Positions 1 to 64,000 of a stretch of 64,000 bases of DNA are shown here, one piece after another. Made by a program: the position numbers and the translations under genes. Position 1 is the first letter of the stretch; every line of letters starts with the position of its first letter. The notes beneath the pieces are model-generated. The model ran no database searches. It worked only from the letters and a program-made list of their open reading frames with translations, and had not been told where the DNA came from. The stretch is from the NCBI RefSeq assembly GCF_023276435.1, contig NZ_JALLPO010000003.1:62001-126000 (forward strand). Direction: 5' to 3'. This stretch comes from Sphaerisporangium perillae (GTDB lineage Bacteria > Actinomycetota > Actinomycetes > Streptosporangiales > Streptosporangiaceae).

Positions 1-246
1 GGTGCCGAGCGTCGCGATCAGCGCCACCCGGTTCACGTAGTCGACCGTGGTGAACCGGGCCACCTCGCGGTCCGACAGTCGGGGACGCGGGCCGAAGAAG
101 CGGAAGTAGATCGACTGGTCGGACAGCCGGGAGTAGAAGCCGCGGAGGATGTCGGCGTCCTCCGGCCGGATGGGGCGCAGGTGCGCGGTGCCCCCGTCGG
201 CGAGGACGACGTCGGCCTCCCAATGGGCGGGGTAGTGAAGTTCCAC
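1..246 (-). CDS. GNAT-family acetyltransferase domain, N-terminal fragment
   Basis: The first 82 codons of a protein that runs off the left edge. The GTG start at 246 is the best one available, and the ORF reads VELHYPAHWEADVVLADGG and onward. The section HLRPIRPEDADILRGFYSRL followed by FRFFGP and FTTVDYVNRVAL is the opening of a GNAT acetyltransferase fold. This exact style (short lead, RPIRPEDA, TTVDYVNR) is typical of actinobacterial proteins in which GNAT is fused to an acyl-CoA-synthetase-like domain and which acetylate protein lysines. Whether that second domain follows cannot be seen here. It is divergent from the sugar kinase at 400. Confidence 0.7.
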   Translation of the reverse strand, partial: MELHYPAHWEADVVLADGGTAHLRPIRPEDADILRGFYSRLSDQSIYFRFFGPRPRLSDREVARFTTVDYVNRVALIATLGT

Positions 247-399
247 ATTGATGAGGGTAAGCGGCTTTCTGTCTGATTCGTTGGGCAACGCTTGTGCATC
301 GACTGTGCACGGGTGTCCGCTCTATGCCCCACGCCCCGGCTTGAAGCTGTTAGGTTTTCTGTCAGCAGCCTCCTGTAGTGCCAGCAAGGTGGTGACATC

Positions 400-1293
400 A
401 TGACGCGGGTTGTCGTGGTGGGCGATCTGATGACCGATGCGGTCGCACGCGCCCGCTACCCTCTCGCCAGGGCGAGCGACACTCCGGCCGTCGTCACCAT
501 GCATGGTGGCGGCTCCGGGGCGAACATCGCTTCCTGGCTTGCCGTCGAGGGTGCGGAGGTGGCCTTCGTCGGCCGCCGAGGCGCCGACATCACAGGTCGT
601 AACCGTGACATGGAGCTCATGGGATACGGCGTGGACGCCCGCCTGGTCATGGATCCCGAGCGACCTACGGGCACCTGTGTGGTCCTGGTGACCCACAAGG
701 GCGAGCGCACTCTGCTCTCCGACCCGGGAGCCAACGCCGCCCTCTCCCCCGAAGACCTGCCGCGCGACCTGTTCTCCCAGGGCGGGCACCTGCACGTCTC
801 CGGATACACCCTGCTCAACGAGGGCTCGCGTGACGCCGGGCTGGCCGCGATCGATCACGCGCGCCGCGCCGGCATGTCCATCTCGGTCGACTGCGCCTCG
901 GCGGCGCCGCTGGAGCGCACCGGCGCCGAGCCGTTCCTCGAGTGGACCGGCAGCGCCAAGCTGCTGTTCGCCAACGACGCGCAGGCCAAGGTGCTCACCG
1001 GGCGTGACGACCCGGCCTCCGCCGCCAAGGTGCTCACGGCCTGGTTCCCGCAGGTCGTGATCAAGCTGGGCGCCGAAGGGGCCCTGTGGTACACCAACAA
1101 CCGGCCCGAGCCCGTCCGCGCCCCGGCCGACCACATCGAGCGGAGCGTCGACGGCACCGGCGCGGGTGACGCCTTCACGGCGGGCTTCCTGCAGCCGTGG
1201 CTGGAGGGCAAGCAGCCGGCCGACGCGCTCGCCGCGGGCAACGCCCTGGCCGCCAAGGCCATCAGCAACCTGGGCGCCCGCCCCCGCCTCTGA
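400..1293 (+). CDS. PfkB-family carbohydrate kinase
   Basis: A 297-aa cytoplasmic sugar kinase of the ribokinase/PfkB family, which transfers phosphate from ATP to a sugar or nucleoside hydroxyl. The N-terminal GGGSGANIASWLA (about residues 36-48) matches PfkB signature 1. DGTGAGDAFTAGF (251-263) is signature 2, with the catalytic base at Asp257 in GAGD. Length is normal for the family. AAGGTGG sits 7 nt upstream of the ATG and supports the start. The gene stands alone, so the substrate cannot be inferred; adenosine, ribose or a ketohexose are all possible. Confidence 0.85.
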   Translation: MTRVVVVGDLMTDAVARARYPLARASDTPAVVTMHGGGSGANIASWLAVEGAEVAFVGRRGADITGRNRDMELMGYGVDARLVMDPERPTGTCVVLVTHKGERTLLSDPGANAALSPEDLPRDLFSQGGHLHVSGYTLLNEGSRDAGLAAIDHARRAGMSISVDCASAAPLERTGAEPFLEWTGSAKLLFANDAQAKVLTGRDDPASAAKVLTAWFPQVVIKLGAEGALWYTNNRPEPVRAPADHIERSVDGTGAGDAFTAGFLQPWLEGKQPADALAAGNALAAKAISNLGARPRL

Positions 1294-1472
1294 CCCCGCC
1301 GCACATACACGCGCCACGGAGCCTCTAGCCGCGCCGCCCGGACGTTCATCGGGACCTCCAGCCCTGCCCGTATACGGATGCCGGCCGGGGCCGACCACCA
1401 ATGTGCGCGCGACAGCCAGCACCTCGTCATCTGGCCCCGGGGCTCTGCATGTGCTCAGGGGGCGGCGGGTCG

Positions 1473-3698
1473 TCAGTTCGTGGTGGCGAGGGCTAGGGGG
1501 AGGACGGCGGGGGCGCCGGCCTGGCGGAGCAGGGACGCGGCCATGGTCATGGTCCAGCCGGTGTCGATGCGGTCGTCCACCAGCAGCACCGGCCCCGCGG
1601 AGACGTCGGCGGCGGGCGGCGCCAGGGTGGCCCGCAGGGCGCGCACCCGCTGGGCGCTGTTGTACTGGCGGCCGGGAGGGCCGTGCAGGTAGCCCAGGGA
1701 ACCGAGATGGGCCAGCCTGCCGATGGCGGCCAGCCGCTCCCCCAGCGTCGAGATCAGCACCGGCCGGGTCGCGGAGGGCATTGTGACCACCGACACCGGA
1801 CGCTCGGCCCAGCGCCATGAGCTCAGCACCTTGACCACCGCGTCGAACACCTCGTCGGGCACCGGACCGTCGGGGGCATCCTCGGCCAGCAGCCGCCGCA
1901 GGGTGTTCCCCCAGCCGATGTCGGTGAGCCGGCCGAGGGCACGCCCCGGCTCCGCCGCCACCTCGGGGCGGATGCGGCCGGACAGGCCCAGCTCCTTAAG
2001 GCCCGTGGGCCACTGCCGCCGAGGCTCGACGTCGACTCCGGGCCGATGGAGCCGTTCCCGGGCGCTCTGGACGGCGCCGGCCGCGATCTCCACGGAGCGG
2101 TGCGCCCCCGTGCAGTTGTCGCAGCGCCCGCAGGGACGGGCGGTGTCGTCGTCGAGGTGCCGCCTGAGGAACTCCTCACGGCATTCGGTGGTGGCGATGT
2201 AGCCGAGCATGGCCCGCTGCTCGGCCGCGCGCTCAGCGGCGACCCGCGCGTACCTCTCGGTGTCGTACGCCCATGGCCGCCCGGTGGCCTGCCAGCCGCC
2301 CTTGACCCGCTTGGCGGCACCGTCCACGTCGAGGACCTTGAGCATCGTCTCGAGCCGGTTGCGGCTCAGATCGACCCGCGTCTCCAGCGCCGCCGTGGAC
2401 ATCGTGCCCTCCTCGGCCAGGGTGTCGAGCGTGGCGCGCACGATCGGCTCGGGCGGGAACGCGAGCGAGGCGAAATAGGCCCAGATATCGCGATCTTCCG
2501 GCCCGGGGAGCAGGATCACCTCCGCACGCTCGACTCCACGGCCCGCCCGGCCGACCTGCTGGTAGTACGCCACCGGCGACGCGGGGGCTCCGACGTGGAT
2601 GACGAAGCCGAGGTCGGGCTTGTCGAACCCCATGCCGAGGGCCGACGTGGCGACGAGGGCTTTCAGCCGGTTGGCGAGGAGGGCCTGCTCGGCGGCGAGC
2701 CGGTCGGCGGGGTCGGTCTGCCCGGAGTACGCGGCGACCTCGTGCCCCTGGTCACGAAGGTAGGCGGCGATCTCCTGGGTGGCGGCGACGGTGAGCGTGT
2801 AGATGATGCCGGAGCCCGGCAGCTCGCGCAGCGTCTGGGCGAGCCAGCCGAGCCGCTGCTCGGCCGTCCCCAGCCGGACGACGCCGAGGTGAAGGCTGTC
2901 CCTCTCGAGCGGGCCACGCAGCACCAGCGTGGCCCCGGCCCCCTCGGCGGCGGACGACGCCGTCTCACCGGCAACGGCTGCTCCCTGCGGAGAGGAGGGC
3001 GCGGCGTCGCCAGGCCCGCCCCCTTCCAGGGCGGAGGACGCGATGTCGCCGGCACCGGCGTGCTCGACGGCGCCGGGGGCTCCGGCCCCCAGTTGCTCGG
3101 CGATGTCGCGGGTGACCCTGGCGTTGGCGGTGGCCGTGGTGGCGAGCACGGGCACGCCCGGCGGCAGGTCGGCCAGCAGGGTGCGCAGCCGCCGGTAGTC
3201 GGGGCGGAAGTCGTGCCCCCAGTCGGAGATGCAGTGGGCCTCGTCCACGACGACGAGGCCCGCGCCGGCCGCGAGCTTCGGCAGGACCAGGTCGCGGAAG
3301 TCGGGGTTGTTGAGCCGCTCGGGGCTGACCAGCAGCACGTCGACCTCGCCGTGCTCGACCTCGGTGTGGATGAGGTCCCACTCGTCGACGTTGGCGGAGT
3401 TGATCGTGGCGGCGTGGACGCCCGCGCGCTCGGCCGCGGCGATCTGGTTGCGCATGAGTGCCAGCAGCGGCGAGACGATGACGGTGGGGCCCGCGCCCCG
3501 CGCGCGCAGCAGGGCGGTGGCGATGAAGTAGACCGCCGACTTGCCCCAGCCGGTGCGCTGGACGACCAGCGCGCGCCGCCGGTCGACGACCAGCGCCCGG
3601 ATGGCGGACCACTGGTCGTCCCGGAGCCTGGCTTGCTCACCCGCCAGGGCTCGCAATTTGCCCTCGGCTTCGGCCCGCAGACCGCTCTCGTCAACCAT
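1473..3698 (-). CDS. RecQ-family DNA helicase with C-terminal phosphoribosyltransferase-like domain
   Basis: A 741-aa superfamily 2 helicase. Walker A is TGWGKS (49-54) and the DEAH box is at 152-155 in [17 protein letters not shown], followed by a RecQ-type second helicase lobe and a cysteine cluster (CREEF...CGRCDNC) that is the RecQ zinc-binding module. The C-terminus carries [15 protein letters not shown], a phosphoribosyltransferase-like loop seen in the actinobacterial version of this protein. The ATG at 3698 has AAGGA just upstream, so the longer open frame back to 3890 is not used. A low-complexity Ala/Gly/Ser insertion of about 50 residues (about 205-256) interrupts the region between the two helicase lobes. 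Likely role: DNA repair. It is divergent from parC. Confidence 0.85.
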
Positions 3699-3916
3699 GC
3701 ATCCTTGGTACCAGGTCCCGGTGACGTTTTCGGCCGTCAGCGGCCATGCTGTGGACGACGAGCGACCGTCCACAGCTCCGGGATCCCGCGAAGCGCCCTT
3801 CCGGCGCAGCCGTAGGCCCCTCGCCCCTGCGCGGCCGAAGGCGAGATGCCCGCCGCATGCGGGGCAAAAGCCCTTCGAGTCGCGGAGCACCTCTCACCTT
3901 CGGCACAATGTTCGAT

Positions 3917-6430
<2,514 letters not shown>

Positions 6431-6492
6431 TCTGGGGTGGCCGAGAGCGTCCTTCCAGCCACCTCAGGTGAATCACCGCCCAGCGGGTCAGG

Positions 6493-6876
6493 TCAGCATT
6501 TACTCGCACCGTCAAAATTGCGAGGTCCCCTGGGGACCTGATGCTTGATGGTCTGCCCTGGCGCCACGGTGCGGCAGGAGCCGTCCTTCCCGAACGCCCA
6601 GACGATCTTGAGGTTCATGCGGTAACCGCAATCGTTCCGGGCATAGCCCGTCTTGTGGATACTGCCCGTCTTCTGCCAGACCGCGACGCAGCGCGGAGCG
6701 TTTCCCAGGGGCCTCGCTGCCGACCCGGCTGAGATCAGCGAGGTCGCGGGCACCTGCGCCGCGTTGTCCGTGCTCGTCACGGCTGCGCAGGCGGGTGCCT
6801 GCATCAGTGACAGGGCGGTGATGGCCGCCGCGACGGGAGCGAGCGCCGCAACGGAAGCGTGGTGAGGTATGCGCAT
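6493..6876 (-). CDS. small secreted four-cysteine protein, tendamistat (alpha-amylase inhibitor)-like
   Basis: A 127-aa precursor with a clear signal peptide ending near ACAAVTS. The start at 6876 is preceded by GAAAGGG at good spacing. The mature part has four cysteines. Spacing between the second and third cysteine is 18 residues, as in tendamistat, and VAPGQ follows the third cysteine exactly as in tendamistat. CVAVWQ also resembles tendamistat CVTLYQ. The amylase-blocking WRY triad is not present in the first loop, which instead holds TGSIHKTGY. The fold call is therefore good, but amylase inhibition is doubtful; a different enzyme target or another secreted function is possible. Divergent from the regulator at 7107. 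Confidence 0.6.
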   Translation of the reverse strand: MRIPHHASVAALAPVAAAITALSLMQAPACAAVTSTDNAAQVPATSLISAGSAARPLGNAPRCVAVWQKTGSIHKTGYARNDCGYRMNLKIVWAFGKDGSCRTVAPGQTIKHQVPRGPRNFDGASKC

Positions 6877-7106
6877 CAGCACACCCTTTCTCTCTTCTGA
6901 GCCCAACGACGACCGGGGAAGCGTAAGCGGGCCCTGAAAGCCGTCTCGCAAAACGCACGGAAGACCTTCTGAATCCGTCATGGCTTCTCTCACCGAAAGA
7001 GCCTGACAGAAGTCATGGGCAGAGTTGTAAACCCATCCGTCTGAGCGCAAACTCCCTGGTTGAGGTCGTACAGGCATGCAGTCATCGTTTCGATGAAGGG
7101 GCGTCC

Positions 7107-8105
7107 ATGGCGCTGAGAATTCATTTCACGGGTGAGGACTTGGCGCGAACATGGATCGCGTCGGAGCCGGATGCGATGTGGGAGACGATGCTCAGCCTGT
7201 ACCGGCTGCGACGCCGGGAGCAGACGGTGGTCTTCAGCGAATGGAAGAAGACCGCGCTGGCGCGGATACCAGCGGGCACGCGGTTGCTGACCACGCTGGC
7301 CCCGGCGCGAGGCTACGCCGCCGACTTCCTCACTCCGCGGGCGGAGTCGGGCTCGGTGGCGGCGGGCATCGAGGCCCTGCGCCGTACCACAGGCGAGCGA
7401 TTGCGCATGGATATGACCGAACTGGCCTGGCGGCACCCGGGCAAGCGGCTACCCCAGTGGGCCGGGCAACTGGCGGTGGGCCGCCCAGAGGCGCTGGGCG
7501 CCGTCGTCACCGCAGTCGACGCCTACTTCCACGCCTGCCTTTCTCCGCACTGGTCGCACATCCATGCGCAGGTCGATCAGGAGCGCACGCGCCGCGCCCG
7601 CCTGCTGTCCAAGGGCGGCTGGCAGGCGGTGCTCTCCGCACTGCACCCGTCGGCCAGGTGGAGCTTCCCCACGCTCGAGCTGTCCTATCCGGCCGAGCAT
7701 GACATCCACCTGCGCGGCCGGGGCCTGGTGCTGCAGCCGTCGTTCTTCTGCCGGCAGACCCCCATCACGTTGCGCGACCCCGGCCTGCCCCCGATCCTGG
7801 TCTACCCGATAGAACACGACCTCGCCTGGGCACACGGCCCGGCTCCTGACCGATATCCGACGCTGAGGAGCCTGCTCGGCACCACCCGAGCCCACGTCCT
7901 GGAAACCCTCGGGCAGGGCGATTGCACCACCACCGAACTCGCCCGGCGGCTGAACATCCCGCGCTCCACCGCCAGCCGGCAACTCACCACGCTGCGCGAG
8001 GCCGGCCTGGTGAACAGCCATCCTCTCGGCCAAGCCGTGCTGCACACCATCACCGACCTTGGCGTCGCGCTCCTCAACGGCCGCCGGTCTGGTCTTATCG
8101 CCTGA
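7107..8105 (+). CDS. ArsR-type winged-helix transcriptional regulator with long N-terminal domain
   Basis: A 332-aa protein. The last 80 residues hold a winged helix: TRAHVLETLGQGDCTTTELARRLNIPRSTASRQLTTLREAGLV is a standard ArsR/MarR-like recognition unit with a following wing. The first 240 residues are a helical domain (LARTWIASEPDAMWETMLSLYRL) shared by a group of actinobacterial ArsR-like regulators of unknown ligand. No metal-binding cysteine pair is visible in the recognition helix region. It faces the secreted tendamistat-like gene across about 230 bp, so control of that gene is possible but not shown. Confidence 0.75.
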   Translation: MALRIHFTGEDLARTWIASEPDAMWETMLSLYRLRRREQTVVFSEWKKTALARIPAGTRLLTTLAPARGYAADFLTPRAESGSVAAGIEALRRTTGERLRMDMTELAWRHPGKRLPQWAGQLAVGRPEALGAVVTAVDAYFHACLSPHWSHIHAQVDQERTRRARLLSKGGWQAVLSALHPSARWSFPTLELSYPAEHDIHLRGRGLVLQPSFFCRQTPITLRDPGLPPILVYPIEHDLAWAHGPAPDRYPTLRSLLGTTRAHVLETLGQGDCTTTELARRLNIPRSTASRQLTTLREAGLVNSHPLGQAVLHTITDLGVALLNGRRSGLIA

Positions 8106-8119
8106 TCTAGCGGGCTGCT

Positions 8120-8494
8120 CTAGTCGGCGTCGCAGAGGCAGAAGGGGTGGCCCGCCGGGTCGAGGAAGACGGTGAAGCCGCCCTCCTTCTCGCCCGGCTG
8201 GTAGGGGTGCTTGACGGCGCCCAGCGCCAGCACCTGGGCCTCGGCCTTGGCGCGGTCGTCCACCGTCAGGTCGAGGTGGAACTGCTGCGGACGCTCGGAG
8301 GTGGGCCACTCGGGCGGCTGGTAGTCGTCCGCCTGCTGGAAAGACAGCCGCATCGGGCCGCCGTCGCCGATGCTCACCCAGCCGTCGTCCTCGTAGAGGA
8401 CCTCCCAGCCGACGATGGAAGAGTAGAACCCGGCCAGGGCCTTGGGGTCGGGACAGTCGAGCACGACGGCCCGCATCCGCGCGATCTCGCCCAT
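8120..8494 (-). CDS. VOC (glyoxalase/bleomycin-resistance fold) family protein
   Basis: A 124-aa single-module vicinal oxygen chelate protein. It opens with MRAVVLDCPDPKALAGFYSSIVGWEV, the usual first beta-alpha-beta unit, and ends with FLDPAGHPFCLCD, the usual last strand. AGGAG lies 5 nt upstream of the ATG at 8494, which fixes the start; the longer frame to 8512 is not needed. Members are dioxygenases, glyoxalase-like enzymes or antibiotic-binding proteins. The residues here do not single out one of these. Divergent from the thioredoxin-fold gene at 8668. Confidence 0.85.
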   Translation of the reverse strand: MGEIARMRAVVLDCPDPKALAGFYSSIVGWEVLYEDDGWVSIGDGGPMRLSFQQADDYQPPEWPTSERPQQFHLDLTVDDRAKAEAQVLALGAVKHPYQPGEKEGGFTVFLDPAGHPFCLCDAD

Positions 8495-8577
8495 TGTCAC
8501 TCCTCTGCTCACATCCGTGCGGCAACACCACCGAGAACCTTACAGTGGTGCCGCCGGCCCGGAATCCGCCGTGTACG

Positions 8578-8649
8578 AACCGGCCGGCTCCGTGAAGCAC
8601 GGCCTCTCCGCCGCCTACCCGAGCGGGGCGCTCCAAACCGGCCGGCTCC
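8578..8649. repeat. 14-bp direct repeat containing CCGGCCGG
   Basis: AACCGGCCGGCTCC occurs at 8578-8591 and again at 8636-8649, in the divergent promoter region between the VOC gene and the thioredoxin-fold gene. Each copy has the palindromic core CCGGCCGG. They could be a pair of operator sites; no cognate regulator is evident. Confidence 0.45.
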
Positions 8650-8667
8650 CCGGGGGACAATGGCACC

Positions 8668-9225
8668 ATGGCCGTCACCTCGTTCATGGTGCCGCTCGGC
8701 ACCCTCGCTCCCGACTTCGATCTCCCGTCCGTCGACGGGCGCCGTGTGTCGCTCGCCGACCTCGAGAGCACGCCGGCGACCCTGGTGATCTTCCTGTCCA
8801 ACCACTGCCCGTATGTGCGCCGCATCGAGCAGGGCATCGGCGCGCTGGCCGCCGACCACAGCGACCGGATGGCCACCGTCGCCATCTGCAGCAACGACGT
8901 CGTGAACTACCCCGATGACGGCGCCGCCCACCTGGCCCGCCAGGCCGAGCGCGCGGGCTTCGAGTTCCCCTACCTCATCGACGAGTCGCAGGACGTGGCC
9001 CGCGCCTACAACGCGGCCTGCACGCCCGACTTCTTCCTCTACGACGCCGACCGGCGCCTGGCCTACCGAGGCGAGTTCGACGACGCCCGCCCGTCGAATC
9101 AGGTGCCGGTGACCGGCTCCTCGCTGCGCCGCGCGATCGACGCCGTGCTCACCGGGCGGCCGGTGCCGGGACCGCAGAACCCCAGCCTGGGGTGCGGCAT
9201 CAAATGGAAGCCGGGCACCGACTAG
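8668..9225 (+). CDS. thioredoxin-fold (AhpC/TSA-like) protein
   Basis: A 185-aa cytoplasmic protein of the AhpC/TSA/thioredoxin superfamily. It has the typical opening LAPDFDLPSVDGRRVSL, a strand LVIFLSNHCPYV with a single active-site-position cysteine (Cys47) in place of a CxxC pair, and AACTPDFFLYD with a second cysteine and cis-proline. The C-terminal LGCGIKWK is characteristic of this peroxiredoxin-like subgroup. Likely role: thiol-based redox or peroxide handling. The partner and substrate are unknown. Confidence 0.8.
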   Translation: MAVTSFMVPLGTLAPDFDLPSVDGRRVSLADLESTPATLVIFLSNHCPYVRRIEQGIGALAADHSDRMATVAICSNDVVNYPDDGAAHLARQAERAGFEFPYLIDESQDVARAYNAACTPDFFLYDADRRLAYRGEFDDARPSNQVPVTGSSLRRAIDAVLTGRPVPGPQNPSLGCGIKWKPGTD

Positions 9226-9260
9226 ACCCGCTCCACGGGCACAGGACAGGGCGGGAGGGG

Positions 9261-9599
9261 TCAGCGAGTGTGGCCCGCGGAGGGCACCGTGTCGCCTCGC
9301 GCGGCCGACGGAATGGCGGTCAGCAACTCCCAGGGCTCGCCGTCATGCCAGAAGTCGATGAGCTTGGCGACGCCCTTCCCCGGCTCGAAGTCGCCGTACC
9401 CGTAGGGCCCGAAGCAGCCGGCCTCCTCCAGGGCGATGATCAGCGGGTCGTCGTCCGGGAGGGTCGCCACGTAGGCGGCGGCGTCCAGGAGCGCGAGCGC
9501 GCAGCGCGCGTTCCAGCCGCCGTCTCGGCGCTGGACCCGGTCGAGCCTCCACCTGGCCCGCGCGCGTAGATAGCCGGCGAGCGAATCGGTCGTCCCCAC
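9261..9599 (-). CDS. small protein of unknown function
   Basis: About 112 aa, starting at the second of two adjacent GTG codons (9602 and 9599); GGAGAGG lies 7 nt upstream of the second. I do not recognise the family. The sequence is helical and soluble: SLAGYLRARARWRLDRVQRRD, then LALLDAAAYVATLPDDDPLIIALEEAG, then a GYGDFEPG turn and LIDFWHDG. No signal peptide or metal motif is visible. It is divergent from the carbonic anhydrase gene, and the shared 140-bp promoter region carries two look-alike palindromes. Codon use is host-like. Confidence 0.65.
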   Translation of the reverse strand: MGTTDSLAGYLRARARWRLDRVQRRDGGWNARCALALLDAAAYVATLPDDDPLIIALEEAGCFGPYGYGDFEPGKGVAKLIDFWHDGEPWELLTAIPSAARGDTVPSAGHTR

Positions 9600-9621
9600 C
9601 ACGAAGCCTCTCCACGATCTT

Positions 9622-9655
9622 TCACTTAGAGTGGAAACATCATCACCTAAAGTGA
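9622..9655. promoter_or_regulatory. pair of look-alike palindromic sites, 21 bp apart
   Basis: TCACTTAGAGTG (from 9622) and TCACCTAAAGTG (from 9643) are near-identical dyads of the form TCAC-yTArA-GTG. They are exactly 21 bp (two helical turns) apart, between the divergent genes at 9599 and 9741. The layout fits two dimers of one repressor or activator bound on the same face of the DNA. No regulator gene adjoins them. Confidence 0.55.
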
Positions 9656-9740
9656 CGCGTGATCGTGGGATCTTTGCGAAGCCTCTTCGAGGACACCCCC
9701 CGGGGTATTCGCGAAACCGGCATCCGGGAATATTGGCATC

Positions 9741-10241
9741 ATGACGGAAGCCTTCGACGATCTGCTGACCGCCAACGAGGACTTCGCCCGATCCTTCCAG
9801 CACTCCAGCCTCAGCGGCCGCGCGAGGCGCGGCCTCGCCGTGGTCACGTGCATGGACTCGCGGATCGACCCCCTCAACCTCCTAGGCCTCAAGGCCGGCG
9901 ACGCCAAGATCCTGCGTAACGCGGGTGCGCGCGTGACCGACGACGTCCTGCGGACGCTCGTCCTCGCGGTGTACCTTCTCGACGTCGACCGCGTCCTGGT
10001 GATGCCGCACACCGACTGCCGAATGGCCAAATCAACCGACGAGGACGTCCACGAGCTGATCAGCCGCCAGTACGGCGTGGACACGCGCAGCCTGGAGTTC
10101 CACACCGTCCCCGACCAAGACGCCGCGCTCCGGCGCGACATGATCCGCATCCGCACCTACCCCTACCTGCCGGAACGTCTCGCGGTAGGCGGGGCGGTCT
10201 ACGACGTGCACACCGGCAAGCTGATGCCCGTCGAGCTCTGA
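9741..10241 (+). CDS. beta-class carbonic anhydrase
   Basis: A 166-aa zinc enzyme for reversible hydration of carbon dioxide. All beta-class ligands are present: Cys37 in VTCMDSRID with the Asp39-Arg41 dyad, then His90 and Cys93 in MPHTDC. Length and order match the short actinobacterial form (Rv1284-like), which is cytoplasmic. The ATG at 9741 has only a weak ribosome site. A stem-loop with a short T run follows the stop. Confidence 0.88.
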   Translation: MTEAFDDLLTANEDFARSFQHSSLSGRARRGLAVVTCMDSRIDPLNLLGLKAGDAKILRNAGARVTDDVLRTLVLAVYLLDVDRVLVMPHTDCRMAKSTDEDVHELISRQYGVDTRSLEFHTVPDQDAALRRDMIRIRTYPYLPERLAVGGAVYDVHTGKLMPVEL

Positions 10242-10260
10242 CGTCTCCTACGACCCGGAG

Positions 10261-10287
10261 GGCCGGGGCTTCCTGCTCCCGGCCTTT
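10261..10287 (+). terminator. intrinsic terminator-like stem-loop after the carbonic anhydrase gene
   Basis: GGCCGGG (10261-10267) pairs perfectly with CCCGGCC (10278-10284) around a 10-nt loop and is followed by TTT. It lies 20 bp past the stop at 10241, in the gap to convergent parE. Confidence 0.55.
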
Positions 10288-10347
10288 CCGGTCTCCCGCC
10301 CAGCCGGTCGGTTCCGGCCCGTGGGTGCGGCGGGGCCGCCGGCGGGA

Positions 10348-12420
<2,073 letters not shown>

Positions 12421-12664
12421 TCCCACTCCCACCGAGCATCGAACATGTGTGCGTAGCCTACCGTTTCTTGATGTTCTGGCGCGCCTAAGCGTGCCATCAA
12501 CAGGGGTACCTGCGTCATCCAGTGGTCGATTCACGTCACTTAACGACACATTCTGCTCTGGGCGTATCCGTAACGCGATTGGGAACGTCTGCGTCGGGTT
12601 AGATGTTGAGCCAAGTGACTGACGCCAAATCCCCACGTCAGTGGGGTGACCCGAAAGGCGATAC

Positions 12665-12892
12665 GTGACTGGAGCTCTCGCCCCCACCAAGCCGCTTACC
12701 GCCGTGGACCGTTGCGACCGGTGCGGCGCCCAGGCGTACATCCGCGCATCCCTCCCCGTGGGCGGGGAGCTACTGTTCTGCGCCCATCACGGGCGTCGGC
12801 ACGTTGCGGCTCTGCGCGACAAGGGCGCCGACATCCAGGACGAGTCGGCGCGCCTGAGCGAAACCCCTACATCCAACACCACCGAGCGATGA
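12665..12892 (+). CDS. DUF7455 small zinc-ribbon-like protein
   Basis: A 75-aa protein with CDRCGAQAYIRA near the start and FCAHHGRRH later, giving a CxxC...CxxH zinc knuckle. This small protein is conserved in actinomycetes next to parE and the principal sigma factor, which matches the layout here. It is divergent from parE. The function is unknown; the tail (DESARLSETPTSNTTER) is unstructured. Confidence 0.85.
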   Translation: MTGALAPTKPLTAVDRCDRCGAQAYIRASLPVGGELLFCAHHGRRHVAALRDKGADIQDESARLSETPTSNTTER

Positions 12893-13042
12893 GCATGCGC
12901 CCGTCGCTCTGACCCAGATAACCGAGCACAACCTCATAGAGTCAGTAGCGAACGCGGCGATCTCAGGCGGCGTCCCCCCGGACACCGCCATGGGACTCGC
13001 CGCTTCGCTTTGTCAGGGGTGGCGCCGGGCGGCCACCCGCGG

Positions 13043-13756
13043 TCACCTCACGCGGTAGTGATAGCGGCCGGAGGCGGTGAAGCCCTCGGCGGAGTACATC
13101 GAGATGGCGGCGGAGTTGCGCGCCAGGACGGACAGGTACGCGCCGGTCGCCCCCCGCGCCCGGCCGCCGGCCAGCAGGGCCCGCAGGACGCTGCGCCCCA
13201 GCCCGCGCCGCCGGGCCTCCGGCACCGTGGCCATGCAGTAGATCCCGAGCATGCCGCCCTGGAGCACCGAACGTCCCACCGCGACGGGCCTGCCCTCCTC
13301 TTCGACGGCGGCATAGCCGGCGGGCACCCCGCGGACGATGCGCTCGGCGGTGGCCAGCCCTTGGCCGAACCGCCCGTCCACGGCCCACCAGGTGGCCAGC
13401 CAGTCCTCGGAGGGCTCCTCCGCGATGGTCACGCGGTGCGCCACCGGGGACGCCGGCCCGTCCAGCGCGGCGGCCATGAACATCGTGTCGTCGACCAGGC
13501 GATATCCGCGCCCGGCCAGGAAGCCGTCGAGGCCGGACGGTGCGCGCAGGCCGACCGAGAAGACGCACGGCACCCCGCGGTCGGCGTAGAACCTCTCGGC
13601 CGCGTCGATCGCCTTGTCCAGGTCTTCCGGTTCACCCCAGGGAAGGATGGAATTGGCGCGTTTGGTCACCCCGTCCGCGTAGCGCAGGGTCCAGCCCCCG
13701 AGCGCCTCCTGGTGCGGCGCCGGCCAGGCGTGATGGACAAGGGTCTCGAAGTCCAC
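13043..13756 (-). CDS. GNAT-family N-acetyltransferase
   Basis: A 237-aa protein in the actinobacterial family that opens ETLVHHAWPAPHQEALGGWTLRYADGVTKRANS. The acetyl-CoA-binding GNAT core is at the C-terminus: LGIYCMATVPEARRRGLGRSV is motif A with the RRRGLG pyrophosphate loop, and NSAAISMYSAEGF is motif B. The GTG at 13756 is preferred because GGAG lies 5 nt upstream; a GTG at 13822 would add 22 residues. The substrate is unknown. Divergent from yaaA. Confidence 0.82.
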   Translation of the reverse strand: MDFETLVHHAWPAPHQEALGGWTLRYADGVTKRANSILPWGEPEDLDKAIDAAERFYADRGVPCVFSVGLRAPSGLDGFLAGRGYRLVDDTMFMAAALDGPASPVAHRVTIAEEPSEDWLATWWAVDGRFGQGLATAERIVRGVPAGYAAVEEEGRPVAVGRSVLQGGMLGIYCMATVPEARRRGLGRSVLRALLAGGRARGATGAYLSVLARNSAAISMYSAEGFTASGRYHYRVR

Positions 13757-13857
13757 GATTTCTCCGCTCACCGGCGCAGACTTTAGCCGACGGTCCCAGA
13801 CCGCGATCAGCCGCCCGTTCACCCTGGCTGACCTGCGAGAGGCTAGGATCGGGGGTC

Positions 13858-14622
13858 GTGCTCATCCTGCTGCCGCCGTCCGAGGGAAAGGCCGCCCGCG
13901 GTCGAGGGCGCCCTCTGGAGCTCGACGCCCTGTCCTTTCCCGAGCTCACCTCGCCGCGTGAGAAGGTCCTGGACGCCCTCGCCGCCCTGGTCCAGGGGCC
14001 CGAGGAAGAGGCCCTGTCCGTGCTCTGCCTGTCACCGGGCCAGGCCGGCGAGCTGGCCCGCGACCGGGAGTTGCGCACCGCCCCCGCCCTGCCCGTGGAG
14101 CGGCTCTACACCGGCGTGCTGTACGACACCCTCGGGCTCGCCTCCCTGGACGCCGCGGCCCGCCGCCGGGCGCGGAGGCAGATGATCGTGTTCTCGGGGC
14201 TGTGGGGCGCGCTGAGGCTCTCGGACCGCGTGCCGCCCTATCGCCTCTCCATGGGCGTGCGGCTGCCGTCTCTGGGCGGCCTGGCGGCTTACTGGCGCCC
14301 TTGCCTGGGTGAGGTCCTCGACGGCGGAAGGGGGCTGATCGTCGATCTGCGGTCCTCGACCTACGCGCAGGCGTGGCAGCCCGGCTCCCGGGCGGTCACG
14401 GTCCGCGTGCTGAGGGACGCCGATGGCGCGCGGTCGGTCGTCAGCCACATGGCCAAGGCGACACGCGGCGCCGTCGCGCGCTCCCTGGCCGAGTCCGGGT
14501 CCGACCCGCGCACTCCCCAGGAACTGGCGGAGCTGCTGGCCGGCCTCGGCCATGTCATCGAGCTCGGCGCCGCGCCCCCGAAGGGCAGGCCGTGGACTCT
14601 GGACGTCGTTATCCGTTCGTGA
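13858..14622 (+). CDS. yaaA: YaaA/DUF328 family peroxide-stress protein
   Basis: A 254-aa homologue of YaaA. It starts at GTG with LILLPPSEGKAARGRG, the family signature, and has RLYTGVLYDTLGL, MIVFSGLWGALRLSDRVPPYRLSMG and YWRPCLGEVL further in. In E. coli YaaA limits free iron during peroxide stress and binds DNA; the same role here is by homology only. The 3' end overlaps the convergent hypothetical gene by 14 bp. Confidence 0.85.
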   Translation: MLILLPPSEGKAARGRGRPLELDALSFPELTSPREKVLDALAALVQGPEEEALSVLCLSPGQAGELARDRELRTAPALPVERLYTGVLYDTLGLASLDAAARRRARRQMIVFSGLWGALRLSDRVPPYRLSMGVRLPSLGGLAAYWRPCLGEVLDGGRGLIVDLRSSTYAQAWQPGSRAVTVRVLRDADGARSVVSHMAKATRGAVARSLAESGSDPRTPQELAELLAGLGHVIELGAAPPKGRPWTLDVVIRS

Positions 14623-15583
14623 TCACATTCAGCCGTGAACACGCCTTGTGGAACTCCTTCGCCGGATCGCCCAGATGCGACCACGGCATGACGCTGAACC
14701 TGCCTCCCGTGCGCGACAGGTGGCCTCTGGCGGGCCTTCGCATGTCCGCCAGATAGAAGGCGGCGCCGAAGGCGTTGTGCGCCTCCACGGCCCGGGGATG
14801 CGGCCGCGCGCCCCGGCTCTGGTGCCAGCGGCCGGCCGCCGAGCTGATCTCCCGCTGAACGTCGTAGGACACCCAGGAGCGCGACCGCCCCGGCCGCTCC
14901 CCCGCGACGTGCTCGAAGTAGGCGAGCGGCAGCAGGGCCGACAATGGATCTCCGTCGGGGGCGGTGGCACCGGCGGCCCGGGCGAAGTCGAACATCTCCT
15001 GGCTCGTGCCGCCCCACCCGGGCGACAGCGTGACGAGCCGGGCGACGCTGGTGGCGTACAGCGTGGGGTGGCGGCTCCACGCCTCGCCCCAGAGGGAGTC
15101 CTTCTCCTCCCTCGGCCGCTCCAGGCCCAGCGTCACCCAGAGCAGGGAGACCCAGGGCGCGGGATCGGCGGGCAGAAGCTGGGCCGCCGCGAGCAACGGA
15201 GCCCGCGCCGACTCCATCGCCCGGTGGAACATGCGCATCCGATCGGCCTGGACGGCTCGCGCCCGCACGTCGGGCTTGATCTCCCAGGCCTCCTCGACGC
15301 GCGTGCGCCCCAGCCACAGCCACAGGTCGGGATTGACCCGATCTCGCTCCAGGAGGGCCGTGATGCCGCCGGTGAGACCCACGGCGGCCTTGGCCAGCGC
15401 CTCGACGCGCAGCGCGCGCACCTCGGGATCGGCCCGGGTCGCGACGAGCGCGGGAAGGGCCGGTTCGAGATATCCACGTCCGAGCGCGGCCACCGCCTCG
15501 TCGAGCACGGTGTCCGCCCAGGGACGGCTTGCGATCAGTCGTGGCCCCCGAGCACGCGCCCGATCCACTTCGATCACACCCAT
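14609..15583 (-). CDS. conserved actinobacterial protein of unknown function, helical-repeat style
   Basis: A 324-aa soluble protein with no signal peptide. The alpha-helical content is high, with TPR-like stretches (LDEAVAALGRGYLEPALPALV, PWVSLLWVTLGLERPREEKDSLWGEAW). It contains HPTLYATSVARLVTLSPGWGG and ends HKACSRLNVITNG. I do not recognise a named domain. It lies just downstream of the sigma factor gene in the same direction but beyond a stem-loop terminator, so it probably has its own promoter. The start ATG at 15583 directly follows the Met-Gly-Val lead. Confidence 0.75.
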   Translation of the reverse strand: MGVIEVDRARARGPRLIASRPWADTVLDEAVAALGRGYLEPALPALVATRADPEVRALRVEALAKAAVGLTGGITALLERDRVNPDLWLWLGRTRVEEAWEIKPDVRARAVQADRMRMFHRAMESARAPLLAAAQLLPADPAPWVSLLWVTLGLERPREEKDSLWGEAWSRHPTLYATSVARLVTLSPGWGGTSQEMFDFARAAGATAPDGDPLSALLPLAYFEHVAGERPGRSRSWVSYDVQREISSAAGRWHQSRGARPHPRAVEAHNAFGAAFYLADMRRPARGHLSRTGGRFSVMPWSHLGDPAKEFHKACSRLNVITNG

Positions 15584-15687
15584 GGCGGGTGAGCCTAGAA
15601 GCCGTCAAGACTTCCACGACTACCGCCGCGTAACGGATGTGTTAACCGGAGAGTCGTGCCGCCCGTGGAACCTGTGACGACGAGAAA

Positions 15688-15715
15688 CGGCCCCCACCCT
15701 CGCGGGCGGGGGCCG
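15688..15715 (-). terminator. strong stem-loop terminator downstream of rpoD
   Basis: A 12-bp stem with one mismatch (15688-15699 pairs with 15704-15715) closes a TCGC loop, 9 bp past the rpoD stop codon. It is GC-rich with no long T run, as is usual for actinomycetes. Confidence 0.65.
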
Positions 15716-15723
15716 TGCCGTCG

Positions 15724-17436
<1,713 letters not shown>

Positions 17437-17673
17437 GAACACCTCTCGAACGAACGCATGGTGAGAATGGACCCAGGTGCCCGCTAGGGGCGCTTGCTTC
17501 TTTTCGGTGGTGGGCCGTGCGAACCGCGACGTGCCTGTGCAGCATTGTGGCATGACCCCGCAGTCCATACGGCCGCCTCACAGCGGTTGCCCTCCACCCT
17601 AGGCCGACCGGAACAGTAGTGCGTACGGAAGCGGGTCACCGATACCCGAAAGCAACCCTTATGACTGTTTCAT

Positions 17674-19773
17674 TCAGTCACTCTTTGTGGCGGCCGGCAC
17701 GTGGACGGCGAGCACCGTGACGTCATCGTCCTGCTCATACCCCGCCAGCATGCGATCCACCAGGAAGTCAAGCAACATATGCGGATTTCCTAGTACTTCG
17801 GGGGGCGCTTCGCCAACTACAGAACAAAGTTCCGCGAGTCCCGTGTCGAGGCCGCGCTTGCGGTTCTCCACGAGCCCGTCCGAGTAGAGCACCGCGGTGT
17901 GACCCGGCGGGACGCAGAACCGGAACTGCTTGCGGATCGTCGGCCAGCCGAGCGGCGTGCCGGGCTCGCCCTCGGACAGGACAGCGGTGCCCTGCGGAGA
18001 CACCAGCAGGGGCGGCGGGTGACCGGCCAGCGCGAGGGTGCCCTCGCCGGTGCCGGGCTCGACGACCATGTACGCCAGGGTGGTGACCTGCTCTTCCTCC
18101 TCGGTGGCGTCGAAGACCCGGTCCAGGCCGGTGAGCACGGCCGCGGGCGGCGGGTTGGTGAGCGCCAGGGCACGCATGGCGTTGCGAATGCGGCCCATGC
18201 CCGCGGCCGCCTTGACGCCCTTGCCCATGACGTCACCGACGACGGCCGCGACCCGCGCGTCCTGCAGGACGAAGGCGTCGTACCAGTCGCCGCCGACCTG
18301 GACGTGCCGGCTGCCCGAGCGGAAGCGCTGGGCCAGCACCAGGCCGGGGATCACCGGCAGACGGTCGGGCAGCAGGCTGCGCTGGAGCGTCTCGGCCGTG
18401 CGGTGCTCGCGCTCGAACAGCGTGGCCCGCTCCACGGCGAGCGCGCACTGCCCCGCCAGGGCCTCCAGGAAGACGCCGTCCTCCTGCGAGATCTTCTGCG
18501 GGCGGGTGAAGGCGAACCGGAGCGCGCCGAGCGCCCGCCCGGCGGCCAGCAGCGGAAGGCCGACCCACGCCCGCTCGTCGCTGTGGGCCAGGAACCCCGC
18601 GATCATCGACTCCTCGGCCCCGGCCTCCACCAGCTGGGCCCTCAGGCTCTCGGGCGACTCGGCGAACACGGGCCTGCGGCTGTTGACGGCCATGGTCATC
18701 AGGCTCGACTGCGAGAGCGGGATCTCCTCGCTGGAGGCTCCCGGCACGTCGGGGAGGCCGCCGCTGTTGGTGAGCTTCAGCGCGGCCCGGTCGGTGTCGA
18801 GCAGCGCCACGGCGGACCTGTCGGCGGCCAGGGCCGTGCGTCCGACGTCGATGATGACCTGGACGACCTGCTCGACCGTGAGGGCCTCCGCGAGCTGTGC
18901 GGTGGCGCCCTGGAGCCGCGCGGTGCGCAGCGCGGCGGCGCCGAGCTGGTCGGTGAGGCGTCCCCGCATCTCCTCGGCCTCGCGCTGCGGCGTGACGTCG
19001 CTGTTGGCGCCGACCCACTCGACGACCCGGCCGTGCCGGATGATCGGGACCGCCCGCACCTCGAAGTGGCGGTAACCGCTCGCGCGGGTGCGGACGCGGT
19101 AGCTCCACTCGAACAGCGTGCGGCCGCGCAGCGCGTCCCGCCAGGCCTCCTCGGCGGCCGAGCGGTCGTCGGGGTGGACGGCCTCCAGCCAGCCGTACGC
19201 CAGGTATTCTTCGAGGCTCTGGCCGGTGATGGCCCGCCACTGCGGGGCGTCGTCGATCACGGCGCCCGTGGGAGAGGTGATCCACACCAGCTGCTGCTGG
19301 GACTCGACGAGCGAGCGGTAGCGCTCCTCGCTGCGGCGCAGCTCCTCCTCGGCGAGCTGGCGCTCGGTGACGTCCACGCCGAACAGCGCGACCCCCGCGA
19401 CCGCCCCCTTGTCGCCGTGGATCGGGTAGAACGACAGGCTCCAGTGGCGCAGCTCGCCCGTCGCGGACATGCTGCGGTAGCGCTGATCACCGTTGACGAC
19501 GGCGCGATGCTCTTCGACGACCCTGCGCAGGGCGGCGTCGATGAGGGCCGAAAGGTCGGCGGAGAGGATCTCGGACGCCGTATGACCCACATGCTCGTCG
19601 GCGGCCACCCCGCTGACGTCGGCGAAGCTCTGGTTGACCCGCTGGAACCTGCCGACCGTGTCGAAGAACGCGAAGGCGAACGGAGCCTCCGCGAGCAGGC
19701 CCTGGAACAGGGCGGGGTCTGAGATGTCCACACCCGACTCCCGGGGACGGGGCACGGAGGTTTCGGCGCTCAT
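17674..19773 (-). CDS. PAS-PAS-GAF-SpoIIE/PP2C serine phosphatase
   Basis: A 699-aa cytoplasmic sensor phosphatase. GGAGGT lies 7 nt before the ATG at 19773. Two PAS domains come first (about 25-140 with AFFDTVGRFQRVNQSF, and about 155-275 with QQLVWITSPTGAVIDDAP), then a GAF domain (about 295-455) and a C-terminal PP2C/SpoIIE phosphatase with GGDWYDAF, VGDVMGKGVKAA and YSDGLVENR. QDDDVTVLAV supplies the last metal-binding aspartates. Such proteins dephosphorylate anti-sigma-factor antagonists in response to a bound signal. No HPK-like kinase domain is fused here. The target is not encoded nearby. Confidence 0.9.
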   Translation of the reverse strand: MSAETSVPRPRESGVDISDPALFQGLLAEAPFAFAFFDTVGRFQRVNQSFADVSGVAADEHVGHTASEILSADLSALIDAALRRVVEEHRAVVNGDQRYRSMSATGELRHWSLSFYPIHGDKGAVAGVALFGVDVTERQLAEEELRRSEERYRSLVESQQQLVWITSPTGAVIDDAPQWRAITGQSLEEYLAYGWLEAVHPDDRSAAEEAWRDALRGRTLFEWSYRVRTRASGYRHFEVRAVPIIRHGRVVEWVGANSDVTPQREAEEMRGRLTDQLGAAALRTARLQGATAQLAEALTVEQVVQVIIDVGRTALAADRSAVALLDTDRAALKLTNSGGLPDVPGASSEEIPLSQSSLMTMAVNSRRPVFAESPESLRAQLVEAGAEESMIAGFLAHSDERAWVGLPLLAAGRALGALRFAFTRPQKISQEDGVFLEALAGQCALAVERATLFEREHRTAETLQRSLLPDRLPVIPGLVLAQRFRSGSRHVQVGGDWYDAFVLQDARVAAVVGDVMGKGVKAAAGMGRIRNAMRALALTNPPPAAVLTGLDRVFDATEEEEQVTTLAYMVVEPGTGEGTLALAGHPPPLLVSPQGTAVLSEGEPGTPLGWPTIRKQFRFCVPPGHTAVLYSDGLVENRKRGLDTGLAELCSVVGEAPPEVLGNPHMLLDFLVDRMLAGYEQDDDVTVLAVHVPAATKSD

Positions 19774-20220
19774 GGTCGGCACCTCCGTCGCGTGCCAGGG
19801 TCTCCCACGAGGCACATCTCCATAACTGTGATTGGTAGCGCGGAAATCTGCACTACATCATCGGCGATGGGCACGCGCGAACGGAAGCCCCGGCCGCGAT
19901 GCGGTCAACGCATCCTGTCAAAAAGGCGCCGCGGTGTGCAGCAAGATCGGCCGACTTTCTCACCACTCGCTCCGTGGCCTGCTCGGTCTGCGCCACCTCG
20001 GCCAACCTCACCCCTCCACCACTCGGACGCGAACGGCGGCGCTCGGCGCCGCGACGGCACGGCCCGTCCGTGAGCCGGACGCGCTCGGGAACAGCTTCCC
20101 ACAGGAGCGGCCCTGGGGTGCCGGATGTGCCCAACCCTTACGGCGCAAGGGGTTGACACCTCCGGGATACAGGATGGAATGGGAACGCACGCTCCCTCAG
20201 AGCACTGGTCCGGGGGATGG
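19774..20220. other. intergenic stretch with one sigma-70-like promoter
   Basis: 447 bp between the phosphatase gene and the gene at 20221. Frames here are short and not gene-like. The only feature I can support is the promoter at 20153-20180; the rest shows nothing. Confidence 0.5.
20153..20180 (+). promoter_or_regulatory. housekeeping promoter for the gene at 20221
   Basis: A perfect TTGACA (20153-20158), a 16-bp spacer and TGGAAT (20175-20180). A start point near 20187 would give a leader of about 35 nt to the ATG at 20221. Confidence 0.6.
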
Positions 20221-20601
20221 ATGTCCCCCGGCTCACCGGAGGATGCGAAACCGCCCATGCATGCTCTAGCACCGCGTTTCACCGAGGGGACCGCCGGCCG
20301 GGCCACGACCGCCCCAGGAGCGACCGGATCGCACGAGGCCCGGTCGCGGGCGTCCGGGAGCGGAAGGCTCGCCAGCGCCCGCCTACGCGACGAGTTCCTC
20401 GGCGTGCCCGTCGAGATCGTGGACCGGTGCGTGGAGGACGTCCGGGCGTGCGCCGCCCACCTGGGCCTCGAGCTCACCACGGCCGTCGTCGAGCGCATCG
20501 CCCGCGAGCACCTTCTAGCGCTGTCCAGCTCCGCGCCCCTCGTGGACCGCGCGCAGGCGGGCCCGCGCAGGAGCGAGACACACCGGGCCGCCCAGAGATG
20601 A
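20221..20601 (+). CDS. three-helix bundle dimerisation domain protein
   Basis: A 126-aa protein. The section RLRDEFLGVPVEIVDRCVEDVRACAAHLGLELTTAVVERIAREHLL (abbreviated landmarks: RDEFLGVP, VEDVRACAAHLG, VERIAREHL) matches the small actinobacterial family annotated as three-helix bundle dimerisation proteins. The start at 20221 follows a G-rich ribosome site and lies about 35 nt from the predicted promoter start; an ATG at 20257 is a possible alternative. The ends are low complexity. Biological role unknown. Confidence 0.65.
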   Translation: MSPGSPEDAKPPMHALAPRFTEGTAGRATTAPGATGSHEARSRASGSGRLASARLRDEFLGVPVEIVDRCVEDVRACAAHLGLELTTAVVERIAREHLLALSSSAPLVDRAQAGPRRSETHRAAQR

Positions 20602-20807
20602 CGAGCGCGTCTCCGCGCGGAGACGGCGAACGTCGATCACACTCGGAGGTGACGAACGTCGATCCGCTCAGAGGTGACAGACATGGGCCCTGCCGGTGAC
20701 ACTCGTAAGGCTCCGCCAGGTAACAGTCGGGTCTTCCCGGTAACAGCGGGGTCACCGGGCGGCGTTCCGTGCACCGTTCGGGCGCGGAATGCGAGAAGGT
20801 TAGGGGC

Positions 20808-22595
20808 GTGAGCCGCCGACGACGACGAGACCCCAGGGGGACCCAGCCGCCGGACGACGTGTTCGCGGAAATGCTTCTGGCGGCCCGCGAGCTGCTCGCC
20901 GTGCGCACCCCGCTGGACGCCGAGCTGATGGTCTCGGACATGCTGGGCGCCTGGTGGGGCCGCAGGCTGCGCCGGGGCGACGTGGAGGAGTTCCTCGGCG
21001 AGGGGCTGGTCGACTACGCCGCCAAGGCCGGCACGCCCGCCGCCCTCACCCTGCTGATGGCCGTCGCCTACCTGGGCACGGCCAGGCAGGCCGCCAAGGC
21101 CGAGGGCGCCGCGCTGGCCCTGATGGAGTCCGACGTGGCCCGGCCGCGCTGGGCGGAGCGGGTTGGAGCGGTCAAACCGCAGGGCTGTTACGTCTCCAGG
21201 GACGCCTACGGCGACCAGGACACCGTGGTGTGCACCTTCGGCTACCGCAGAGGCGTCTCCGCCCCGTCCGGGCAGGACAAGGCCGCTTCCGCGCCCTTCG
21301 CCTCCGCGCACGCCTCAGGCCAGGACCGGGCGGCCTCGGCTCAGGTCTCGGCACAGGACAGGACGGCCTCGGCTCAGGCGCCGGGCCAGGATCGGGCGGC
21401 CTCCGCGCCCCCGGCGCGGACCTCGGAGCAGGACACGGCGGCTCCCGGCCGTGCCGGTCCCCCGGACCAGCCCGAGGACGCGCACGCCCTGGTGGTGATC
21501 GTCGACTACAACATGCGCGGCATGGCGCGGGACGCCTGGGTCTCCTCCCAGGTCGACCAGCTGCTGGAGAAGGCCGGCAAGGAGGCCGCGGGCAACCCCA
21601 TGCTGCGCTTCGAGGAGATCGAGCCGCAGCAGGCGAGGGCGCTGCTGGAGTTCGCCATGAAGGCGACGGCCGAGTCGCTCGGCCGCCGCAAGTCGCCGAG
21701 CCTGGTCAGCGACGGCTACAGCGCCTTCCACGCCTTCGCGAGGGCGAGGATCAAGGCGCTGCCTCCCGGCCGCAAGCGGCCCGCCCCGTTGTTCAGCGAG
21801 GCGCCCTACAGCCGTGACCGCCGCGCGATGCTCGCGGCGGAGTTCCTGGCCTCCGACGCCGCCGAGCACCTCTCCGACCCTTCGGCGGCCTCCCGGTGCA
21901 CCGACCACATCATCGACTACGGATGCGACCAGGACTTCAACCGCCCGCTCCGGGTGAGCCCGACCAAGTGCGAGACCTTCCTGCTCGACTGGCTGCCGCG
22001 CAAGGTCCTCCTCGACCCCGCCGAGCAGGAGGCCATGCCCCACGTGCTGCTGTCGTGGGTGCGGTTCGCGGCCCCGAAGACCGGCCTGCCCGAGGAGGGG
22101 CTGCGCGCGACCCTGGACGCCGTCTGGGAGGCCACGGGGCGCTTCACGGAGGCCTACCGCGACCCGACGACCTTCGGCCTGGACCGCTCCCTCGTCGAGC
22201 GCCTCCTGCCCGACGGCGACCTGTCGGCCCTCGCCCGCCGGGCCTTCGCGTTCCCGTTGCTGGAGGGAACGCACGGCGACATCGACCTGTCGGCCCTGCG
22301 CCCGTCCGAGGACGCCGACCGCCGCATCCTGCTGGAGCTCGACCACGCGTCCGAGCGGGGACGGCCCAACTTCGCCGAGCACCTGGCCTGGCACGAGGAG
22401 ATCGCCAAGCGGCTGTGGGACGGCGAGCCCGAGCAGATGTGGGAGGCCGCCCAGCGTCTGCTCGACCTCGGCCACGACCGGCACGACGTGCTGCACGTCC
22501 TCATGGAGATCGCCGAGCGCATCGGCGACCACCCCGACGAGCTGGCCGCCGCCCTGGATGACATCGCCGACATCCCGGACGAACCCCCCGTCTGA
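20808..22595 (+). CDS. conserved actinobacterial protein of unknown function with internal repeat
   Basis: A 595-aa soluble protein, starting at a GTG after AAGG/AGGGG. N-terminal and C-terminal parts are helical and well ordered (DDVFAEMLLAARELLAV, EFLGEGLVDYAAKAGTPAAL, then DQDFNRPLRVSPTKCETFLLDWLPRK and LEGTHGDIDLSALRP). I do not recognise a named domain. Between about residues 145 and 215 a low-complexity segment repeats a unit like GQDRAASAQ roughly four to five times, interrupting an otherwise continuous fold right before HALVVIVDYNMRGM. The stop is 4 bp from the convergent stop of the binding-protein gene. Confidence 0.75.
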   Translation: MSRRRRRDPRGTQPPDDVFAEMLLAARELLAVRTPLDAELMVSDMLGAWWGRRLRRGDVEEFLGEGLVDYAAKAGTPAALTLLMAVAYLGTARQAAKAEGAALALMESDVARPRWAERVGAVKPQGCYVSRDAYGDQDTVVCTFGYRRGVSAPSGQDKAASAPFASAHASGQDRAASAQVSAQDRTASAQAPGQDRAASAPPARTSEQDTAAPGRAGPPDQPEDAHALVVIVDYNMRGMARDAWVSSQVDQLLEKAGKEAAGNPMLRFEEIEPQQARALLEFAMKATAESLGRRKSPSLVSDGYSAFHAFARARIKALPPGRKRPAPLFSEAPYSRDRRAMLAAEFLASDAAEHLSDPSAASRCTDHIIDYGCDQDFNRPLRVSPTKCETFLLDWLPRKVLLDPAEQEAMPHVLLSWVRFAAPKTGLPEEGLRATLDAVWEATGRFTEAYRDPTTFGLDRSLVERLLPDGDLSALARRAFAFPLLEGTHGDIDLSALRPSEDADRRILLELDHASERGRPNFAEHLAWHEEIAKRLWDGEPEQMWEAAQRLLDLGHDRHDVLHVLMEIAERIGDHPDELAAALDDIADIPDEPPV

Positions 22596-22599
22596 TCTC

Positions 22600-24312
22600 C
22601 TAGCGGGTGAAGCCGATGTCGGCGTATCTCAGGGTGTAGAAGCCGGGGGCGCCGATGTTGGCCAGGGCGGCCTTCACCCCCCAGTTCTGCGGCCGCTGGT
22701 AGAGCGGCAGGACGTTGACCTCCTGCCAGATCAGCTTGTCGGCCTCGTTGGCGTCGTCGCGCGCCCGTACGGGGTTGAGGTCGGACGACGCCTTCTTCAT
22801 CGCCGCGTCGATCGCGGGGCTGCCCGACCGGCCGAAGTTCGCGTTCCACTGCACCTTTCCGCCGGATCCCTTGACCTTGTCGGCGTAGGTGCCGTAGCTG
22901 CTCGAGACCGGGAACGGCGTGCCGATGTAGGAGAAGGGCGCGATGTCGAAGTTGCCGGGGACGACGTACTTGGAGAAGAAGTCGTCACTCGGGACGGACT
23001 GGATGGTCACCGTGACGCCGATGCGCCGCAGCATGGCCTGCGCCAGCTCGGCCTCGGACTTGCTGAGCTGCAGCCCGGAGGGGATGACGAAGCGGATGGT
23101 GAGCTCCTTGCCGCCCTTCTGGCGGGTGGGGCTCGCCCTGCGCCAGCCCGCCGCGTCCAGCAGGCGCTCGGCCTTCGCCGGGTCGTACTTGCGCAGCTCG
23201 CCGGCGTTGTCCTGGTAGCCCACCTGGGTGTTCATGAGCAGGTGGTTGTCCAGCGGCACGCTGTTCCAGCCGAGCCCCTGCAGGTCGGATCGGGTGATCG
23301 CGGCGCGATCGAGCCCGAGGACGATCGCCTGGCGGACCCGCAGGTCGGAAAGCGCGGGGCTTTCGGCGTTGAACGTGAAGTGCCGGAAGTCCGGGCCCGC
23401 GGCCTGCCGGATGACCGCGCCCTTGGCGTTCTTGGCCCTCGCGTAGTCGGGCGCGGAGGGCCCGATGTCGAAGACGTCCAGCTCGCCGTTCGTGAACGCC
23501 CCGACGAGGGAGTCGCTCGCCAGCGAGCGATAGATGATCTTGTCGAGCCTGGCCCTGTCGCCCCACCACCTGTCGTCGCGGACGATCGTCGTGGTCTTGG
23601 CCGTCTGGTCGAAGGAGGCGAATTTGAAGGGCCCGGCGGTCACCGGGATGCGGTTCAGCCAGCCGGTGTTGAAGGCGTCGGGCGTCGCGTTCGTCGACTT
23701 CGGATAGAGCGGCCAGAAGAGCGACTGCCACTCGGAGAACGGGCTCTGGAAGGTCACCAGCACCTCGTGGTCGTCCCGCCCGCGCACGACGCTCGCGATG
23801 TCCTGGTATCCGGTGGTAGCGGCGACGTGGAAATCGGGGTTGTGGCCGTTCATCGCCTTCCACTGGGCCTCGTAGTCCTGCCAGGTGATCGGCTTGCCGT
23901 CCGACCACCGCGCCTTGGGGTTCAGCGTGTAGGTGACGACCTGGCGGGGGTTGGTGGCGGTGACCCGGGCGTCGGTGACGTAGTCGGTGTTCGGCGCCGA
24001 TGTGGCCTTCTCGTCGGTGCGGAAGGCGGCGGGCATCAGCGCGTCGATGACCTTCTTGACCTCCGCGAGGTTGCCGTCGACGTGGTTGAGGTTCCACTGG
24101 GTGGGAAGCTCGGTGAGGCCCCAGCGCAGCGTGCCGCCCTCTTTGACCCGGTCGCGGGGCACCGGGTTGATGTCGAAGGCCTTCACCGGCGACGGCCCTA
24201 CGCCGGTGCCGGACCCCGAGCCGCTCCGGCCGCCGCCGCAGGCCGTGGCCGCGAGCGACGCGGCGACGGCCAGGGCGACGGCGGCCAGGGCACGCCTGCG
24301 GACTGTGGTCAC
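22600..24312 (-). CDS. ABC transporter substrate-binding lipoprotein, peptide/nickel family (DppA/OppA-like)
   Basis: A 570-aa lipoprotein. The start GTG follows GGAGGAAAC. The signal sequence ends at AATAC with the lipid-accepting Cys25. The body has the family-5 solute-binding layout (TLRWGLTELPTQWNLNHVDG, YTLNPKARWSDGKPITWQDYEAQWK, FNAESPALSDLRVRQAI). It is the last gene of a dppBC-(DF)-A operon read leftwards and should deliver oligopeptides or similar ligands to the permeases encoded upstream. Ligand not predictable from sequence. Confidence 0.88.
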   Translation of the reverse strand: MTTVRRRALAAVALAVAASLAATACGGGRSGSGSGTGVGPSPVKAFDINPVPRDRVKEGGTLRWGLTELPTQWNLNHVDGNLAEVKKVIDALMPAAFRTDEKATSAPNTDYVTDARVTATNPRQVVTYTLNPKARWSDGKPITWQDYEAQWKAMNGHNPDFHVAATTGYQDIASVVRGRDDHEVLVTFQSPFSEWQSLFWPLYPKSTNATPDAFNTGWLNRIPVTAGPFKFASFDQTAKTTTIVRDDRWWGDRARLDKIIYRSLASDSLVGAFTNGELDVFDIGPSAPDYARAKNAKGAVIRQAAGPDFRHFTFNAESPALSDLRVRQAIVLGLDRAAITRSDLQGLGWNSVPLDNHLLMNTQVGYQDNAGELRKYDPAKAERLLDAAGWRRASPTRQKGGKELTIRFVIPSGLQLSKSEAELAQAMLRRIGVTVTIQSVPSDDFFSKYVVPGNFDIAPFSYIGTPFPVSSSYGTYADKVKGSGGKVQWNANFGRSGSPAIDAAMKKASSDLNPVRARDDANEADKLIWQEVNVLPLYQRPQNWGVKAALANIGAPGFYTLRYADIGFTR

Positions 24313-24352
24313 GTTTCCTCCCGTTCTTTGTCTTTCTTCCGGCGCCGTCGTC

Positions 24353-26608
24353 CTAGACGACGCCGAGCTTCTCCGCGTAGTGGCAGGCGGCCCCGTGGTC
24401 GCCGCCCATCGGGCGGATCTCGGGCTCCTCCTCCGCGCAGCGCGCCCGCAGCGCGCCGGTGAGTGCCGCGAACTTCGGGCAGCGGGTGCGGAACCGGCAG
24501 CCGGAGGGAGGGTTCGCGGGGCTGGGGAGGTCGCCCTCGAGCAGGATGCGCCGGCGTGCCCGCTCCTTGTCGGGGTCGGGGATGGGCACGGCCGACAGCA
24601 GCGCCTGCGTGTAAGGGTGCGCCGGGCTCGCGTACACCTGCTCCACCTGGCCGATCTCGGCGATCCTGCCGAGGTACATCACCGCCACCCGGTCGGCGAT
24701 GTGCCGGACGACCGCGAGGTCGTGGGCCACGAAGAGGTAGGAGAGCCCGAGGCGCCGGCGCAGGTCCTCAAGGAGGTTGAGCACCCCCGCCTGGATCGAC
24801 ACGTCGAGCGCGGACACCGGCTCGTCGAGCACGAGGAGCCGGGGTTCCAGGGCCAGCGCCCGGGCGATGGCGACGCGCTGCCGCTGCCCGCCGGAGAAGT
24901 CCTGCGGGTAGCGCGCCGCGTCCGCCGCGTCGAGGCCGACGAGCGCGAGCAGCCGGCGCACCCGGGCACCCATGTCCCGGTGCCCGTGGGCGAGAAGGGG
25001 CTCGGCCACGATGTCGTGGACGGTCATCCGCGGGTCCAGCGAGGCGAGCGGGTCCTGGAAGACCACCTGCAGGTGCCGGCGGACGGCCAGGCGCTCGCGC
25101 GGGCTCAGCGTAGCCGTGTCGCGGCCGAACACGGCGACGCGTCCCCGCTCGGGCCGGCCCAGCTCGAGGATCTCCATGAGCGCGGTCGTCTTGCCGCAGC
25201 CGGACTCCCCGACCAGGCCGAGCGTCTCGCCCTCGCGGAGGTCGAACCCGATGCCGTCGACGGCGCGGACGGTGCCGACCCGCCGCCTGAAGACGGCCCC
25301 CTTCATCAGGGGGTGGTGTTTCACCAGGTCACTGACTTCGAGGACCACGGCCCGCGACTCGCGCGGCGACTCGGGGGACCGAGCGGCGGCGCCCGGACCG
25401 GCCACCGCCTCGGCCGGCACGGGACCGCCCGGCACGGCCGTCCCCGTCTCGCGCTCCACGACGGCGCCCGGCCCGTCCGTCCCCGTCTCGCGCTCCGCGA
25501 CCGCGCCGGGGCCGGCCGTCCCCGCGCCGGACTCCACGGGCCCCGCGGGCGGGACCGCCCTCGCCTCGGGCTTCGCGAGGATGCCGGGCATGGTCACCCC
25601 TGCCTGGCCGATCTCGCGGGCCCGGAGACAGGCCGCCCGGTGGCCGGGACCGACCTCGACCGCGGGCGGCTCGCTCAGGGAGCACGCGGGGACGGCCATC
25701 GGGCAGCGAGGCTCGAACGGGCAGCCGGGCGGCAGCCGGGACGGCCGGGGAGGAGCGCCCTCGATCGGCGTGAGCGGCAGGCGCCTGCCCATGTCGAGGC
25801 GGGGCACCGAGCCGAGCAGGCCGATGGTGTAGGGCATGCGGGAGTGGCGGTACACGTCGCGGACGCTGCCGGACTCGGCCTCCCGCCCGGCGTACATGAC
25901 CAGCACCCGGTCGGCGAAGCCGGCCACCACCCCGAGATCGTGGGTGATCAGGACGATGGCGGCGCCGGTCTCGCGCTGGGCCTTCTTGAGCACCTCCAGC
26001 ACCTGGGCCTGGATGGTGACGTCGAGGGCCGTGGTCGGCTCGTCGCAGATGATCACGTCGGGGTCGTTGGCGATGGCCATCGCGATCATCGCGCGCTGCC
26101 GCATGCCGCCGGAGAACTCGTGGGGGAACGCCCTGGCCCGCTGGCTGGGGTTGGGGATGCCGACCAGGTCGAGCAGCTCGACCGCCCGCTCGACCGCCCG
26201 CCGCCGGTCCACCCGCTGGTGGACGCGTACCGCCTCGGCGATCTGGTCTCCCACGCGGTAGACCGGCGTCATCGCCGACAGCGGGTCCTGGAAGACCATC
26301 GAGATCGTCCGGCCGCGGAAGGCGGCCAGCTCCTTCTCGGGGGCGCCCAGGAGCTGCCTGCCGTGCAGGAGCACCGAGCCGGACACCTTGGCGTGCCTGG
26401 GCAGCAGGCCCATGACGGCCAGCGAGGCGGCCGACTTGCCGGCGCCGGACTCCCCCACGATGCCGAGCACCTCGCCGGCCTGGACGTGGTATCCGAGGCC
26501 GCGTACCGCCCGGACGCCGCCGAAGCTCACCTCGAGGTCGCGTACGTCGAGGACGGGACCGGTCGCGCCGGCCTCGGTCTCGCACGCCTCCAGCACCGGG
26601 CCGCTCAT
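24353..26608 (-). CDS. fused double ABC ATPase of peptide transporter (DppD-DppF in one chain)
   Basis: A 751-aa cytoplasmic protein with two complete nucleotide-binding domains. Domain 1 has GESGAGKS, the signature [10 protein letters not shown] and CDEPTTALD. Domain 2 has [18 protein letters not shown] and LDEPVSALD. Each is followed by the cysteine-rich tail of peptide importers (CPFEPRCP, and [10 protein letters not shown] near the C-terminus). These tails can bind an iron-sulphur cluster in this family. The linker (about 360-420) repeats a unit GPGAVxERETGT. The ATG overlaps the dppC stop by 4 nt (ATGA), so translation is coupled. Fusion of both ATPases makes the pair obligate. Confidence 0.9.
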
Positions 26609-27516
26609 GCGCGCCCTCCGGCGCCGGGATCGAACGCGTCGCGCAGGGAGTCGCCGACCAGGTTGACCGACAGGACGGTGATGATCAGCCCGCCCGCGGC
26701 GAACCAGAACGTCCAGGGGGCATAAAGCGCGGTCTTGGACCCGTCGGCGATCAGGCCGCCGAGGGAGACGTCGGGCGGCTGGATGCCGAACCCGAAGTAC
26801 GACAGGCTCGTCTCGGTGAGGATGGCGGCGCTCACGTTCAGCGTCGCGTCCACGATCAGCAGGGACGCCAGGTTGGGGATGACGTGGCGGAAGATGATGA
26901 TCCAGGACGGCACCCCCATGAACCGCGCCGCCTTGATGTACTCCCGTTCCTTGATCGACCTGGTCATGCCCCGGACGATCTTCGAGGTGACCATCCACAG
27001 GAACAGCGCCAGCATGACGACGAACAGCAGCCAGCGCCCGCTCGTGAACAGCGGGGACATGATCGCCAGGATCAGGAACGCGGGGAGGACGAGGAGCAGG
27101 TCGGCGACCCACATGATCGTGCGGTCGGTCCAGCCGAGGAAGTAGCCGGCGAACGAGCCCGCCACCGCCGCGACCCCCGTCGAGAGCACGGCGACGAGCA
27201 GCCCGACGAGCAGCGACTTCTGGGCGCCGCGCAGCGTCACGGCGTACACGTCCGTGCCGGTCTGCAGCGTGCCGAACCAGTGGCCGGCCGAGGGGGGCTG
27301 CATGAACGCCGAGAAGTCCATGTCGGTGACCGCCCACGGGGAGGCCAGCGGGCCGAGGAAGGCGAGCAGGAACAGCGACGCCAGCAGCGCGAAGCCGAGC
27401 CTGCCCTGCCTGGTGCGGAAGAACCGCCCGGCCACCGTCCGCGCCCTGGAGGGCACGCGGACGTGCTCGGCCTCGGCCTGGACCTCGGCGAACTCCTCCT
27501 CCGGCAGCGTCATCAT
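26605..27516 (-). CDS. peptide ABC transporter permease (DppC-like)
   Basis: A 303-aa membrane permease. It has the N-terminal membrane helix [22 protein letters not shown], a periplasmic loop and the five-helix core. The EAA loop reads [26 protein letters not shown], which contacts the ATPase. It begins directly after the stop of the DppB gene (two ATG codons in tandem at 27516 and 27513) and ends overlapping the ATPase gene. Confidence 0.9.
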
Positions 27517-28500
27517 CTAGCCCACCCGCACCCTCGGGTCGAGGACGGCGTGCAGCACGTCGGAGGCGAGGGAGGCGAGCAGCACGGCGAGCGCGGCGAA
27601 GCAGCTGATCGCCGCGACCGAGTTGACGTCGTTCGTGCGGATGGAGGCCACGAGCTCCTCTCCCATGCCGTGCCAGCCGAAGACCGACTCGGTGATCGTG
27701 GCGCCGACCAGCAGCGAGCCGAAGGTGAACGCGAAGTAGGTCACGGCCGGGATGAGCGCCGTGCGCAGGGCGTGCTTGAGGAGCGCCGTGCGCCTGCGCA
27801 GCCCCTTGGCCATCGCCGTGCGGATGAAGTCGGCCTCCAGCACGTCGAGCATCATGTTGCGCTGGTAGCGGCTGTAGACGGCGATCTGCCCGGCCGCCAG
27901 CGAGAGCGTCGGCAGGGCGAGGTGCTTGACGCGGTCGAGCAGCCCCTCGCCCGCGCCTCCTTCCAGGCCCGGGGTGGCCTCGCCGCTGACCAGGAAGATC
28001 TGGGCGCCGAGATGGTCGTTCACCCAGATCGCGCAAATGATCAGCATGTTGGCGAGCACGACGGTCGGGATGGCGAGCACGACGAAGGCCGCCACGGTGG
28101 ACAGCCGGTCGAACCAGCCGTACTGCCTGACCCCCGCGCAGGCGCCGACGAGGACTCCGGCGACGCTGCCGAGCACCACGCCGAGCACGATCAGCCGGAG
28201 CGTGACGCCGAGGCGCCGGCCCAGCCGGTCGGCGACCAGGTCGCCGTTCCACGTCCTGCCGAGGTCGCCGCGCACCACTCCCCCGGCCCAGGTGAGGTAG
28301 CGCTCGAACAGCGGGGTGCGGTCGTCGAGGTTGTACATCGCGAGCTGGGCGTCGATCACCGCGGCGGGCGGGCGCGGGTTGCGGCCCTCGTAGTTGGACC
28401 GGGGATCCAGCGCCGTTGCGGCCAGCATGTACGCCAGGCTCGCGGCCACGGCGATCAGCACCGCGTAGTTCACCAACCGGCGGAGCAGGAATCCTGCCAT
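27517..28500 (-). CDS. peptide ABC transporter permease (DppB-like)
   Basis: A 327-aa membrane permease and the first gene of the operon. It opens with the DppB helix [22 protein letters not shown] and has [26 protein letters not shown], a standard family block. The EAA loop is [25 protein letters not shown]. The operon order is B, C, DF fusion, A. No regulator adjoins it. Confidence 0.9.
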
Positions 28501-28671
28501 CGCCCCCCTTCCGCCGACGTCCTTGTCGTGCCGGATCGAGCACCGCGAGGGCCGGTCCGCATCCCTCCGTGCCCATCCTGCTACATGCTGTAACCATCCG
28601 GTGACAGGAAAGTCGTCAATCGCACCAGGTGTCGGCCGGGCGGGGCCGCGGTGAGGGGCGGGGAGGCGGGG

Positions 28672-31023
28672 TCAGCGGTCGGCGAGCTCGTCGACCGCGG
28701 TGCGCACATCCTCGCTGGTGATGGTGGTGAGATCCTCGGCGCTCGCGGTGATCCCGCGCGCGGCGAGCCGCACGTCGCGCCCGAGCGCGGCCCGCTCGAA
28801 CAGCGACCGGGCGAAGCGCCCGTTGCCGAGGTCGTCGATCAGCCCCTCGGCGCAGACCCAGGAGAACACGTCGGCGAGGTCACGCCTGGCGGACTCGTCG
28901 AACCGGTCGCCGGACTGCTCGGCGAGCAGCCCCGCGATCTCGGTCAGCTCGGCGGGGCTGTAGGAGGGGAACGAGACGTGCTGGTTGAACCGGCTGCCGA
29001 GGCCGGGGTTGGTGGCCAGGAAGCGCTCCATCTCGGAGGCGTACCCGGCGAGGATGATGACGAGGCGGTCGCGGTCGTCCTCGGCGCGCTTGAGCAGGGT
29101 CTGCACGGCCTCCGCGCCGAAGGCGTCGCCGCCCTGGTAGCCGCTGTTGACCAGGCTGTAGGCCTCGTCGACGAACAGCACCCCGCCGAGCGCCCGGTCG
29201 ACCAGCTCATTGGTCTTGATCGCGGTGGCGCCGAGGTGCTGGCCGACGAGGTCGGCCCGCGACGCCTCCACCACGTCGGGGCGTGACAGCAGCCCGAGCG
29301 CCGCGAAGATGCGGCCGAGGACGCGGGCCACGGTGGTCTTGCCGGTGCCGGGCGGCCCGACGAACACGAAGTGGCGCATCTGGGGCGGGGCGGGAAGCCC
29401 TTGCTCCTGGCGCATCCGGGCGACGCGCAGCTGGGCGGCGATGGCCCGCACCTGGCGTTTGACCGGCTCCAGGCCGGCCATGCGGTCGAGGTCGGCGAGG
29501 GCCTCCTCCAGGCTCGGCGTCGCCTGGTAGCCGCGGAACCTGGCGGTGATCTCGTTGAACGCCTTGGCGAGGTCGGCCGTGGTGGTGGTGAGGAGGTCCT
29601 CGCGGCTGGGAGAGCCGCCCGCGCCGACCACGCGCACGTCGCGGGCCTGGGCCGCCGCCTCGACCAGGCTGCGGGCGAACCGCGCGTTGCCCAGCTCGTC
29701 GATCAGCCCGCGCCGGTGCACGTCCTCGAACAGGCCGAACAGCGCCGCCGGGGCGTCGGCCGACAGCCGCTCTCCGCGCCGGGTCCGCAGCAGCTCGGTG
29801 ATGCTGACCAGCTCCCCCGGCGAGTAGGTGGGGAACTTGATCCTGGTGGCGAAGCGGGACGACAGGCCGGGGTTGGAGGCGAGGAAGGCCGCCATCTCCT
29901 TCTCGTAGCCGGCCAGGATGATGACGAGCCGCTCGCGGTCGTCCTCGGCCCGCTTCAGCAGGGTCTGCACGGCCTCGGCGCCGAACCTGTCGGGCTGCCC
30001 CTCGCCGGAGTTGACCAGGCTGTAGGCCTCGTCGATGAACAGCACGCCGCCGAGCGCCTGGTCGATCAGCTCGTTGGTCTTGATCGCGGTGGCGCCGAGG
30101 TACTCGCCGACCAGGTCGGCCCGCTGCGCCTCGACGACGTAGGGCGTCTCCAGCAGGCCGAACGCGTAGAAGATCTTGGCGACCGTGCGGGCCACGGAGG
30201 TCTTGCCGGTGCCGGGCGGCCCGACGAACACGAAGTGGCGCATCGGCTGCTCGGTGGAGTAGCCGGCCTCGGCGCGCAGCCGGGAGGCCTCGATGGACGC
30301 CGCGATGGAGCGCACCTGCTCCTTGACCGGCTCCAGCCCGATCATGCTCTCGAGCTCGCCGAGGGCGTCGTCGACGGAGATCGGCGGCGGCGCGGACCGC
30401 TCAGGCAGGCCGTCACGCTCTCCCGCCCCGTCCCTGACCCGCTGCCGCGCCTGGACGGGCGCCTGCGCCTGCGCGGCCGCGAGCCGCCGGCGTACCTGCC
30501 CGGCCTGGACGAGACGGTAGACGAGCACGGCTGCCGCGACGCCGTACGCCCCCCAGGCGGCGACGTCCGCGGAGAACGTGGCCACGGCCAGCGCCACCAT
30601 GGCGGCCGAGCCGAGGGCGGCCATGGTGGTGACCCACGGCGTCACCCACCTGATCAGGTGGGCCGCCACGCCGGTCACGACACCGAGCACGACGAGCAGG
30701 GTGGGCAGCATGGAGTGCGGCCGCAGGTATTCGACCGCGACGACCAGCAGGGAACACCACGCCACCACGACCAGCACGGTCGCGGCGGCGCGGGGGTAGC
30801 GGAGCGTCAGCTCGGCGTAGCCCAGGAGTAACAGAGTGGTGACGAACGTCGAGAAGAGCGACCAGCCGAGGACGACGGCGAGCACGAGGGCGCCGATGAG
30901 GACGGCGGCGAACATGACCCGTCTGGTGGCACGGGAAAGCTGGAAGTAACGTAGCCGGACGTGCTCGAACGCATCACGGGCCGCGGCGCGCCCCGCCGGC
31001 CGGGCCCTGTCGGAGTCCCGCAT
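28672..31023 (-). CDS. membrane-anchored tandem CbxX/CfxQ-type AAA ATPase
   Basis: A 783-aa protein with GGGGAGG just before the ATG. Residues about 36-172 form five or six hydrophobic helices. Two AAA modules of the CbxX/CfxQ (SpoVK/EccA) type follow: the first has Walker A GPPGTGKT at 268-275 and FIDEAYSLV, the second has GPPGTGKT and FVDEAYSLV near residues 550-630. The two modules share long blocks such as AEAVQTLLKRAEDDR and LVIILAGY, showing an internal duplication. EccA-type ATPases serve type VII secretion, but no ESX gene lies here. Direct role unknown. Confidence 0.85.
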   Translation of the reverse strand: MRDSDRARPAGRAAARDAFEHVRLRYFQLSRATRRVMFAAVLIGALVLAVVLGWSLFSTFVTTLLLLGYAELTLRYPRAAATVLVVVAWCSLLVVAVEYLRPHSMLPTLLVVLGVVTGVAAHLIRWVTPWVTTMAALGSAAMVALAVATFSADVAAWGAYGVAAAVLVYRLVQAGQVRRRLAAAQAQAPVQARQRVRDGAGERDGLPERSAPPPISVDDALGELESMIGLEPVKEQVRSIAASIEASRLRAEAGYSTEQPMRHFVFVGPPGTGKTSVARTVAKIFYAFGLLETPYVVEAQRADLVGEYLGATAIKTNELIDQALGGVLFIDEAYSLVNSGEGQPDRFGAEAVQTLLKRAEDDRERLVIILAGYEKEMAAFLASNPGLSSRFATRIKFPTYSPGELVSITELLRTRRGERLSADAPAALFGLFEDVHRRGLIDELGNARFARSLVEAAAQARDVRVVGAGGSPSREDLLTTTTADLAKAFNEITARFRGYQATPSLEEALADLDRMAGLEPVKRQVRAIAAQLRVARMRQEQGLPAPPQMRHFVFVGPPGTGKTTVARVLGRIFAALGLLSRPDVVEASRADLVGQHLGATAIKTNELVDRALGGVLFVDEAYSLVNSGYQGGDAFGAEAVQTLLKRAEDDRDRLVIILAGYASEMERFLATNPGLGSRFNQHVSFPSYSPAELTEIAGLLAEQSGDRFDESARRDLADVFSWVCAEGLIDDLGNGRFARSLFERAALGRDVRLAARGITASAEDLTTITSEDVRTAVDELADR

Positions 31024-31244
31024 TTTGCCTCCCCGGTCGCCTCCCGGTTATACCGCACCGGGGCCCCGAGCGCGCGTCCCCGGCCTCGTGCCCTTCCCAG
31101 CGCGCCGCGGGGACACGCCGGTCGCATGACGACGCGCCCCCGGGGGCGCGTCGCGGTCGTGTCCCACGACGCGCCGGCGGAGGCGCGTGACGGTGTCCGG
31201 GCACGTGGCGCGGCCGTCGAGGCCCGCCGGGGTGCGTGCGGCGA

Positions 31245-31676
31245 TCAGGCTCCCGCGTAGATGCGGTGGACGAACTCGGCGAGCTTGTTGTCGGGCAGTT
31301 CCTTGGCGAGGTCGGCCTCGCTGATCATGCCGACGATGCGATGATTCTCGATCACGGGCAGGCGCTTGATCTGGTGCTCCTCCATCTTCGCCAGCGCTTC
31401 TTCGACGCTGCTGTCGGCGGACACCCACACCAGCCCGTGGGCCAGCTCGCCGGCCGTCGTCCGGTCCAGGTCCTTGCCTTCGGCGACGCACTTCACGACG
31501 ATGTCCCGGTCGGTGATGATGCCCTTGAGCCGGTCGTCCTCTCCACAGATGGGCAGGGCGCCCACCGAGAGGTCGCGCATCATCTGCGCGGCTTTGCGCA
31601 GGCTGTCATGCTCGCCTATGCACTCGGCGCCCGGGTGCATGACGTCCGCGGCCCTCTTGGTTCCCGGTGTGGTCAT
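31245..31676 (-). CDS. two-CBS-domain protein, hypoxic response protein 1-like
   Basis: 143 aa, the same length as M. tuberculosis Hrp1 (Rv2626c), and alike throughout: VGALPICGEDDRLKGIITDRDIV and EEHQIKRLPVIENHRIVGMISEADLA are close to Hrp1 text. Two CBS domains make up the whole protein; they usually bind adenosine nucleotides. In mycobacteria hrp1 is one of the most strongly DosR-induced genes. The promoter here carries DosR-like boxes, so low-oxygen or NO control is likely. Confidence 0.85.
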   Translation of the reverse strand: MTTPGTKRAADVMHPGAECIGEHDSLRKAAQMMRDLSVGALPICGEDDRLKGIITDRDIVVKCVAEGKDLDRTTAGELAHGLVWVSADSSVEEALAKMEEHQIKRLPVIENHRIVGMISEADLAKELPDNKLAEFVHRIYAGA

Positions 31677-31698
31677 CGGTACCCCCCGAAAGTGCGAT

Positions 31699-31760
31699 GG
31701 GGCTTATGTCCCATATATCGCGTTATGTCCACATTGCGGTTCAGCCGGGACCGTACCCCC
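31699..31760 (-). promoter_or_regulatory. DosR/DevR-like boxes upstream of the CBS gene
   Basis: On the minus strand GGGACATAAGCCCC (31712-31699) matches 12 of 14 positions of the DosR core GGGACTWWAGTCCC. GGGGGTACGGTCCC (31760-31747) matches 10 of 14. The half-site GGACATAA recurs at 31730-31723. A TATA-like -10 lies between the boxes. No dosR/dosS gene is in the window. Confidence 0.6.
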
Positions 31761-31808
31761 GGGCCTTCCCGGGAAACCTCGCGGCGTCCTGGCCACCCGC
31801 CGTACAGG

Positions 31809-33704
31809 TCAGGGCCTGCGGGGGGAGGCCCTGGCCTCATGGCGGCCGGGATACTCCCCGACGAGGACGTGCTTGGGCGTCACCCGGAGCACGTTCTCCA
31901 CCGGGTCGGCGAGGGCGATGCCCCGGATCTCGGCCCAGAAGCGCCGCTCGAGCGGGTCGGCCACGAAGACCGCCACCCGCGGGTCGCGCTCGGCCGCGGC
32001 CCACGCCTCCTCGGCGGCGTTCAGGCGCAGTTCCCCCGACCGGCTGACGGAGGTGACGGCGCCGACGGCGAGCGTGCGGGGGCCGCCCGCGTCGGTGTAG
32101 GACAGCACGACGCCCCTGGAGTAGGTGAACGCCCGCCGCACCTCGGCGCCGAGCCCGACCGAGGGGCCGACCTCTCCCGGCAGCCGGGGGCCGCAGCCCT
32201 CGCACAGCACCAGCGAGGCCCGCCAGGGCCCGGCCGATCCCCGCCACCACGCCCTGGCCCCCCGTACCGCGAACGCCAGGAGCACGACGGCGAGCGTGCC
32301 GGCGACCGTCCACCACGCCCGCTCGCCGATCCGCGGCGAAAGGCCCAGCGTGGGCACGGCTCCCGTCACCACCAGGGCGGCCGAGGACAGCATGAGGGCG
32401 GCGAGCGCCACCGCCAGCCCCCAGTCTCCGCGCAAGATCTCCCCCAGCCGCGACCGCAGACCGCCCCGCCACCACACGTACAGCATCGCGACCGGGACGC
32501 ACACGCCCGCCAGCGCGGCGCGCGGCTCGGCCGCCACCAGGGGGAGCACGACGAGCGCCGCCGTCAGGAACCACAGGCGGGCGGCCACGATCCACAGGGT
32601 GACGTCGGTGTCGCGCCGCCCGACGCGCTCGGGCGCGACGGCGGTGAACTCGGCCAGTGCCCGTACGGGCCTGCCCTGCCACGCCTCGGCGAAGGCGCGC
32701 AGGATGCCCACGGCCACGCCGTTGAACAACACCAGCCCGAGCAGCCCTGCCCAGAACCCGCCGAGGATGTCGTCCCAGCGGACCAGCGCGGGCGCGGCGC
32801 CCGCGGACACCAGGGGGACGACCTCGTCGGCGAGCGACCAGGCCGGCAGGGTGAGCAGCGCCGCCGCGTACGCCGCGACCACGAGCAGGGCCACCGACAC
32901 GGCCACGCTGAGCCACAGGTCCCGGGCGAGCATGCCGGGCACGTACTTCCACACCGCGATCCTGCGGCACTGCCGTACGGTGACCGCCGCGACCAGGACG
33001 AGCACGGCGGCGCCGCCGATCCGCGCCTCGTCGCGCAGGCCGTACCAGAAGGCCAGCACGGCGACGGCCACGAGGGCGACCGCCAGGAGCATCCGCACCT
33101 GCCGGGACCACACCGTGAGGGCGCGGCGGGCGCGGCCGGTCTCGCGCGGGTCCACCGTCCACGCCGGATCGTGGTGGTCGCGGGGCCGCTGCCAGCGCAG
33201 GTAGGCGAGGCCGAGGTTGATGCGCGCGCCGGGGTGCTCCTCGTCCCTGCGCAGCGCGGCCCGGTAGGCGCTCGCGGCCTGGCGGTGATCGCCGCGCACC
33301 AGGGCGAGGTCGCCGATGAGGACGTGCGGGTCGGGTTGCTCGGGAGCGAATCGCACGGCCTGCCGCGCCTCGTTCCAGGCGTCCCGCCACCGCCCGGGAA
33401 GCCGGCGGAGCATGGAGCCGAGCCTGAGCCGCGCGGCCCAGGAGCCGGGTGCGAGCCGGACGGCGTCCTGAGCCGCGACGACCGCCTCGGAGTCGCGGCC
33501 GAGGCGTTCGAGGGCGAGACTCGCCAGCCGATGCCCCCATTCGCCATCCGGGTCGCGCGCGACCGCCTCGCCGGCGGCCTCCAGCGCTCCCTCGGGGAGA
33601 TCGCGCGCCAGCCGGGCCACGGCGACCACACACCAGGCGCGAGGATCGGAGCGGTCTCGCGGGGATGGCACCGGAGAGGGATCGGACTCGCTGGCGTTCC
33701 CCAC
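31809..33704 (-). CDS. TPR-containing integral membrane protein of unknown function
   Basis: A 631-aa protein starting at GTG. The first 180 residues are tetratricopeptide-like repeats (HRLASLALERLGRDSEAVVAAQDAVRLAP, DPHVLIGDLALVRGDHRQAASAYRAALRRD). About seven to nine hydrophobic helices follow between roughly residues 205 and 475. The C-terminal 120 residues are soluble (RRAFTYSRGVVLSYTDAGG, VAVFVADPLERRFWAEIRG). No catalytic motif is recognised. The repeats most likely face the cytoplasm; a scaffold role is a guess. Confidence 0.75.
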   Translation of the reverse strand: MGNASESDPSPVPSPRDRSDPRAWCVVAVARLARDLPEGALEAAGEAVARDPDGEWGHRLASLALERLGRDSEAVVAAQDAVRLAPGSWAARLRLGSMLRRLPGRWRDAWNEARQAVRFAPEQPDPHVLIGDLALVRGDHRQAASAYRAALRRDEEHPGARINLGLAYLRWQRPRDHHDPAWTVDPRETGRARRALTVWSRQVRMLLAVALVAVAVLAFWYGLRDEARIGGAAVLVLVAAVTVRQCRRIAVWKYVPGMLARDLWLSVAVSVALLVVAAYAAALLTLPAWSLADEVVPLVSAGAAPALVRWDDILGGFWAGLLGLVLFNGVAVGILRAFAEAWQGRPVRALAEFTAVAPERVGRRDTDVTLWIVAARLWFLTAALVVLPLVAAEPRAALAGVCVPVAMLYVWWRGGLRSRLGEILRGDWGLAVALAALMLSSAALVVTGAVPTLGLSPRIGERAWWTVAGTLAVVLLAFAVRGARAWWRGSAGPWRASLVLCEGCGPRLPGEVGPSVGLGAEVRRAFTYSRGVVLSYTDAGGPRTLAVGAVTSVSRSGELRLNAAEEAWAAAERDPRVAVFVADPLERRFWAEIRGIALADPVENVLRVTPKHVLVGEYPGRHEARASPRRP

Positions 33705-33761
33705 GCCGTCATGGTCCGTTGCGGATCACCGGTTGCCTAGATGTCGGACATATACCTATAG

Positions 33762-33773
33762 CTCTCTAGAGAG
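33762..33773. promoter_or_regulatory. 12-bp perfect palindrome in divergent promoter region
   Basis: CTCTCTAGAGAG lies between the TPR membrane gene and the MFS exporter gene. It could be an operator for either; the cognate regulator is not known. The rest of the 270-bp gap shows nothing further. Confidence 0.4.
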
Positions 33774-33974
33774 GTCGGGGCCGCCCCAGGTTGATCATCA
33801 ACCCCATCGGCCCCTGGAGATCGCGGACCGGCCCGCCGCACGCGGGCGCGCGCACCCGCACAGCACCGGTCGAATCGGACGAGTCGCGACGGTTGTCCCA
33901 ACCTGCTGAACAATCATCGGAGATGGCCTAAGCTGCCACGCATGTTCAGCGGGCGTAATCCCTTTGGGTAGCCA

Positions 33975-35582
33975 ATGACCGTTTTGGGCACCCGGCCAAG
34001 CGGCCGCATCCGAGGCACGACCATAGACCATCCGGCCAACCGATGGTCGGTGCTCGCGCTGCTCTGCTTCAGCCTGCTGCTGATCGCGGTGGACGCCACG
34101 GTCCTGCACATCGCCGTGCCCGCGCTCACCGCCGCCCTGGAACCCTCCGCGGTCCAGCTGCTGTGGATCATCGACAGCTACTCGCTGGTCGTCGCGCCGC
34201 TGCTGATCACCTTCGGCACCCTGGGCGACAGGTACGGCAGGCGGCGGTTCGTCCTCGCGGGCTACGTCGTCTTCGGGATCGCCTCGCTGTCCGCGGCCTT
34301 CGCGGGCTCTCCCCTCGCCCTGATCCTCTCGCGGGCGCTGCTGGGCGTCGGTGGCGCCATGATCATGCCCGCCACCCTCTCGATCATCCGCCAGGTGTTC
34401 ACCGACCGCCGCGAGCGCGCCATCGCCCTCGGCGTCTGGAGCGCGGTCGCCGCCGGAGGCGCCGCCGTCGGCCCGCTGGTCGGCGGCGTCCTCGTCGAGC
34501 ACTTCTGGTGGGGCGCGGTCTTCCTGATCAACGTCCCGCTGCTCGTCGTGGCGTTGCCGCTGGCCGTACGCCTCCTGCCGGAGTCGCACGGCGACCGCGG
34601 CCACCGGTGGGACGCGCTCAGCGCCGTGCTGTCCACGCTCGGCATCCTGTTCCTCGCCTTCGGCCTGAAGGAGGCCGGGCACGGCGCGACGGTGGGCCAC
34701 CGCCCCGCGCTGGCGTTCATGCTGGCGGGCGCCGGGCTGCTGGTGTGGTTCACCGCGCGCCAGCGCAGGCTCCCCCGCCCGTTCCTCGACATCGGCCTGT
34801 TCGCCCAGCGCGGCTTCGCCGTCGGCGTCCTGTGCGTGCTGCTCTCGGTCTTCGCGCTGGTCGGCCTGGAGCTGATGCTGGCGCAGTACCTCCAGCTCGT
34901 GCTCGGCGACAGCCCCCTGCGCGCCGGGGCCCGCATGCTGCCCCTCATGATCGCGGCCATCGCGGGCGGCCTCTGCGCGGCACACCTGCTGCGGCGTTTC
35001 GGCCTGCGCGCCACCATGGCCGGCGGGCTCGCCCTGGCGGGGCTGTCCCTGGCGCCGACCCTCGCCTGGGGCACCGAGCAGCATCCCCTGATGCTCTGCC
35101 TGTGCTTCGCCGGCATCGGCTTCGGCGTGGAGGTCGCGCTGCTGGCGGCCTCCGACACGATCATGGCCTCCGCGCCCGAGTCGCGCGCCGGCGGGGCCGC
35201 GGCGATCGAGGAGACGGCCTACGAGCTGGGCGCCGGTCTCGGGGTGGCCGTCCTCGGCACCATCACCACGATCGTGTACGCCCCGTCCGTGGCCGCCGTG
35301 CCCGGAGTCGCGCCCCCGGCCATGGGCCAGGCGAGGGAGTCGCTGGCCTCGGCCGCGCACGTCGCCCGGGAGGTCGGCGGGCCGGCGGGCGCCTCGCTCA
35401 TGTACGCCGCGCGGGCCGCGTTCATCACGGCCCTGCACTCCACGGTGCTGGTGAGCGTCACGCTCCTCGGCCTCACCGCGCTCGCCGCCCTCACCCTGCT
35501 ACCCCGCCGCCGCCCCGCCAGGGACCGCGTGCCCGAACGCGAACGCGTCTCCGTTCACCGAGACGTCAGTGGGTTTCGGTGA
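33975..35582 (+). CDS. MFS drug exporter, DHA2 (14-helix) type
   Basis: A 535-aa membrane antiporter. Motif A is present in loop 2-3 (LGDRYGRRRF), and motif C-like LGVWSAVAAGGAAVGPLVGG follows in helix 5, marking an exporter. Fourteen hydrophobic helices fit the EmrB/QacA/SmvA group. A substrate such as a quaternary ammonium compound or an antibiotic is expected from the family. No TetR regulator is adjacent, though a palindrome at 33762 lies upstream. The C-terminus is short and basic. Start chosen at ATG 33975; the ribosome site is weak. Confidence 0.87.
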   Translation: MTVLGTRPSGRIRGTTIDHPANRWSVLALLCFSLLLIAVDATVLHIAVPALTAALEPSAVQLLWIIDSYSLVVAPLLITFGTLGDRYGRRRFVLAGYVVFGIASLSAAFAGSPLALILSRALLGVGGAMIMPATLSIIRQVFTDRRERAIALGVWSAVAAGGAAVGPLVGGVLVEHFWWGAVFLINVPLLVVALPLAVRLLPESHGDRGHRWDALSAVLSTLGILFLAFGLKEAGHGATVGHRPALAFMLAGAGLLVWFTARQRRLPRPFLDIGLFAQRGFAVGVLCVLLSVFALVGLELMLAQYLQLVLGDSPLRAGARMLPLMIAAIAGGLCAAHLLRRFGLRATMAGGLALAGLSLAPTLAWGTEQHPLMLCLCFAGIGFGVEVALLAASDTIMASAPESRAGGAAAIEETAYELGAGLGVAVLGTITTIVYAPSVAAVPGVAPPAMGQARESLASAAHVAREVGGPAGASLMYAARAAFITALHSTVLVSVTLLGLTALAALTLLPRRRPARDRVPERERVSVHRDVSGFR

Positions 35583-35657
35583 TTCGCCCGTTGCGGGGGA
35601 AGGTCCCTGTCTTATACGCCCCTGGTGGGGTGATGCAGGGTAGACGTTTCACAGCCA

Positions 35658-35675
35658 CCCGCCCCGCTGGGCGGG
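35658..35675. repeat. IS200/IS605-type end hairpin
   Basis: CCCGCCC (35658-35664) pairs with GGGCGGG (35669-35675) around CGCT, about 27 nt beyond the stop of the TnpB remnant. Its place fits the right-end/omega-RNA structure of a TnpB element. Confidence 0.45.
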
Positions 35676-35701
35676 GTCTTATGGTCGGCTCGGCGTCCGT
35701 T

Positions 35702-35812
35702 TCACGTCTCCGGGCCACTCCCGGCGACGTGCCGCTTGACCAGCTGTGCGAGGTTGATCGCGGCGTTGCGGTCCCGGTCGATGACCAAGCCACAGGACTC
35801 AACGCCGGCAGC
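35702..35812 (-). pseudogene. TnpB (IS605 OrfB) 3' remnant
   Basis: 37 codons in frame, entered by a stop codon at 35815-35813. They read GVESCGLVIDRDRNAAINLA and end VAGSGPET. DRDRNAAINLA is the last RuvC motif of TnpB with the catalytic Asp. Everything N-terminal is missing. It is too short to function. Another, N-terminal TnpB piece lies at 55626-56314; the two could be parts of one family. Confidence 0.7.
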
Positions 35813-36117
35813 TCATCGACGACGAAGCCCAGCCCTGGGTACCCCGGGCACGGCGACGAGCCACCTACCGGACGACGTCTGGACGACCGGGACCGACATA
35901 CCGCCCGCAACCGCCCACCCTCACGCGGTCCCGGTAGCACACACCATCGCCCACCGCCCACTCGGGCAGCTTCATGCGATCATGACGCACCCAAGGAAAG
36001 CCGAGATTCACTGATCAACGATGCGACAGTTGTCTACCCCCTGCCTGCTCGCGCATGGCGGGAGCGATATAGGGCAATTGTCTGTGCAACACGGACCGAC
36101 CCCGGGAGAATGGCACT

Positions 36118-36882
36118 GTGAGACGAACCTTCCAGGATCTCGCTTCGCTGGCCGCCCGGCTTGGCGTCGGCGGCATCTTCTTCGCCAACGGCTGGCACAA
36201 GCTGGAGTTCGGGCTGACGGCCACCAGTGAGCAGTTCGCCAAGATGGACGCTCCCGCGCCCGGCATCTGGGCCGCCTCGACGATGCTCATCGAGCTCATC
36301 GGAGGGGCGCTCCTGGTCGCCGGCCTGGCCGTCCCCGCCTGCGGGCTCATCCTCTTCGCCGAGGCGCTCGCCGTGTTCGTGCTGGTGAGCGGGGACACCG
36401 GCCTCCCGCTGACCGGGGGCGACATCAACCTCATCGTCGCCCTCGGGGCCGCGTCGGTGCTCCTGGCGGTCGTCGGAGCCGGGCGCCTGTCCATCGACCA
36501 CCTCGTCGTGATCCGCCGTCGCGAGGCGGAGGCGGCCGACGACATGGCCGCCGACGCCGAAGCCGACGACGTGATCTCCTCCTGGCGCGAGACCACGGGC
36601 TCGACCGCTCCCGCGGAGACCCCCGCGCCACAGGACTCCGGCGGCGCGGGCACCGGCGGCGGCACGGCCAAGGGGCCGGTGACCTTCCCCGAGAAGCGAG
36701 CGGGTTCCGGCGACGCCACGGAGGTCACCGCGCCGCGCAAGGCCCGGCCCCGCCGTACCACCAAGCCGGTCGAGGGCGCCGAGGAGACCCTGGCCGACGC
36801 CCCCTCCACCTCCGCCGTCAAGAGCGACCGCCTCGTCGCCGGAGGCCGGAAATCCAGCACCCCCGACCACGGGCAGGCGTAG
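36118..36882 (+). CDS. DoxX-family membrane protein with long disordered tail
   Basis: A 254-aa protein beginning at GTG. Four hydrophobic helices (residues about 10-130) form the DoxX module: LAARLGVGGIFFANGWHKLEFG and MLIELIGGALLVAGLAVPACGLILFAEAL. The last 120 residues are Ala/Pro/Thr/Glu-rich and unlikely to fold. DoxX relatives are linked to quinol oxidation and redox stress complexes. No partner gene is next to it. Confidence 0.8.
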   Translation: MRRTFQDLASLAARLGVGGIFFANGWHKLEFGLTATSEQFAKMDAPAPGIWAASTMLIELIGGALLVAGLAVPACGLILFAEALAVFVLVSGDTGLPLTGGDINLIVALGAASVLLAVVGAGRLSIDHLVVIRRREAEAADDMAADAEADDVISSWRETTGSTAPAETPAPQDSGGAGTGGGTAKGPVTFPEKRAGSGDATEVTAPRKARPRRTTKPVEGAEETLADAPSTSAVKSDRLVAGGRKSSTPDHGQA

Positions 36883-36949
36883 CGCACCATCCGTCGAGGT
36901 CGCGGGCGCCTTCGCCCCGGGCCTGGTAGCACGTCGATCGCTCCGCCGG

Positions 36950-36988
36950 GCGGCGGCGGCGGTGCGGCGGCGGCGGTGCGGCGGCGGG
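36950..36988. repeat. 14-bp GC-rich tandem repeat
   Basis: GCGGCGGCGGCGGT occurs at 36950-36963 and 36964-36977, followed by a partial third copy, in the convergent gap between doxX and the subtilase gene. Probably slippage; it may act as a transcription stall site. Confidence 0.5.
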
Positions 36989-37029
36989 CGACCGGTTCCC
37001 CGCGCGCCCACCCGCCGCCTGTACGACCA

Positions 37030-39036
37030 CTACCGCTTGTCGCCGCTGCCTCTCCGCTTGCCGTTGTTGACGTACCGCTTGAGGAAGGAGGCGTCCTTGG
37101 CGAGCTTCGCCGAGGGGACACCGCCGCGGAGCCGGTCGTTCTCTACGATCTTGATCGCCGTCGCGAAGGTGATCTTCTTGGTGACCTTGCCGGCGGCGTT
37201 GTAGGCGCCGTTGGCGTAGTTCAGCCACGCCGCCAGGAGCTGCTTGTCGAGGTCGGAGTGCTTGCCGGCGAGCAGCGCGTAGGCCTTCTTGATCGTGGAG
37301 ATGTCCACCTTCTCGTTGAAGACCCTGCTGCCGTCCGCGGCGATCTCGAGATAGCAGGCGAGTCTGGCGTCGGAGAGCCTGCCCTTGCCCGCCTTGAGTT
37401 CCGCGGCCCACTGGCCGACGGTGTAGGCGATCGTCGCATGGCCGCGCCCGCAGGACGGGGCGGTGTAGGTCGGGGCGTTCCCCCAGTTCGGGCTGGGCGT
37501 GGGCACGTACGTCCGGATGGGAGCCTGCGTGACCTTGGGAGTCGGGGCCGGGGACGCCGTGGTGGAGGGCGAGGACGACGGCGTGGCAGACGGGGTGGCA
37601 GACGGGGTGGGAGTGGGAGCGGGAGGAAGTGCCGCGAAGAGATCGATCCGCGGCGTCGTCACCTCGGCGCCGTCGCTCGGATAGGTGATCTTCTTGCCGG
37701 TGCTCTTGAGCTTGCTCTCCAGGGTGGCGACCGACGCGCCGGGATAGGCCGCCTTGAGGACCGCGAAGGCGCCCGCGACGTGCGGGGTGGCCATCGAGGT
37801 GCCGCTGAAGGCGGCGTAGGCGTCGTCCGGCACCGAGGAGTCGATGTCGACGCCCGGCGCGAACAGGTCGAGCAGCTTGCCGCGGTTGGAGAAGCCGGCC
37901 ACGGTGTCGTCGTCGGCGGTGGCGCCGACGGTGACCGCCGACGAGGTGCAGCCGGGCCAGTTGACGCCGCTCTCGGAGCCGTCGTTCCCCGCGGCGACCA
38001 CGGTGGCGACGCCCGCCGTGCGGAGGCCGTCGATGACGGTCTTGTACGGGCTCACCATGGGATCGCCGTTCTCGTCCAGGATCTGGTCGCACGGCGTGTC
38101 GATGAAGGTGCCGGGAATGCCGAGGCTCAGGTTGGCGGCGGCGATCGGCAGGTGCTGGGCGGTGGCGAGGCTCTGCACGTAGCTGAGACCGGTCAGGATG
38201 TCCCAGTCGTAGGCGTAGACGCAGGAGCCGGGCTGACCACCGCAGAAGTCGGGGGTGTTGCCGCGGGTGAACACCTGCACGGCGACGATGGCGGCGTCCG
38301 GGGCCACCCCGTCGCCGGGGGCGCCGGCCACGTTCTTGCCCGCCGCGATGCCGGCCACGTGGGTGCCGTGCGCGCAGAGGTTCTGGCCGCCGACGACGCA
38401 GTTGTCGTTCACGACGTCCGCGGCGCCGGGACCGGTCTGCACCGGGAGGTCGTTGGGGCAGAGGGGCTGCTCGTCCAGGATGGAAAGCGGGGTGGAGAAA
38501 CACGCCTGCGCCACGATCCGGTCCTTGAGGAACGGATGGTCGGTGTCCACACCGGTGTCCAGGATGGCCACAGCCTGTCCCGCGCCGGTCCGCCCGGCGG
38601 CGTGTGCCTTGTCGGCGCCGATCACCTTGGTGCTCGACGCGAGGGACGGCTTGTTCCGCCGGTCCTCGATGATCCACTTAACGTCCGGCGACCTTTTCAG
38701 GGCGTCCAGCGCCGCCTTGTTGACCGACAAGTCCAGGAGCGGCATCGGCACCTTGATCGAGGCGAGATGGTCCACCGTGGCCGCAGCGGGTTTGTCGGCC
38801 GCGCGCAGAACCGCCTGCTGCCTGTTCTTCTTGATCGCCACGATCACCCGGACGGGGGCCTGCGCGGCCTTGGCCTCCAGAGCCGCGCTGATCGGGACGG
38901 TCGGTATGGCCGCGGTGGCCACGCTGGTCGGGGAGAGCCCCGCGGTGACCGTTATCGCGACCACAGCAGTGACAAACAGTCTTCTGCCGGCTTTTGACAC
39001 AGGGGTGATGCCGGCGAAGCGGCGGCGCAAGCTCAT
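37030..39036 (-). CDS. secreted subtilisin-like serine protease (S8)
   Basis: A 668-aa preproprotein: signal peptide to about residue 43, an I9-like propeptide (VRVIVAIKKNRQQAVLR) and an S8 catalytic domain with Asp160 (LDTGVD), His223 (AHGTHVAG) and Ser414 (SGTSMATPH), all intact. A Pro/Ser/Thr linker (about 490-540) leads to a C-terminal helical domain of about 130 residues (TIKKAYALLAGKHSDLDKQLLAAWLNYANGA) often seen in actinobacterial exported proteins. It is divergent from the response regulator gene at 39259, with the shared ATGAC-N6-GTCAT site between them. Confidence 0.9.
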   Translation of the reverse strand: MSLRRRFAGITPVSKAGRRLFVTAVVAITVTAGLSPTSVATAAIPTVPISAALEAKAAQAPVRVIVAIKKNRQQAVLRAADKPAAATVDHLASIKVPMPLLDLSVNKAALDALKRSPDVKWIIEDRRNKPSLASSTKVIGADKAHAAGRTGAGQAVAILDTGVDTDHPFLKDRIVAQACFSTPLSILDEQPLCPNDLPVQTGPGAADVVNDNCVVGGQNLCAHGTHVAGIAAGKNVAGAPGDGVAPDAAIVAVQVFTRGNTPDFCGGQPGSCVYAYDWDILTGLSYVQSLATAQHLPIAAANLSLGIPGTFIDTPCDQILDENGDPMVSPYKTVIDGLRTAGVATVVAAGNDGSESGVNWPGCTSSAVTVGATADDDTVAGFSNRGKLLDLFAPGVDIDSSVPDDAYAAFSGTSMATPHVAGAFAVLKAAYPGASVATLESKLKSTGKKITYPSDGAEVTTPRIDLFAALPPAPTPTPSATPSATPSSSPSTTASPAPTPKVTQAPIRTYVPTPSPNWGNAPTYTAPSCGRGHATIAYTVGQWAAELKAGKGRLSDARLACYLEIAADGSRVFNEKVDISTIKKAYALLAGKHSDLDKQLLAAWLNYANGAYNAAGKVTKKITFATAIKIVENDRLRGGVPSAKLAKDASFLKRYVNNGKRRGSGDKR

Positions 39037-39160
39037 CGACGTCCTCCGAGTCGCGGCCCCACCTGCCGCAAACTCTCATTAGTTCAAAATGGGGGCTAAA
39101 TAGCGTCAGGAGGCTACCGACGTGCGGGAAGGACACAGTGACTAGTGATTCAGTTGTGAC

Positions 39161-39176
39161 ATGACGAATTCGTCAT
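39161..39176. promoter_or_regulatory. 16-bp perfect palindrome, likely response-regulator site
   Basis: ATGACGAATTCGTCAT lies between the divergent subtilase and response regulator genes. The form ATGAC-N6-GTCAT recurs with the same spacing at 41087-41102 in front of the copper operon. This suggests autoregulation by the adjacent OmpR-type regulator. Confidence 0.6.
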
Positions 39177-39258
39177 TTTTGCGATCGTGCAGGTCATGCG
39201 CCCCGTGTTGCATAGCCATTTCCTTTGTGATGCTCTTGCTCCAGCAAAGGGGGTCCTG

Positions 39259-39927
39259 GTGGGACGGGTGTTGGTCGTCGAGGATGACGAGGGAATCGCT
39301 CGGCTGGTCGCGCGCGCCCTGCGTGACCACGGCCACGCCGTCGACACGGCGGCCACCGGGGACGAAGGGCTCGGCGCGGCGCTCTCCCGGGACTTCGATC
39401 TCGTGGTGCTGGATCTCATGCTGCCGGGGATCGACGGTACCGAGCTGCTCGAAAGGCTCGTCGATGCCCGGCCGGAGCAGCGGGTGCTCGTGTTGTCGGC
39501 CATGTCCGAGGTAGGTGTGCGGGTGGCGTGCCTGGAGGCGGGCGCGGCGGACTTCCTGGGGAAGCCGTTCGCCGTCGCCGAACTGGTCGCCAGGGTCCAC
39601 ACGCGATTGCGGGGGCAGGCCCCCGGCGCGGCCAAGCGATGGCTCGGGTCGGGAACAGTCCGGCTCGACCTCCGGTTCCATCGGGCCTTGGTCGACGGGC
39701 GTCAGATCGAGCTCTCGTTCCGGGAGTTCCTCCTCCTGCAGCACCTCATGCGCCGGGCCGGCCAGGCGTGCAGCCGGGCCGAACTGCTCGCGGACGTATG
39801 GGGAATGATCTTCGACCCTGGCAGCAACGTCGTCGACGTTTGCGTACGGCGGCTCCGATCCAAACTCGACCGTCCTAATCGAGTGGAAACGGTGCGTCAT
39901 GTCGGCTATCGATTCGCTGAGGACTAG
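39259..39927 (+). CDS. OmpR-family response regulator
   Basis: A 222-aa two-domain regulator. The receiver has the acidic pair at residues 8-10 (VVEDDEG), the phospho-acceptor Asp52 in VVLDLMLPG and Lys102 in GKPF. The winged-helix output domain has FREFLLLQHLMRR and NVVDVCVRRLRSKLD, the recognition helix. The GTG at 39259 follows AAAGGGGG; the longer ORF from 39187 is possible. The kinase gene overlaps the 3' end by 29 bp, so the two are made together. Sites fitting its dimer lie at 39161 and 41076-41102, and it probably controls the copper-oxidase operon. Confidence 0.9.
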   Translation: MGRVLVVEDDEGIARLVARALRDHGHAVDTAATGDEGLGAALSRDFDLVVLDLMLPGIDGTELLERLVDARPEQRVLVLSAMSEVGVRVACLEAGAADFLGKPFAVAELVARVHTRLRGQAPGAAKRWLGSGTVRLDLRFHRALVDGRQIELSFREFLLLQHLMRRAGQACSRAELLADVWGMIFDPGSNVVDVCVRRLRSKLDRPNRVETVRHVGYRFAED

Positions 39928-40966
39928 CAAGCTCCTCATCGGGGGCTGGGCGGCGAGCGCGGTGGTCAACATCGCGCTGATGTACGCGCTGCCGGGTGGG
40001 GAGACGATCCCCTTCCACCTGGTGTGGATCGGCCTCGCGCTGATCTACGGCTTCACCGTCTGGCGGGCGTGGAGCATGATCGTCACGCTGGTCGCCGTAA
40101 CGGTGAGCACGGGATACGTCTTCGCACATCACGCGATGCTGGGCGAGACCGGATGGGCGGAGACTTCGGAGGTCCCGCTCATGTCGGCGCTCTTCGGGGT
40201 CATGATCTGGCACGTGCGTCGCAGGCAGGTCGCGCTCGCCGAGGTGGCGAGGCTCGCGGCGGCGGAGCGGCGCAGGGCCGAGCGGCAGCAGCTGTTCGTC
40301 AGGCTGGCTTCGCACGAGCTGCGCACGCCGATCACGGTCGCGCGAGGCTACGTGGAGATGGTCAGGAACGTCTCGGACGAGTCGGCCACGGCCGATCTGA
40401 CGATCGTTCTGGAGGAACTGGACAAGCTCACCCGAATCAGCGAGCGGCTGGTCAAGCTGATGCAGGCGGACGTGGCCTACCGCAGGCACGTCAGGGACGT
40501 GGACGCCGAGCTGGTCCGCATCCTCCGCCGCTGGGAGCCGAGCGCGAACCGGGTGTGGTCGGTGACGTCCACCGTGGGCCTGATGCCGATCAACGAGGAG
40601 CGGCTGGAGGCGGCGCTCGACTGCCTGCTGGAGAACGCGATCAAGTTCACCCGGCCGGGAGATCACATCACCGTGTCCGGATTCACCTGGCCTGACTCCT
40701 GGGTGGTCGAGGTGACCGACACCGGGATCGGCATGACCGACGAGCAGGCCGCCGCCCTCACCTCGGCGACGGAGCCGCTACGCCACACCGCGACCGGCAC
40801 CGGCCTCGGGCTGGCGATCGCCCGCGCGGTGGTCGAGGCATGGGACGGCGACCTGCTGGTGACGAGCCGGATCGGCGTGGGAACCACCGTGTCGCTCCGG
40901 ATCCCGATCACCTCCCGTGATCAGATGGGCGGTCGCTCGATCTCGGCCAGGTCCATGACCGCCTGA
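39899..40966 (+). CDS. sensor histidine kinase
   Basis: A 355-aa membrane kinase. Three or four hydrophobic helices lie in the first 105 residues with very short outer loops, so the signal is probably sensed in or near the membrane. The phospho-accepting His139 is in LASHELRTP. The N box is LLENAIKF, G1 is DTGIGM and G2 is GTGLGLAIA. No HAMP or PAS domain intervenes. Paired with the response regulator by overlap. Confidence 0.9.
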   Translation: MSAIDSLRTSKLLIGGWAASAVVNIALMYALPGGETIPFHLVWIGLALIYGFTVWRAWSMIVTLVAVTVSTGYVFAHHAMLGETGWAETSEVPLMSALFGVMIWHVRRRQVALAEVARLAAAERRRAERQQLFVRLASHELRTPITVARGYVEMVRNVSDESATADLTIVLEELDKLTRISERLVKLMQADVAYRRHVRDVDAELVRILRRWEPSANRVWSVTSTVGLMPINEERLEAALDCLLENAIKFTRPGDHITVSGFTWPDSWVVEVTDTGIGMTDEQAAALTSATEPLRHTATGTGLGLAIARAVVEAWDGDLLVTSRIGVGTTVSLRIPITSRDQMGGRSISARSMTA

Positions 40967-41075
40967 ACGTCCAGGACCACCCGGCCATCCCATCCATGAC
41001 GGCGGGCAAGACCTCTTCTGCACGGCCGCTGCCACCCTGACGTCGCGCTCGGCTCCGGTGCGGGAACCGGCGCGC

Positions 41076-41138
41076 ATGACAGCCAGATGACAGTCTCGTC
41101 ATGAAGCGTGGCCGCCCTGGTCGGAACGGTCCCATGAT
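41076..41138 (+). promoter_or_regulatory. promoter of the beta-helix/copper operon with 11-bp-spaced activator sites
   Basis: ATGAC at 41076 and 41087 and GTCAT at 41098 are each 11 bp apart, the spacing used by OmpR/PhoB-type regulators. CATGAT (41133-41138) fits a -10 box, with no recognisable -35, as expected for an activated promoter. The -10 ends 6 nt before the ATG at 41145 and no ribosome site is present, pointing to a leaderless mRNA. Confidence 0.6.
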
Positions 41139-41144
41139 CCGGGC

Positions 41145-44100
41145 ATGAGTGGAGATCGAAGGACGCGTCGCCGTAGGTCAGGTCCGGCCGTGTGGGCCGC
41201 GGTCGCCGCCGTCGTCGCAGGGATGCTCCCAGCGCTCAGCGTGCAGCCCGCCGCGGCGCAGGCCGCCTCGATCACCATCGAGGCGCACGACCTCGCCACC
41301 GGCGCCACGCTGCCGGCGTTCCAGTACCTGGTCAACGTGGACAACACGCGGTTGCCCGACAACCCCGATCCGGCTCTGCGCACCGGGCTCGCGGCCACCG
41401 AGAGCAACAGTCCCATCGTCGCCGAGGGCGACCAGACCAGGCCGACGCTCACCCTCCCGGACGGGCGCTACCTGATCTCGATCAGGTCCGCCGACCACAA
41501 GATGTGGGGCAAGCACGTCACGCTGCCGCGCGACGCGGGAACGGTCCGCATCGACCTGTCCGAGGCCAGCGCGGCCCATCCGCTGCCGCTCGGCAAGATC
41601 CGCGTCTTCGTCTTCAACGACGACCAGTGGGCCAACGGCGCGCCGGACGCCGGCGAGGCCGGGCTCGAGGGCTTCCAGGTCACCCTGAAGGAGCAGACCG
41701 GCTCGCAGGTCTCGGTCGACTACCACAACGAGCCGCTGTGCGGCGGGGACTGCCGGACGGCCTCCGACGGTTTCGTCCAGGTCGACGACCTCTCCCCCGC
41801 CACCTACTGGGTCTATGTCACGCCACCGGACACCTGTGGCCCGGACGGGTCGGGCAGGTGGACGCAGACCACGACGATCACCGGCGGTCTGGGCCTGCAG
41901 GCCGGTGTGGAGGAGGGCAGCGACGGGACCGGCAATCCGGGCGAGGCGCTGTGGGTGCCGCCGGACCGTCGCACCGGCTACCAGTTCGGGTTCGTCTGCA
42001 CGGCCACGAACTTCGCCACTCCGGGCACCGGGTCGATCAGCGGCACCGCCAAGAACTGGAAGGCGTGGCCGCCGTTCGATGTGCTCTCCACGGCCGAGCC
42101 GGTCGAGAACCCCTACGTGGCCCTGACCAGCAGCGCCAACGACAACACCGTCTACGTCGGCCAGGGCGACGCCGAGGGCGGCTTCAGCATTCCCGACGTG
42201 CCGGCCGGTTCGTACATGATGTCGATCTGGGATGAGCAGCTCAGCTACATCATCCGCTTCCTGCCCGTCGACGTGGCCGCCGGGCAGAGCGTGGGTCTCG
42301 GCGATGTGGGCGTCTCCCGCTGGTTCGGCTGGCTGTCCGGGCACGTCTACCAGGACACCGGCGTCGCGCAGAACGGCACGGCCCTGCCCGCGGGCAGCAA
42401 GGCGAACGGCATCCGGGACTGCGCCGACGTCAACGACGAGGCCACGTGCGAGCCCACCATCCCCAACACCGACCTCGACCAGCGCTGGCGCGACGGCTCG
42501 ATCAAGGAGGCGACCTTCACCGACGCGCAGGGACGGTACGAGTACCCGACCTCGGAGGGCGGCATGCTCGGCAAGTGGTTCATCGGCGAGACCGGCTTCG
42601 CCAGATTCGGCACCACAGGAGCGTCCGTCCACAGCGAGTACGACCACACGCAGGTGACGCGCGTGCCCACCGACGCCGGCGGCGGGCTCCTCACCAACCA
42701 ACTCGTCATCGAGGGGCACCGCAGCGAGGTCGACTGGGGCAAGTACCCCTACGCCAACAACGAGCCGGGCCAGATCGTCGGCGTCGCCTACTACGCCACG
42801 ACGCGCAACGAGTTCGACGCGCGCATGCAGTTCCACGAGAACTACGAGCCTGGAATCCCCGGCGTGACCGTCCGGCTGGAGGGGCTCGGCGCCGACGGGC
42901 TGCCCAACACCGCGGACGACGTCGTGCTCAACGAGTACGTCACCGATCACTGGGAGCCTTCCGCCGACTGCGACGTCCTCGACCAGAACGGCGACGACAT
43001 CAGCGCCCAGCTCCATCCGCTGATCGGCCCCAAGTGCGTCGAGGTGCCCGCGACCGGCAACGAGACGAAGGACGCCGCCTTCGACGGCGGCTACGCCTTC
43101 GCCGACCAGTGCCCGGCGTCGGCCGGGGGCTTCGGCCACTTCGACGCCGGCGGCGACACGGTCTGCGGCAACGGAAGCGCCCCCGTTCCGCTGGTGGCCG
43201 GCACGTACATCACGCATGTGGTCATGCCCACCGCCCAGGACGACTCCCGTCCGTGCAACCCCGCCGGGCAGAAATACGTGAGCGGACCCGGTGGCAACGG
43301 CTGCCTGTACCGTCCTGTGCGCGAGGAGGACGTCAACGTCGACCTCGGCGCCCAGTACAACCCCGCGCTCCCGCCGCCCGCGTGCACCGGCGACGCGCAC
43401 GTCATCGACCAGTCGACGCTGACCTCGCGCAGCCCCTACTTCGGGGTCAGCCCGAGCCCGTCGAAGCCGCTGTGCGACAAGCGCCTGGTCGTGCTGCAGA
43501 ACAAGCAGAACGCCAACGCCGACTTCTTCATGATGACCAACTTCAAGAACGGACCGGACGTCGCGGAGCCGGGGCGCATCGTCGGGCTGGTCCCCGACGA
43601 CGTCTACTTCGACCGCGACCCCAAGTCCCTCTGGTACGGCGAGCCGCGCGTCCTCGGCAAGATCCCGATCGGGATCCGCGACTACACCGGGCGCCTGATC
43701 ACCACGGTCCTCACGAGCGAGTACGGCGGCTACGAGGCGCTGCTGCCCTCGACCGAGACGTTCAACTGCCCGATCCCCCAGGGACCCTGTCCCGGCATGT
43801 ACGTCGTAGTGATCAACGATCCCGGTGACAAGGCCCACCCGAACCCCACCTACAACCCCCACTACCTCACCGAGCGCTTCGCCTGGGACGTATGGCCGGG
43901 ACAGACCAACCAGCTCGACACGCCGGTGATCCCGATCGCCGGGACGGGCTGCGAACTGCCGGTCAACACCCCTGAGCTGCTGCAGGTCTCCAAGCCGTAC
44001 GTCACCGCGGGCGACTCCGCGACGGCGCGGCAGATCACCATCGACGGCGACTTCTTCGGCGCCGCCGCGGGCTCCGTCGTCCTCGGTGATCCGGCGGCGG

Positions 44101-46025
44101 GCCAGACGCGCATCCTGACGACCTCCAACGGCGGCATCGTCAGCTGGGGCGACCGCCAGATCGTGATCAGGGTCCCGGTGGTCGGGATCCTGTCCACCCA
44201 GATCAGGCCGGGGCCCAAACAGCTGACCATCCGCACCTCGGCCGGTGTCTCCACGCCCAACGGCCTGACCCTGCACGTGCGGGGCAACTCGGGCGGCGTG
44301 AACTACCAGCCGGCCATCGTGAACGTCGCGGCGCCGACCACCCCGAACGCCATCCAGAACGCCGTGAACGCGGCCGCCGCCGGAAGCCTGCTCGTCCTGC
44401 AGAAGGGCGTCTACCACGAGAACGTCCTGCTGTGGAAGCCGCTCGTCCTCCAGGGCCTCGGCCCGGGCGGCCTGGTCGGCTCCAGCGAGGCGCAGCAACG
44501 CGCGGTCGACGATCCCAGGTTCAACGTCCAGGGCACGACCATCGACGGCCGCTTCTTCCGCGACAACCAGGCGGCCTGGACCGCCGCGCTCACCGCTGCC
44601 GGTTCGCTGGCCGGGGTGGACGCCACGCACCCGCTCCTGCAAGGAGCGGTCATCACGGTGGCCGCCAAGACCACCACCGCCTTCCCCAGCGGGCTCGGAG
44701 CGGCCCGCATCGACGGCATCGGCATCACCAACGGCCACGGCCAGGGCGCCGGAGGCATCCAGCTCCACGCCTACGCCGCCAACCTGCAGATCACCAACGA
44801 CATCCTGGAGAGCGACGGCGGTGAGTTCGCCGGCGCCATCGCGGTCGGCCAGCCGTACCTCGACGGCCACAACACCGGCGTGCGGATCGCGAACGACCGG
44901 ATCATGGGCAGCGGCGGCCGGACCCGCTCGGGCGGTGTCGGCATCTTCCGCGGCTCGAACAACTACGAGGTGGCCTCCAGCGTCATCTGCGGGAACTTCT
45001 CGTTCGAGTACGGCGCCGGCATCTCCCACTGGGGCCTGTCACCCGGCGGCTCCATCCACGACAACCAGATCTACTACAACGACTCGGTCACCTCGGGGGC
45101 CGCCATCAGCATCGCCCAGGAGCTCCCCCGGCCACTGCCCGACGGGAGCACCCCGCTCGGCGACGGCTCGGGCAACGTCGACATCGACCGCAACCTGATC
45201 CAGTCCAACTACTCCGGTGACGACGGCGGCGGCCTCTTCGTCGAGAACGCCCACACCGCACGCGTCAACGTCCGCAACAACATGATCGTGGACAACGGGG
45301 CGGCCGACCTCGGCGGTGGCCTCATGCTGGACGACTCCGCCAACGTGGCGGTCGTCGGCAACACGGTCGCCAACAACGTGACGACGGCCTCCTGCGAGAC
45401 CTGCGACACGACGCCGCACGCCGCGGGCCTCGCCGCCGAGGCGAACGACCCGCTCTTCCAGGCGACCCTGCCCGCGGGGTCGGCGAAGTTCTCCAACCCG
45501 GCGGCGCTGTTCGACAACATCTTCTGGCAGAACCAGGCGTACACCCTCAGCCACCAAGGACCCGGCGCGGCGCTCGTCTCGCATGGCTACCTGGACTTCG
45601 AGGTACACGGCACCACGAGCGGAGCCGACACCTTCACGCCGCGCTACACGCTGCTGACGGCCGCGAGCATCCGCGGCTCGGACGGGGCCGATCACCCGCT
45701 TCCGGGCGGTCAGGGCAACATCATCGGCCAGGACCCGCAGTTCATACTGCCCTACACGCTGGAACTGGCGGTCGCGGGCTCGCGGCTGGACCCGCAGATG
45801 GCGAGCGTGACGATCACCGGGGAGGTCCCGCCGGTCGGACTCAGCGGGAACTACCACCTCGCGGCCGGTTCGCCCGCCATCAACAAGGGACCCACGTACT
45901 CCAACTACCCGGCCCTCCAGACCCCGAGCAGCATCCCGGCGCCCACCGTCGACTTCGACGGCCAGACGCGCCCGATCCTGCCCATCCCCCTTCCCTTCGA
46001 TCTCGGTGCGGACGAGGTGCAATGA
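41145..46025 (+). CDS. very large secreted beta-helix protein, first gene of copper operon
   Basis: 1626 aa with a signal peptide ending near AAAQAAS. The N-terminal 900 residues form a series of beta-sandwich modules of SdrD-B/Cna-B style (KIRVFVFNDDQWANGAPDAG, SGHVYQDTGVAQNG, IVGVAYYATTRNEFDAR), each beginning like a repeated collagen-binding-type unit. An IPT/TIG-like domain lies near 940-1045. From about 1060 a right-handed parallel beta-helix is clear (AIQNAVNAAAAGSLLVLQKGVYHENVLL, then repeated N-rich turns such as SVICGNFSFEYGAGISHWG). The end PFDLGADEVQ is typical of such helices. No sortase motif or membrane anchor is seen. Function unknown; binding or scaffolding of the cuproproteins is my inference. 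The stop overlaps the next ATG. Confidence 0.85.
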   Translation: MSGDRRTRRRRSGPAVWAAVAAVVAGMLPALSVQPAAAQAASITIEAHDLATGATLPAFQYLVNVDNTRLPDNPDPALRTGLAATESNSPIVAEGDQTRPTLTLPDGRYLISIRSADHKMWGKHVTLPRDAGTVRIDLSEASAAHPLPLGKIRVFVFNDDQWANGAPDAGEAGLEGFQVTLKEQTGSQVSVDYHNEPLCGGDCRTASDGFVQVDDLSPATYWVYVTPPDTCGPDGSGRWTQTTTITGGLGLQAGVEEGSDGTGNPGEALWVPPDRRTGYQFGFVCTATNFATPGTGSISGTAKNWKAWPPFDVLSTAEPVENPYVALTSSANDNTVYVGQGDAEGGFSIPDVPAGSYMMSIWDEQLSYIIRFLPVDVAAGQSVGLGDVGVSRWFGWLSGHVYQDTGVAQNGTALPAGSKANGIRDCADVNDEATCEPTIPNTDLDQRWRDGSIKEATFTDAQGRYEYPTSEGGMLGKWFIGETGFARFGTTGASVHSEYDHTQVTRVPTDAGGGLLTNQLVIEGHRSEVDWGKYPYANNEPGQIVGVAYYATTRNEFDARMQFHENYEPGIPGVTVRLEGLGADGLPNTADDVVLNEYVTDHWEPSADCDVLDQNGDDISAQLHPLIGPKCVEVPATGNETKDAAFDGGYAFADQCPASAGGFGHFDAGGDTVCGNGSAPVPLVAGTYITHVVMPTAQDDSRPCNPAGQKYVSGPGGNGCLYRPVREEDVNVDLGAQYNPALPPPACTGDAHVIDQSTLTSRSPYFGVSPSPSKPLCDKRLVVLQNKQNANADFFMMTNFKNGPDVAEPGRIVGLVPDDVYFDRDPKSLWYGEPRVLGKIPIGIRDYTGRLITTVLTSEYGGYEALLPSTETFNCPIPQGPCPGMYVVVINDPGDKAHPNPTYNPHYLTERFAWDVWPGQTNQLDTPVIPIAGTGCELPVNTPELLQVSKPYVTAGDSATARQITIDGDFFGAAAGSVVLGDPAAGQTRILTTSNGGIVSWGDRQIVIRVPVVGILSTQIRPGPKQLTIRTSAGVSTPNGLTLHVRGNSGGVNYQPAIVNVAAPTTPNAIQNAVNAAAAGSLLVLQKGVYHENVLLWKPLVLQGLGPGGLVGSSEAQQRAVDDPRFNVQGTTIDGRFFRDNQAAWTAALTAAGSLAGVDATHPLLQGAVITVAAKTTTAFPSGLGAARIDGIGITNGHGQGAGGIQLHAYAANLQITNDILESDGGEFAGAIAVGQPYLDGHNTGVRIANDRIMGSGGRTRSGGVGIFRGSNNYEVASSVICGNFSFEYGAGISHWGLSPGGSIHDNQIYYNDSVTSGAAISIAQELPRPLPDGSTPLGDGSGNVDIDRNLIQSNYSGDDGGGLFVENAHTARVNVRNNMIVDNGAADLGGGLMLDDSANVAVVGNTVANNVTTASCETCDTTPHAAGLAAEANDPLFQATLPAGSAKFSNPAALFDNIFWQNQAYTLSHQGPGAALVSHGYLDFEVHGTTSGADTFTPRYTLLTAASIRGSDGADHPLPGGQGNIIGQDPQFILPYTLELAVAGSRLDPQMASVTITGEVPPVGLSGNYHLAAGSPAINKGPTYSNYPALQTPSSIPAPTVDFDGQTRPILPIPLPFDLGADEVQ

Positions 46026-47218
46026 GCATGAAACGGAGGGACCTCCTCAAAGCGGGAGCCCTGGCCGGCGGCCTGCTGATCGGAGGGCGGGCCCTGCAGG
46101 GCTCGGCGGAGGCCGCCGCCAACCCCGAGGCCAGGATCGGCCTCGCCGGCACCGACGGGCACATCACCCTTCCCGGCAGGGGCCCGCTCTACATCTTCGG
46201 GTTCGCCACGGTCCCCCTGGCGGCGTCCGTCGGTGACCTGGTCGCGAACTACAAGGGCAAGGCGCAGCACGTGGCGCCGATCCTCGACGTCAAGCAGGAC
46301 AACGACGTGTACATCACGCTGACCAATCTCGGGCTGGTCGGCCGGCCGGACCTCGTCGACGCCCACACCATCCACTGGCACGGCTTCCGGACGCCGTCCG
46401 CGCTGTTCGACGGCGTGCCCGAGGCCTCGATCGGCGTGCCGATCGAGCGCCAGTTCACCTACTTCTTCCGGCCGCACAACCCGGGCACGTACATGTACCA
46501 CTGCCACTTCGAGGACGTCGAGCACGTGCAGATGGGCATGACGAGCATCGTCTTCGTGCGTCCCGCCCAGGACGGCGGCTCGGCGCTGGACCCGCTGCAC
46601 CGGACCACGACCTACGCCTACAACGACGGGGACGGCTCCACCGCCTACGACCGGCACTTCGCGATCCTGCTCAACGAGATCGAGGAACGGGAGCACGACG
46701 CGGACGAGCAGATCCAGGAGTTCATCTTCACCGACTACGACCCGCAGTACTTCACGCTGAACGGCCGGGTCTACCCGCAGACGATCCTGCCCAATAATGA
46801 CCCCTCGCTGCCCTACCAGCCGGTGTCGTCGCTGATCCAGGCGAACCCGGGTGACCGGGTGCTGCTGCGGCTGGCCAACCTCGGATACCTCCAGCACGCG
46901 ATGCAGCTGCCGGGCATCCCGATGAAGGTCGTCGGGGAGGACGCCACGCCGCACAGCTTCCCGTACGTCACCAACACGCTCTACATCGGCCCCGGCGAGG
47001 CGCGCGACGTCCTGTTCACCGCGCCGCCGTTCAACCCCTCCGCGCCGGTGACGACCGACGCGCGCGGCTCGTACAACACCTACCTGTTCAAGAACCGGGA
47101 CTTCCGGCGCCTGTCCAACCGCGGCTCGCCGGGACTCGGCGGCATGGCGACGGAGGTCAGGGTGTACCAGGGTTCGCCGCTACCGGCCCAGACCTCCGTG
47201 GGGGAAACCTATGCGTAA
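46022..47218 (+). CDS. multicopper oxidase-like protein carrying HWHG and HCH motifs, Tat-exported
   Basis: 398 aa. A twin-arginine signal is visible (MSMKRRDLLKAGALAGGLL). The first cupredoxin domain holds His118 and His120 in IHWHG (motif L1) and His160-Cys161-His162 with His168 and Met173 in YHCHFEDVEHVQMGM, so the same domain has type-1 copper ligands (Cys, His, Met) as well as trinuclear histidines. The second half is cupredoxin-like but has no HPxHxH motif. It is not a complete oxidase by itself. The missing histidine motifs occur in the next gene. ATGA overlaps the previous stop; the 3' end overlaps the next gene by 8 nt. Confidence 0.85.
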   Translation: MSMKRRDLLKAGALAGGLLIGGRALQGSAEAAANPEARIGLAGTDGHITLPGRGPLYIFGFATVPLAASVGDLVANYKGKAQHVAPILDVKQDNDVYITLTNLGLVGRPDLVDAHTIHWHGFRTPSALFDGVPEASIGVPIERQFTYFFRPHNPGTYMYHCHFEDVEHVQMGMTSIVFVRPAQDGGSALDPLHRTTTYAYNDGDGSTAYDRHFAILLNEIEEREHDADEQIQEFIFTDYDPQYFTLNGRVYPQTILPNNDPSLPYQPVSSLIQANPGDRVLLRLANLGYLQHAMQLPGIPMKVVGEDATPHSFPYVTNTLYIGPGEARDVLFTAPPFNPSAPVTTDARGSYNTYLFKNRDFRRLSNRGSPGLGGMATEVRVYQGSPLPAQTSVGETYA

Positions 47219-48878
47219 GGCACTCCTCGCGGCGGCCGCGCTGCTGGTCGCCTTCGCGCCGAGTGCGCGGGCACAGGCGCCGGCGGTCCCCCGCCAGGGA
47301 ATCGTCTGCACCAACGGCACGACCTTCGACCTGACCGCGACGCCGGGGTACATCGAGACCCCGGACGGCAACAGCGTCCTGATGTGGAGCTACGCCCTGG
47401 CCGGCGGGGAATTCCAGAGCCCGGGCCCGGTGCTCTGCGTCAACGAGGGTGACAGCGTGACGGTCCACCTGCACAACGACCTCACCGAGCCCGTCTCGAT
47501 CGTCTTCCCCGGCCAGACGGGAGTCGGCGGCTCGGGAAGCTCCGGGCTGCTCGCCAAGGAGGCACCCGCGGGCGGTGACGCCACTTACACCTTCACGGCG
47601 TCGCAACCAGGGACGTACGTGTACGAGAGCGGAACCGACCCCGAAAAGCAAGTCGAGATGGGCCTCTACGGAGCGCTGATCGTGCGGCCGGCCGGGCACC
47701 CGGACTACGCGTACGACGCGGCGACCCGTTTCGACCCGCAGCGGGAGTACCTCGTCCTGCTCAGCGACATCGACCCGGACCTCCACCACGCCGTGGAGAC
47801 GGGCGCCCCCTACCACTTCGACCAGCTGCGCAACCGCTACTTCGCGATCAACGGGCGCCAGTTCCCCGACACCCTCCAGGACAACGGGGTGTCGTGGCTG
47901 CCCGCGCAGCCGTACGGGTCGCTCATCCGCGTCAAGCCGTACAACGCCACCGGCAACCCGCTGCCCGCGCTCATCCGCATGGCGAACGTGGGGACGGTCA
48001 ACCACCCCTTCCATCCGCACGGGAACCACATCAAGGAGGTCGCCCAGGACGGCAGACCGCTCCGCACCCCGGGCGGCGGCGACGCCTCGAGCGAGCATTT
48101 CGCCGAGACGATCGGCTCGGGCCAGACGCAGGACTACCTGTTCTCCTGGACCGACCAGGATTCGTGGAACCCCGGGAGCAATCCGTTCCCCGCTTCGGTG
48201 GCCTCGCCGGACTACCGGAACCTGACCTTCAAGGACGGCAACACCTGGTCCAGCGGCAGCGCCTACCTCGGGTCGAAGGGCACCCTGCCCGTAGGCACCG
48301 TCTCGCAGAACATCTGCGGCGAGTGGTACTTCCCCTGGCACAGCCACGCGCTCAACGAGTTCACCAACTACGACGCGGGCTTCGGCGGCATGGCGACCCT
48401 CCTGCGGGTGGACCCGCCCGGTGGCTGCACGGCCGTCGCCGGCACCGCCTCGATCCTGGCCGGCACGCTCAACTCGGGAACCGCCACCGCCCTGGCCGCG
48501 GCCGACACGGCCTACTACAAGGTCAACTCCACGGTCTCCGGTACCAGGACGGCCGACTGGTACGGCGGCTTCACCGGGGTGCCCCGCGGTTCGACGGGCC
48601 TCGCCGTCACCTACACCGGCCGCAACTCGATCGCAGCCCTGCCCACCACGCTGTGGATCTGGAAGTGGTCGACCAGCACGTGGGTTCAGATGGGCGCCGC
48701 GACCGGCGTCGGCACCTCGGACGTCACGTCGACCCGGACGCCTCCGTCACCGCAGTCCGACTACATCGGGACGGGCGCCAACGCGGGCAAGGTGCGCGTG
48801 CGCGTGCTGACGACCGGCACGACCACCAACTTCGTCACGCAGGGCAACCTGCTCAAGCTGACCTACGACGCGCCGTGA
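47211..48878 (+). CDS. multicopper oxidase-like protein with HPFHPHG and HSH motifs
   Basis: 555 aa with a Sec signal peptide (LLVAFAPSARAQA). Two cupredoxin domains are followed by a beta-rich tail of about 150 residues. The first domain has lost its copper histidines (VSIVFPGQ and YVYESGT at the expected places). The second has His265, His268 and His270 in NHPFHPHG (motif L3) and His377/His379 in PWHSH (the L4 position), where the usual Cys of HCH is Ser378. Thus it offers the other half of the trinuclear ligands but no type-1 Cys. GGGGGAAACCT precedes the ATG. Confidence 0.85.
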   Translation: MRKALLAAAALLVAFAPSARAQAPAVPRQGIVCTNGTTFDLTATPGYIETPDGNSVLMWSYALAGGEFQSPGPVLCVNEGDSVTVHLHNDLTEPVSIVFPGQTGVGGSGSSGLLAKEAPAGGDATYTFTASQPGTYVYESGTDPEKQVEMGLYGALIVRPAGHPDYAYDAATRFDPQREYLVLLSDIDPDLHHAVETGAPYHFDQLRNRYFAINGRQFPDTLQDNGVSWLPAQPYGSLIRVKPYNATGNPLPALIRMANVGTVNHPFHPHGNHIKEVAQDGRPLRTPGGGDASSEHFAETIGSGQTQDYLFSWTDQDSWNPGSNPFPASVASPDYRNLTFKDGNTWSSGSAYLGSKGTLPVGTVSQNICGEWYFPWHSHALNEFTNYDAGFGGMATLLRVDPPGGCTAVAGTASILAGTLNSGTATALAAADTAYYKVNSTVSGTRTADWYGGFTGVPRGSTGLAVTYTGRNSIAALPTTLWIWKWSTSTWVQMGAATGVGTSDVTSTRTPPSPQSDYIGTGANAGKVRVRVLTTGTTTNFVTQGNLLKLTYDAP

Positions 48879-48886
48879 GGACGACA

Positions 48887-49771
48887 ATGCGCAGAACCAT
48901 GGTGCTGATCCTGATCGCGGTGGGCCTGACCCTTCCGGCCTCGCCCGCGAGCGCGGCGGACGTCTCGATCGACCTGTGCGCCTCAGCGGGCACGCTCACG
49001 CTCCCCGGCCCGGTCACCGCGAACATCTGGGGGTTCGCCCTGGCCGGCTCCGGCGGCTCGTGCGCGGGCGTGACGCCGTCCGTGCCGGGACCCGTGCTGT
49101 CGGTGGACCAGGGCGACACCGTCTCCATCGCGGTGCACAACACCCTGACCACCCCGGTCTCGCTGGAGGTGCCCGGGCTCTCCCTCGGCCAGGGCGCGGG
49201 AATCAGCGCTCCGGCGGGCGGCGCCGCGACCGCGACGTTCACCGCCTCCGCGCCCGGCACCTACCTCTACCAGGGGACCGAGCGGCAGGTCCCGATGGGG
49301 CTCTACGGCGCGCTCATCGTGCGCCCTCCCACGGCGGGGCAGGCGTACGGCTCGGCCACCACCGCCTACGACCGTGAGGCGCTGCTGGTGCTCTCCGCGA
49401 TCGACCCGGCGTTCAACGCCTCACCGGCCACCGCCGATCTCTACCACTACGCGCCGAAGTTCTGGCTGATCAACGGCAAGGCCTACCCGGACACCGATCT
49501 CGTCCACGGGGTGGCGCCGGGGACCAAGGTGCTGCTGCGCTACCTGAACGCGGGCTTCGACAACACCTCGATGCGGCTGCTCGGCGCGTACGAGCGGGTA
49601 CTCGCCCGGGACGCCCACCCTCTGGCGAACCCGTTCGACGCCACCGCCGAAACCATCCCCGCCGGGGGGACGGAGGACGCCTTGGTGACCATCCCCGCCA
49701 CGGGCACCAGGTTCCCCGTCTACAACCGCCAACTCCACAAGACCATGCTGACCTTCATCGAGGTCCCGTGA
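48887..49771 (+). CDS. cupredoxin-domain protein lacking copper ligands
   Basis: 294 aa with signal peptide ending at ASAADVS. Two cupredoxin-like domains resemble those of the preceding gene (SVPGPVLSVDQGDTVSIAVHNTL; YLYQGTERQVPMGLYGALIVRP). None of the HxH copper motifs survives, so it may be structural, a docking subunit for the oxidase pair, or a degenerate paralogue. It begins 8 bp past the previous stop and its stop overlaps the next GTG (GTGA). Confidence 0.8.
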   Translation: MRRTMVLILIAVGLTLPASPASAADVSIDLCASAGTLTLPGPVTANIWGFALAGSGGSCAGVTPSVPGPVLSVDQGDTVSIAVHNTLTTPVSLEVPGLSLGQGAGISAPAGGAATATFTASAPGTYLYQGTERQVPMGLYGALIVRPPTAGQAYGSATTAYDREALLVLSAIDPAFNASPATADLYHYAPKFWLINGKAYPDTDLVHGVAPGTKVLLRYLNAGFDNTSMRLLGAYERVLARDAHPLANPFDATAETIPAGGTEDALVTIPATGTRFPVYNRQLHKTMLTFIEVP

Positions 49772-50274
49772 GCGAACCCGGTGCCGGCGAGGTACTGGCG
49801 TGGGCGACCCGGCGTGCCCGCAGGCTGGGGCTGCTCGCCGTCCTCCTGGCCGTGGGGCTGGTCGGGAGCCTCCTCTGGTCACCGTCCGGCCCGGCGTCCA
49901 CGGCCCCCGCCCAGGCGAAGCCGGTCCTCGACCGCCCGGTGGTCGCCGCGGACGAGCTCCCCAACCGGGCGGGGATCCGGCTCGTCCGGGTCTCGGTGAG
50001 CGGCGCCGGGGGCCTGGTCGACCTGCGTTACCAGGTGCTGGACCCGGACAAGGCCCAGGCCGTCCACGAGGCCGCCACCCCGCCGGTCCTCATCGACGAG
50101 GCATCCGGAGTGGTCGTCAAGGACCTGTACATGGGCCACGCGCACACCGGCACGTACAAGCCCGCCGTCACCTACTACCTGGTCTTCGAGAATCCCGGCA
50201 ACTGGGTGCGCCGGGGAAGCGAGGTAACGGTGCTGCTGGGCGACGCGCAGGTGGAACATGTCCAGGTCTCCTAG
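49768..50274 (+). CDS. membrane-anchored small protein in copper operon
   Basis: 168 aa. One membrane helix near 18-38 (RLGLLAVLLAVGLVGSLLW) anchors an outer domain of about 125 residues with LVRVSVSGAGGLVDLRYQVLD and LYMGHAHTGTY, a His/Met pair suitable for copper. I do not recognise a named domain. Its place between the oxidase genes and copC-copD suggests a copper handover or assembly protein. The GTG overlaps the previous stop and the 3' end overlaps copC-D by 17 nt. Confidence 0.7.
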   Translation: MSEPGAGEVLAWATRRARRLGLLAVLLAVGLVGSLLWSPSGPASTAPAQAKPVLDRPVVAADELPNRAGIRLVRVSVSGAGGLVDLRYQVLDPDKAQAVHEAATPPVLIDEASGVVVKDLYMGHAHTGTYKPAVTYYLVFENPGNWVRRGSEVTVLLGDAQVEHVQVS

Positions 50275-51790
50275 GATCATCTGCGGCCTGCTCGCCCTCG
50301 TCGCCGTGGTCCTGTGGGCCCCGCCGGCCGCGGCGCACGCCGTGCTCCTCGAGTCCGATCCGGTGAACGGATCGGCCCTCGCCGGGGCGCCGCGGGCGGC
50401 CGTCCTGACGTTCAGTGAGCACATCGCGGCACGGTTCAGCTCGGCCCGGCTCGTGGACGCCTCCGGCCGCGTCCTCGGGGGCGCCCGGGCCACCGCCCGG
50501 GGAGACCGCCTCACCGTCGAGTTGCCCCGCCTCGCCGTCGGCGCGTACGGCATCGCCTGGCGGGTCCTCGCGGAGGACGACGGGCACACGACCGACGGCG
50601 TCGTGGTCTTCACCATCGGGTCCGTGCCCTCCGCTGTGACCGTCCCCGCGCGCGTTTCCGGCCCGGAGCCGTTCGACGTGGTCCTGCGGTGGGTGCGGCT
50701 GTGCCTGCTCGCCGGGCTCGTCGGTGGCCTGGCGGTGGCCGGTCTCGTCCTGCGCCGGACCGTGCCGCCGGTGCCGCCTGACTGGTGGGCCGCGGCCAGG
50801 CACCGGCTGCTCACGCTCGCCGCGGCCTGCGCCGCGCTGGGGGTGGCCGCCGATCTGGCCGAACTCGCCGGCAAGCCGCTGGCCACCCAGTGGGGGCGGC
50901 TCTGGTTCGTCAGGACGGTGGCGCTCGCGCTCCTCGCGGTGTGCGCGCTCGTCCTGCGCCGCTCGATGTCCGTGCGCCGGGTGATCGCGCCGGTGACGGT
51001 GGCGGCGGTGATCGTCGCGGTGTCGGCCGAGGCGTGGGGTGGTCATGCCGCGGCCCTCGGCGGCCTGACGATCGCCGCCGACGCGGTGCACATCCTCACC
51101 GCATGTCTTTGGCTGGGCTCGGTGGCGGCGCTCGGTGTCCTGCTGGCGGCGCGGGCGGGACACGGCCTGGCGCTGGTGCGCGCCTACCGGGCCCCGTTCG
51201 CCCGCCTGGCCCTGACCGGGGCGGTCCTGGTCGGGCTGACGGGCCTGTTCCACGCCGCGAGCCAGATCGGGTCGGCCGACGCTCTGCTCACCTCGCCGTA
51301 CGGCAGGACGCTGCTGGTCAAGGGCGGGATCGTGGCCGTGGTCGCCGCCTTGGGGCTGGCCAACGCCCTCCGCTCCCGCCCATCGGGCCGGCTGCTGGTG
51401 GCCGAGGCGGGGGCGGGAGCCGTACTGCTCCTCGCCGCGGGGGTGCTCGCCGAGACGAGCCCGGCCCGCCCGGCGGCCGTGGGGCCGGCGGTGGCGCGCA
51501 GTCGCAGCGCGAACGTGGCCGACCTGGTCATCGGGCTCTCGGTCACGCCCAACCGGGCCGGCGTGAACGGCTTCACGGTGACCGCCGCCAGCTCGCGCAG
51601 GCCGGCGCCCGCCCCGATCGACGGCGTCACGCTCGAGCTGCCCAAGGGCGGGATCGTGCTGAGGCGGCTCGAGCCCGGCCGCTACTTCGGCACCGGTTCG
51701 CTGGAGCTGTCCGGTCCCGCGCGGCTGACCGTTGTCGTGTATCGCGCGGGGGCGCGTCTGGAAGTGCCCATGACGTGGAGTGTCGGATGA
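50258..51790 (+). CDS. CopC-CopD fusion copper protein
   Basis: 510 aa. After a signal sequence the mature chain begins with His (PAAAHAVLLESDP), the first copper ligand of CopC. DDGHTTDG supplies the further Asp/His ligands. About eight membrane helices (about 140-395) form the CopD domain, with HAAALGG and ADAVHILTACLWLG histidines typical of copper import. The final 95 residues (VIGLSVTPNRAGVNGFTV) are a beta-sandwich of the YcnJ C-terminal type. Expected to move copper inward or load cuproenzymes. ATGA overlaps the next gene. Confidence 0.9.
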   Translation: MSRSPRIICGLLALVAVVLWAPPAAAHAVLLESDPVNGSALAGAPRAAVLTFSEHIAARFSSARLVDASGRVLGGARATARGDRLTVELPRLAVGAYGIAWRVLAEDDGHTTDGVVVFTIGSVPSAVTVPARVSGPEPFDVVLRWVRLCLLAGLVGGLAVAGLVLRRTVPPVPPDWWAAARHRLLTLAAACAALGVAADLAELAGKPLATQWGRLWFVRTVALALLAVCALVLRRSMSVRRVIAPVTVAAVIVAVSAEAWGGHAAALGGLTIAADAVHILTACLWLGSVAALGVLLAARAGHGLALVRAYRAPFARLALTGAVLVGLTGLFHAASQIGSADALLTSPYGRTLLVKGGIVAVVAALGLANALRSRPSGRLLVAEAGAGAVLLLAAGVLAETSPARPAAVGPAVARSRSANVADLVIGLSVTPNRAGVNGFTVTAASSRRPAPAPIDGVTLELPKGGIVLRRLEPGRYFGTGSLELSGPARLTVVVYRAGARLEVPMTWSVG

Positions 51791-53691
51791 AACGCGCAAT
51801 CTTGATCACTGTGATCTCCCTGGCGGCGGCGATGCCCGCCACCACGGCGACAGCCGTACCGGATCCGATGACCCAGGCCATCGTGGTGCTCAGGGACCAG
51901 GTGGACCCGGGCGGGATCCAGGAGCCGGGACGGCACCGGCGCAGGGCCGCCCTGGAGCGGGCGCTGCGGGCGAGGGCCGATGCCGGGCAGCGGGATCTGC
52001 TCGGGCTGCTGCGGGCGCGGCGGTCCCAGGGACTGGTCTCCGCCGTGCGGTCGCTGTGGATCTTCAACGGGATCGCGGTGACCGCGACCCCGTCGGTGCT
52101 GTCGGAGCTCGCCGCGCGACCCGAGGTGCGGGAGATCCGGCCCGACCTGAAGATCCAGGCGCCCGCGCTACTGGCATCCACCGGTCCCGCGGAGCCGAAC
52201 GTGGCGCTCCTCGGCGCTCCGGCGCTGTGGGACCTCGGCCACCGGGGCCAGGGAGTGGTCGTGGCCACGCTGGACACCGGCGTCGACGCCACCCATCCCG
52301 ACCTCGCGGGACGCTACCGGGGGGGCGCCAACAGCTGGTACGACCCGAACGGCGAGCACCCGAGCACTCCCATCGACGTGAGCGGCCACGGCACCGCGAC
52401 CATGGGGGTCATGGTCGGCGGCGACGCGGGCGGCACCGCCATCGGCATCGCTCCGGACGCGAAGTGGATCGCTGCGAAGATCTTCAACGATAGGGGGACC
52501 GCCACCGCCGGCGGCATCCACCTCGCCATACAGTGGCTGATGGACCCGGACGGCAACCCTGACACCGCGGACGCGCCCGACGTCGTGAACAACTCTTGGA
52601 CCGGCTCCGCGGGCGGGTGCGCCCTCGACTTCCAGCTCGACCTGAGGAACCTGCGCGCGGCGGGGATCCTGCCGGTGTTCGCCGCGGGGAACTCCGGGCC
52701 GACGGCGGGATCGGTATACGCTCCCGCCAACAACGCGGAGGCGTTCGCCGTGGGCGCCACCGACAACGCCGGCGTGCTCGACCCGTCGAGCGGCCGCGGG
52801 CCCTCTCCCTGCGCGGGGGCGGCCGCCCCGCGGCTGACCGCGCCCGGCGTCAACATCACGACCACGGACCTTTACGGGCTCTACACGGTCGCCTCCGGCA
52901 CCTCGCTGTCCGCACCGCACGCGGCGGGCGCACTCGCGCTGCTCCTCAGCGCCTACCCTGACCTGGACGCCGACCGGCAGGCGGCCGCGCTGCAGAACAG
53001 CGCGGTGGATCTCGGCGCCCCGGGTTTCGACAACGACCACGGGTACGGCAGGTTGGACGCCCTGGCCGCCTACCAGTGGCTCGCCTCCGCGCCCGACTTC
53101 ACGCTGGCCGTCACGCCTTCGTCGAGGACCGCGCGCGTGGGCGGCAGCGCCGCCTACACCGCCACGGTGGGAGCGATGAACGGCTTCACCGGCGCGGTCG
53201 CGCTGTCGGTCGCCGGTCTTCCCGCCGGTGCGACCGCTTCGTGGACGCTCCCGAGCATCCCGGGGTCGGGCGGCTCGCAGCTGACCGTGTCCACCCCTGC
53301 GGGAGTGGCTCCGGGCGGCTACCCCCTGACGATCAGCGGGAGCAGCGGCGGCCTCAGCCACTCGACGCAGGTCACGCTCGTGGTCAGCGTCGGGGACTTC
53401 GCCCTCTCCGCGAGTCCCGCCACCTTGTCGGTCGTCCGAGGCGGGTCGGCGAGCTCCACCGTGTCGGTCTCTGTGGCAGGCGGTTTCAGCGGGAGCGTGT
53501 CGCTGTCGGCGAGCGGCCTGCCGTCCGGGTCGACGGCGGGCTTCGCCGCCACCCCGGTCGCGGCGCCGGGCACCTCGCGGCTGACCGTCCGCACCACCTC
53601 CTCGACCGCCCGTGGCACGTTCACCGTGATCGTCGCAGGGGTCTCGGGACCGCTCGTCCACCGGGCGACGGTGACCCTCACCGTACGGTGA
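51787..53691 (+). CDS. secreted subtilase (S8) with C-terminal Ig-like domains
   Basis: 634 aa. A signal peptide, a short propeptide and an S8 domain are visible, with Asp163 (LDTGVD), His201 (GHGTATMG) and Ser373 (SGTSLSAPH). After about residue 440 come two beta-sandwich domains beginning FTLAVTPSSRTARVGGSAAY and FALSASPATLSVVRGGSAS. It is the last gene of the operon and overlaps CopC-D by ATGA. It may process the exported oxidase or the beta-helix protein; this is inference from context. Confidence 0.88.
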   Translation: MKRAILITVISLAAAMPATTATAVPDPMTQAIVVLRDQVDPGGIQEPGRHRRRAALERALRARADAGQRDLLGLLRARRSQGLVSAVRSLWIFNGIAVTATPSVLSELAARPEVREIRPDLKIQAPALLASTGPAEPNVALLGAPALWDLGHRGQGVVVATLDTGVDATHPDLAGRYRGGANSWYDPNGEHPSTPIDVSGHGTATMGVMVGGDAGGTAIGIAPDAKWIAAKIFNDRGTATAGGIHLAIQWLMDPDGNPDTADAPDVVNNSWTGSAGGCALDFQLDLRNLRAAGILPVFAAGNSGPTAGSVYAPANNAEAFAVGATDNAGVLDPSSGRGPSPCAGAAAPRLTAPGVNITTTDLYGLYTVASGTSLSAPHAAGALALLLSAYPDLDADRQAAALQNSAVDLGAPGFDNDHGYGRLDALAAYQWLASAPDFTLAVTPSSRTARVGGSAAYTATVGAMNGFTGAVALSVAGLPAGATASWTLPSIPGSGGSQLTVSTPAGVAPGGYPLTISGSSGGLSHSTQVTLVVSVGDFALSASPATLSVVRGGSASSTVSVSVAGGFSGSVSLSASGLPSGSTAGFAATPVAAPGTSRLTVRTTSSTARGTFTVIVAGVSGPLVHRATVTLTVR

Positions 53692-53746
53692 CGCAGGCGG
53701 CAGGGATTGTCCTCGGGAAGTCCCAGGCGGAACCGCCCCAGAGACA

Positions 53747-53769
53747 GGCGGGGGTTCCACCTCCCCGCC
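53747..53769 (+). terminator. stem-loop after the copper operon
   Basis: GGCGGGG (53747-53753) pairs with CCCCGCC (53763-53769) around a 9-nt loop, 55 bp past the last stop. There is no long T run. Confidence 0.45.
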
Positions 53770-53863
53770 GCCCTTCCACCGTCGGCGCGGCGAAAACGAC
53801 AAAGGTCATCCGCCTGGGGCGAACCGGGCTCCCGGAGAAAGGCACGCAGGCCAAGATGGGTGC

Positions 53864-55027
53864 ATGCGTCTCCCCGGCTGGTTCGCCGAACGCGGCGAGC
53901 CCACCTCCCCCGAGCTGGAGCTGCGCGTCTCCACGCTCGAGCTCTTCTTCGACCTGGTCTTCGTCTTCACCGTCACCCAGCTCACCACGCTGCTCGTCAA
54001 CGGGTTCGCCGAGGAGACACCGGCCGCGGCGGCCCAGGGCGGTCCCGTCGAGGGCCCGCTGCGGGTGCTGCTGGTGTTCGGCGTCATCTGGTGGATGTAC
54101 TCCGGGTACGCCTGGCTGACCAACACGATCCCGCCCGTCCGCCCCGCCCGGCGGATCCTCATCCTGCTCGGCATGGCCGGGTTCCTCATCATGGCCCTGG
54201 CCATCCCCACGGCGTTCGACGGCGGCGGGTGGGCCTTCGCGCTGGGCTACCTGATCATCGTGCTGGTCCACGCCGGCCTCTACCTGCAGGCCACCGCGTC
54301 GTTCGTCCGCGTGGTCCCGTTCAACCTCGCCGCCACGGCGCTGCTGTTCGCCGCCGGGTTCGCCGACGGCGTCCTGGTGTACCTGCTGTGGGCGGCGGCG
54401 ATGGTGCTGCTGTGGGGCAGCCCGTACTTCATCGGGCAGAAGGGCTTCCCCCTGCACCCGGCGCACATAGTGGAGCGGCACGGCCTGCTGGTGATCGTGG
54501 CCCTCGGCTAGTCGGTCGTCGCCATCGGCATCGGCGCGCACGGCGAGGTCGGCCCGGCCCTGCTGGTCGCGGCCACCCTGGGGCTCGCCCTGGCCGCCTG
54601 CCTGTGGTGGAGCTACTTCGGCGGCGAGGACGACCAGGCCGCCGAGCACACGCTGCTGCACGCCGGCGTGGTGGGCCGCACCCGGCTCATCCTCGGCGCG
54701 TACTTCTACGCCCACATCCCGTTGCTGCTCGGGATCGTCGCGATCGCCGCCGGCGTCAAGAAGGCGATCGGCCACCCGCTGGACCACATGCACCTGGGCC
54801 CGGCGATCGCCCTGTCCGCCGGGGTGACGCTCTACCTGGCGGGGGACACGATGTACCGGCGGGTCCTCGGCATGCCCCCGCGCCCGCTCCGCGTCCTGGT
54901 GGCGGCACTGGCCCTGCCGGCGATCCTCCTCGGCCTGTGGTCGGCCCTCGCCCAACTCGCCGCCTTCACCGCCCTCCTGATCGCGGCCTTGGCCGCCGAG
55001 CACGGCACCGCCCGCCGCCCGGGCTGA
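53864..55027 (+). pseudogene. low temperature requirement A (LtrA) family gene with in-frame amber codon
   Basis: 388 codons in one frame. The first 215 read LRVSTLELFFDLVFVFTVTQL and four or five membrane helices, up to HGLLVIVALG. Then TAG (54509-54511) stands where the family has Glu of GES, and the frame resumes SVVAIGIGAHGEVGPALL and onward through further helices to the natural stop at 55027. A single G-to-T change (GAG to TAG) would explain it. The rest is free of damage, so the change is recent, an assembly error, or read through. The 3' end overlaps the minus-strand gene by 62 bp. Confidence 0.8.
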
Positions 55028-55511
55028 GAGCCGTCACGTCCCCGGGCCGCCCGGGCTTGGGGACCCTCACATGCGGTCGGGGTCGCCCCAGGGCGGCCCT
55101 GAGCCGGTGGACGTCGGGATGGGCGTCCCAGCCGCGGGCGGCGCACGTGTCCAGCACGGCGGCGGCCGTGTCCTTGAGCGCGTCGAGCACCGCCGCCGGG
55201 CGCACCTCTTCGACCGTGCGGAGCACCTCGCCGTGCCCGCTCATCGTCATCGTGCACGCCTGGCCGTCGCGGCGCATCACCGCCTCGTACGGGCCGTCCA
55301 TGAAGGTCAGCGCGCACTCCCCCGAGACGCCGGCGGCCACGTCGGCGACCTCGGCCAGCCACCAGGCGAGGATCGTCACCGGAAAGTCGAACCACCCCAC
55401 CTCGGGGAACGCGCCGCCGCCCGCCTCCAGCCAGACGGGGCCGACGATCGATCCCGCCCCCGTGCGCTCGAATCGTGAGGTGTCGACGCGCACGGAGACG
55501 CCCTCACCCAT
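54966..55511 (-). CDS. possible immunity-type protein, unknown function
   Basis: 181 aa, soluble. GAGSIVGPVWLEAGGGAFPEVGWFDFPVTILAWWLAEV followed by CALTFMDGPYEAVM (landmarks: FPEVGWFDFP, LAWWLAEV, FMDGPYE) has the acidic, aromatic style of immunity proteins in actinobacterial polymorphic toxin loci. It lies in the same direction as, and downstream of, the Rhs/Hint toxin tail at 56467-56975, with a TnpB fragment in between. The C-terminal 35 residues are Arg/Pro-rich and may be drift. Function by context only. Confidence 0.55.
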   Translation of the reverse strand: MGEGVSVRVDTSRFERTGAGSIVGPVWLEAGGGAFPEVGWFDFPVTILAWWLAEVADVAAGVSGECALTFMDGPYEAVMRRDGQACTMTMSGHGEVLRTVEEVRPAAVLDALKDTAAAVLDTCAARGWDAHPDVHRLRAALGRPRPHVRVPKPGRPGDVTALSPGGGRCRARRPRPRSGGR

Positions 55512-55625
55512 CGCCGGTGCCTCCCGCCATGCGCCTGATGTCTCCCGTCCATCCCGGCGCGGCCGCTGGATCTCCGCACGGCCACGCCCGCTCCTGCGCG
55601 ACCACCCGCTACAGGTACTGCGGAT

Positions 55626-56314
55626 TTGCGGGCCAGCACGCGCTGCGCCTTGGCCAGCCGGCGCCGCCCGGCCCGTTCATGCCGGGGGTTGGCGATCTTC
55701 CCGTCGCCGTCGGTCAAACCATCGATCGGACGCGACAACGTGACCAGCGCACTGATCCCCGCGTCGATACCGACCGACTCCCCGACCGGGTCCAACCGGC
55801 GGATCGTCTCCTCGCACAGAATGGACACAAACCACCGTCCCGCCGCATCACGCGACACCGTCACCGTCGACGGCTCCACCCCCTCAGGCAACGGACGCGA
55901 CCACACAATGTCCAGCGGACCGTCCATCCTGGCCAAGAACAACTCACCGTCGCGGTAACGGAACCCCGAACGGGTGTACTCCGCCGCCGCCCGCGACCTC
56001 TTCCGCGACTTGAACACCGGGTAGCGGGCCCGCTTGGCGAAGAAGTTCGCAAACCGCGCCTGCAGATGCCGCAGCGCCTGCTGCAACGGCACCGACGACA
56101 CCTCGCTGAGGAAACCCAGCTCTTCGGTGCGCTTCCAGCCGGTGAGCGCCGCCGAGGACTCCTCGTAGGAAAGCCCTTTGCCGTGCAGCCTGTAGGCGCG
56201 GGTACGTTCCTCCAGTGCCCTGTTGTAGACCAGGCGGACGCAGCCGAACGTGCGGGCAAGCTCCTCAGCCTGCCCGGACGTCGGGTAGAAGCGGAACTTC
56301 AACGCCCGCTTCAC
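55626..56314 (-). pseudogene. TnpB (IS605 OrfB) 5' fragment
   Basis: About 230 residues from a GTG at 56314: KRALKFRFYPTSGQAEEL, FGCVRLVYNRALEER, KSRKRSRAAAEYTRSGFRY and GIDAGISALVTLS, which is RuvC motif I with its Asp. Similarity stops after RRLAKAQRVLARK near 55626. RuvC motifs II and III and the zinc finger are missing, so it cannot cut DNA. The frame stays open further but is unrelated. An end hairpin lies upstream at 56439. Confidence 0.8.
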
Positions 56315-56385
56315 GGTTCGTGCCACGGCTCGTACTTTAGGCACGATCAACCGGATGCGAACACCGATTCGACTCCACACCATCC

Positions 56386-56428
56386 GACACCGTTCCACAC
56401 CGTGCGACGACACCGTTCCACACCGTGC
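56386..56428. repeat. 20-bp perfect direct repeat beside the TnpB fragment
   Basis: The 20-mer starting GACACCGTTCC and ending ACACCGTGC is found at 56386-56405 and 56409-56428 (23-bp period), with a weaker copy just before. It sits between the IS end hairpin and tnpB. Confidence 0.6.
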
Positions 56429-56438
56429 CGCGTTTCCT

Positions 56439-56457
56439 CCCCGCCTGAAGGCAGGGG
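56439..56457. repeat. IS200/IS605-type subterminal hairpin with bulged A
   Basis: CCCCGCC (56439-56445) pairs with GGC-A-GGGG (56450-56457) with a single bulged A and a TGAA loop. This imperfect hairpin is the style recognised by TnpA at element ends. It lies about 125 bp upstream of the TnpB start and 10 bp beyond the toxin-tail stop, marking the likely insertion edge. Confidence 0.55.
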
Positions 56458-56466
56458 TCTCCACAC

Positions 56467-56975
56467 TTAAGGAGATTCGATGAAGATCTCGCGGCCCTTG
56501 TAGACGCCCCCCAGCAGGACCCGGACGCCGTCCTTGTTGCGGCCCACGATCTCGGCGCCCTTGCAGGCGCGGCGGATGGCCCATTCGATCTGGGTGGGCG
56601 ACATTCCCTCCGCGAAGGAGGCGCTTCTCGCCGTCCCCTCGATGAGGAAGGTGACCGGCTCGGCACGCTGGACGCCCGTCTCCGGATCGGTGGCGATGAC
56701 CTCGTCGCCGACCCTGACGTCCTTGATGAGTTTGCGGGTCCCGTCGGCCATGAGCACAGCGTGTCGCCGGTGAAGCTGTTGCCCAGGCACGCGCCGAGCT
56801 TGCCGAGCCGGAAGGCCTTGCCGAACATGCCGAGCCCGCAGCCGAGGGCCACCTCGGTCCCGACGGCGCCCCAGTCGACCTTGCGGCCGGAGAGCCACTG
56901 CGTCAGGTACTCCAGTCCGCCGCCGAACAGGGCGCCGCCCCGGCCGCGTAGGCGTACAGGTTGGCCCCGACTTCC
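56467..56975 (-). pseudogene. Rhs/Hint polymorphic-toxin C-terminal remnant
   Basis: Three reading frames must be joined. GANLYAYAAG (Rhs core end) shifts to LFGGGLEYLTQWLSGRKVDWGAVGTEVALGCG and ACLGNSFTGDT, then shifts again to VLMADGTRKLIKDVRVGDEVIATDPETG, the start of a Hint (intein-like) domain. The Hint middle is missing; it runs directly into a short tail (SPTQIEWAIRRACKGAEI, LLGGVYKGREIFIESP) that may be the end of the toxin. The repeat-rich N-terminal Rhs body is absent. Dead gene; it adjoins an IS remnant and an immunity-like gene. Confidence 0.7.
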
Positions 56976-56994
56976 CTTTTAGAGCGACGCCGGA

Positions 56995-58002
56995 TCAGTG
57001 CTTTCTGGTGCTCTGGCGGATGGTGAGGCGGGGTTCGAGGAGGGTGGCGGGGGGGACGGTGGAACCTTCCAGCTTGGCCATGAGGAGGCGGACCGCCTGG
57101 TGGCCGACGTCGGCGGCCGGGATGAGGACCGAGGTGAGCGGCGGGCTGGCCCGTTCGGCGACGTCGTCGGGGCAGATGGCCACCACCGACATGTCCTCGG
57201 GCACCCGCTTGCCGAGCACCCGCAGCGCCCCGAGCACGTGGCCGACCGCCGCCTCGTTGTGCACGACGAGGCCGGACAGGGCGGGATGTTCCTCGAGGAG
57301 CGCCTTCACGGTCGCGCACACCTCGTCGAAGCTCTCTTCGCAGGGCCAGGCGACCGCCGTCATGCCGTGCGCCTGGCCGGCCTCGACGAAGCCCTCCATG
57401 GTGCGCTCGGCGTACCCGGTGCCGCGCTTGTAGACGACGTTCGGGGCGCCGAGCAGCGCGATCTCCCGGTGGCCGAGCGAGGCGAGGTGGTCGGCGCAGA
57501 TGGCGCCCGCCCGGGCGAAGTCCAGGTCCACGCAGGTCAGCCCGGAGGCGTCGGCGGGGAACCCGATCAGCACGCTGGGCTCCTCGAGCTCGCGCAGCAG
57601 CGGCACGCGCGGGTCGTGGATCTCCACGTCCATCAGCACCAGGCCGTCGACCAGGGCGCTGGCGGCGACCCGCCGCAGCCCGTCGGGCCCTTCGTCGGCG
57701 GTCATCAGCAGTACGTCGTGATCGAACTGCCGGGCCGTCGTCACGACCGAGGTGGCGAACTGCATCAGGACGGGCAGGTGCATGCCGGCGCGCAGCGGCA
57801 GGACCAGCGCGATCACGTTGGACCGCTTGCTGGCGAGCGCCCGCGCGCCCGCGTTCGGGTGGTAGCCCAGCGCCCGGACGCTCTGCATGACGCGCTGGCT
57901 CGTCGTCGCCGAGATCGCCCGCTTGCCGCTGAGCACGTACGAGACGGTGCTGACGGCGACGCCGGCGTGCTTGGCGACGTCGGCGATGGTGACCGTCCTC
58001 AA
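56995..58002 (-). CDS. LacI-family transcriptional regulator
   Basis: 335 aa. The LacI helix-turn-helix is at the N-terminus: TIADVAKHAGVAVSTVSYVLSGKRAIS, with the hinge RALGYHPNAGARALAS. A periplasmic-binding-type sugar domain follows. It starts at TTG (58002), which overlaps the GH3 stop as TTGA, so translation is coupled. GGGGG is 6 nt upstream. Three perfect palindromes in front of the GH3 gene (60874-60957) fit its operators. Expected to repress the GH3 gene and itself until a sugar binds. Confidence 0.9.
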   Translation of the reverse strand: MRTVTIADVAKHAGVAVSTVSYVLSGKRAISATTSQRVMQSVRALGYHPNAGARALASKRSNVIALVLPLRAGMHLPVLMQFATSVVTTARQFDHDVLLMTADEGPDGLRRVAASALVDGLVLMDVEIHDPRVPLLRELEEPSVLIGFPADASGLTCVDLDFARAGAICADHLASLGHREIALLGAPNVVYKRGTGYAERTMEGFVEAGQAHGMTAVAWPCEESFDEVCATVKALLEEHPALSGLVVHNEAAVGHVLGALRVLGKRVPEDMSVVAICPDDVAERASPPLTSVLIPAADVGHQAVRLLMAKLEGSTVPPATLLEPRLTIRQSTRKH

Positions 58003-60839
58003 CGAGCGCCCCCTGTGGCTTGCTGGGTGAAGCGGAGCTCGCTCACCGTGACCCCCTCGTTCTCGAACACGACATAAAGATCGTGCACTCCGGCCGCCCC
58101 GGCAAGGGGACAGGTCACGGTGGCCAGGTGGTACCTGTCCCGCGACGGTGCCACCGACACCGCCCCGATGACCTCGCCGAACAGCGGGTCGCCGAGCCGC
58201 AGCGTCAGCACGCCCCCTTCGGTGCTCGCGACCGCCAGCAGGCAGTCGGCGGCGCCGCCGGCGAAGTCGACCTCCCGGAAGGCGATCCACCCGCCGGGGT
58301 CGGTCCCCCGGACCGCGTCCCCCGCGACCCGGGCGGCGTCGCAGAGCACGATTCCGTCGTACTCGTCGTTGTCCGCCGCGTCCAGAGGCCGGGTGTAAGG
58401 ATCGCGGGCCGGGATCCGCTCGCCGGCCACCGTGAACCTGGCGCAGAGCCGGATGTCGCCCGCCGAACCGCCCACCTGCACCTTGTGCGGCGCCTCCTCC
58501 ACCACGAACCTTCCCTGGGTGACATCCCAGAACGCCAGGTCGGCGACCTCGACCACCATGGTGACGGTACGGCTCTCGCCGGGTGCGAGCCGTACCCGCT
58601 CGAAGCCGCGCAGCTGGCGCAGCGGCTGCTTGACGCGGGAGCGCTGCTGGTGGGTGTAGAGCTGGACGACCTCCGTGCCGGTCCGCGGCCCGGTGTTGGT
58701 GACGGTCACCCGCACCTTCAGCACGTCGCCGGGCTCGGCGGCAGGCGCCGACAGCCGCAGGTCGGAGTAGGCGAAGGTCGTGTAGCCGTAGCCGTGCCCG
58801 AACGGGTAGAGCGGGGTGCCGCGGTAGTACAGGTAGGTCGAGTCGGTGGCGATGATGTCGTAGTCGAACAGGTCGGGCAGCTCGCAGGCGGAGCGGTACC
58901 ACGTCTGGGTGAGCCGGCCGCCGGGGTCCGCGTCGCCGAAGAGCACGTCGGCGAGGGCGTTGCCGTACTCCTGCCCGCCGTGCGCGGACCACAGGATCGC
59001 GGGCACGTTCTCCTCGGCCCAGGTCACGGCGAACGGGTAGCCGCTGCTGATGACGAGCACGGTGTCGGGGTTGGCGGCGTGGACGGCGCGGATGAGCGCC
59101 TCCTGGGCCGGCGGCAGTCCGAGCTCGGTGCGGTCCTCGGTCTCCCTGCCGTTGACCAGGGGGTGGTCGCCGACGACCACGACGGCGACCTCGGCGGCGG
59201 CGGCCAGCTCGGCGGCGGCCTGGGCGCCGCTCTCGACCAGTTCCAGGGTGAGGACGGCCGCCGCCTCGGGATCATCGGTCAGCCGTAGGGTGCCGTCCTG
59301 CGCCAGCCCGACATGGCGGCCGGTGGAGATGTGGCGCAGGGCCAGGGTGCCGCGCGGCCGCTCGTCCAGGCGGAAGGTCTGGCGCACCTCCCAGCCGTTG
59401 GGGCCGGGCTGGTCGTTGACGAGCACGCCGTCGTCGCCCACCGAGACGTACCTGCCGTTGGCGCAGGCCCGCAGCGCGTACGCCCCTCCGCCCCAGTCGC
59501 ACAGGTCGAACCAGGCGGCGCGCGCCTCGCAGGTGGCGGCCACCGCGAGCGGTCCGCCGGCGAAGTCCTCCACGGCGGTCACGTGGCCGCCGGCCGCGTG
59601 CAGCGCGATCCGGTCGACGCCCTCGGTGAAGGTGGTCGCGCACCGCTCGGCCAGGCCGGCGCGGGCGGTGACCGAGTACGGGAGCGTGCCGCTGTACCAG
59701 TCCTCCATGAGGGTGTCGGCGAGCGGCCCGATCACAGCGACGCGCTTCGGCTCGCGCAGGGGCAGCAGGCCGTCGTTCTTCAGCAGCACGATCGACTGCG
59801 TGGCGGCCTGCCGGGCGAGGGCCTGGTGCTCGGGGCGGTTGACGACCTCCTCGGTGATGTCGTCGTAGGGGGTGCCGGGGTCGAACTCGCCGAGGCGGAA
59901 CCGGATCGCCAGGACGTGCCGGACGGCGGTGTCGATGTCGTCCTCGGCGAGCAGCCCGCGCTCCAGGGCCTTGCCGATGTGGTGCAGGGTGTCGGCGGGC
60001 CGGTCGTCATCCTGCGTGAAGCTGTCCATTCCCGCCTTGATCGCCGCCGCGTACGCCTCCGGCAGGTCCTCGTGGTACCCCTGCAGGCCGGTGAGGTTGG
60101 CCGGGGCGTAGGCGTCGCTCACCACGAGCAGATCGTCTCGCGACCAGGCGCGCACGACGTCGTTGATCAGCGGGCTGAGCATCGCCGGGCGGCCGTTGAC
60201 CAGGTTGTAGGACGGCATGAGCGAGACGGCGGCGCCGGCCTCGATGGCGGGGCGGAAGGCCCTCAGCTCGTACTCGTGCAGCACGCGGGGCGGCAGGTTG
60301 CTGGAGGTGACGCACCGGTCGGTCTCGTTGTTGTACGCCAGGAAGTGCTTGAGCGTGGGAGCGGTCTTCAGCGTGGTGGGGTGGTCGCCGCGCAGGCCCC
60401 GGGAGTAGGCCGTGCCCATCACGCCGGTCAGCCACGGGTCCTCGGAGTAGCCTTCCTCGTTGCGCCCCCACCGGGGGTCGCGCAGGGGGTTCACGACGGG
60501 CGCCCAGACGTTGAGCCCGGCGCCGGTCGGGTCCTTGTGGTGCAGCGCCACGACCTCGTCGGCCGTCGCCGCGCCGACGCGGCGCACCAGGCCGGGGTCC
60601 CAGGTGCTGGCCAGGCCGACCGCCTGCGGGAAGACGGTCGCCGGGCCGAGCCAGGCGAGCCCGTGCAGCGCCTCGGTGCCCGTGCGGAAGAGGCCGAGGC
60701 CGAGCCGCGGCACAGCCGCCTGGTACTGGTGCAGCAGGCCGACCTTCTCCTCCAGGGTGAGCCTGGCGAGGAGGTCGCCGATCCGGGCCTGGATGGGCAG
60801 GCCGGGGTCACGGAAGGTGCCTGACACCGGTTCGTTCAT
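57999..60839 (-). CDS. glycoside hydrolase family 3 with inserted fascin-like and C-terminal CBM6-like domains
   Basis: 946 aa, cytoplasmic (no signal). GH3 domain 1 has KHFLAYN and the nucleophile Asp242 in VVSDAYA. Domain 2 contains IVLLKNDGLLPL. An inserted beta-trefoil-like section (about 440-545, YALRACANGRYVSVGDDG...LALRHISTGRHVGLAQDG) sits inside the second domain. A fibronectin-III-like domain (VRVTVTNTGPRTGTEVVQLY) and a CBM6-like C-terminal domain (GGWIAFREVDFAGGAADCLL) follow. Likely an exo-beta-glucosidase or beta-xylosidase for sugars brought in by a nearby ABC importer. Start taken at 60839; 60851 would add four residues. Confidence 0.9.
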   Translation of the reverse strand: MNEPVSGTFRDPGLPIQARIGDLLARLTLEEKVGLLHQYQAAVPRLGLGLFRTGTEALHGLAWLGPATVFPQAVGLASTWDPGLVRRVGAATADEVVALHHKDPTGAGLNVWAPVVNPLRDPRWGRNEEGYSEDPWLTGVMGTAYSRGLRGDHPTTLKTAPTLKHFLAYNNETDRCVTSSNLPPRVLHEYELRAFRPAIEAGAAVSLMPSYNLVNGRPAMLSPLINDVVRAWSRDDLLVVSDAYAPANLTGLQGYHEDLPEAYAAAIKAGMDSFTQDDDRPADTLHHIGKALERGLLAEDDIDTAVRHVLAIRFRLGEFDPGTPYDDITEEVVNRPEHQALARQAATQSIVLLKNDGLLPLREPKRVAVIGPLADTLMEDWYSGTLPYSVTARAGLAERCATTFTEGVDRIALHAAGGHVTAVEDFAGGPLAVAATCEARAAWFDLCDWGGGAYALRACANGRYVSVGDDGVLVNDQPGPNGWEVRQTFRLDERPRGTLALRHISTGRHVGLAQDGTLRLTDDPEAAAVLTLELVESGAQAAAELAAAAEVAVVVVGDHPLVNGRETEDRTELGLPPAQEALIRAVHAANPDTVLVISSGYPFAVTWAEENVPAILWSAHGGQEYGNALADVLFGDADPGGRLTQTWYRSACELPDLFDYDIIATDSTYLYYRGTPLYPFGHGYGYTTFAYSDLRLSAPAAEPGDVLKVRVTVTNTGPRTGTEVVQLYTHQQRSRVKQPLRQLRGFERVRLAPGESRTVTMVVEVADLAFWDVTQGRFVVEEAPHKVQVGGSAGDIRLCARFTVAGERIPARDPYTRPLDAADNDEYDGIVLCDAARVAGDAVRGTDPGGWIAFREVDFAGGAADCLLAVASTEGGVLTLRLGDPLFGEVIGAVSVAPSRDRYHLATVTCPLAGAAGVHDLYVVFENEGVTVSELRFTQQATGGAR

Positions 60840-60873
60840 CTGGGGGACCATCCTTCGCTCACCGAGGGGCGTT

Positions 60874-60957
60874 TCGAAGCGCTTCGACGCCGAGCGTCTC
60901 TGGTGGTCGAAGCGCTTCGATACCTCTGACGTGCGGAGGTCTGTCGAAGCGCTTCGA
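60874..60957 (-). promoter_or_regulatory. three LacI-type operators upstream of the GH3 gene
   Basis: The perfect 14-bp palindrome TCGAAGCGCTTCGA occurs at 60874-60887, 60907-60920 and 60944-60957, centred 33 and 37 bp apart. The central CG and GAAGC arms are classical LacI-family operator features. Multiple dimers may cooperate. A TATACA-like -10 lies just beyond the third copy on the minus strand. Confidence 0.8.
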
Positions 60958-61061
60958 CGGTGTATACGAAGATTTCAACAGCGTTACATCCGGGGTTCTT
61001 CTGAAGAGTGCAGCTTTGCGGCCCTGCGGTCAAGAGCCCCGCGCGGACTTCCGGTACGCGG

Positions 61062-62273
61062 TCAGCCGTGCGCGGGCAGGCGACCGGAGTCGATCGAGTC
61101 GAGCAGGCGGGCGGCGGCGCCGAGGGCCGCCGCGCCGTAGCCGAGGGTGGAGGCTACCAGGCGGGTGCCGCCGGCTTCGGGGGCGAAGCTGCGGCGGGTG
61201 AGCTCCTCGCGCGCGGCGGGCAGCACCCAGGGCGCGAGGGCGACGTAGTACCCGCCGAGGATGATCACCTCGGGGTTGAGCACGTTCGCGATGATCGTGA
61301 CGCCCTTGCCCAGGTCGCTCCCGATAGTGGCGAGCGTGGCGAGAATGTCGGCGTCCCCGCCCCGCGCCAGCCGCACGACCTCGTCGATCTCGGGCTCCAG
61401 CTCGGCGGGCGTGGCGTCCGGCGCGGTGCGCTGGAGCACGGCCCCGATGCCGGCGACGGCCTCCAGGCAGCCCCTGCGGCCGCAGCGGCAGTCGGCGCCT
61501 CTGGGGTCGATCTGGATGTGACCGATCTCCCCGGCGAAGCCCTGGCCGCCCCGGCGCAGCCGGCCGTCCATGATGACGCCCGCTCCGACGCCCACCTCTC
61601 CGGTGAGGTAGACGAGGTTCTCCGCCCCGCCGTGCGGGCCGAAGCGGTGCTCGGCGAGCGCGGCGAGGTTGGCGTCGTTGTCGACCAGGACGGGGAAGCC
61701 GGGGTCGCGCAGCGCCTTGGCCAGGTCGCCGGACAGGTCGATGTCGTGCCAGCCCAGGTTGGGGGCGATGCGCACCGAGCCGTTCACGTCGACGAGGCCG
61801 GGCACCGCGACGGTGAGGCCGAGCACCTGGCGGGCCTCCTTGCCCATGCGGTTGAGCACGCGCCGGGCGAGCGCGGCGACCGCCGCGACGGCCTGGTTCG
61901 GCGTCGCCGTCGCGCCGGGAAAGGACCGGCGCCACGACAGCAGTTCGGTGCCGGCGAGGTCGACGGCCACGGCGGTCAGGTAGTCGACGTTCACCTCGAT
62001 GCCGATCGCGGCGTACGGGGAGCCGTCCAGGACCAGCATGGTCGCGGGCCTGCCGACGCGGTTCTCGGTGAGGCCGGTCTCGCGGAGCATGCGGCGGTCG
62101 ATGAGGTCGGCGACCAGGCTCGACACCGTGGCCTTGTTGAGCCCGGTGGAGGCGGCGATGTCGGCACGGGAGCAGGGCGCGTTCTCCCGTACGAACCGCA
62201 GCACGACCGCGAGGTTGGTGGCCCTGACATCGGCGAAGTCCGCCGGTTGAGGGCCGGTATGCGTATTGATCAA
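61062..62273 (-). CDS. ROK-family transcriptional regulator
   Basis: 403 aa. N-terminal winged helix: RADIAASTGLNKATVSSLVADLIDRRML. The sugar-kinase-like ROK domain has the zinc site CRCGRRGCLE. The ATPase-like DNDANLAALAE and GVGVGAG-type glycines persist, so a sugar ligand is likely. It is divergent from a sugar-binding lipoprotein gene, and a XylR-like operator lies in the shared gap. Expected to repress that importer operon. Confidence 0.9.
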   Translation of the reverse strand: MINTHTGPQPADFADVRATNLAVVLRFVRENAPCSRADIAASTGLNKATVSSLVADLIDRRMLRETGLTENRVGRPATMLVLDGSPYAAIGIEVNVDYLTAVAVDLAGTELLSWRRSFPGATATPNQAVAAVAALARRVLNRMGKEARQVLGLTVAVPGLVDVNGSVRIAPNLGWHDIDLSGDLAKALRDPGFPVLVDNDANLAALAEHRFGPHGGAENLVYLTGEVGVGAGVIMDGRLRRGGQGFAGEIGHIQIDPRGADCRCGRRGCLEAVAGIGAVLQRTAPDATPAELEPEIDEVVRLARGGDADILATLATIGSDLGKGVTIIANVLNPEVIILGGYYVALAPWVLPAAREELTRRSFAPEAGGTRLVASTLGYGAAALGAAARLLDSIDSGRLPAHG

Positions 62274-62605
62274 AATCAGCCCCGTTCCCGCTGAGCCCCG
62301 GTGGGCCCATCATGCCGCATCGTCGAGCAGCCGGTCATACCTCGCCCTGGTGCTCCCTCGCCGCGCACAGCCGCGTCCATGTCATCAATCTGTGACCGGC
62401 GACCCGGGTGAACGCGGCGGCCGTCCCTTGTGGCGCCCGTCACCCTGGACTAATTTGTTTGGTCATCAGACGAACTAACTCTACCCCGGAGCCGCCCCCT
62501 GCCAACACCCTTGACAAGCGACACCGCCGGCTCGAACGAAGGAGCGCCGTTGACACCCCCCGCACGAAGCGCCGCCGCCGTACATCCTCACGAAGGGAGC
62601 ACTCC
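62274..62605. promoter_or_regulatory. divergent promoter region with ROK/XylR-like operator
   Basis: 332 bp. The only clear element is at 62454-62478: half-sites TTTGTTTG and CGAACTAA, an imperfect inverted pair around 9 bp, matching the TTAGTTTGTTT...AACAAACTAA pattern of ROK (XylR-type) regulators. The rest shows nothing further. Confidence 0.55.
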
Positions 62606-64000
62606 ATGACGCCTCCCCCGGACGGCGTGAGCGCCGATCCCCGCCCGACCCGCCGCGGGTTCCTCGGCCTGGTCGGCCTCAGCGCCGCCTCGCTCGCCGG
62701 CGGCGGCCTGCTGTCGGCCTGCTCGACCCCCGCCGGGCGCAGGCCGGGCAGCGGAGGCGCCACCGCCGCCGCGGCCGACAAGCTGAAGTCCCTCACCCCG
62801 TCCTTCGTGCCCTTCCAGGGCGTCAAGCCGGACATTCCAGGCGTCACCTCGACGCTGCTCGGCGTGCCAGATGTTGGCGGCGGATTCCTGACATATCCGT
62901 CGAACCTGGCCGACGCGGTCCCCGGGACGGCCGGTAAGGGCGGCAGCTACAAGGCGATGACGCCGCTCTGGGGCCCTCCCCCGCCCGGCCTCGCCGACAA
63001 CGCCTACTTCCAGGCCTGCAACGCCGACATCGGCGCCACCATCGAGTTCCAGATCGCCGACGGCAACACCTACGGGGACAAGGCGACCGCCCGGCTCGCG
63101 GCCGGCGACATCCCCGACCTCATGGTCATCCCCCAGTGGGAGATCGAGAAGATGGCCGACTTCAACCTGGCCGTCGACAAGGCCTTCGAGGACCTCACCC
63201 CCTACCTGCAGGGCGACAAGGCCAAGGCCTACCCGATGCTCGCCGCCCTGCCCACCGCGGCGTGGACGTTCTCGGTCTTCAACGGCAAGCTGATGTCGGT
63301 GCCGTTCCCGACCGAGCCGTTCCCGTACGCCCTGCTCTACCGCAAGGACCTCTTCGACGAGCACGGTGACTGGGCCCTGCCCAAGACCGCCGACGAGCTG
63401 TTCGAGCTGGGCAAGACCATCACCGACGCGAAGGCCAAGCGCTGGGCGTTCGGCGACATCCACGAGATGGTGTGGCCGATCTTCAAGGTCCCCCAGGAGT
63501 GGCGGTACGAGGGCGGCAAGCTCGTCTTCAAGTACGAGACGCCCGAGTGGGAGCAGATGATCGCTTTCATGCGGAAGCTGTTCGACGCGAAGCTGATCCA
63601 TCCGAACGTGGTCAGCAGCAGCAGGAGCGCCAACGAGAAGGACCTGTTCGCCTCCGGCCAGATCGTCATGTACCGCGACGGCCTCGGCGCCTGGAAGGAG
63701 CTGCTGCAGCAGCACCGGGGGAAGAACCCGGACTTCGCCATCGGGGCGCTGCCGCTGTTCTCCCACGACGGCAGCACGCCGATCATGTACCACAACAGCC
63801 CGGCGGGGATCTTCACGTTCGTCAAGAAGGGCCTCGGCAAGGACCGGACGGCGGAGATCCTCTCCATCCTCAACTGGTGCGCCGCGCCGTTCGGCAGCAA
63901 GGAGTACGAGCTCGCGACCTACGGCGTCGAGGGCAAGCACTTCACCAGGGACGCCAAGGGCGTGCCGCAGTACACCGACCTCGGGCGCAAGGAGGCCCAG
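62606..64000 (+). CDS. extracellular sugar-binding lipoprotein of an ABC importer, 3' end outside window
   Basis: The first 465 codons of an open frame. An Arg-Arg pair (16-17) and hydrophobic core GFLGLVGLSAASLAGG lead to the lipobox LLSAC with Cys39. The body fits the large family-1 solute-binding proteins (AGDIPDLMVIPQWEIEKMADFNLAVDKAFEDLTPYL landmarks: DIPDLMVIPQWE, FEDLTPYL; then VPFPTEPFPYALLYRKDLFDEHG). GGGAG lies 7 nt upstream. Permease genes are expected past the right edge. Faces the ROK gene; likely oligosaccharide uptake feeding the GH3 enzyme. Confidence 0.88.
   Translation, partial: MTPPPDGVSADPRPTRRGFLGLVGLSAASLAGGGLLSACSTPAGRRPGSGGATAAAADKLKSLTPSFVPFQGVKPDIPGVTSTLLGVPDVGGGFLTYPSNLADAVPGTAGKGGSYKAMTPLWGPPPPGLADNAYFQACNADIGATIEFQIADGNTYGDKATARLAAGDIPDLMVIPQWEIEKMADFNLAVDKAFEDLTPYLQGDKAKAYPMLAALPTAAWTFSVFNGKLMSVPFPTEPFPYALLYRKDLFDEHGDWALPKTADELFELGKTITDAKAKRWAFGDIHEMVWPIFKVPQEWRYEGGKLVFKYETPEWEQMIAFMRKLFDAKLIHPNVVSSSRSANEKDLFASGQIVMYRDGLGAWKELLQQHRGKNPDFAIGALPLFSHDGSTPIMYHNSPAGIFTFVKKGLGKDRTAEILSILNWCAAPFGSKEYELATYGVEGKHFTRDAKGVPQYTDLGRKEAQ

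Follow-up and report, generated by a model that had tools for sequence, protein, structure and literature searches.

Gene content of the locus and its candidate control sites

The window, i.e., the whole 64,000 nt stretch of DNA that was analyzed, contains a chain of seven genes on the plus strand. The host carrying the cluster is a soil actinobacterium. The first gene (41145..46025) encodes a giant exported protein of 1626 aa, designated BH, with Ig/prealbumin-like repeats and a C-terminal beta-helix. It is followed by the genes for three two-domain cupredoxins, A (46022..47218), which has a twin-arginine leader, B (47211..48878), and C (48887..49771). The remaining genes encode a small membrane-anchored protein of 168 aa with one predicted helix, a beta-sandwich and a conserved histidine 126 (49768..50274), a CopC-CopD fusion with a probable role in copper handling (50258..51790), and an exported subtilase (51787..53691). 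Searches of Pfam and NCBIfam yielded Cu-oxidase domains in A, B, and C, CopC and CopD in the fusion protein, and Peptidase_S8 in the subtilase. The original prediction had claimed five overlaps and one gap, and reading of the genes and junctions in the sequence established that the chain is real and that each claimed value is exact. BH and A overlap by 4 nt (46022-46025), A and B overlap by 8 nt, B and C are separated by an 8-bp gap, and the last three junctions are overlaps of 4 nt (C and the small membrane protein), 17 nt (the latter and CopC-CopD), and 4 nt (CopC-CopD and the subtilase).

Upstream of the chain and on the same strand lie the genes for an OmpR-type response regulator (39259..39927) and a sensor histidine kinase (39899..40966), the latter 178 nt from BH. 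Although the frame of the regulator extends back to 39187, the GTG at 39259, which is common to related loci, is the likelier start. The best NCBIfam match of the regulator is the heavy-metal regulator subfamily, with 185 bits and below the cut-off of 279. The regulator gene is preceded by a perfect 16-bp palindrome (39161..39176, no strand assigned), which is a possible autoregulation site and shares its halves, ATGAC/GTCAT, with a site in front of BH. The pattern has one match in the window, compared with 0.05 expected when three mismatches are allowed, and a similar sequence was found by eye in loci L006 and L008. The site in front of BH is a direct repeat, ATGACAG-N4-ATGACAG (41076..41093, plus strand), which is the sole match in the window (0.07 expected), is exact in L006, L009, L026, L038, and L048, and is near-exact in further loci. 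This candidate regulator-binding site is probably used by the two-component system to turn the operon on or off. The claim that the operon has its own two-component system holds for the window; the pair is lineage-specific and varies among loci. Among the other conserved neighbors of the cluster, only lineage-specific two-component genes recur, in six loci each.

Conserved core and variable additions

A set of 79 loci was retrieved with A alone, and counts were restricted to loci where the contig has room. BH was present beside A in 73 of 73 loci and B in 75 of 75 (five of which were taken from another locus reading than the rest); a third cupredoxin accompanied A in all 69 loci with room for it. 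These loci come from three phyla, Actinomycetota, Chloroflexota, and Bacillota. When a sample of 396 actinobacterial genomes was searched with A, BH, and B, each had matches in only three, which were the same for all of them and included the window's own genome. The shared gene order of 79 loci that were retrieved through A only, and the restriction of the matches to the same three genomes, show the chain to be more than a chance arrangement. The seven genes are the window's version of the cluster, while the widely conserved unit is BH-A-B-C, which in Actinomycetota and Chloroflexota also includes the small membrane protein. Co-occurrence of the seven families in other genomes was thus found for these five and, for the most part, for CopC-CopD, which was present somewhere in 43 of 49 roomy loci of the two phyla, but not for the subtilase, a variable add-on found in fewer than half (22/49). 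The Bacillota version lacks the small membrane protein, CopC-CopD (absent from 8/8 roomy loci), and the subtilase, with one distant subtilase hit in the eight roomy loci as the sole exception, and CopC was found in none of the seven Bacillota genomes searched. In one Bacillota locus, L065, the third protein is spread over two frames.

These distributions bear on the possibility that the cluster serves copper homeostasis, i.e., that it is a CopA/PcoABCD-type operon for detoxification by Cu(I) oxidation, in which the giant protein and the subtilase are passengers. The frequency of CopC-CopD outside Bacillota and the sub-threshold heavy-metal match of the regulator are consistent with this explanation, whereas the lack of CopC-CopD in Bacillota and the presence of BH wherever the contig has room argue against it. 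In addition, A, B, and C reached only 54.5, 49.9, and 41.5 bits with the CopA family (TIGR01480), for which the cut-off is 478.95. We regard a detoxification operon as rather unlikely.

BH contains SdrD_B, fn3_3, and CarboxypepD_reg-type domains together with a weak beta-helix match in Pfam/NCBIfam, and no sequence match to it was found among solved structures. An assignment as the copper protein NosD (TIGR04247) was rejected, as the match scored 37 bits against a cut-off of 300 and covered 83 residues only. The small membrane protein belongs to no Pfam family; in a Pfam scan of 28 members, none of the 25 weak matches listed was common to two or more of them. No clear solved fold was found for it, the best match being to Ig-like domains with an E value of 1e-3.

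Division of the copper ligands between A and B

The nearest solved relatives of A in a PDB sequence search were the two-domain enzymes 3g5w and 2zwn, and we take 3g5w to be a "type C" two-domain multicopper oxidase. A contains the ligand motifs HTIHWHG (residues 115-121; 46364..46384, plus strand) and HCHFEDVEHVQMGM (residues 160-173; 46499..46540, plus strand). They comprise the type-1 copper ligands and four trinuclear histidines, i.e., half of the trinuclear ligands, all in domain 1, and all eight positions were invariant in 80 of 80 aligned rows. The type-1 ligands H115, C161, H168, and M173, whose role was assigned by alignment to 3g5w, were conserved in every row and lie in the N-terminal domain. 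B lacks the type-1 cysteine and carries four trinuclear histidines in domain 2 only, in the motifs HPHG (residues 268-271; 48012..48023, plus strand) and HSH (residues 377-379; 48339..48347, plus strand). These four positions, the other trinuclear half, were invariant in 77 of 77 rows reaching them.

The complementary positions have been lost. In domain 2 of A, HxH occurred in 8 of 80 rows, at two spots of which neither corresponds to the motif, and in domain 1 of B it occurred in 6 of 77 rows, by eye off the motif. Compared with 3g5w, the B profile has lost the domain-1 motifs and retained the domain-2 motifs, the last of them in a very weak stretch, whereas A has retained the former and lost the latter. 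C is devoid of copper-ligand motifs: two HxH were found in none of 62 rows, and the third protein of Bacillota had no HxH within the matched region in 11 of 11 loci. C is probably a structural third subunit. The class definition of type C oxidases (PMC13151041) has the type-1 ligands in the N-terminal domain, as found in A, and the eight trinuclear histidines, four per domain, in the same chain, whereas here the first four occur only in A and the other four only in B. No fusion of A and B was present among the 79 loci. Four of five stand-alone relatives inspected (L096-L099) contain the full ligand set in one chain; in the fifth, L100, most ligands are gone. In a phylogenetic tree, A, B, C, and the stand-alone proteins each formed one group, and the Bacillota third protein fell within C; the tree is unrooted, and support for group B was only 82/74.

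Most likely, judging from these alignments, the three cupredoxins are complementary parts of one enzyme, a relation that the original prediction did not recognize, and the division of ligands explains the constant company of A, B, BH, and the third cupredoxin. Alternatively, A, B, and C could be independent cupredoxins, in which case A would carry electrons as a blue-copper protein or act as a partial oxidase, B and C would be binding proteins, and no active site would be shared. In favor of this reading, a model of the concatenated proteins (see below) fails to superpose on six-domain oxidases. However, separate proteins would not need invariant trinuclear histidines, four in A and four in B; the A, B, and C genes adjoin without exception where the contig has room; and the single-chain relatives carry the sum of both ligand sets. 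Independent cupredoxins are therefore very unlikely.

A putative divided multicopper oxidase

The preferred reading, with a probability of roughly 75%, is that the cluster encodes a surface multicopper oxidase built from separate polypeptides, in which A, B, and C would form a heteromeric type C enzyme with one active site common to A and B. The three proteins would be duplicates of an ancestral type C two-domain multicopper oxidase, whose homotrimer would hold three identical active sites. A would have retained the type-1 copper and the four trinuclear-cluster histidines of domain 1, B only the remaining four of domain 2, and C neither set, most likely giving an A-B-C ring with a single active site. 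Electrons would pass from the substrate to the type-1 copper in A, and O2 would be reduced at the trinuclear cluster between domain 1 of A and domain 2 of B. CopC-CopD, where present, would handle copper, and BH, the constant partner, would most likely be the scaffold fixing the oxidase to the surface of the cell or spore.

A structure model was folded from an artificial concatenated A-B-C chain with an alignment of 31 rows. The mixed alignment A3 had set the B-C rows of L066, L073, and L074 onto A, and the rows of L066, L073, L074, and L075 were left out of the folding alignment A4. Confidence was lowest (pLDDT below 50) at residues 86-102, adjoining a ligand motif. The pTM of 0.62 and the TM of 0.22 to six-domain oxidases leave the A-B-C ring unconfirmed, while the domain folds recovered by Foldseek counted toward the oxidase reading: ceruloplasmin, hephaestin, and factors V and VIII were among the best matches, and the Mnx complex 9bxa_A was matched with an E value of 1.2e-40.

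The latter match, the six cupredoxin domains summed over A, B, and C, and the possibly spore-linked Bacillota version, given that spores carry out the oxidation in Mn-oxidizing bacilli (PMC5622069), could also point to a split or diverged MnxG-type manganese oxidase. Bacterial six-domain oxidases are reported to carry their type-1 copper in domain 2, with the trinuclear site formed between this domain and domain 3 (PMC3600357), whereas in the cluster the type-1 site falls in domain 1 of A, domain 2 of B supplies the partner half, and three separate genes take the place of one chain. Because of this placement of the type-1 copper, a split MnxG was rejected as very unlikely. Furthermore, a PDB search with A yielded 43 sequences at 1e-6, none of them MnxG, and no PDB match of the small membrane protein was named MnxE or MnxF.

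The invariant ligand set over two proteins, together with the leader sequences carried by the window genes and by most of the Actinomycetota/Chloroflexota relatives that were scored, supports the proposed copper-dependent oxidation outside the cell. Of the 67 A proteins scored outside Bacillota, only 43 had a twin-arginine motif and only 18 a strong hydrophobic stretch. The Bacillota core seems to lack export signals: no leader was found by eye in 12 loci with a judgeable N-terminus, nor in the scored subset. As the hosts are mostly endospore formers (spoIVA in 10 of 12 Bacillota genomes), this suggests that the Bacillota version may be a spore-surface enzyme. In a check for a mother-cell promoter, CATANNNT was found between -70 and -40 relative to BH in 4 of 10 Bacillota loci (0.5 expected), an interval chosen after looking, and the longer CATANNNTA in 2 of 10 (p 0.08). 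Strict anaerobes such as Moorella also carry the cluster, an observation that counts against an O2-reducing enzyme.

The substrate may possibly be Mn(II) or Fe(II) or, just as tentatively, surface phenolics or polymers; Cu(I) appears unlikely. It is conceivable, if doubtful, that the cluster represents a widespread undescribed oxidase class, with a trinuclear cluster co-built by two proteins in a pseudo-six-domain heterotrimer on a beta-helix scaffold, oxidizing Mn(II)/Fe(II) on actinobacterial and chloroflexotal cells and on Bacillota spores, anaerobes included. Searches of open-access articles in PubMed Central found no account of a multicopper oxidase that is heteromeric or split, none of an operon combining a beta-helix protein with an oxidase, and no report of Mn oxidation by organisms carrying the cluster. 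The cluster could serve as a clean test case for divided catalysis. It is also a new candidate for the oxidation of metals or polymers in groups without an identified enzyme, and possibly a spore-surface oxidase in anaerobes.

Like A, the type C two-domain oxidases 3g5w and 2zwn have two cupredoxin domains with the type-1 site in domain 1, and their trinuclear ligands stem from both domains, as in the sum of A and B. Known members, however, are homotrimers with all ligands in one chain, and the cluster adds the ligand-free C and the giant partner BH. CopA/PcoABCD copper resistance also combines a multicopper oxidase with CopC and CopD, but A, B, and C stay below the CopA cut-off, and to our knowledge these systems contain no counterpart of BH, B, or C. 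MnxEFG of Bacillus spores (9bxa) resembles the cluster in its six cupredoxin domains, accessory proteins, and fold, and in the link to spores that is suspected for the Bacillota version; we know of no beta-helix partner for it. MnxG differs in being one chain with the type-1 copper in domain 2 (PMC3600357). Ceruloplasmin, hephaestin, and factors V and VIII share the pseudo-threefold six-domain design with loss of most copper sites in places, but they are fused single chains, with a trinuclear site where domains 1 and 6 meet and type-1 copper in even domains (PMC3600357). The origin of six-domain proteins such as ceruloplasmin from homotrimeric two-domain oxidases is usually explained by gene fusion. 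The cluster points to another route, on which the copies of a duplicated gene would have lost complementary copper sites without ever fusing and left one active site common to two genes, while single-chain relatives persist in other genomes.

Gene order and candidate control sites in the window

The seven-gene chain of the original prediction, at 41145-53691 with a regulator and a sensor histidine kinase gene (39899-40966) ahead of it, was confirmed by reading the genes and their junctions, which were as predicted. It encodes the giant beta-helix protein BH (41145-46025), the two-domain cupredoxin proteins A (46022-47218), B (47211-48878) and C (48887-49771), a small membrane protein (49768-50274), CopC-CopD (50258-51790) and a subtilase (51787-53691). 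The predicted gene families also stood, and only the regulator start had to be revised, probably to GTG 39259. The source genome comprises 9.3 Mb in 120 contigs, and the nearest rows in the subunit A tree belong to Streptosporangiaceae.

BH is preceded by the direct repeat ATGACAG-N4-ATGACAG, which occurs nowhere else in the window (0.07 expected) and has the 11-bp period typical of OmpR-type sites. Among the loci fetched from other genomes, the repeat recurs unchanged, at almost the same distance, in L006 and L009; it is also exact in L026 and L038, but farther away, and in L048, and it is one base off in L008, L011, L014, L033, L040, L041 and L053. Ahead of the regulator gene is a palindrome that shares these half-sites. 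A second subtilase gene (37030-39036, minus strand) is divergent from the regulator gene, and L006 and L008 have weak subtilase matches at the corresponding place. Downstream of the cluster are, both on the minus strand, an IS605 OrfB/TnpB-like gene (55376-56584; helix-turn-helix domain above the cut-off, OrfB domain just below) and a gene for a glycoside hydrolase family 3 protein with a CBM6 module (57999-60851).

Copper ligands of the three cupredoxin proteins

In A, the residues H115, H118, H120, H160, C161, H162, H168 and M173 were invariant in 80 of 80 rows. Aligned to known oxidases, they correspond to one type-1 site and to four of the trinuclear histidines, and domain 1 contains them all. 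Domain 2 of A lacks a motif of this kind; the HxH present there in 8 of 80 rows falls at two different positions. In B, H268, H270, H377 and H379 of domain 2 were invariant in 77 of 78 rows, namely those reaching them, and the HCH cysteine is missing from this domain; domain 1 carries HxH in 6 of 77 rows, including B of the window, and by eye these HxH are off the motif. In C, none of 62 rows had two HxH motifs and 4 had a single one, and the matched region of the third cupredoxin of Bacillota contained no HxH in any of 11 loci. Long versions of C, with Ig-like and regulatory-type domains following the cupredoxins, occur in L092 (3950-9709, minus strand), L024, L054, L059 and L090; pieces of the L092 protein align with the C-terminal region of B from the window.

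Among solved structures, 3g5w and 2zwn are the best relatives of A. A profile comparison of B with 3g5w showed that HxHG and HCH are gone from domain 1, while in domain 2 HTHG was matched, and HDH only within a very weak stretch. In A, by comparison with known oxidases, the loss sits in domain 2, the inverse of B. Two-domain oxidases are described as trimers in which the trinuclear site draws residues from two protomers, and type C enzymes carry the type-1 copper in the N-terminal domain (PMC13151041). Based on the ligand distribution and this definition of type C, A and B most likely complement each other as the two halves of one type C enzyme. The novelty would be an active site divided between subunits of a heteromeric multicopper oxidase that is associated with BH; such an enzyme turns a concrete question into something directly testable.

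In L064, the three cupredoxin genes share one frame with single stops between them. Reading A-B-C through the stops gave an artificial chain of 1078 residues, which was folded with AlphaFold2 (mean pLDDT 75.9, pTM 0.62; lowest confidence around residues 86-102, 660-706 and 739-767). Along six domains, Foldseek matched the model to ceruloplasmin, relatives of factor V and the Mnx complex, with E values of 1e-50 to 1e-40, a TM near 0.22 and an rmsd near 34 A, indicating that the domains agree but that their arrangement differs. 3g5w fits two domains of the model with a TM of 0.74 of its own length.

Co-occurrence and single-chain relatives

Loci were searched with subunit A alone as the query, using one genome per species. 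From 130 pattern matches, 94 were confirmed and the best 80, representing 79 distinct loci, were kept; the core neighbours BH, B and third cupredoxin were counted only where the contig leaves room beside A. Among these loci from the best 80 of 94 matches, BH adjoins A in 73/73, B lies downstream of A in 75/75 and a third cupredoxin is present in 69/69. The position of B was determined by script in 70 of the 75 loci and by inspection in L023, L037, L040, L058 and L080, the stop-to-stop frames of which start early. The third cupredoxin matches C in 58 of 69 loci; the other 11, in Bacillota, score best with B, yet group with C in the tree, and in L065 the protein is spread over two frames. In those 68 of 77 loci with a long enough match, the alignment spans most of the length of BH.

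The remaining genes differed between phyla. In loci with 7.5 kb of room, the small membrane protein was found in 49/49 Actinomycetota and Chloroflexota versus 0/8 Bacillota, CopC-CopD anywhere in the locus in 43/49 versus 0/8, and a subtilase anywhere in the locus in 22/49 versus 1/8, the sole Bacillota match being upstream on the other strand. Similar regulators and kinases accompany 34 and 32, respectively, of 52 Actinomycetota loci (contig ends ignored). In L046, a subtilase domain and a BH-like region share one open frame (5686-9858, plus strand), and parts of two clusters lie in tandem, a hint that subtilase and BH may work together. Genome G062 (locus L025), from Anaerolineae, has three subunit A copies on three contigs. 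A search of one 396-genome actinobacterial sample with A, BH and B (cut-offs 1e-60, 1e-20 and 1e-40, respectively) gave, for each of them, the same three genomes and no other. One of the three is the window's own genome, which was also the sole match among the 61 genomes of the family sample. The system is rare and patchy within Actinomycetota.

In a phylum sample of 348 genomes around a Tepidibacillus genome, 33 matched A at 1e-40. Of these, 19 reached 1e-117 or better, 13 matched more weakly (1e-58 to 1e-76, frames of 474-569 aa) and one match was fragmented. Both flanked loci fetched from the 19 strong matches (L101, L102) have the order BH-A-B-third cupredoxin, and the short loci L093 and L095, two more of the 19, have the same junctions; L094 is from the same genome as L102. 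Four of the five weaker matches fetched (L096-L099, two of them near-identical) carry the full ligand set in one chain, and neither BH, B nor C was found near them within the stretch taken. The fifth, a stand-alone relative in L100 (8816-10237, plus strand), has lost most copper ligands and is perhaps a pseudo-enzyme. In L098, a protein related to the small membrane protein (5931-6296, minus strand) adjoins the stand-alone oxidase, without BH. A 41-row tree recovered one group each for A, B, C and the stand-alone proteins (support 99/97, 82/74, 94/93 and 100/100, respectively); being unrooted, it does not order the duplications. Duplication with complementary loss is the simplest account of the origin of A, B and C.

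Predicted activity and location

The interpretation of the chain as a copper oxidation machine was right in outline. What the sequence establishes is an oxidase ligand set; candidate activities are the oxidation of Mn(II) or Fe(II), the oxidation or cross-linking of surface phenolics, and the oxidation of Cu(I). The size, repeat architecture and constant presence of BH point to a probable scaffold.

Export signals were scored only in rows with a recognisable anchor. Outside Bacillota, A has a twin-arginine motif in 43/67 rows and a strong hydrophobic stretch in 18/67, and such a stretch was found for B in 42/42 and for BH in 16/19. In Bacillota, A showed neither the motif (0/9) nor the stretch (0/8), and the stretch was present in one of nine rows of B, ahead of the probable start, and in 0/10 for BH. 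Inspection of 12 Bacillota loci agreed with the scoring (L079 lacks B at a contig end, and in L074 the start of BH is broken). A gene for sporulation, spoIVA, was found in 10/12 of the Bacillota cluster genomes versus 1/14 controls (Bacillus subtilis). A CATANNNT box lies 40-70 nt before BH in 4/10 loci versus 0.5 expected (p 0.0008, the interval having been picked after the sites were seen), and a longer CATANNNTA box in 2/10 (p 0.08), both modelled on the sigma-factor consensus. The export-signal counts, spoIVA and the CATANNNT box suggest, without proving, mother-cell expression and spore-surface placement of the Bacillota version. In Mn-oxidising bacilli the oxidation is carried out by the spores (PMC5622069), a case that the Bacillota cluster would resemble in its suggested placement on the spore surface.
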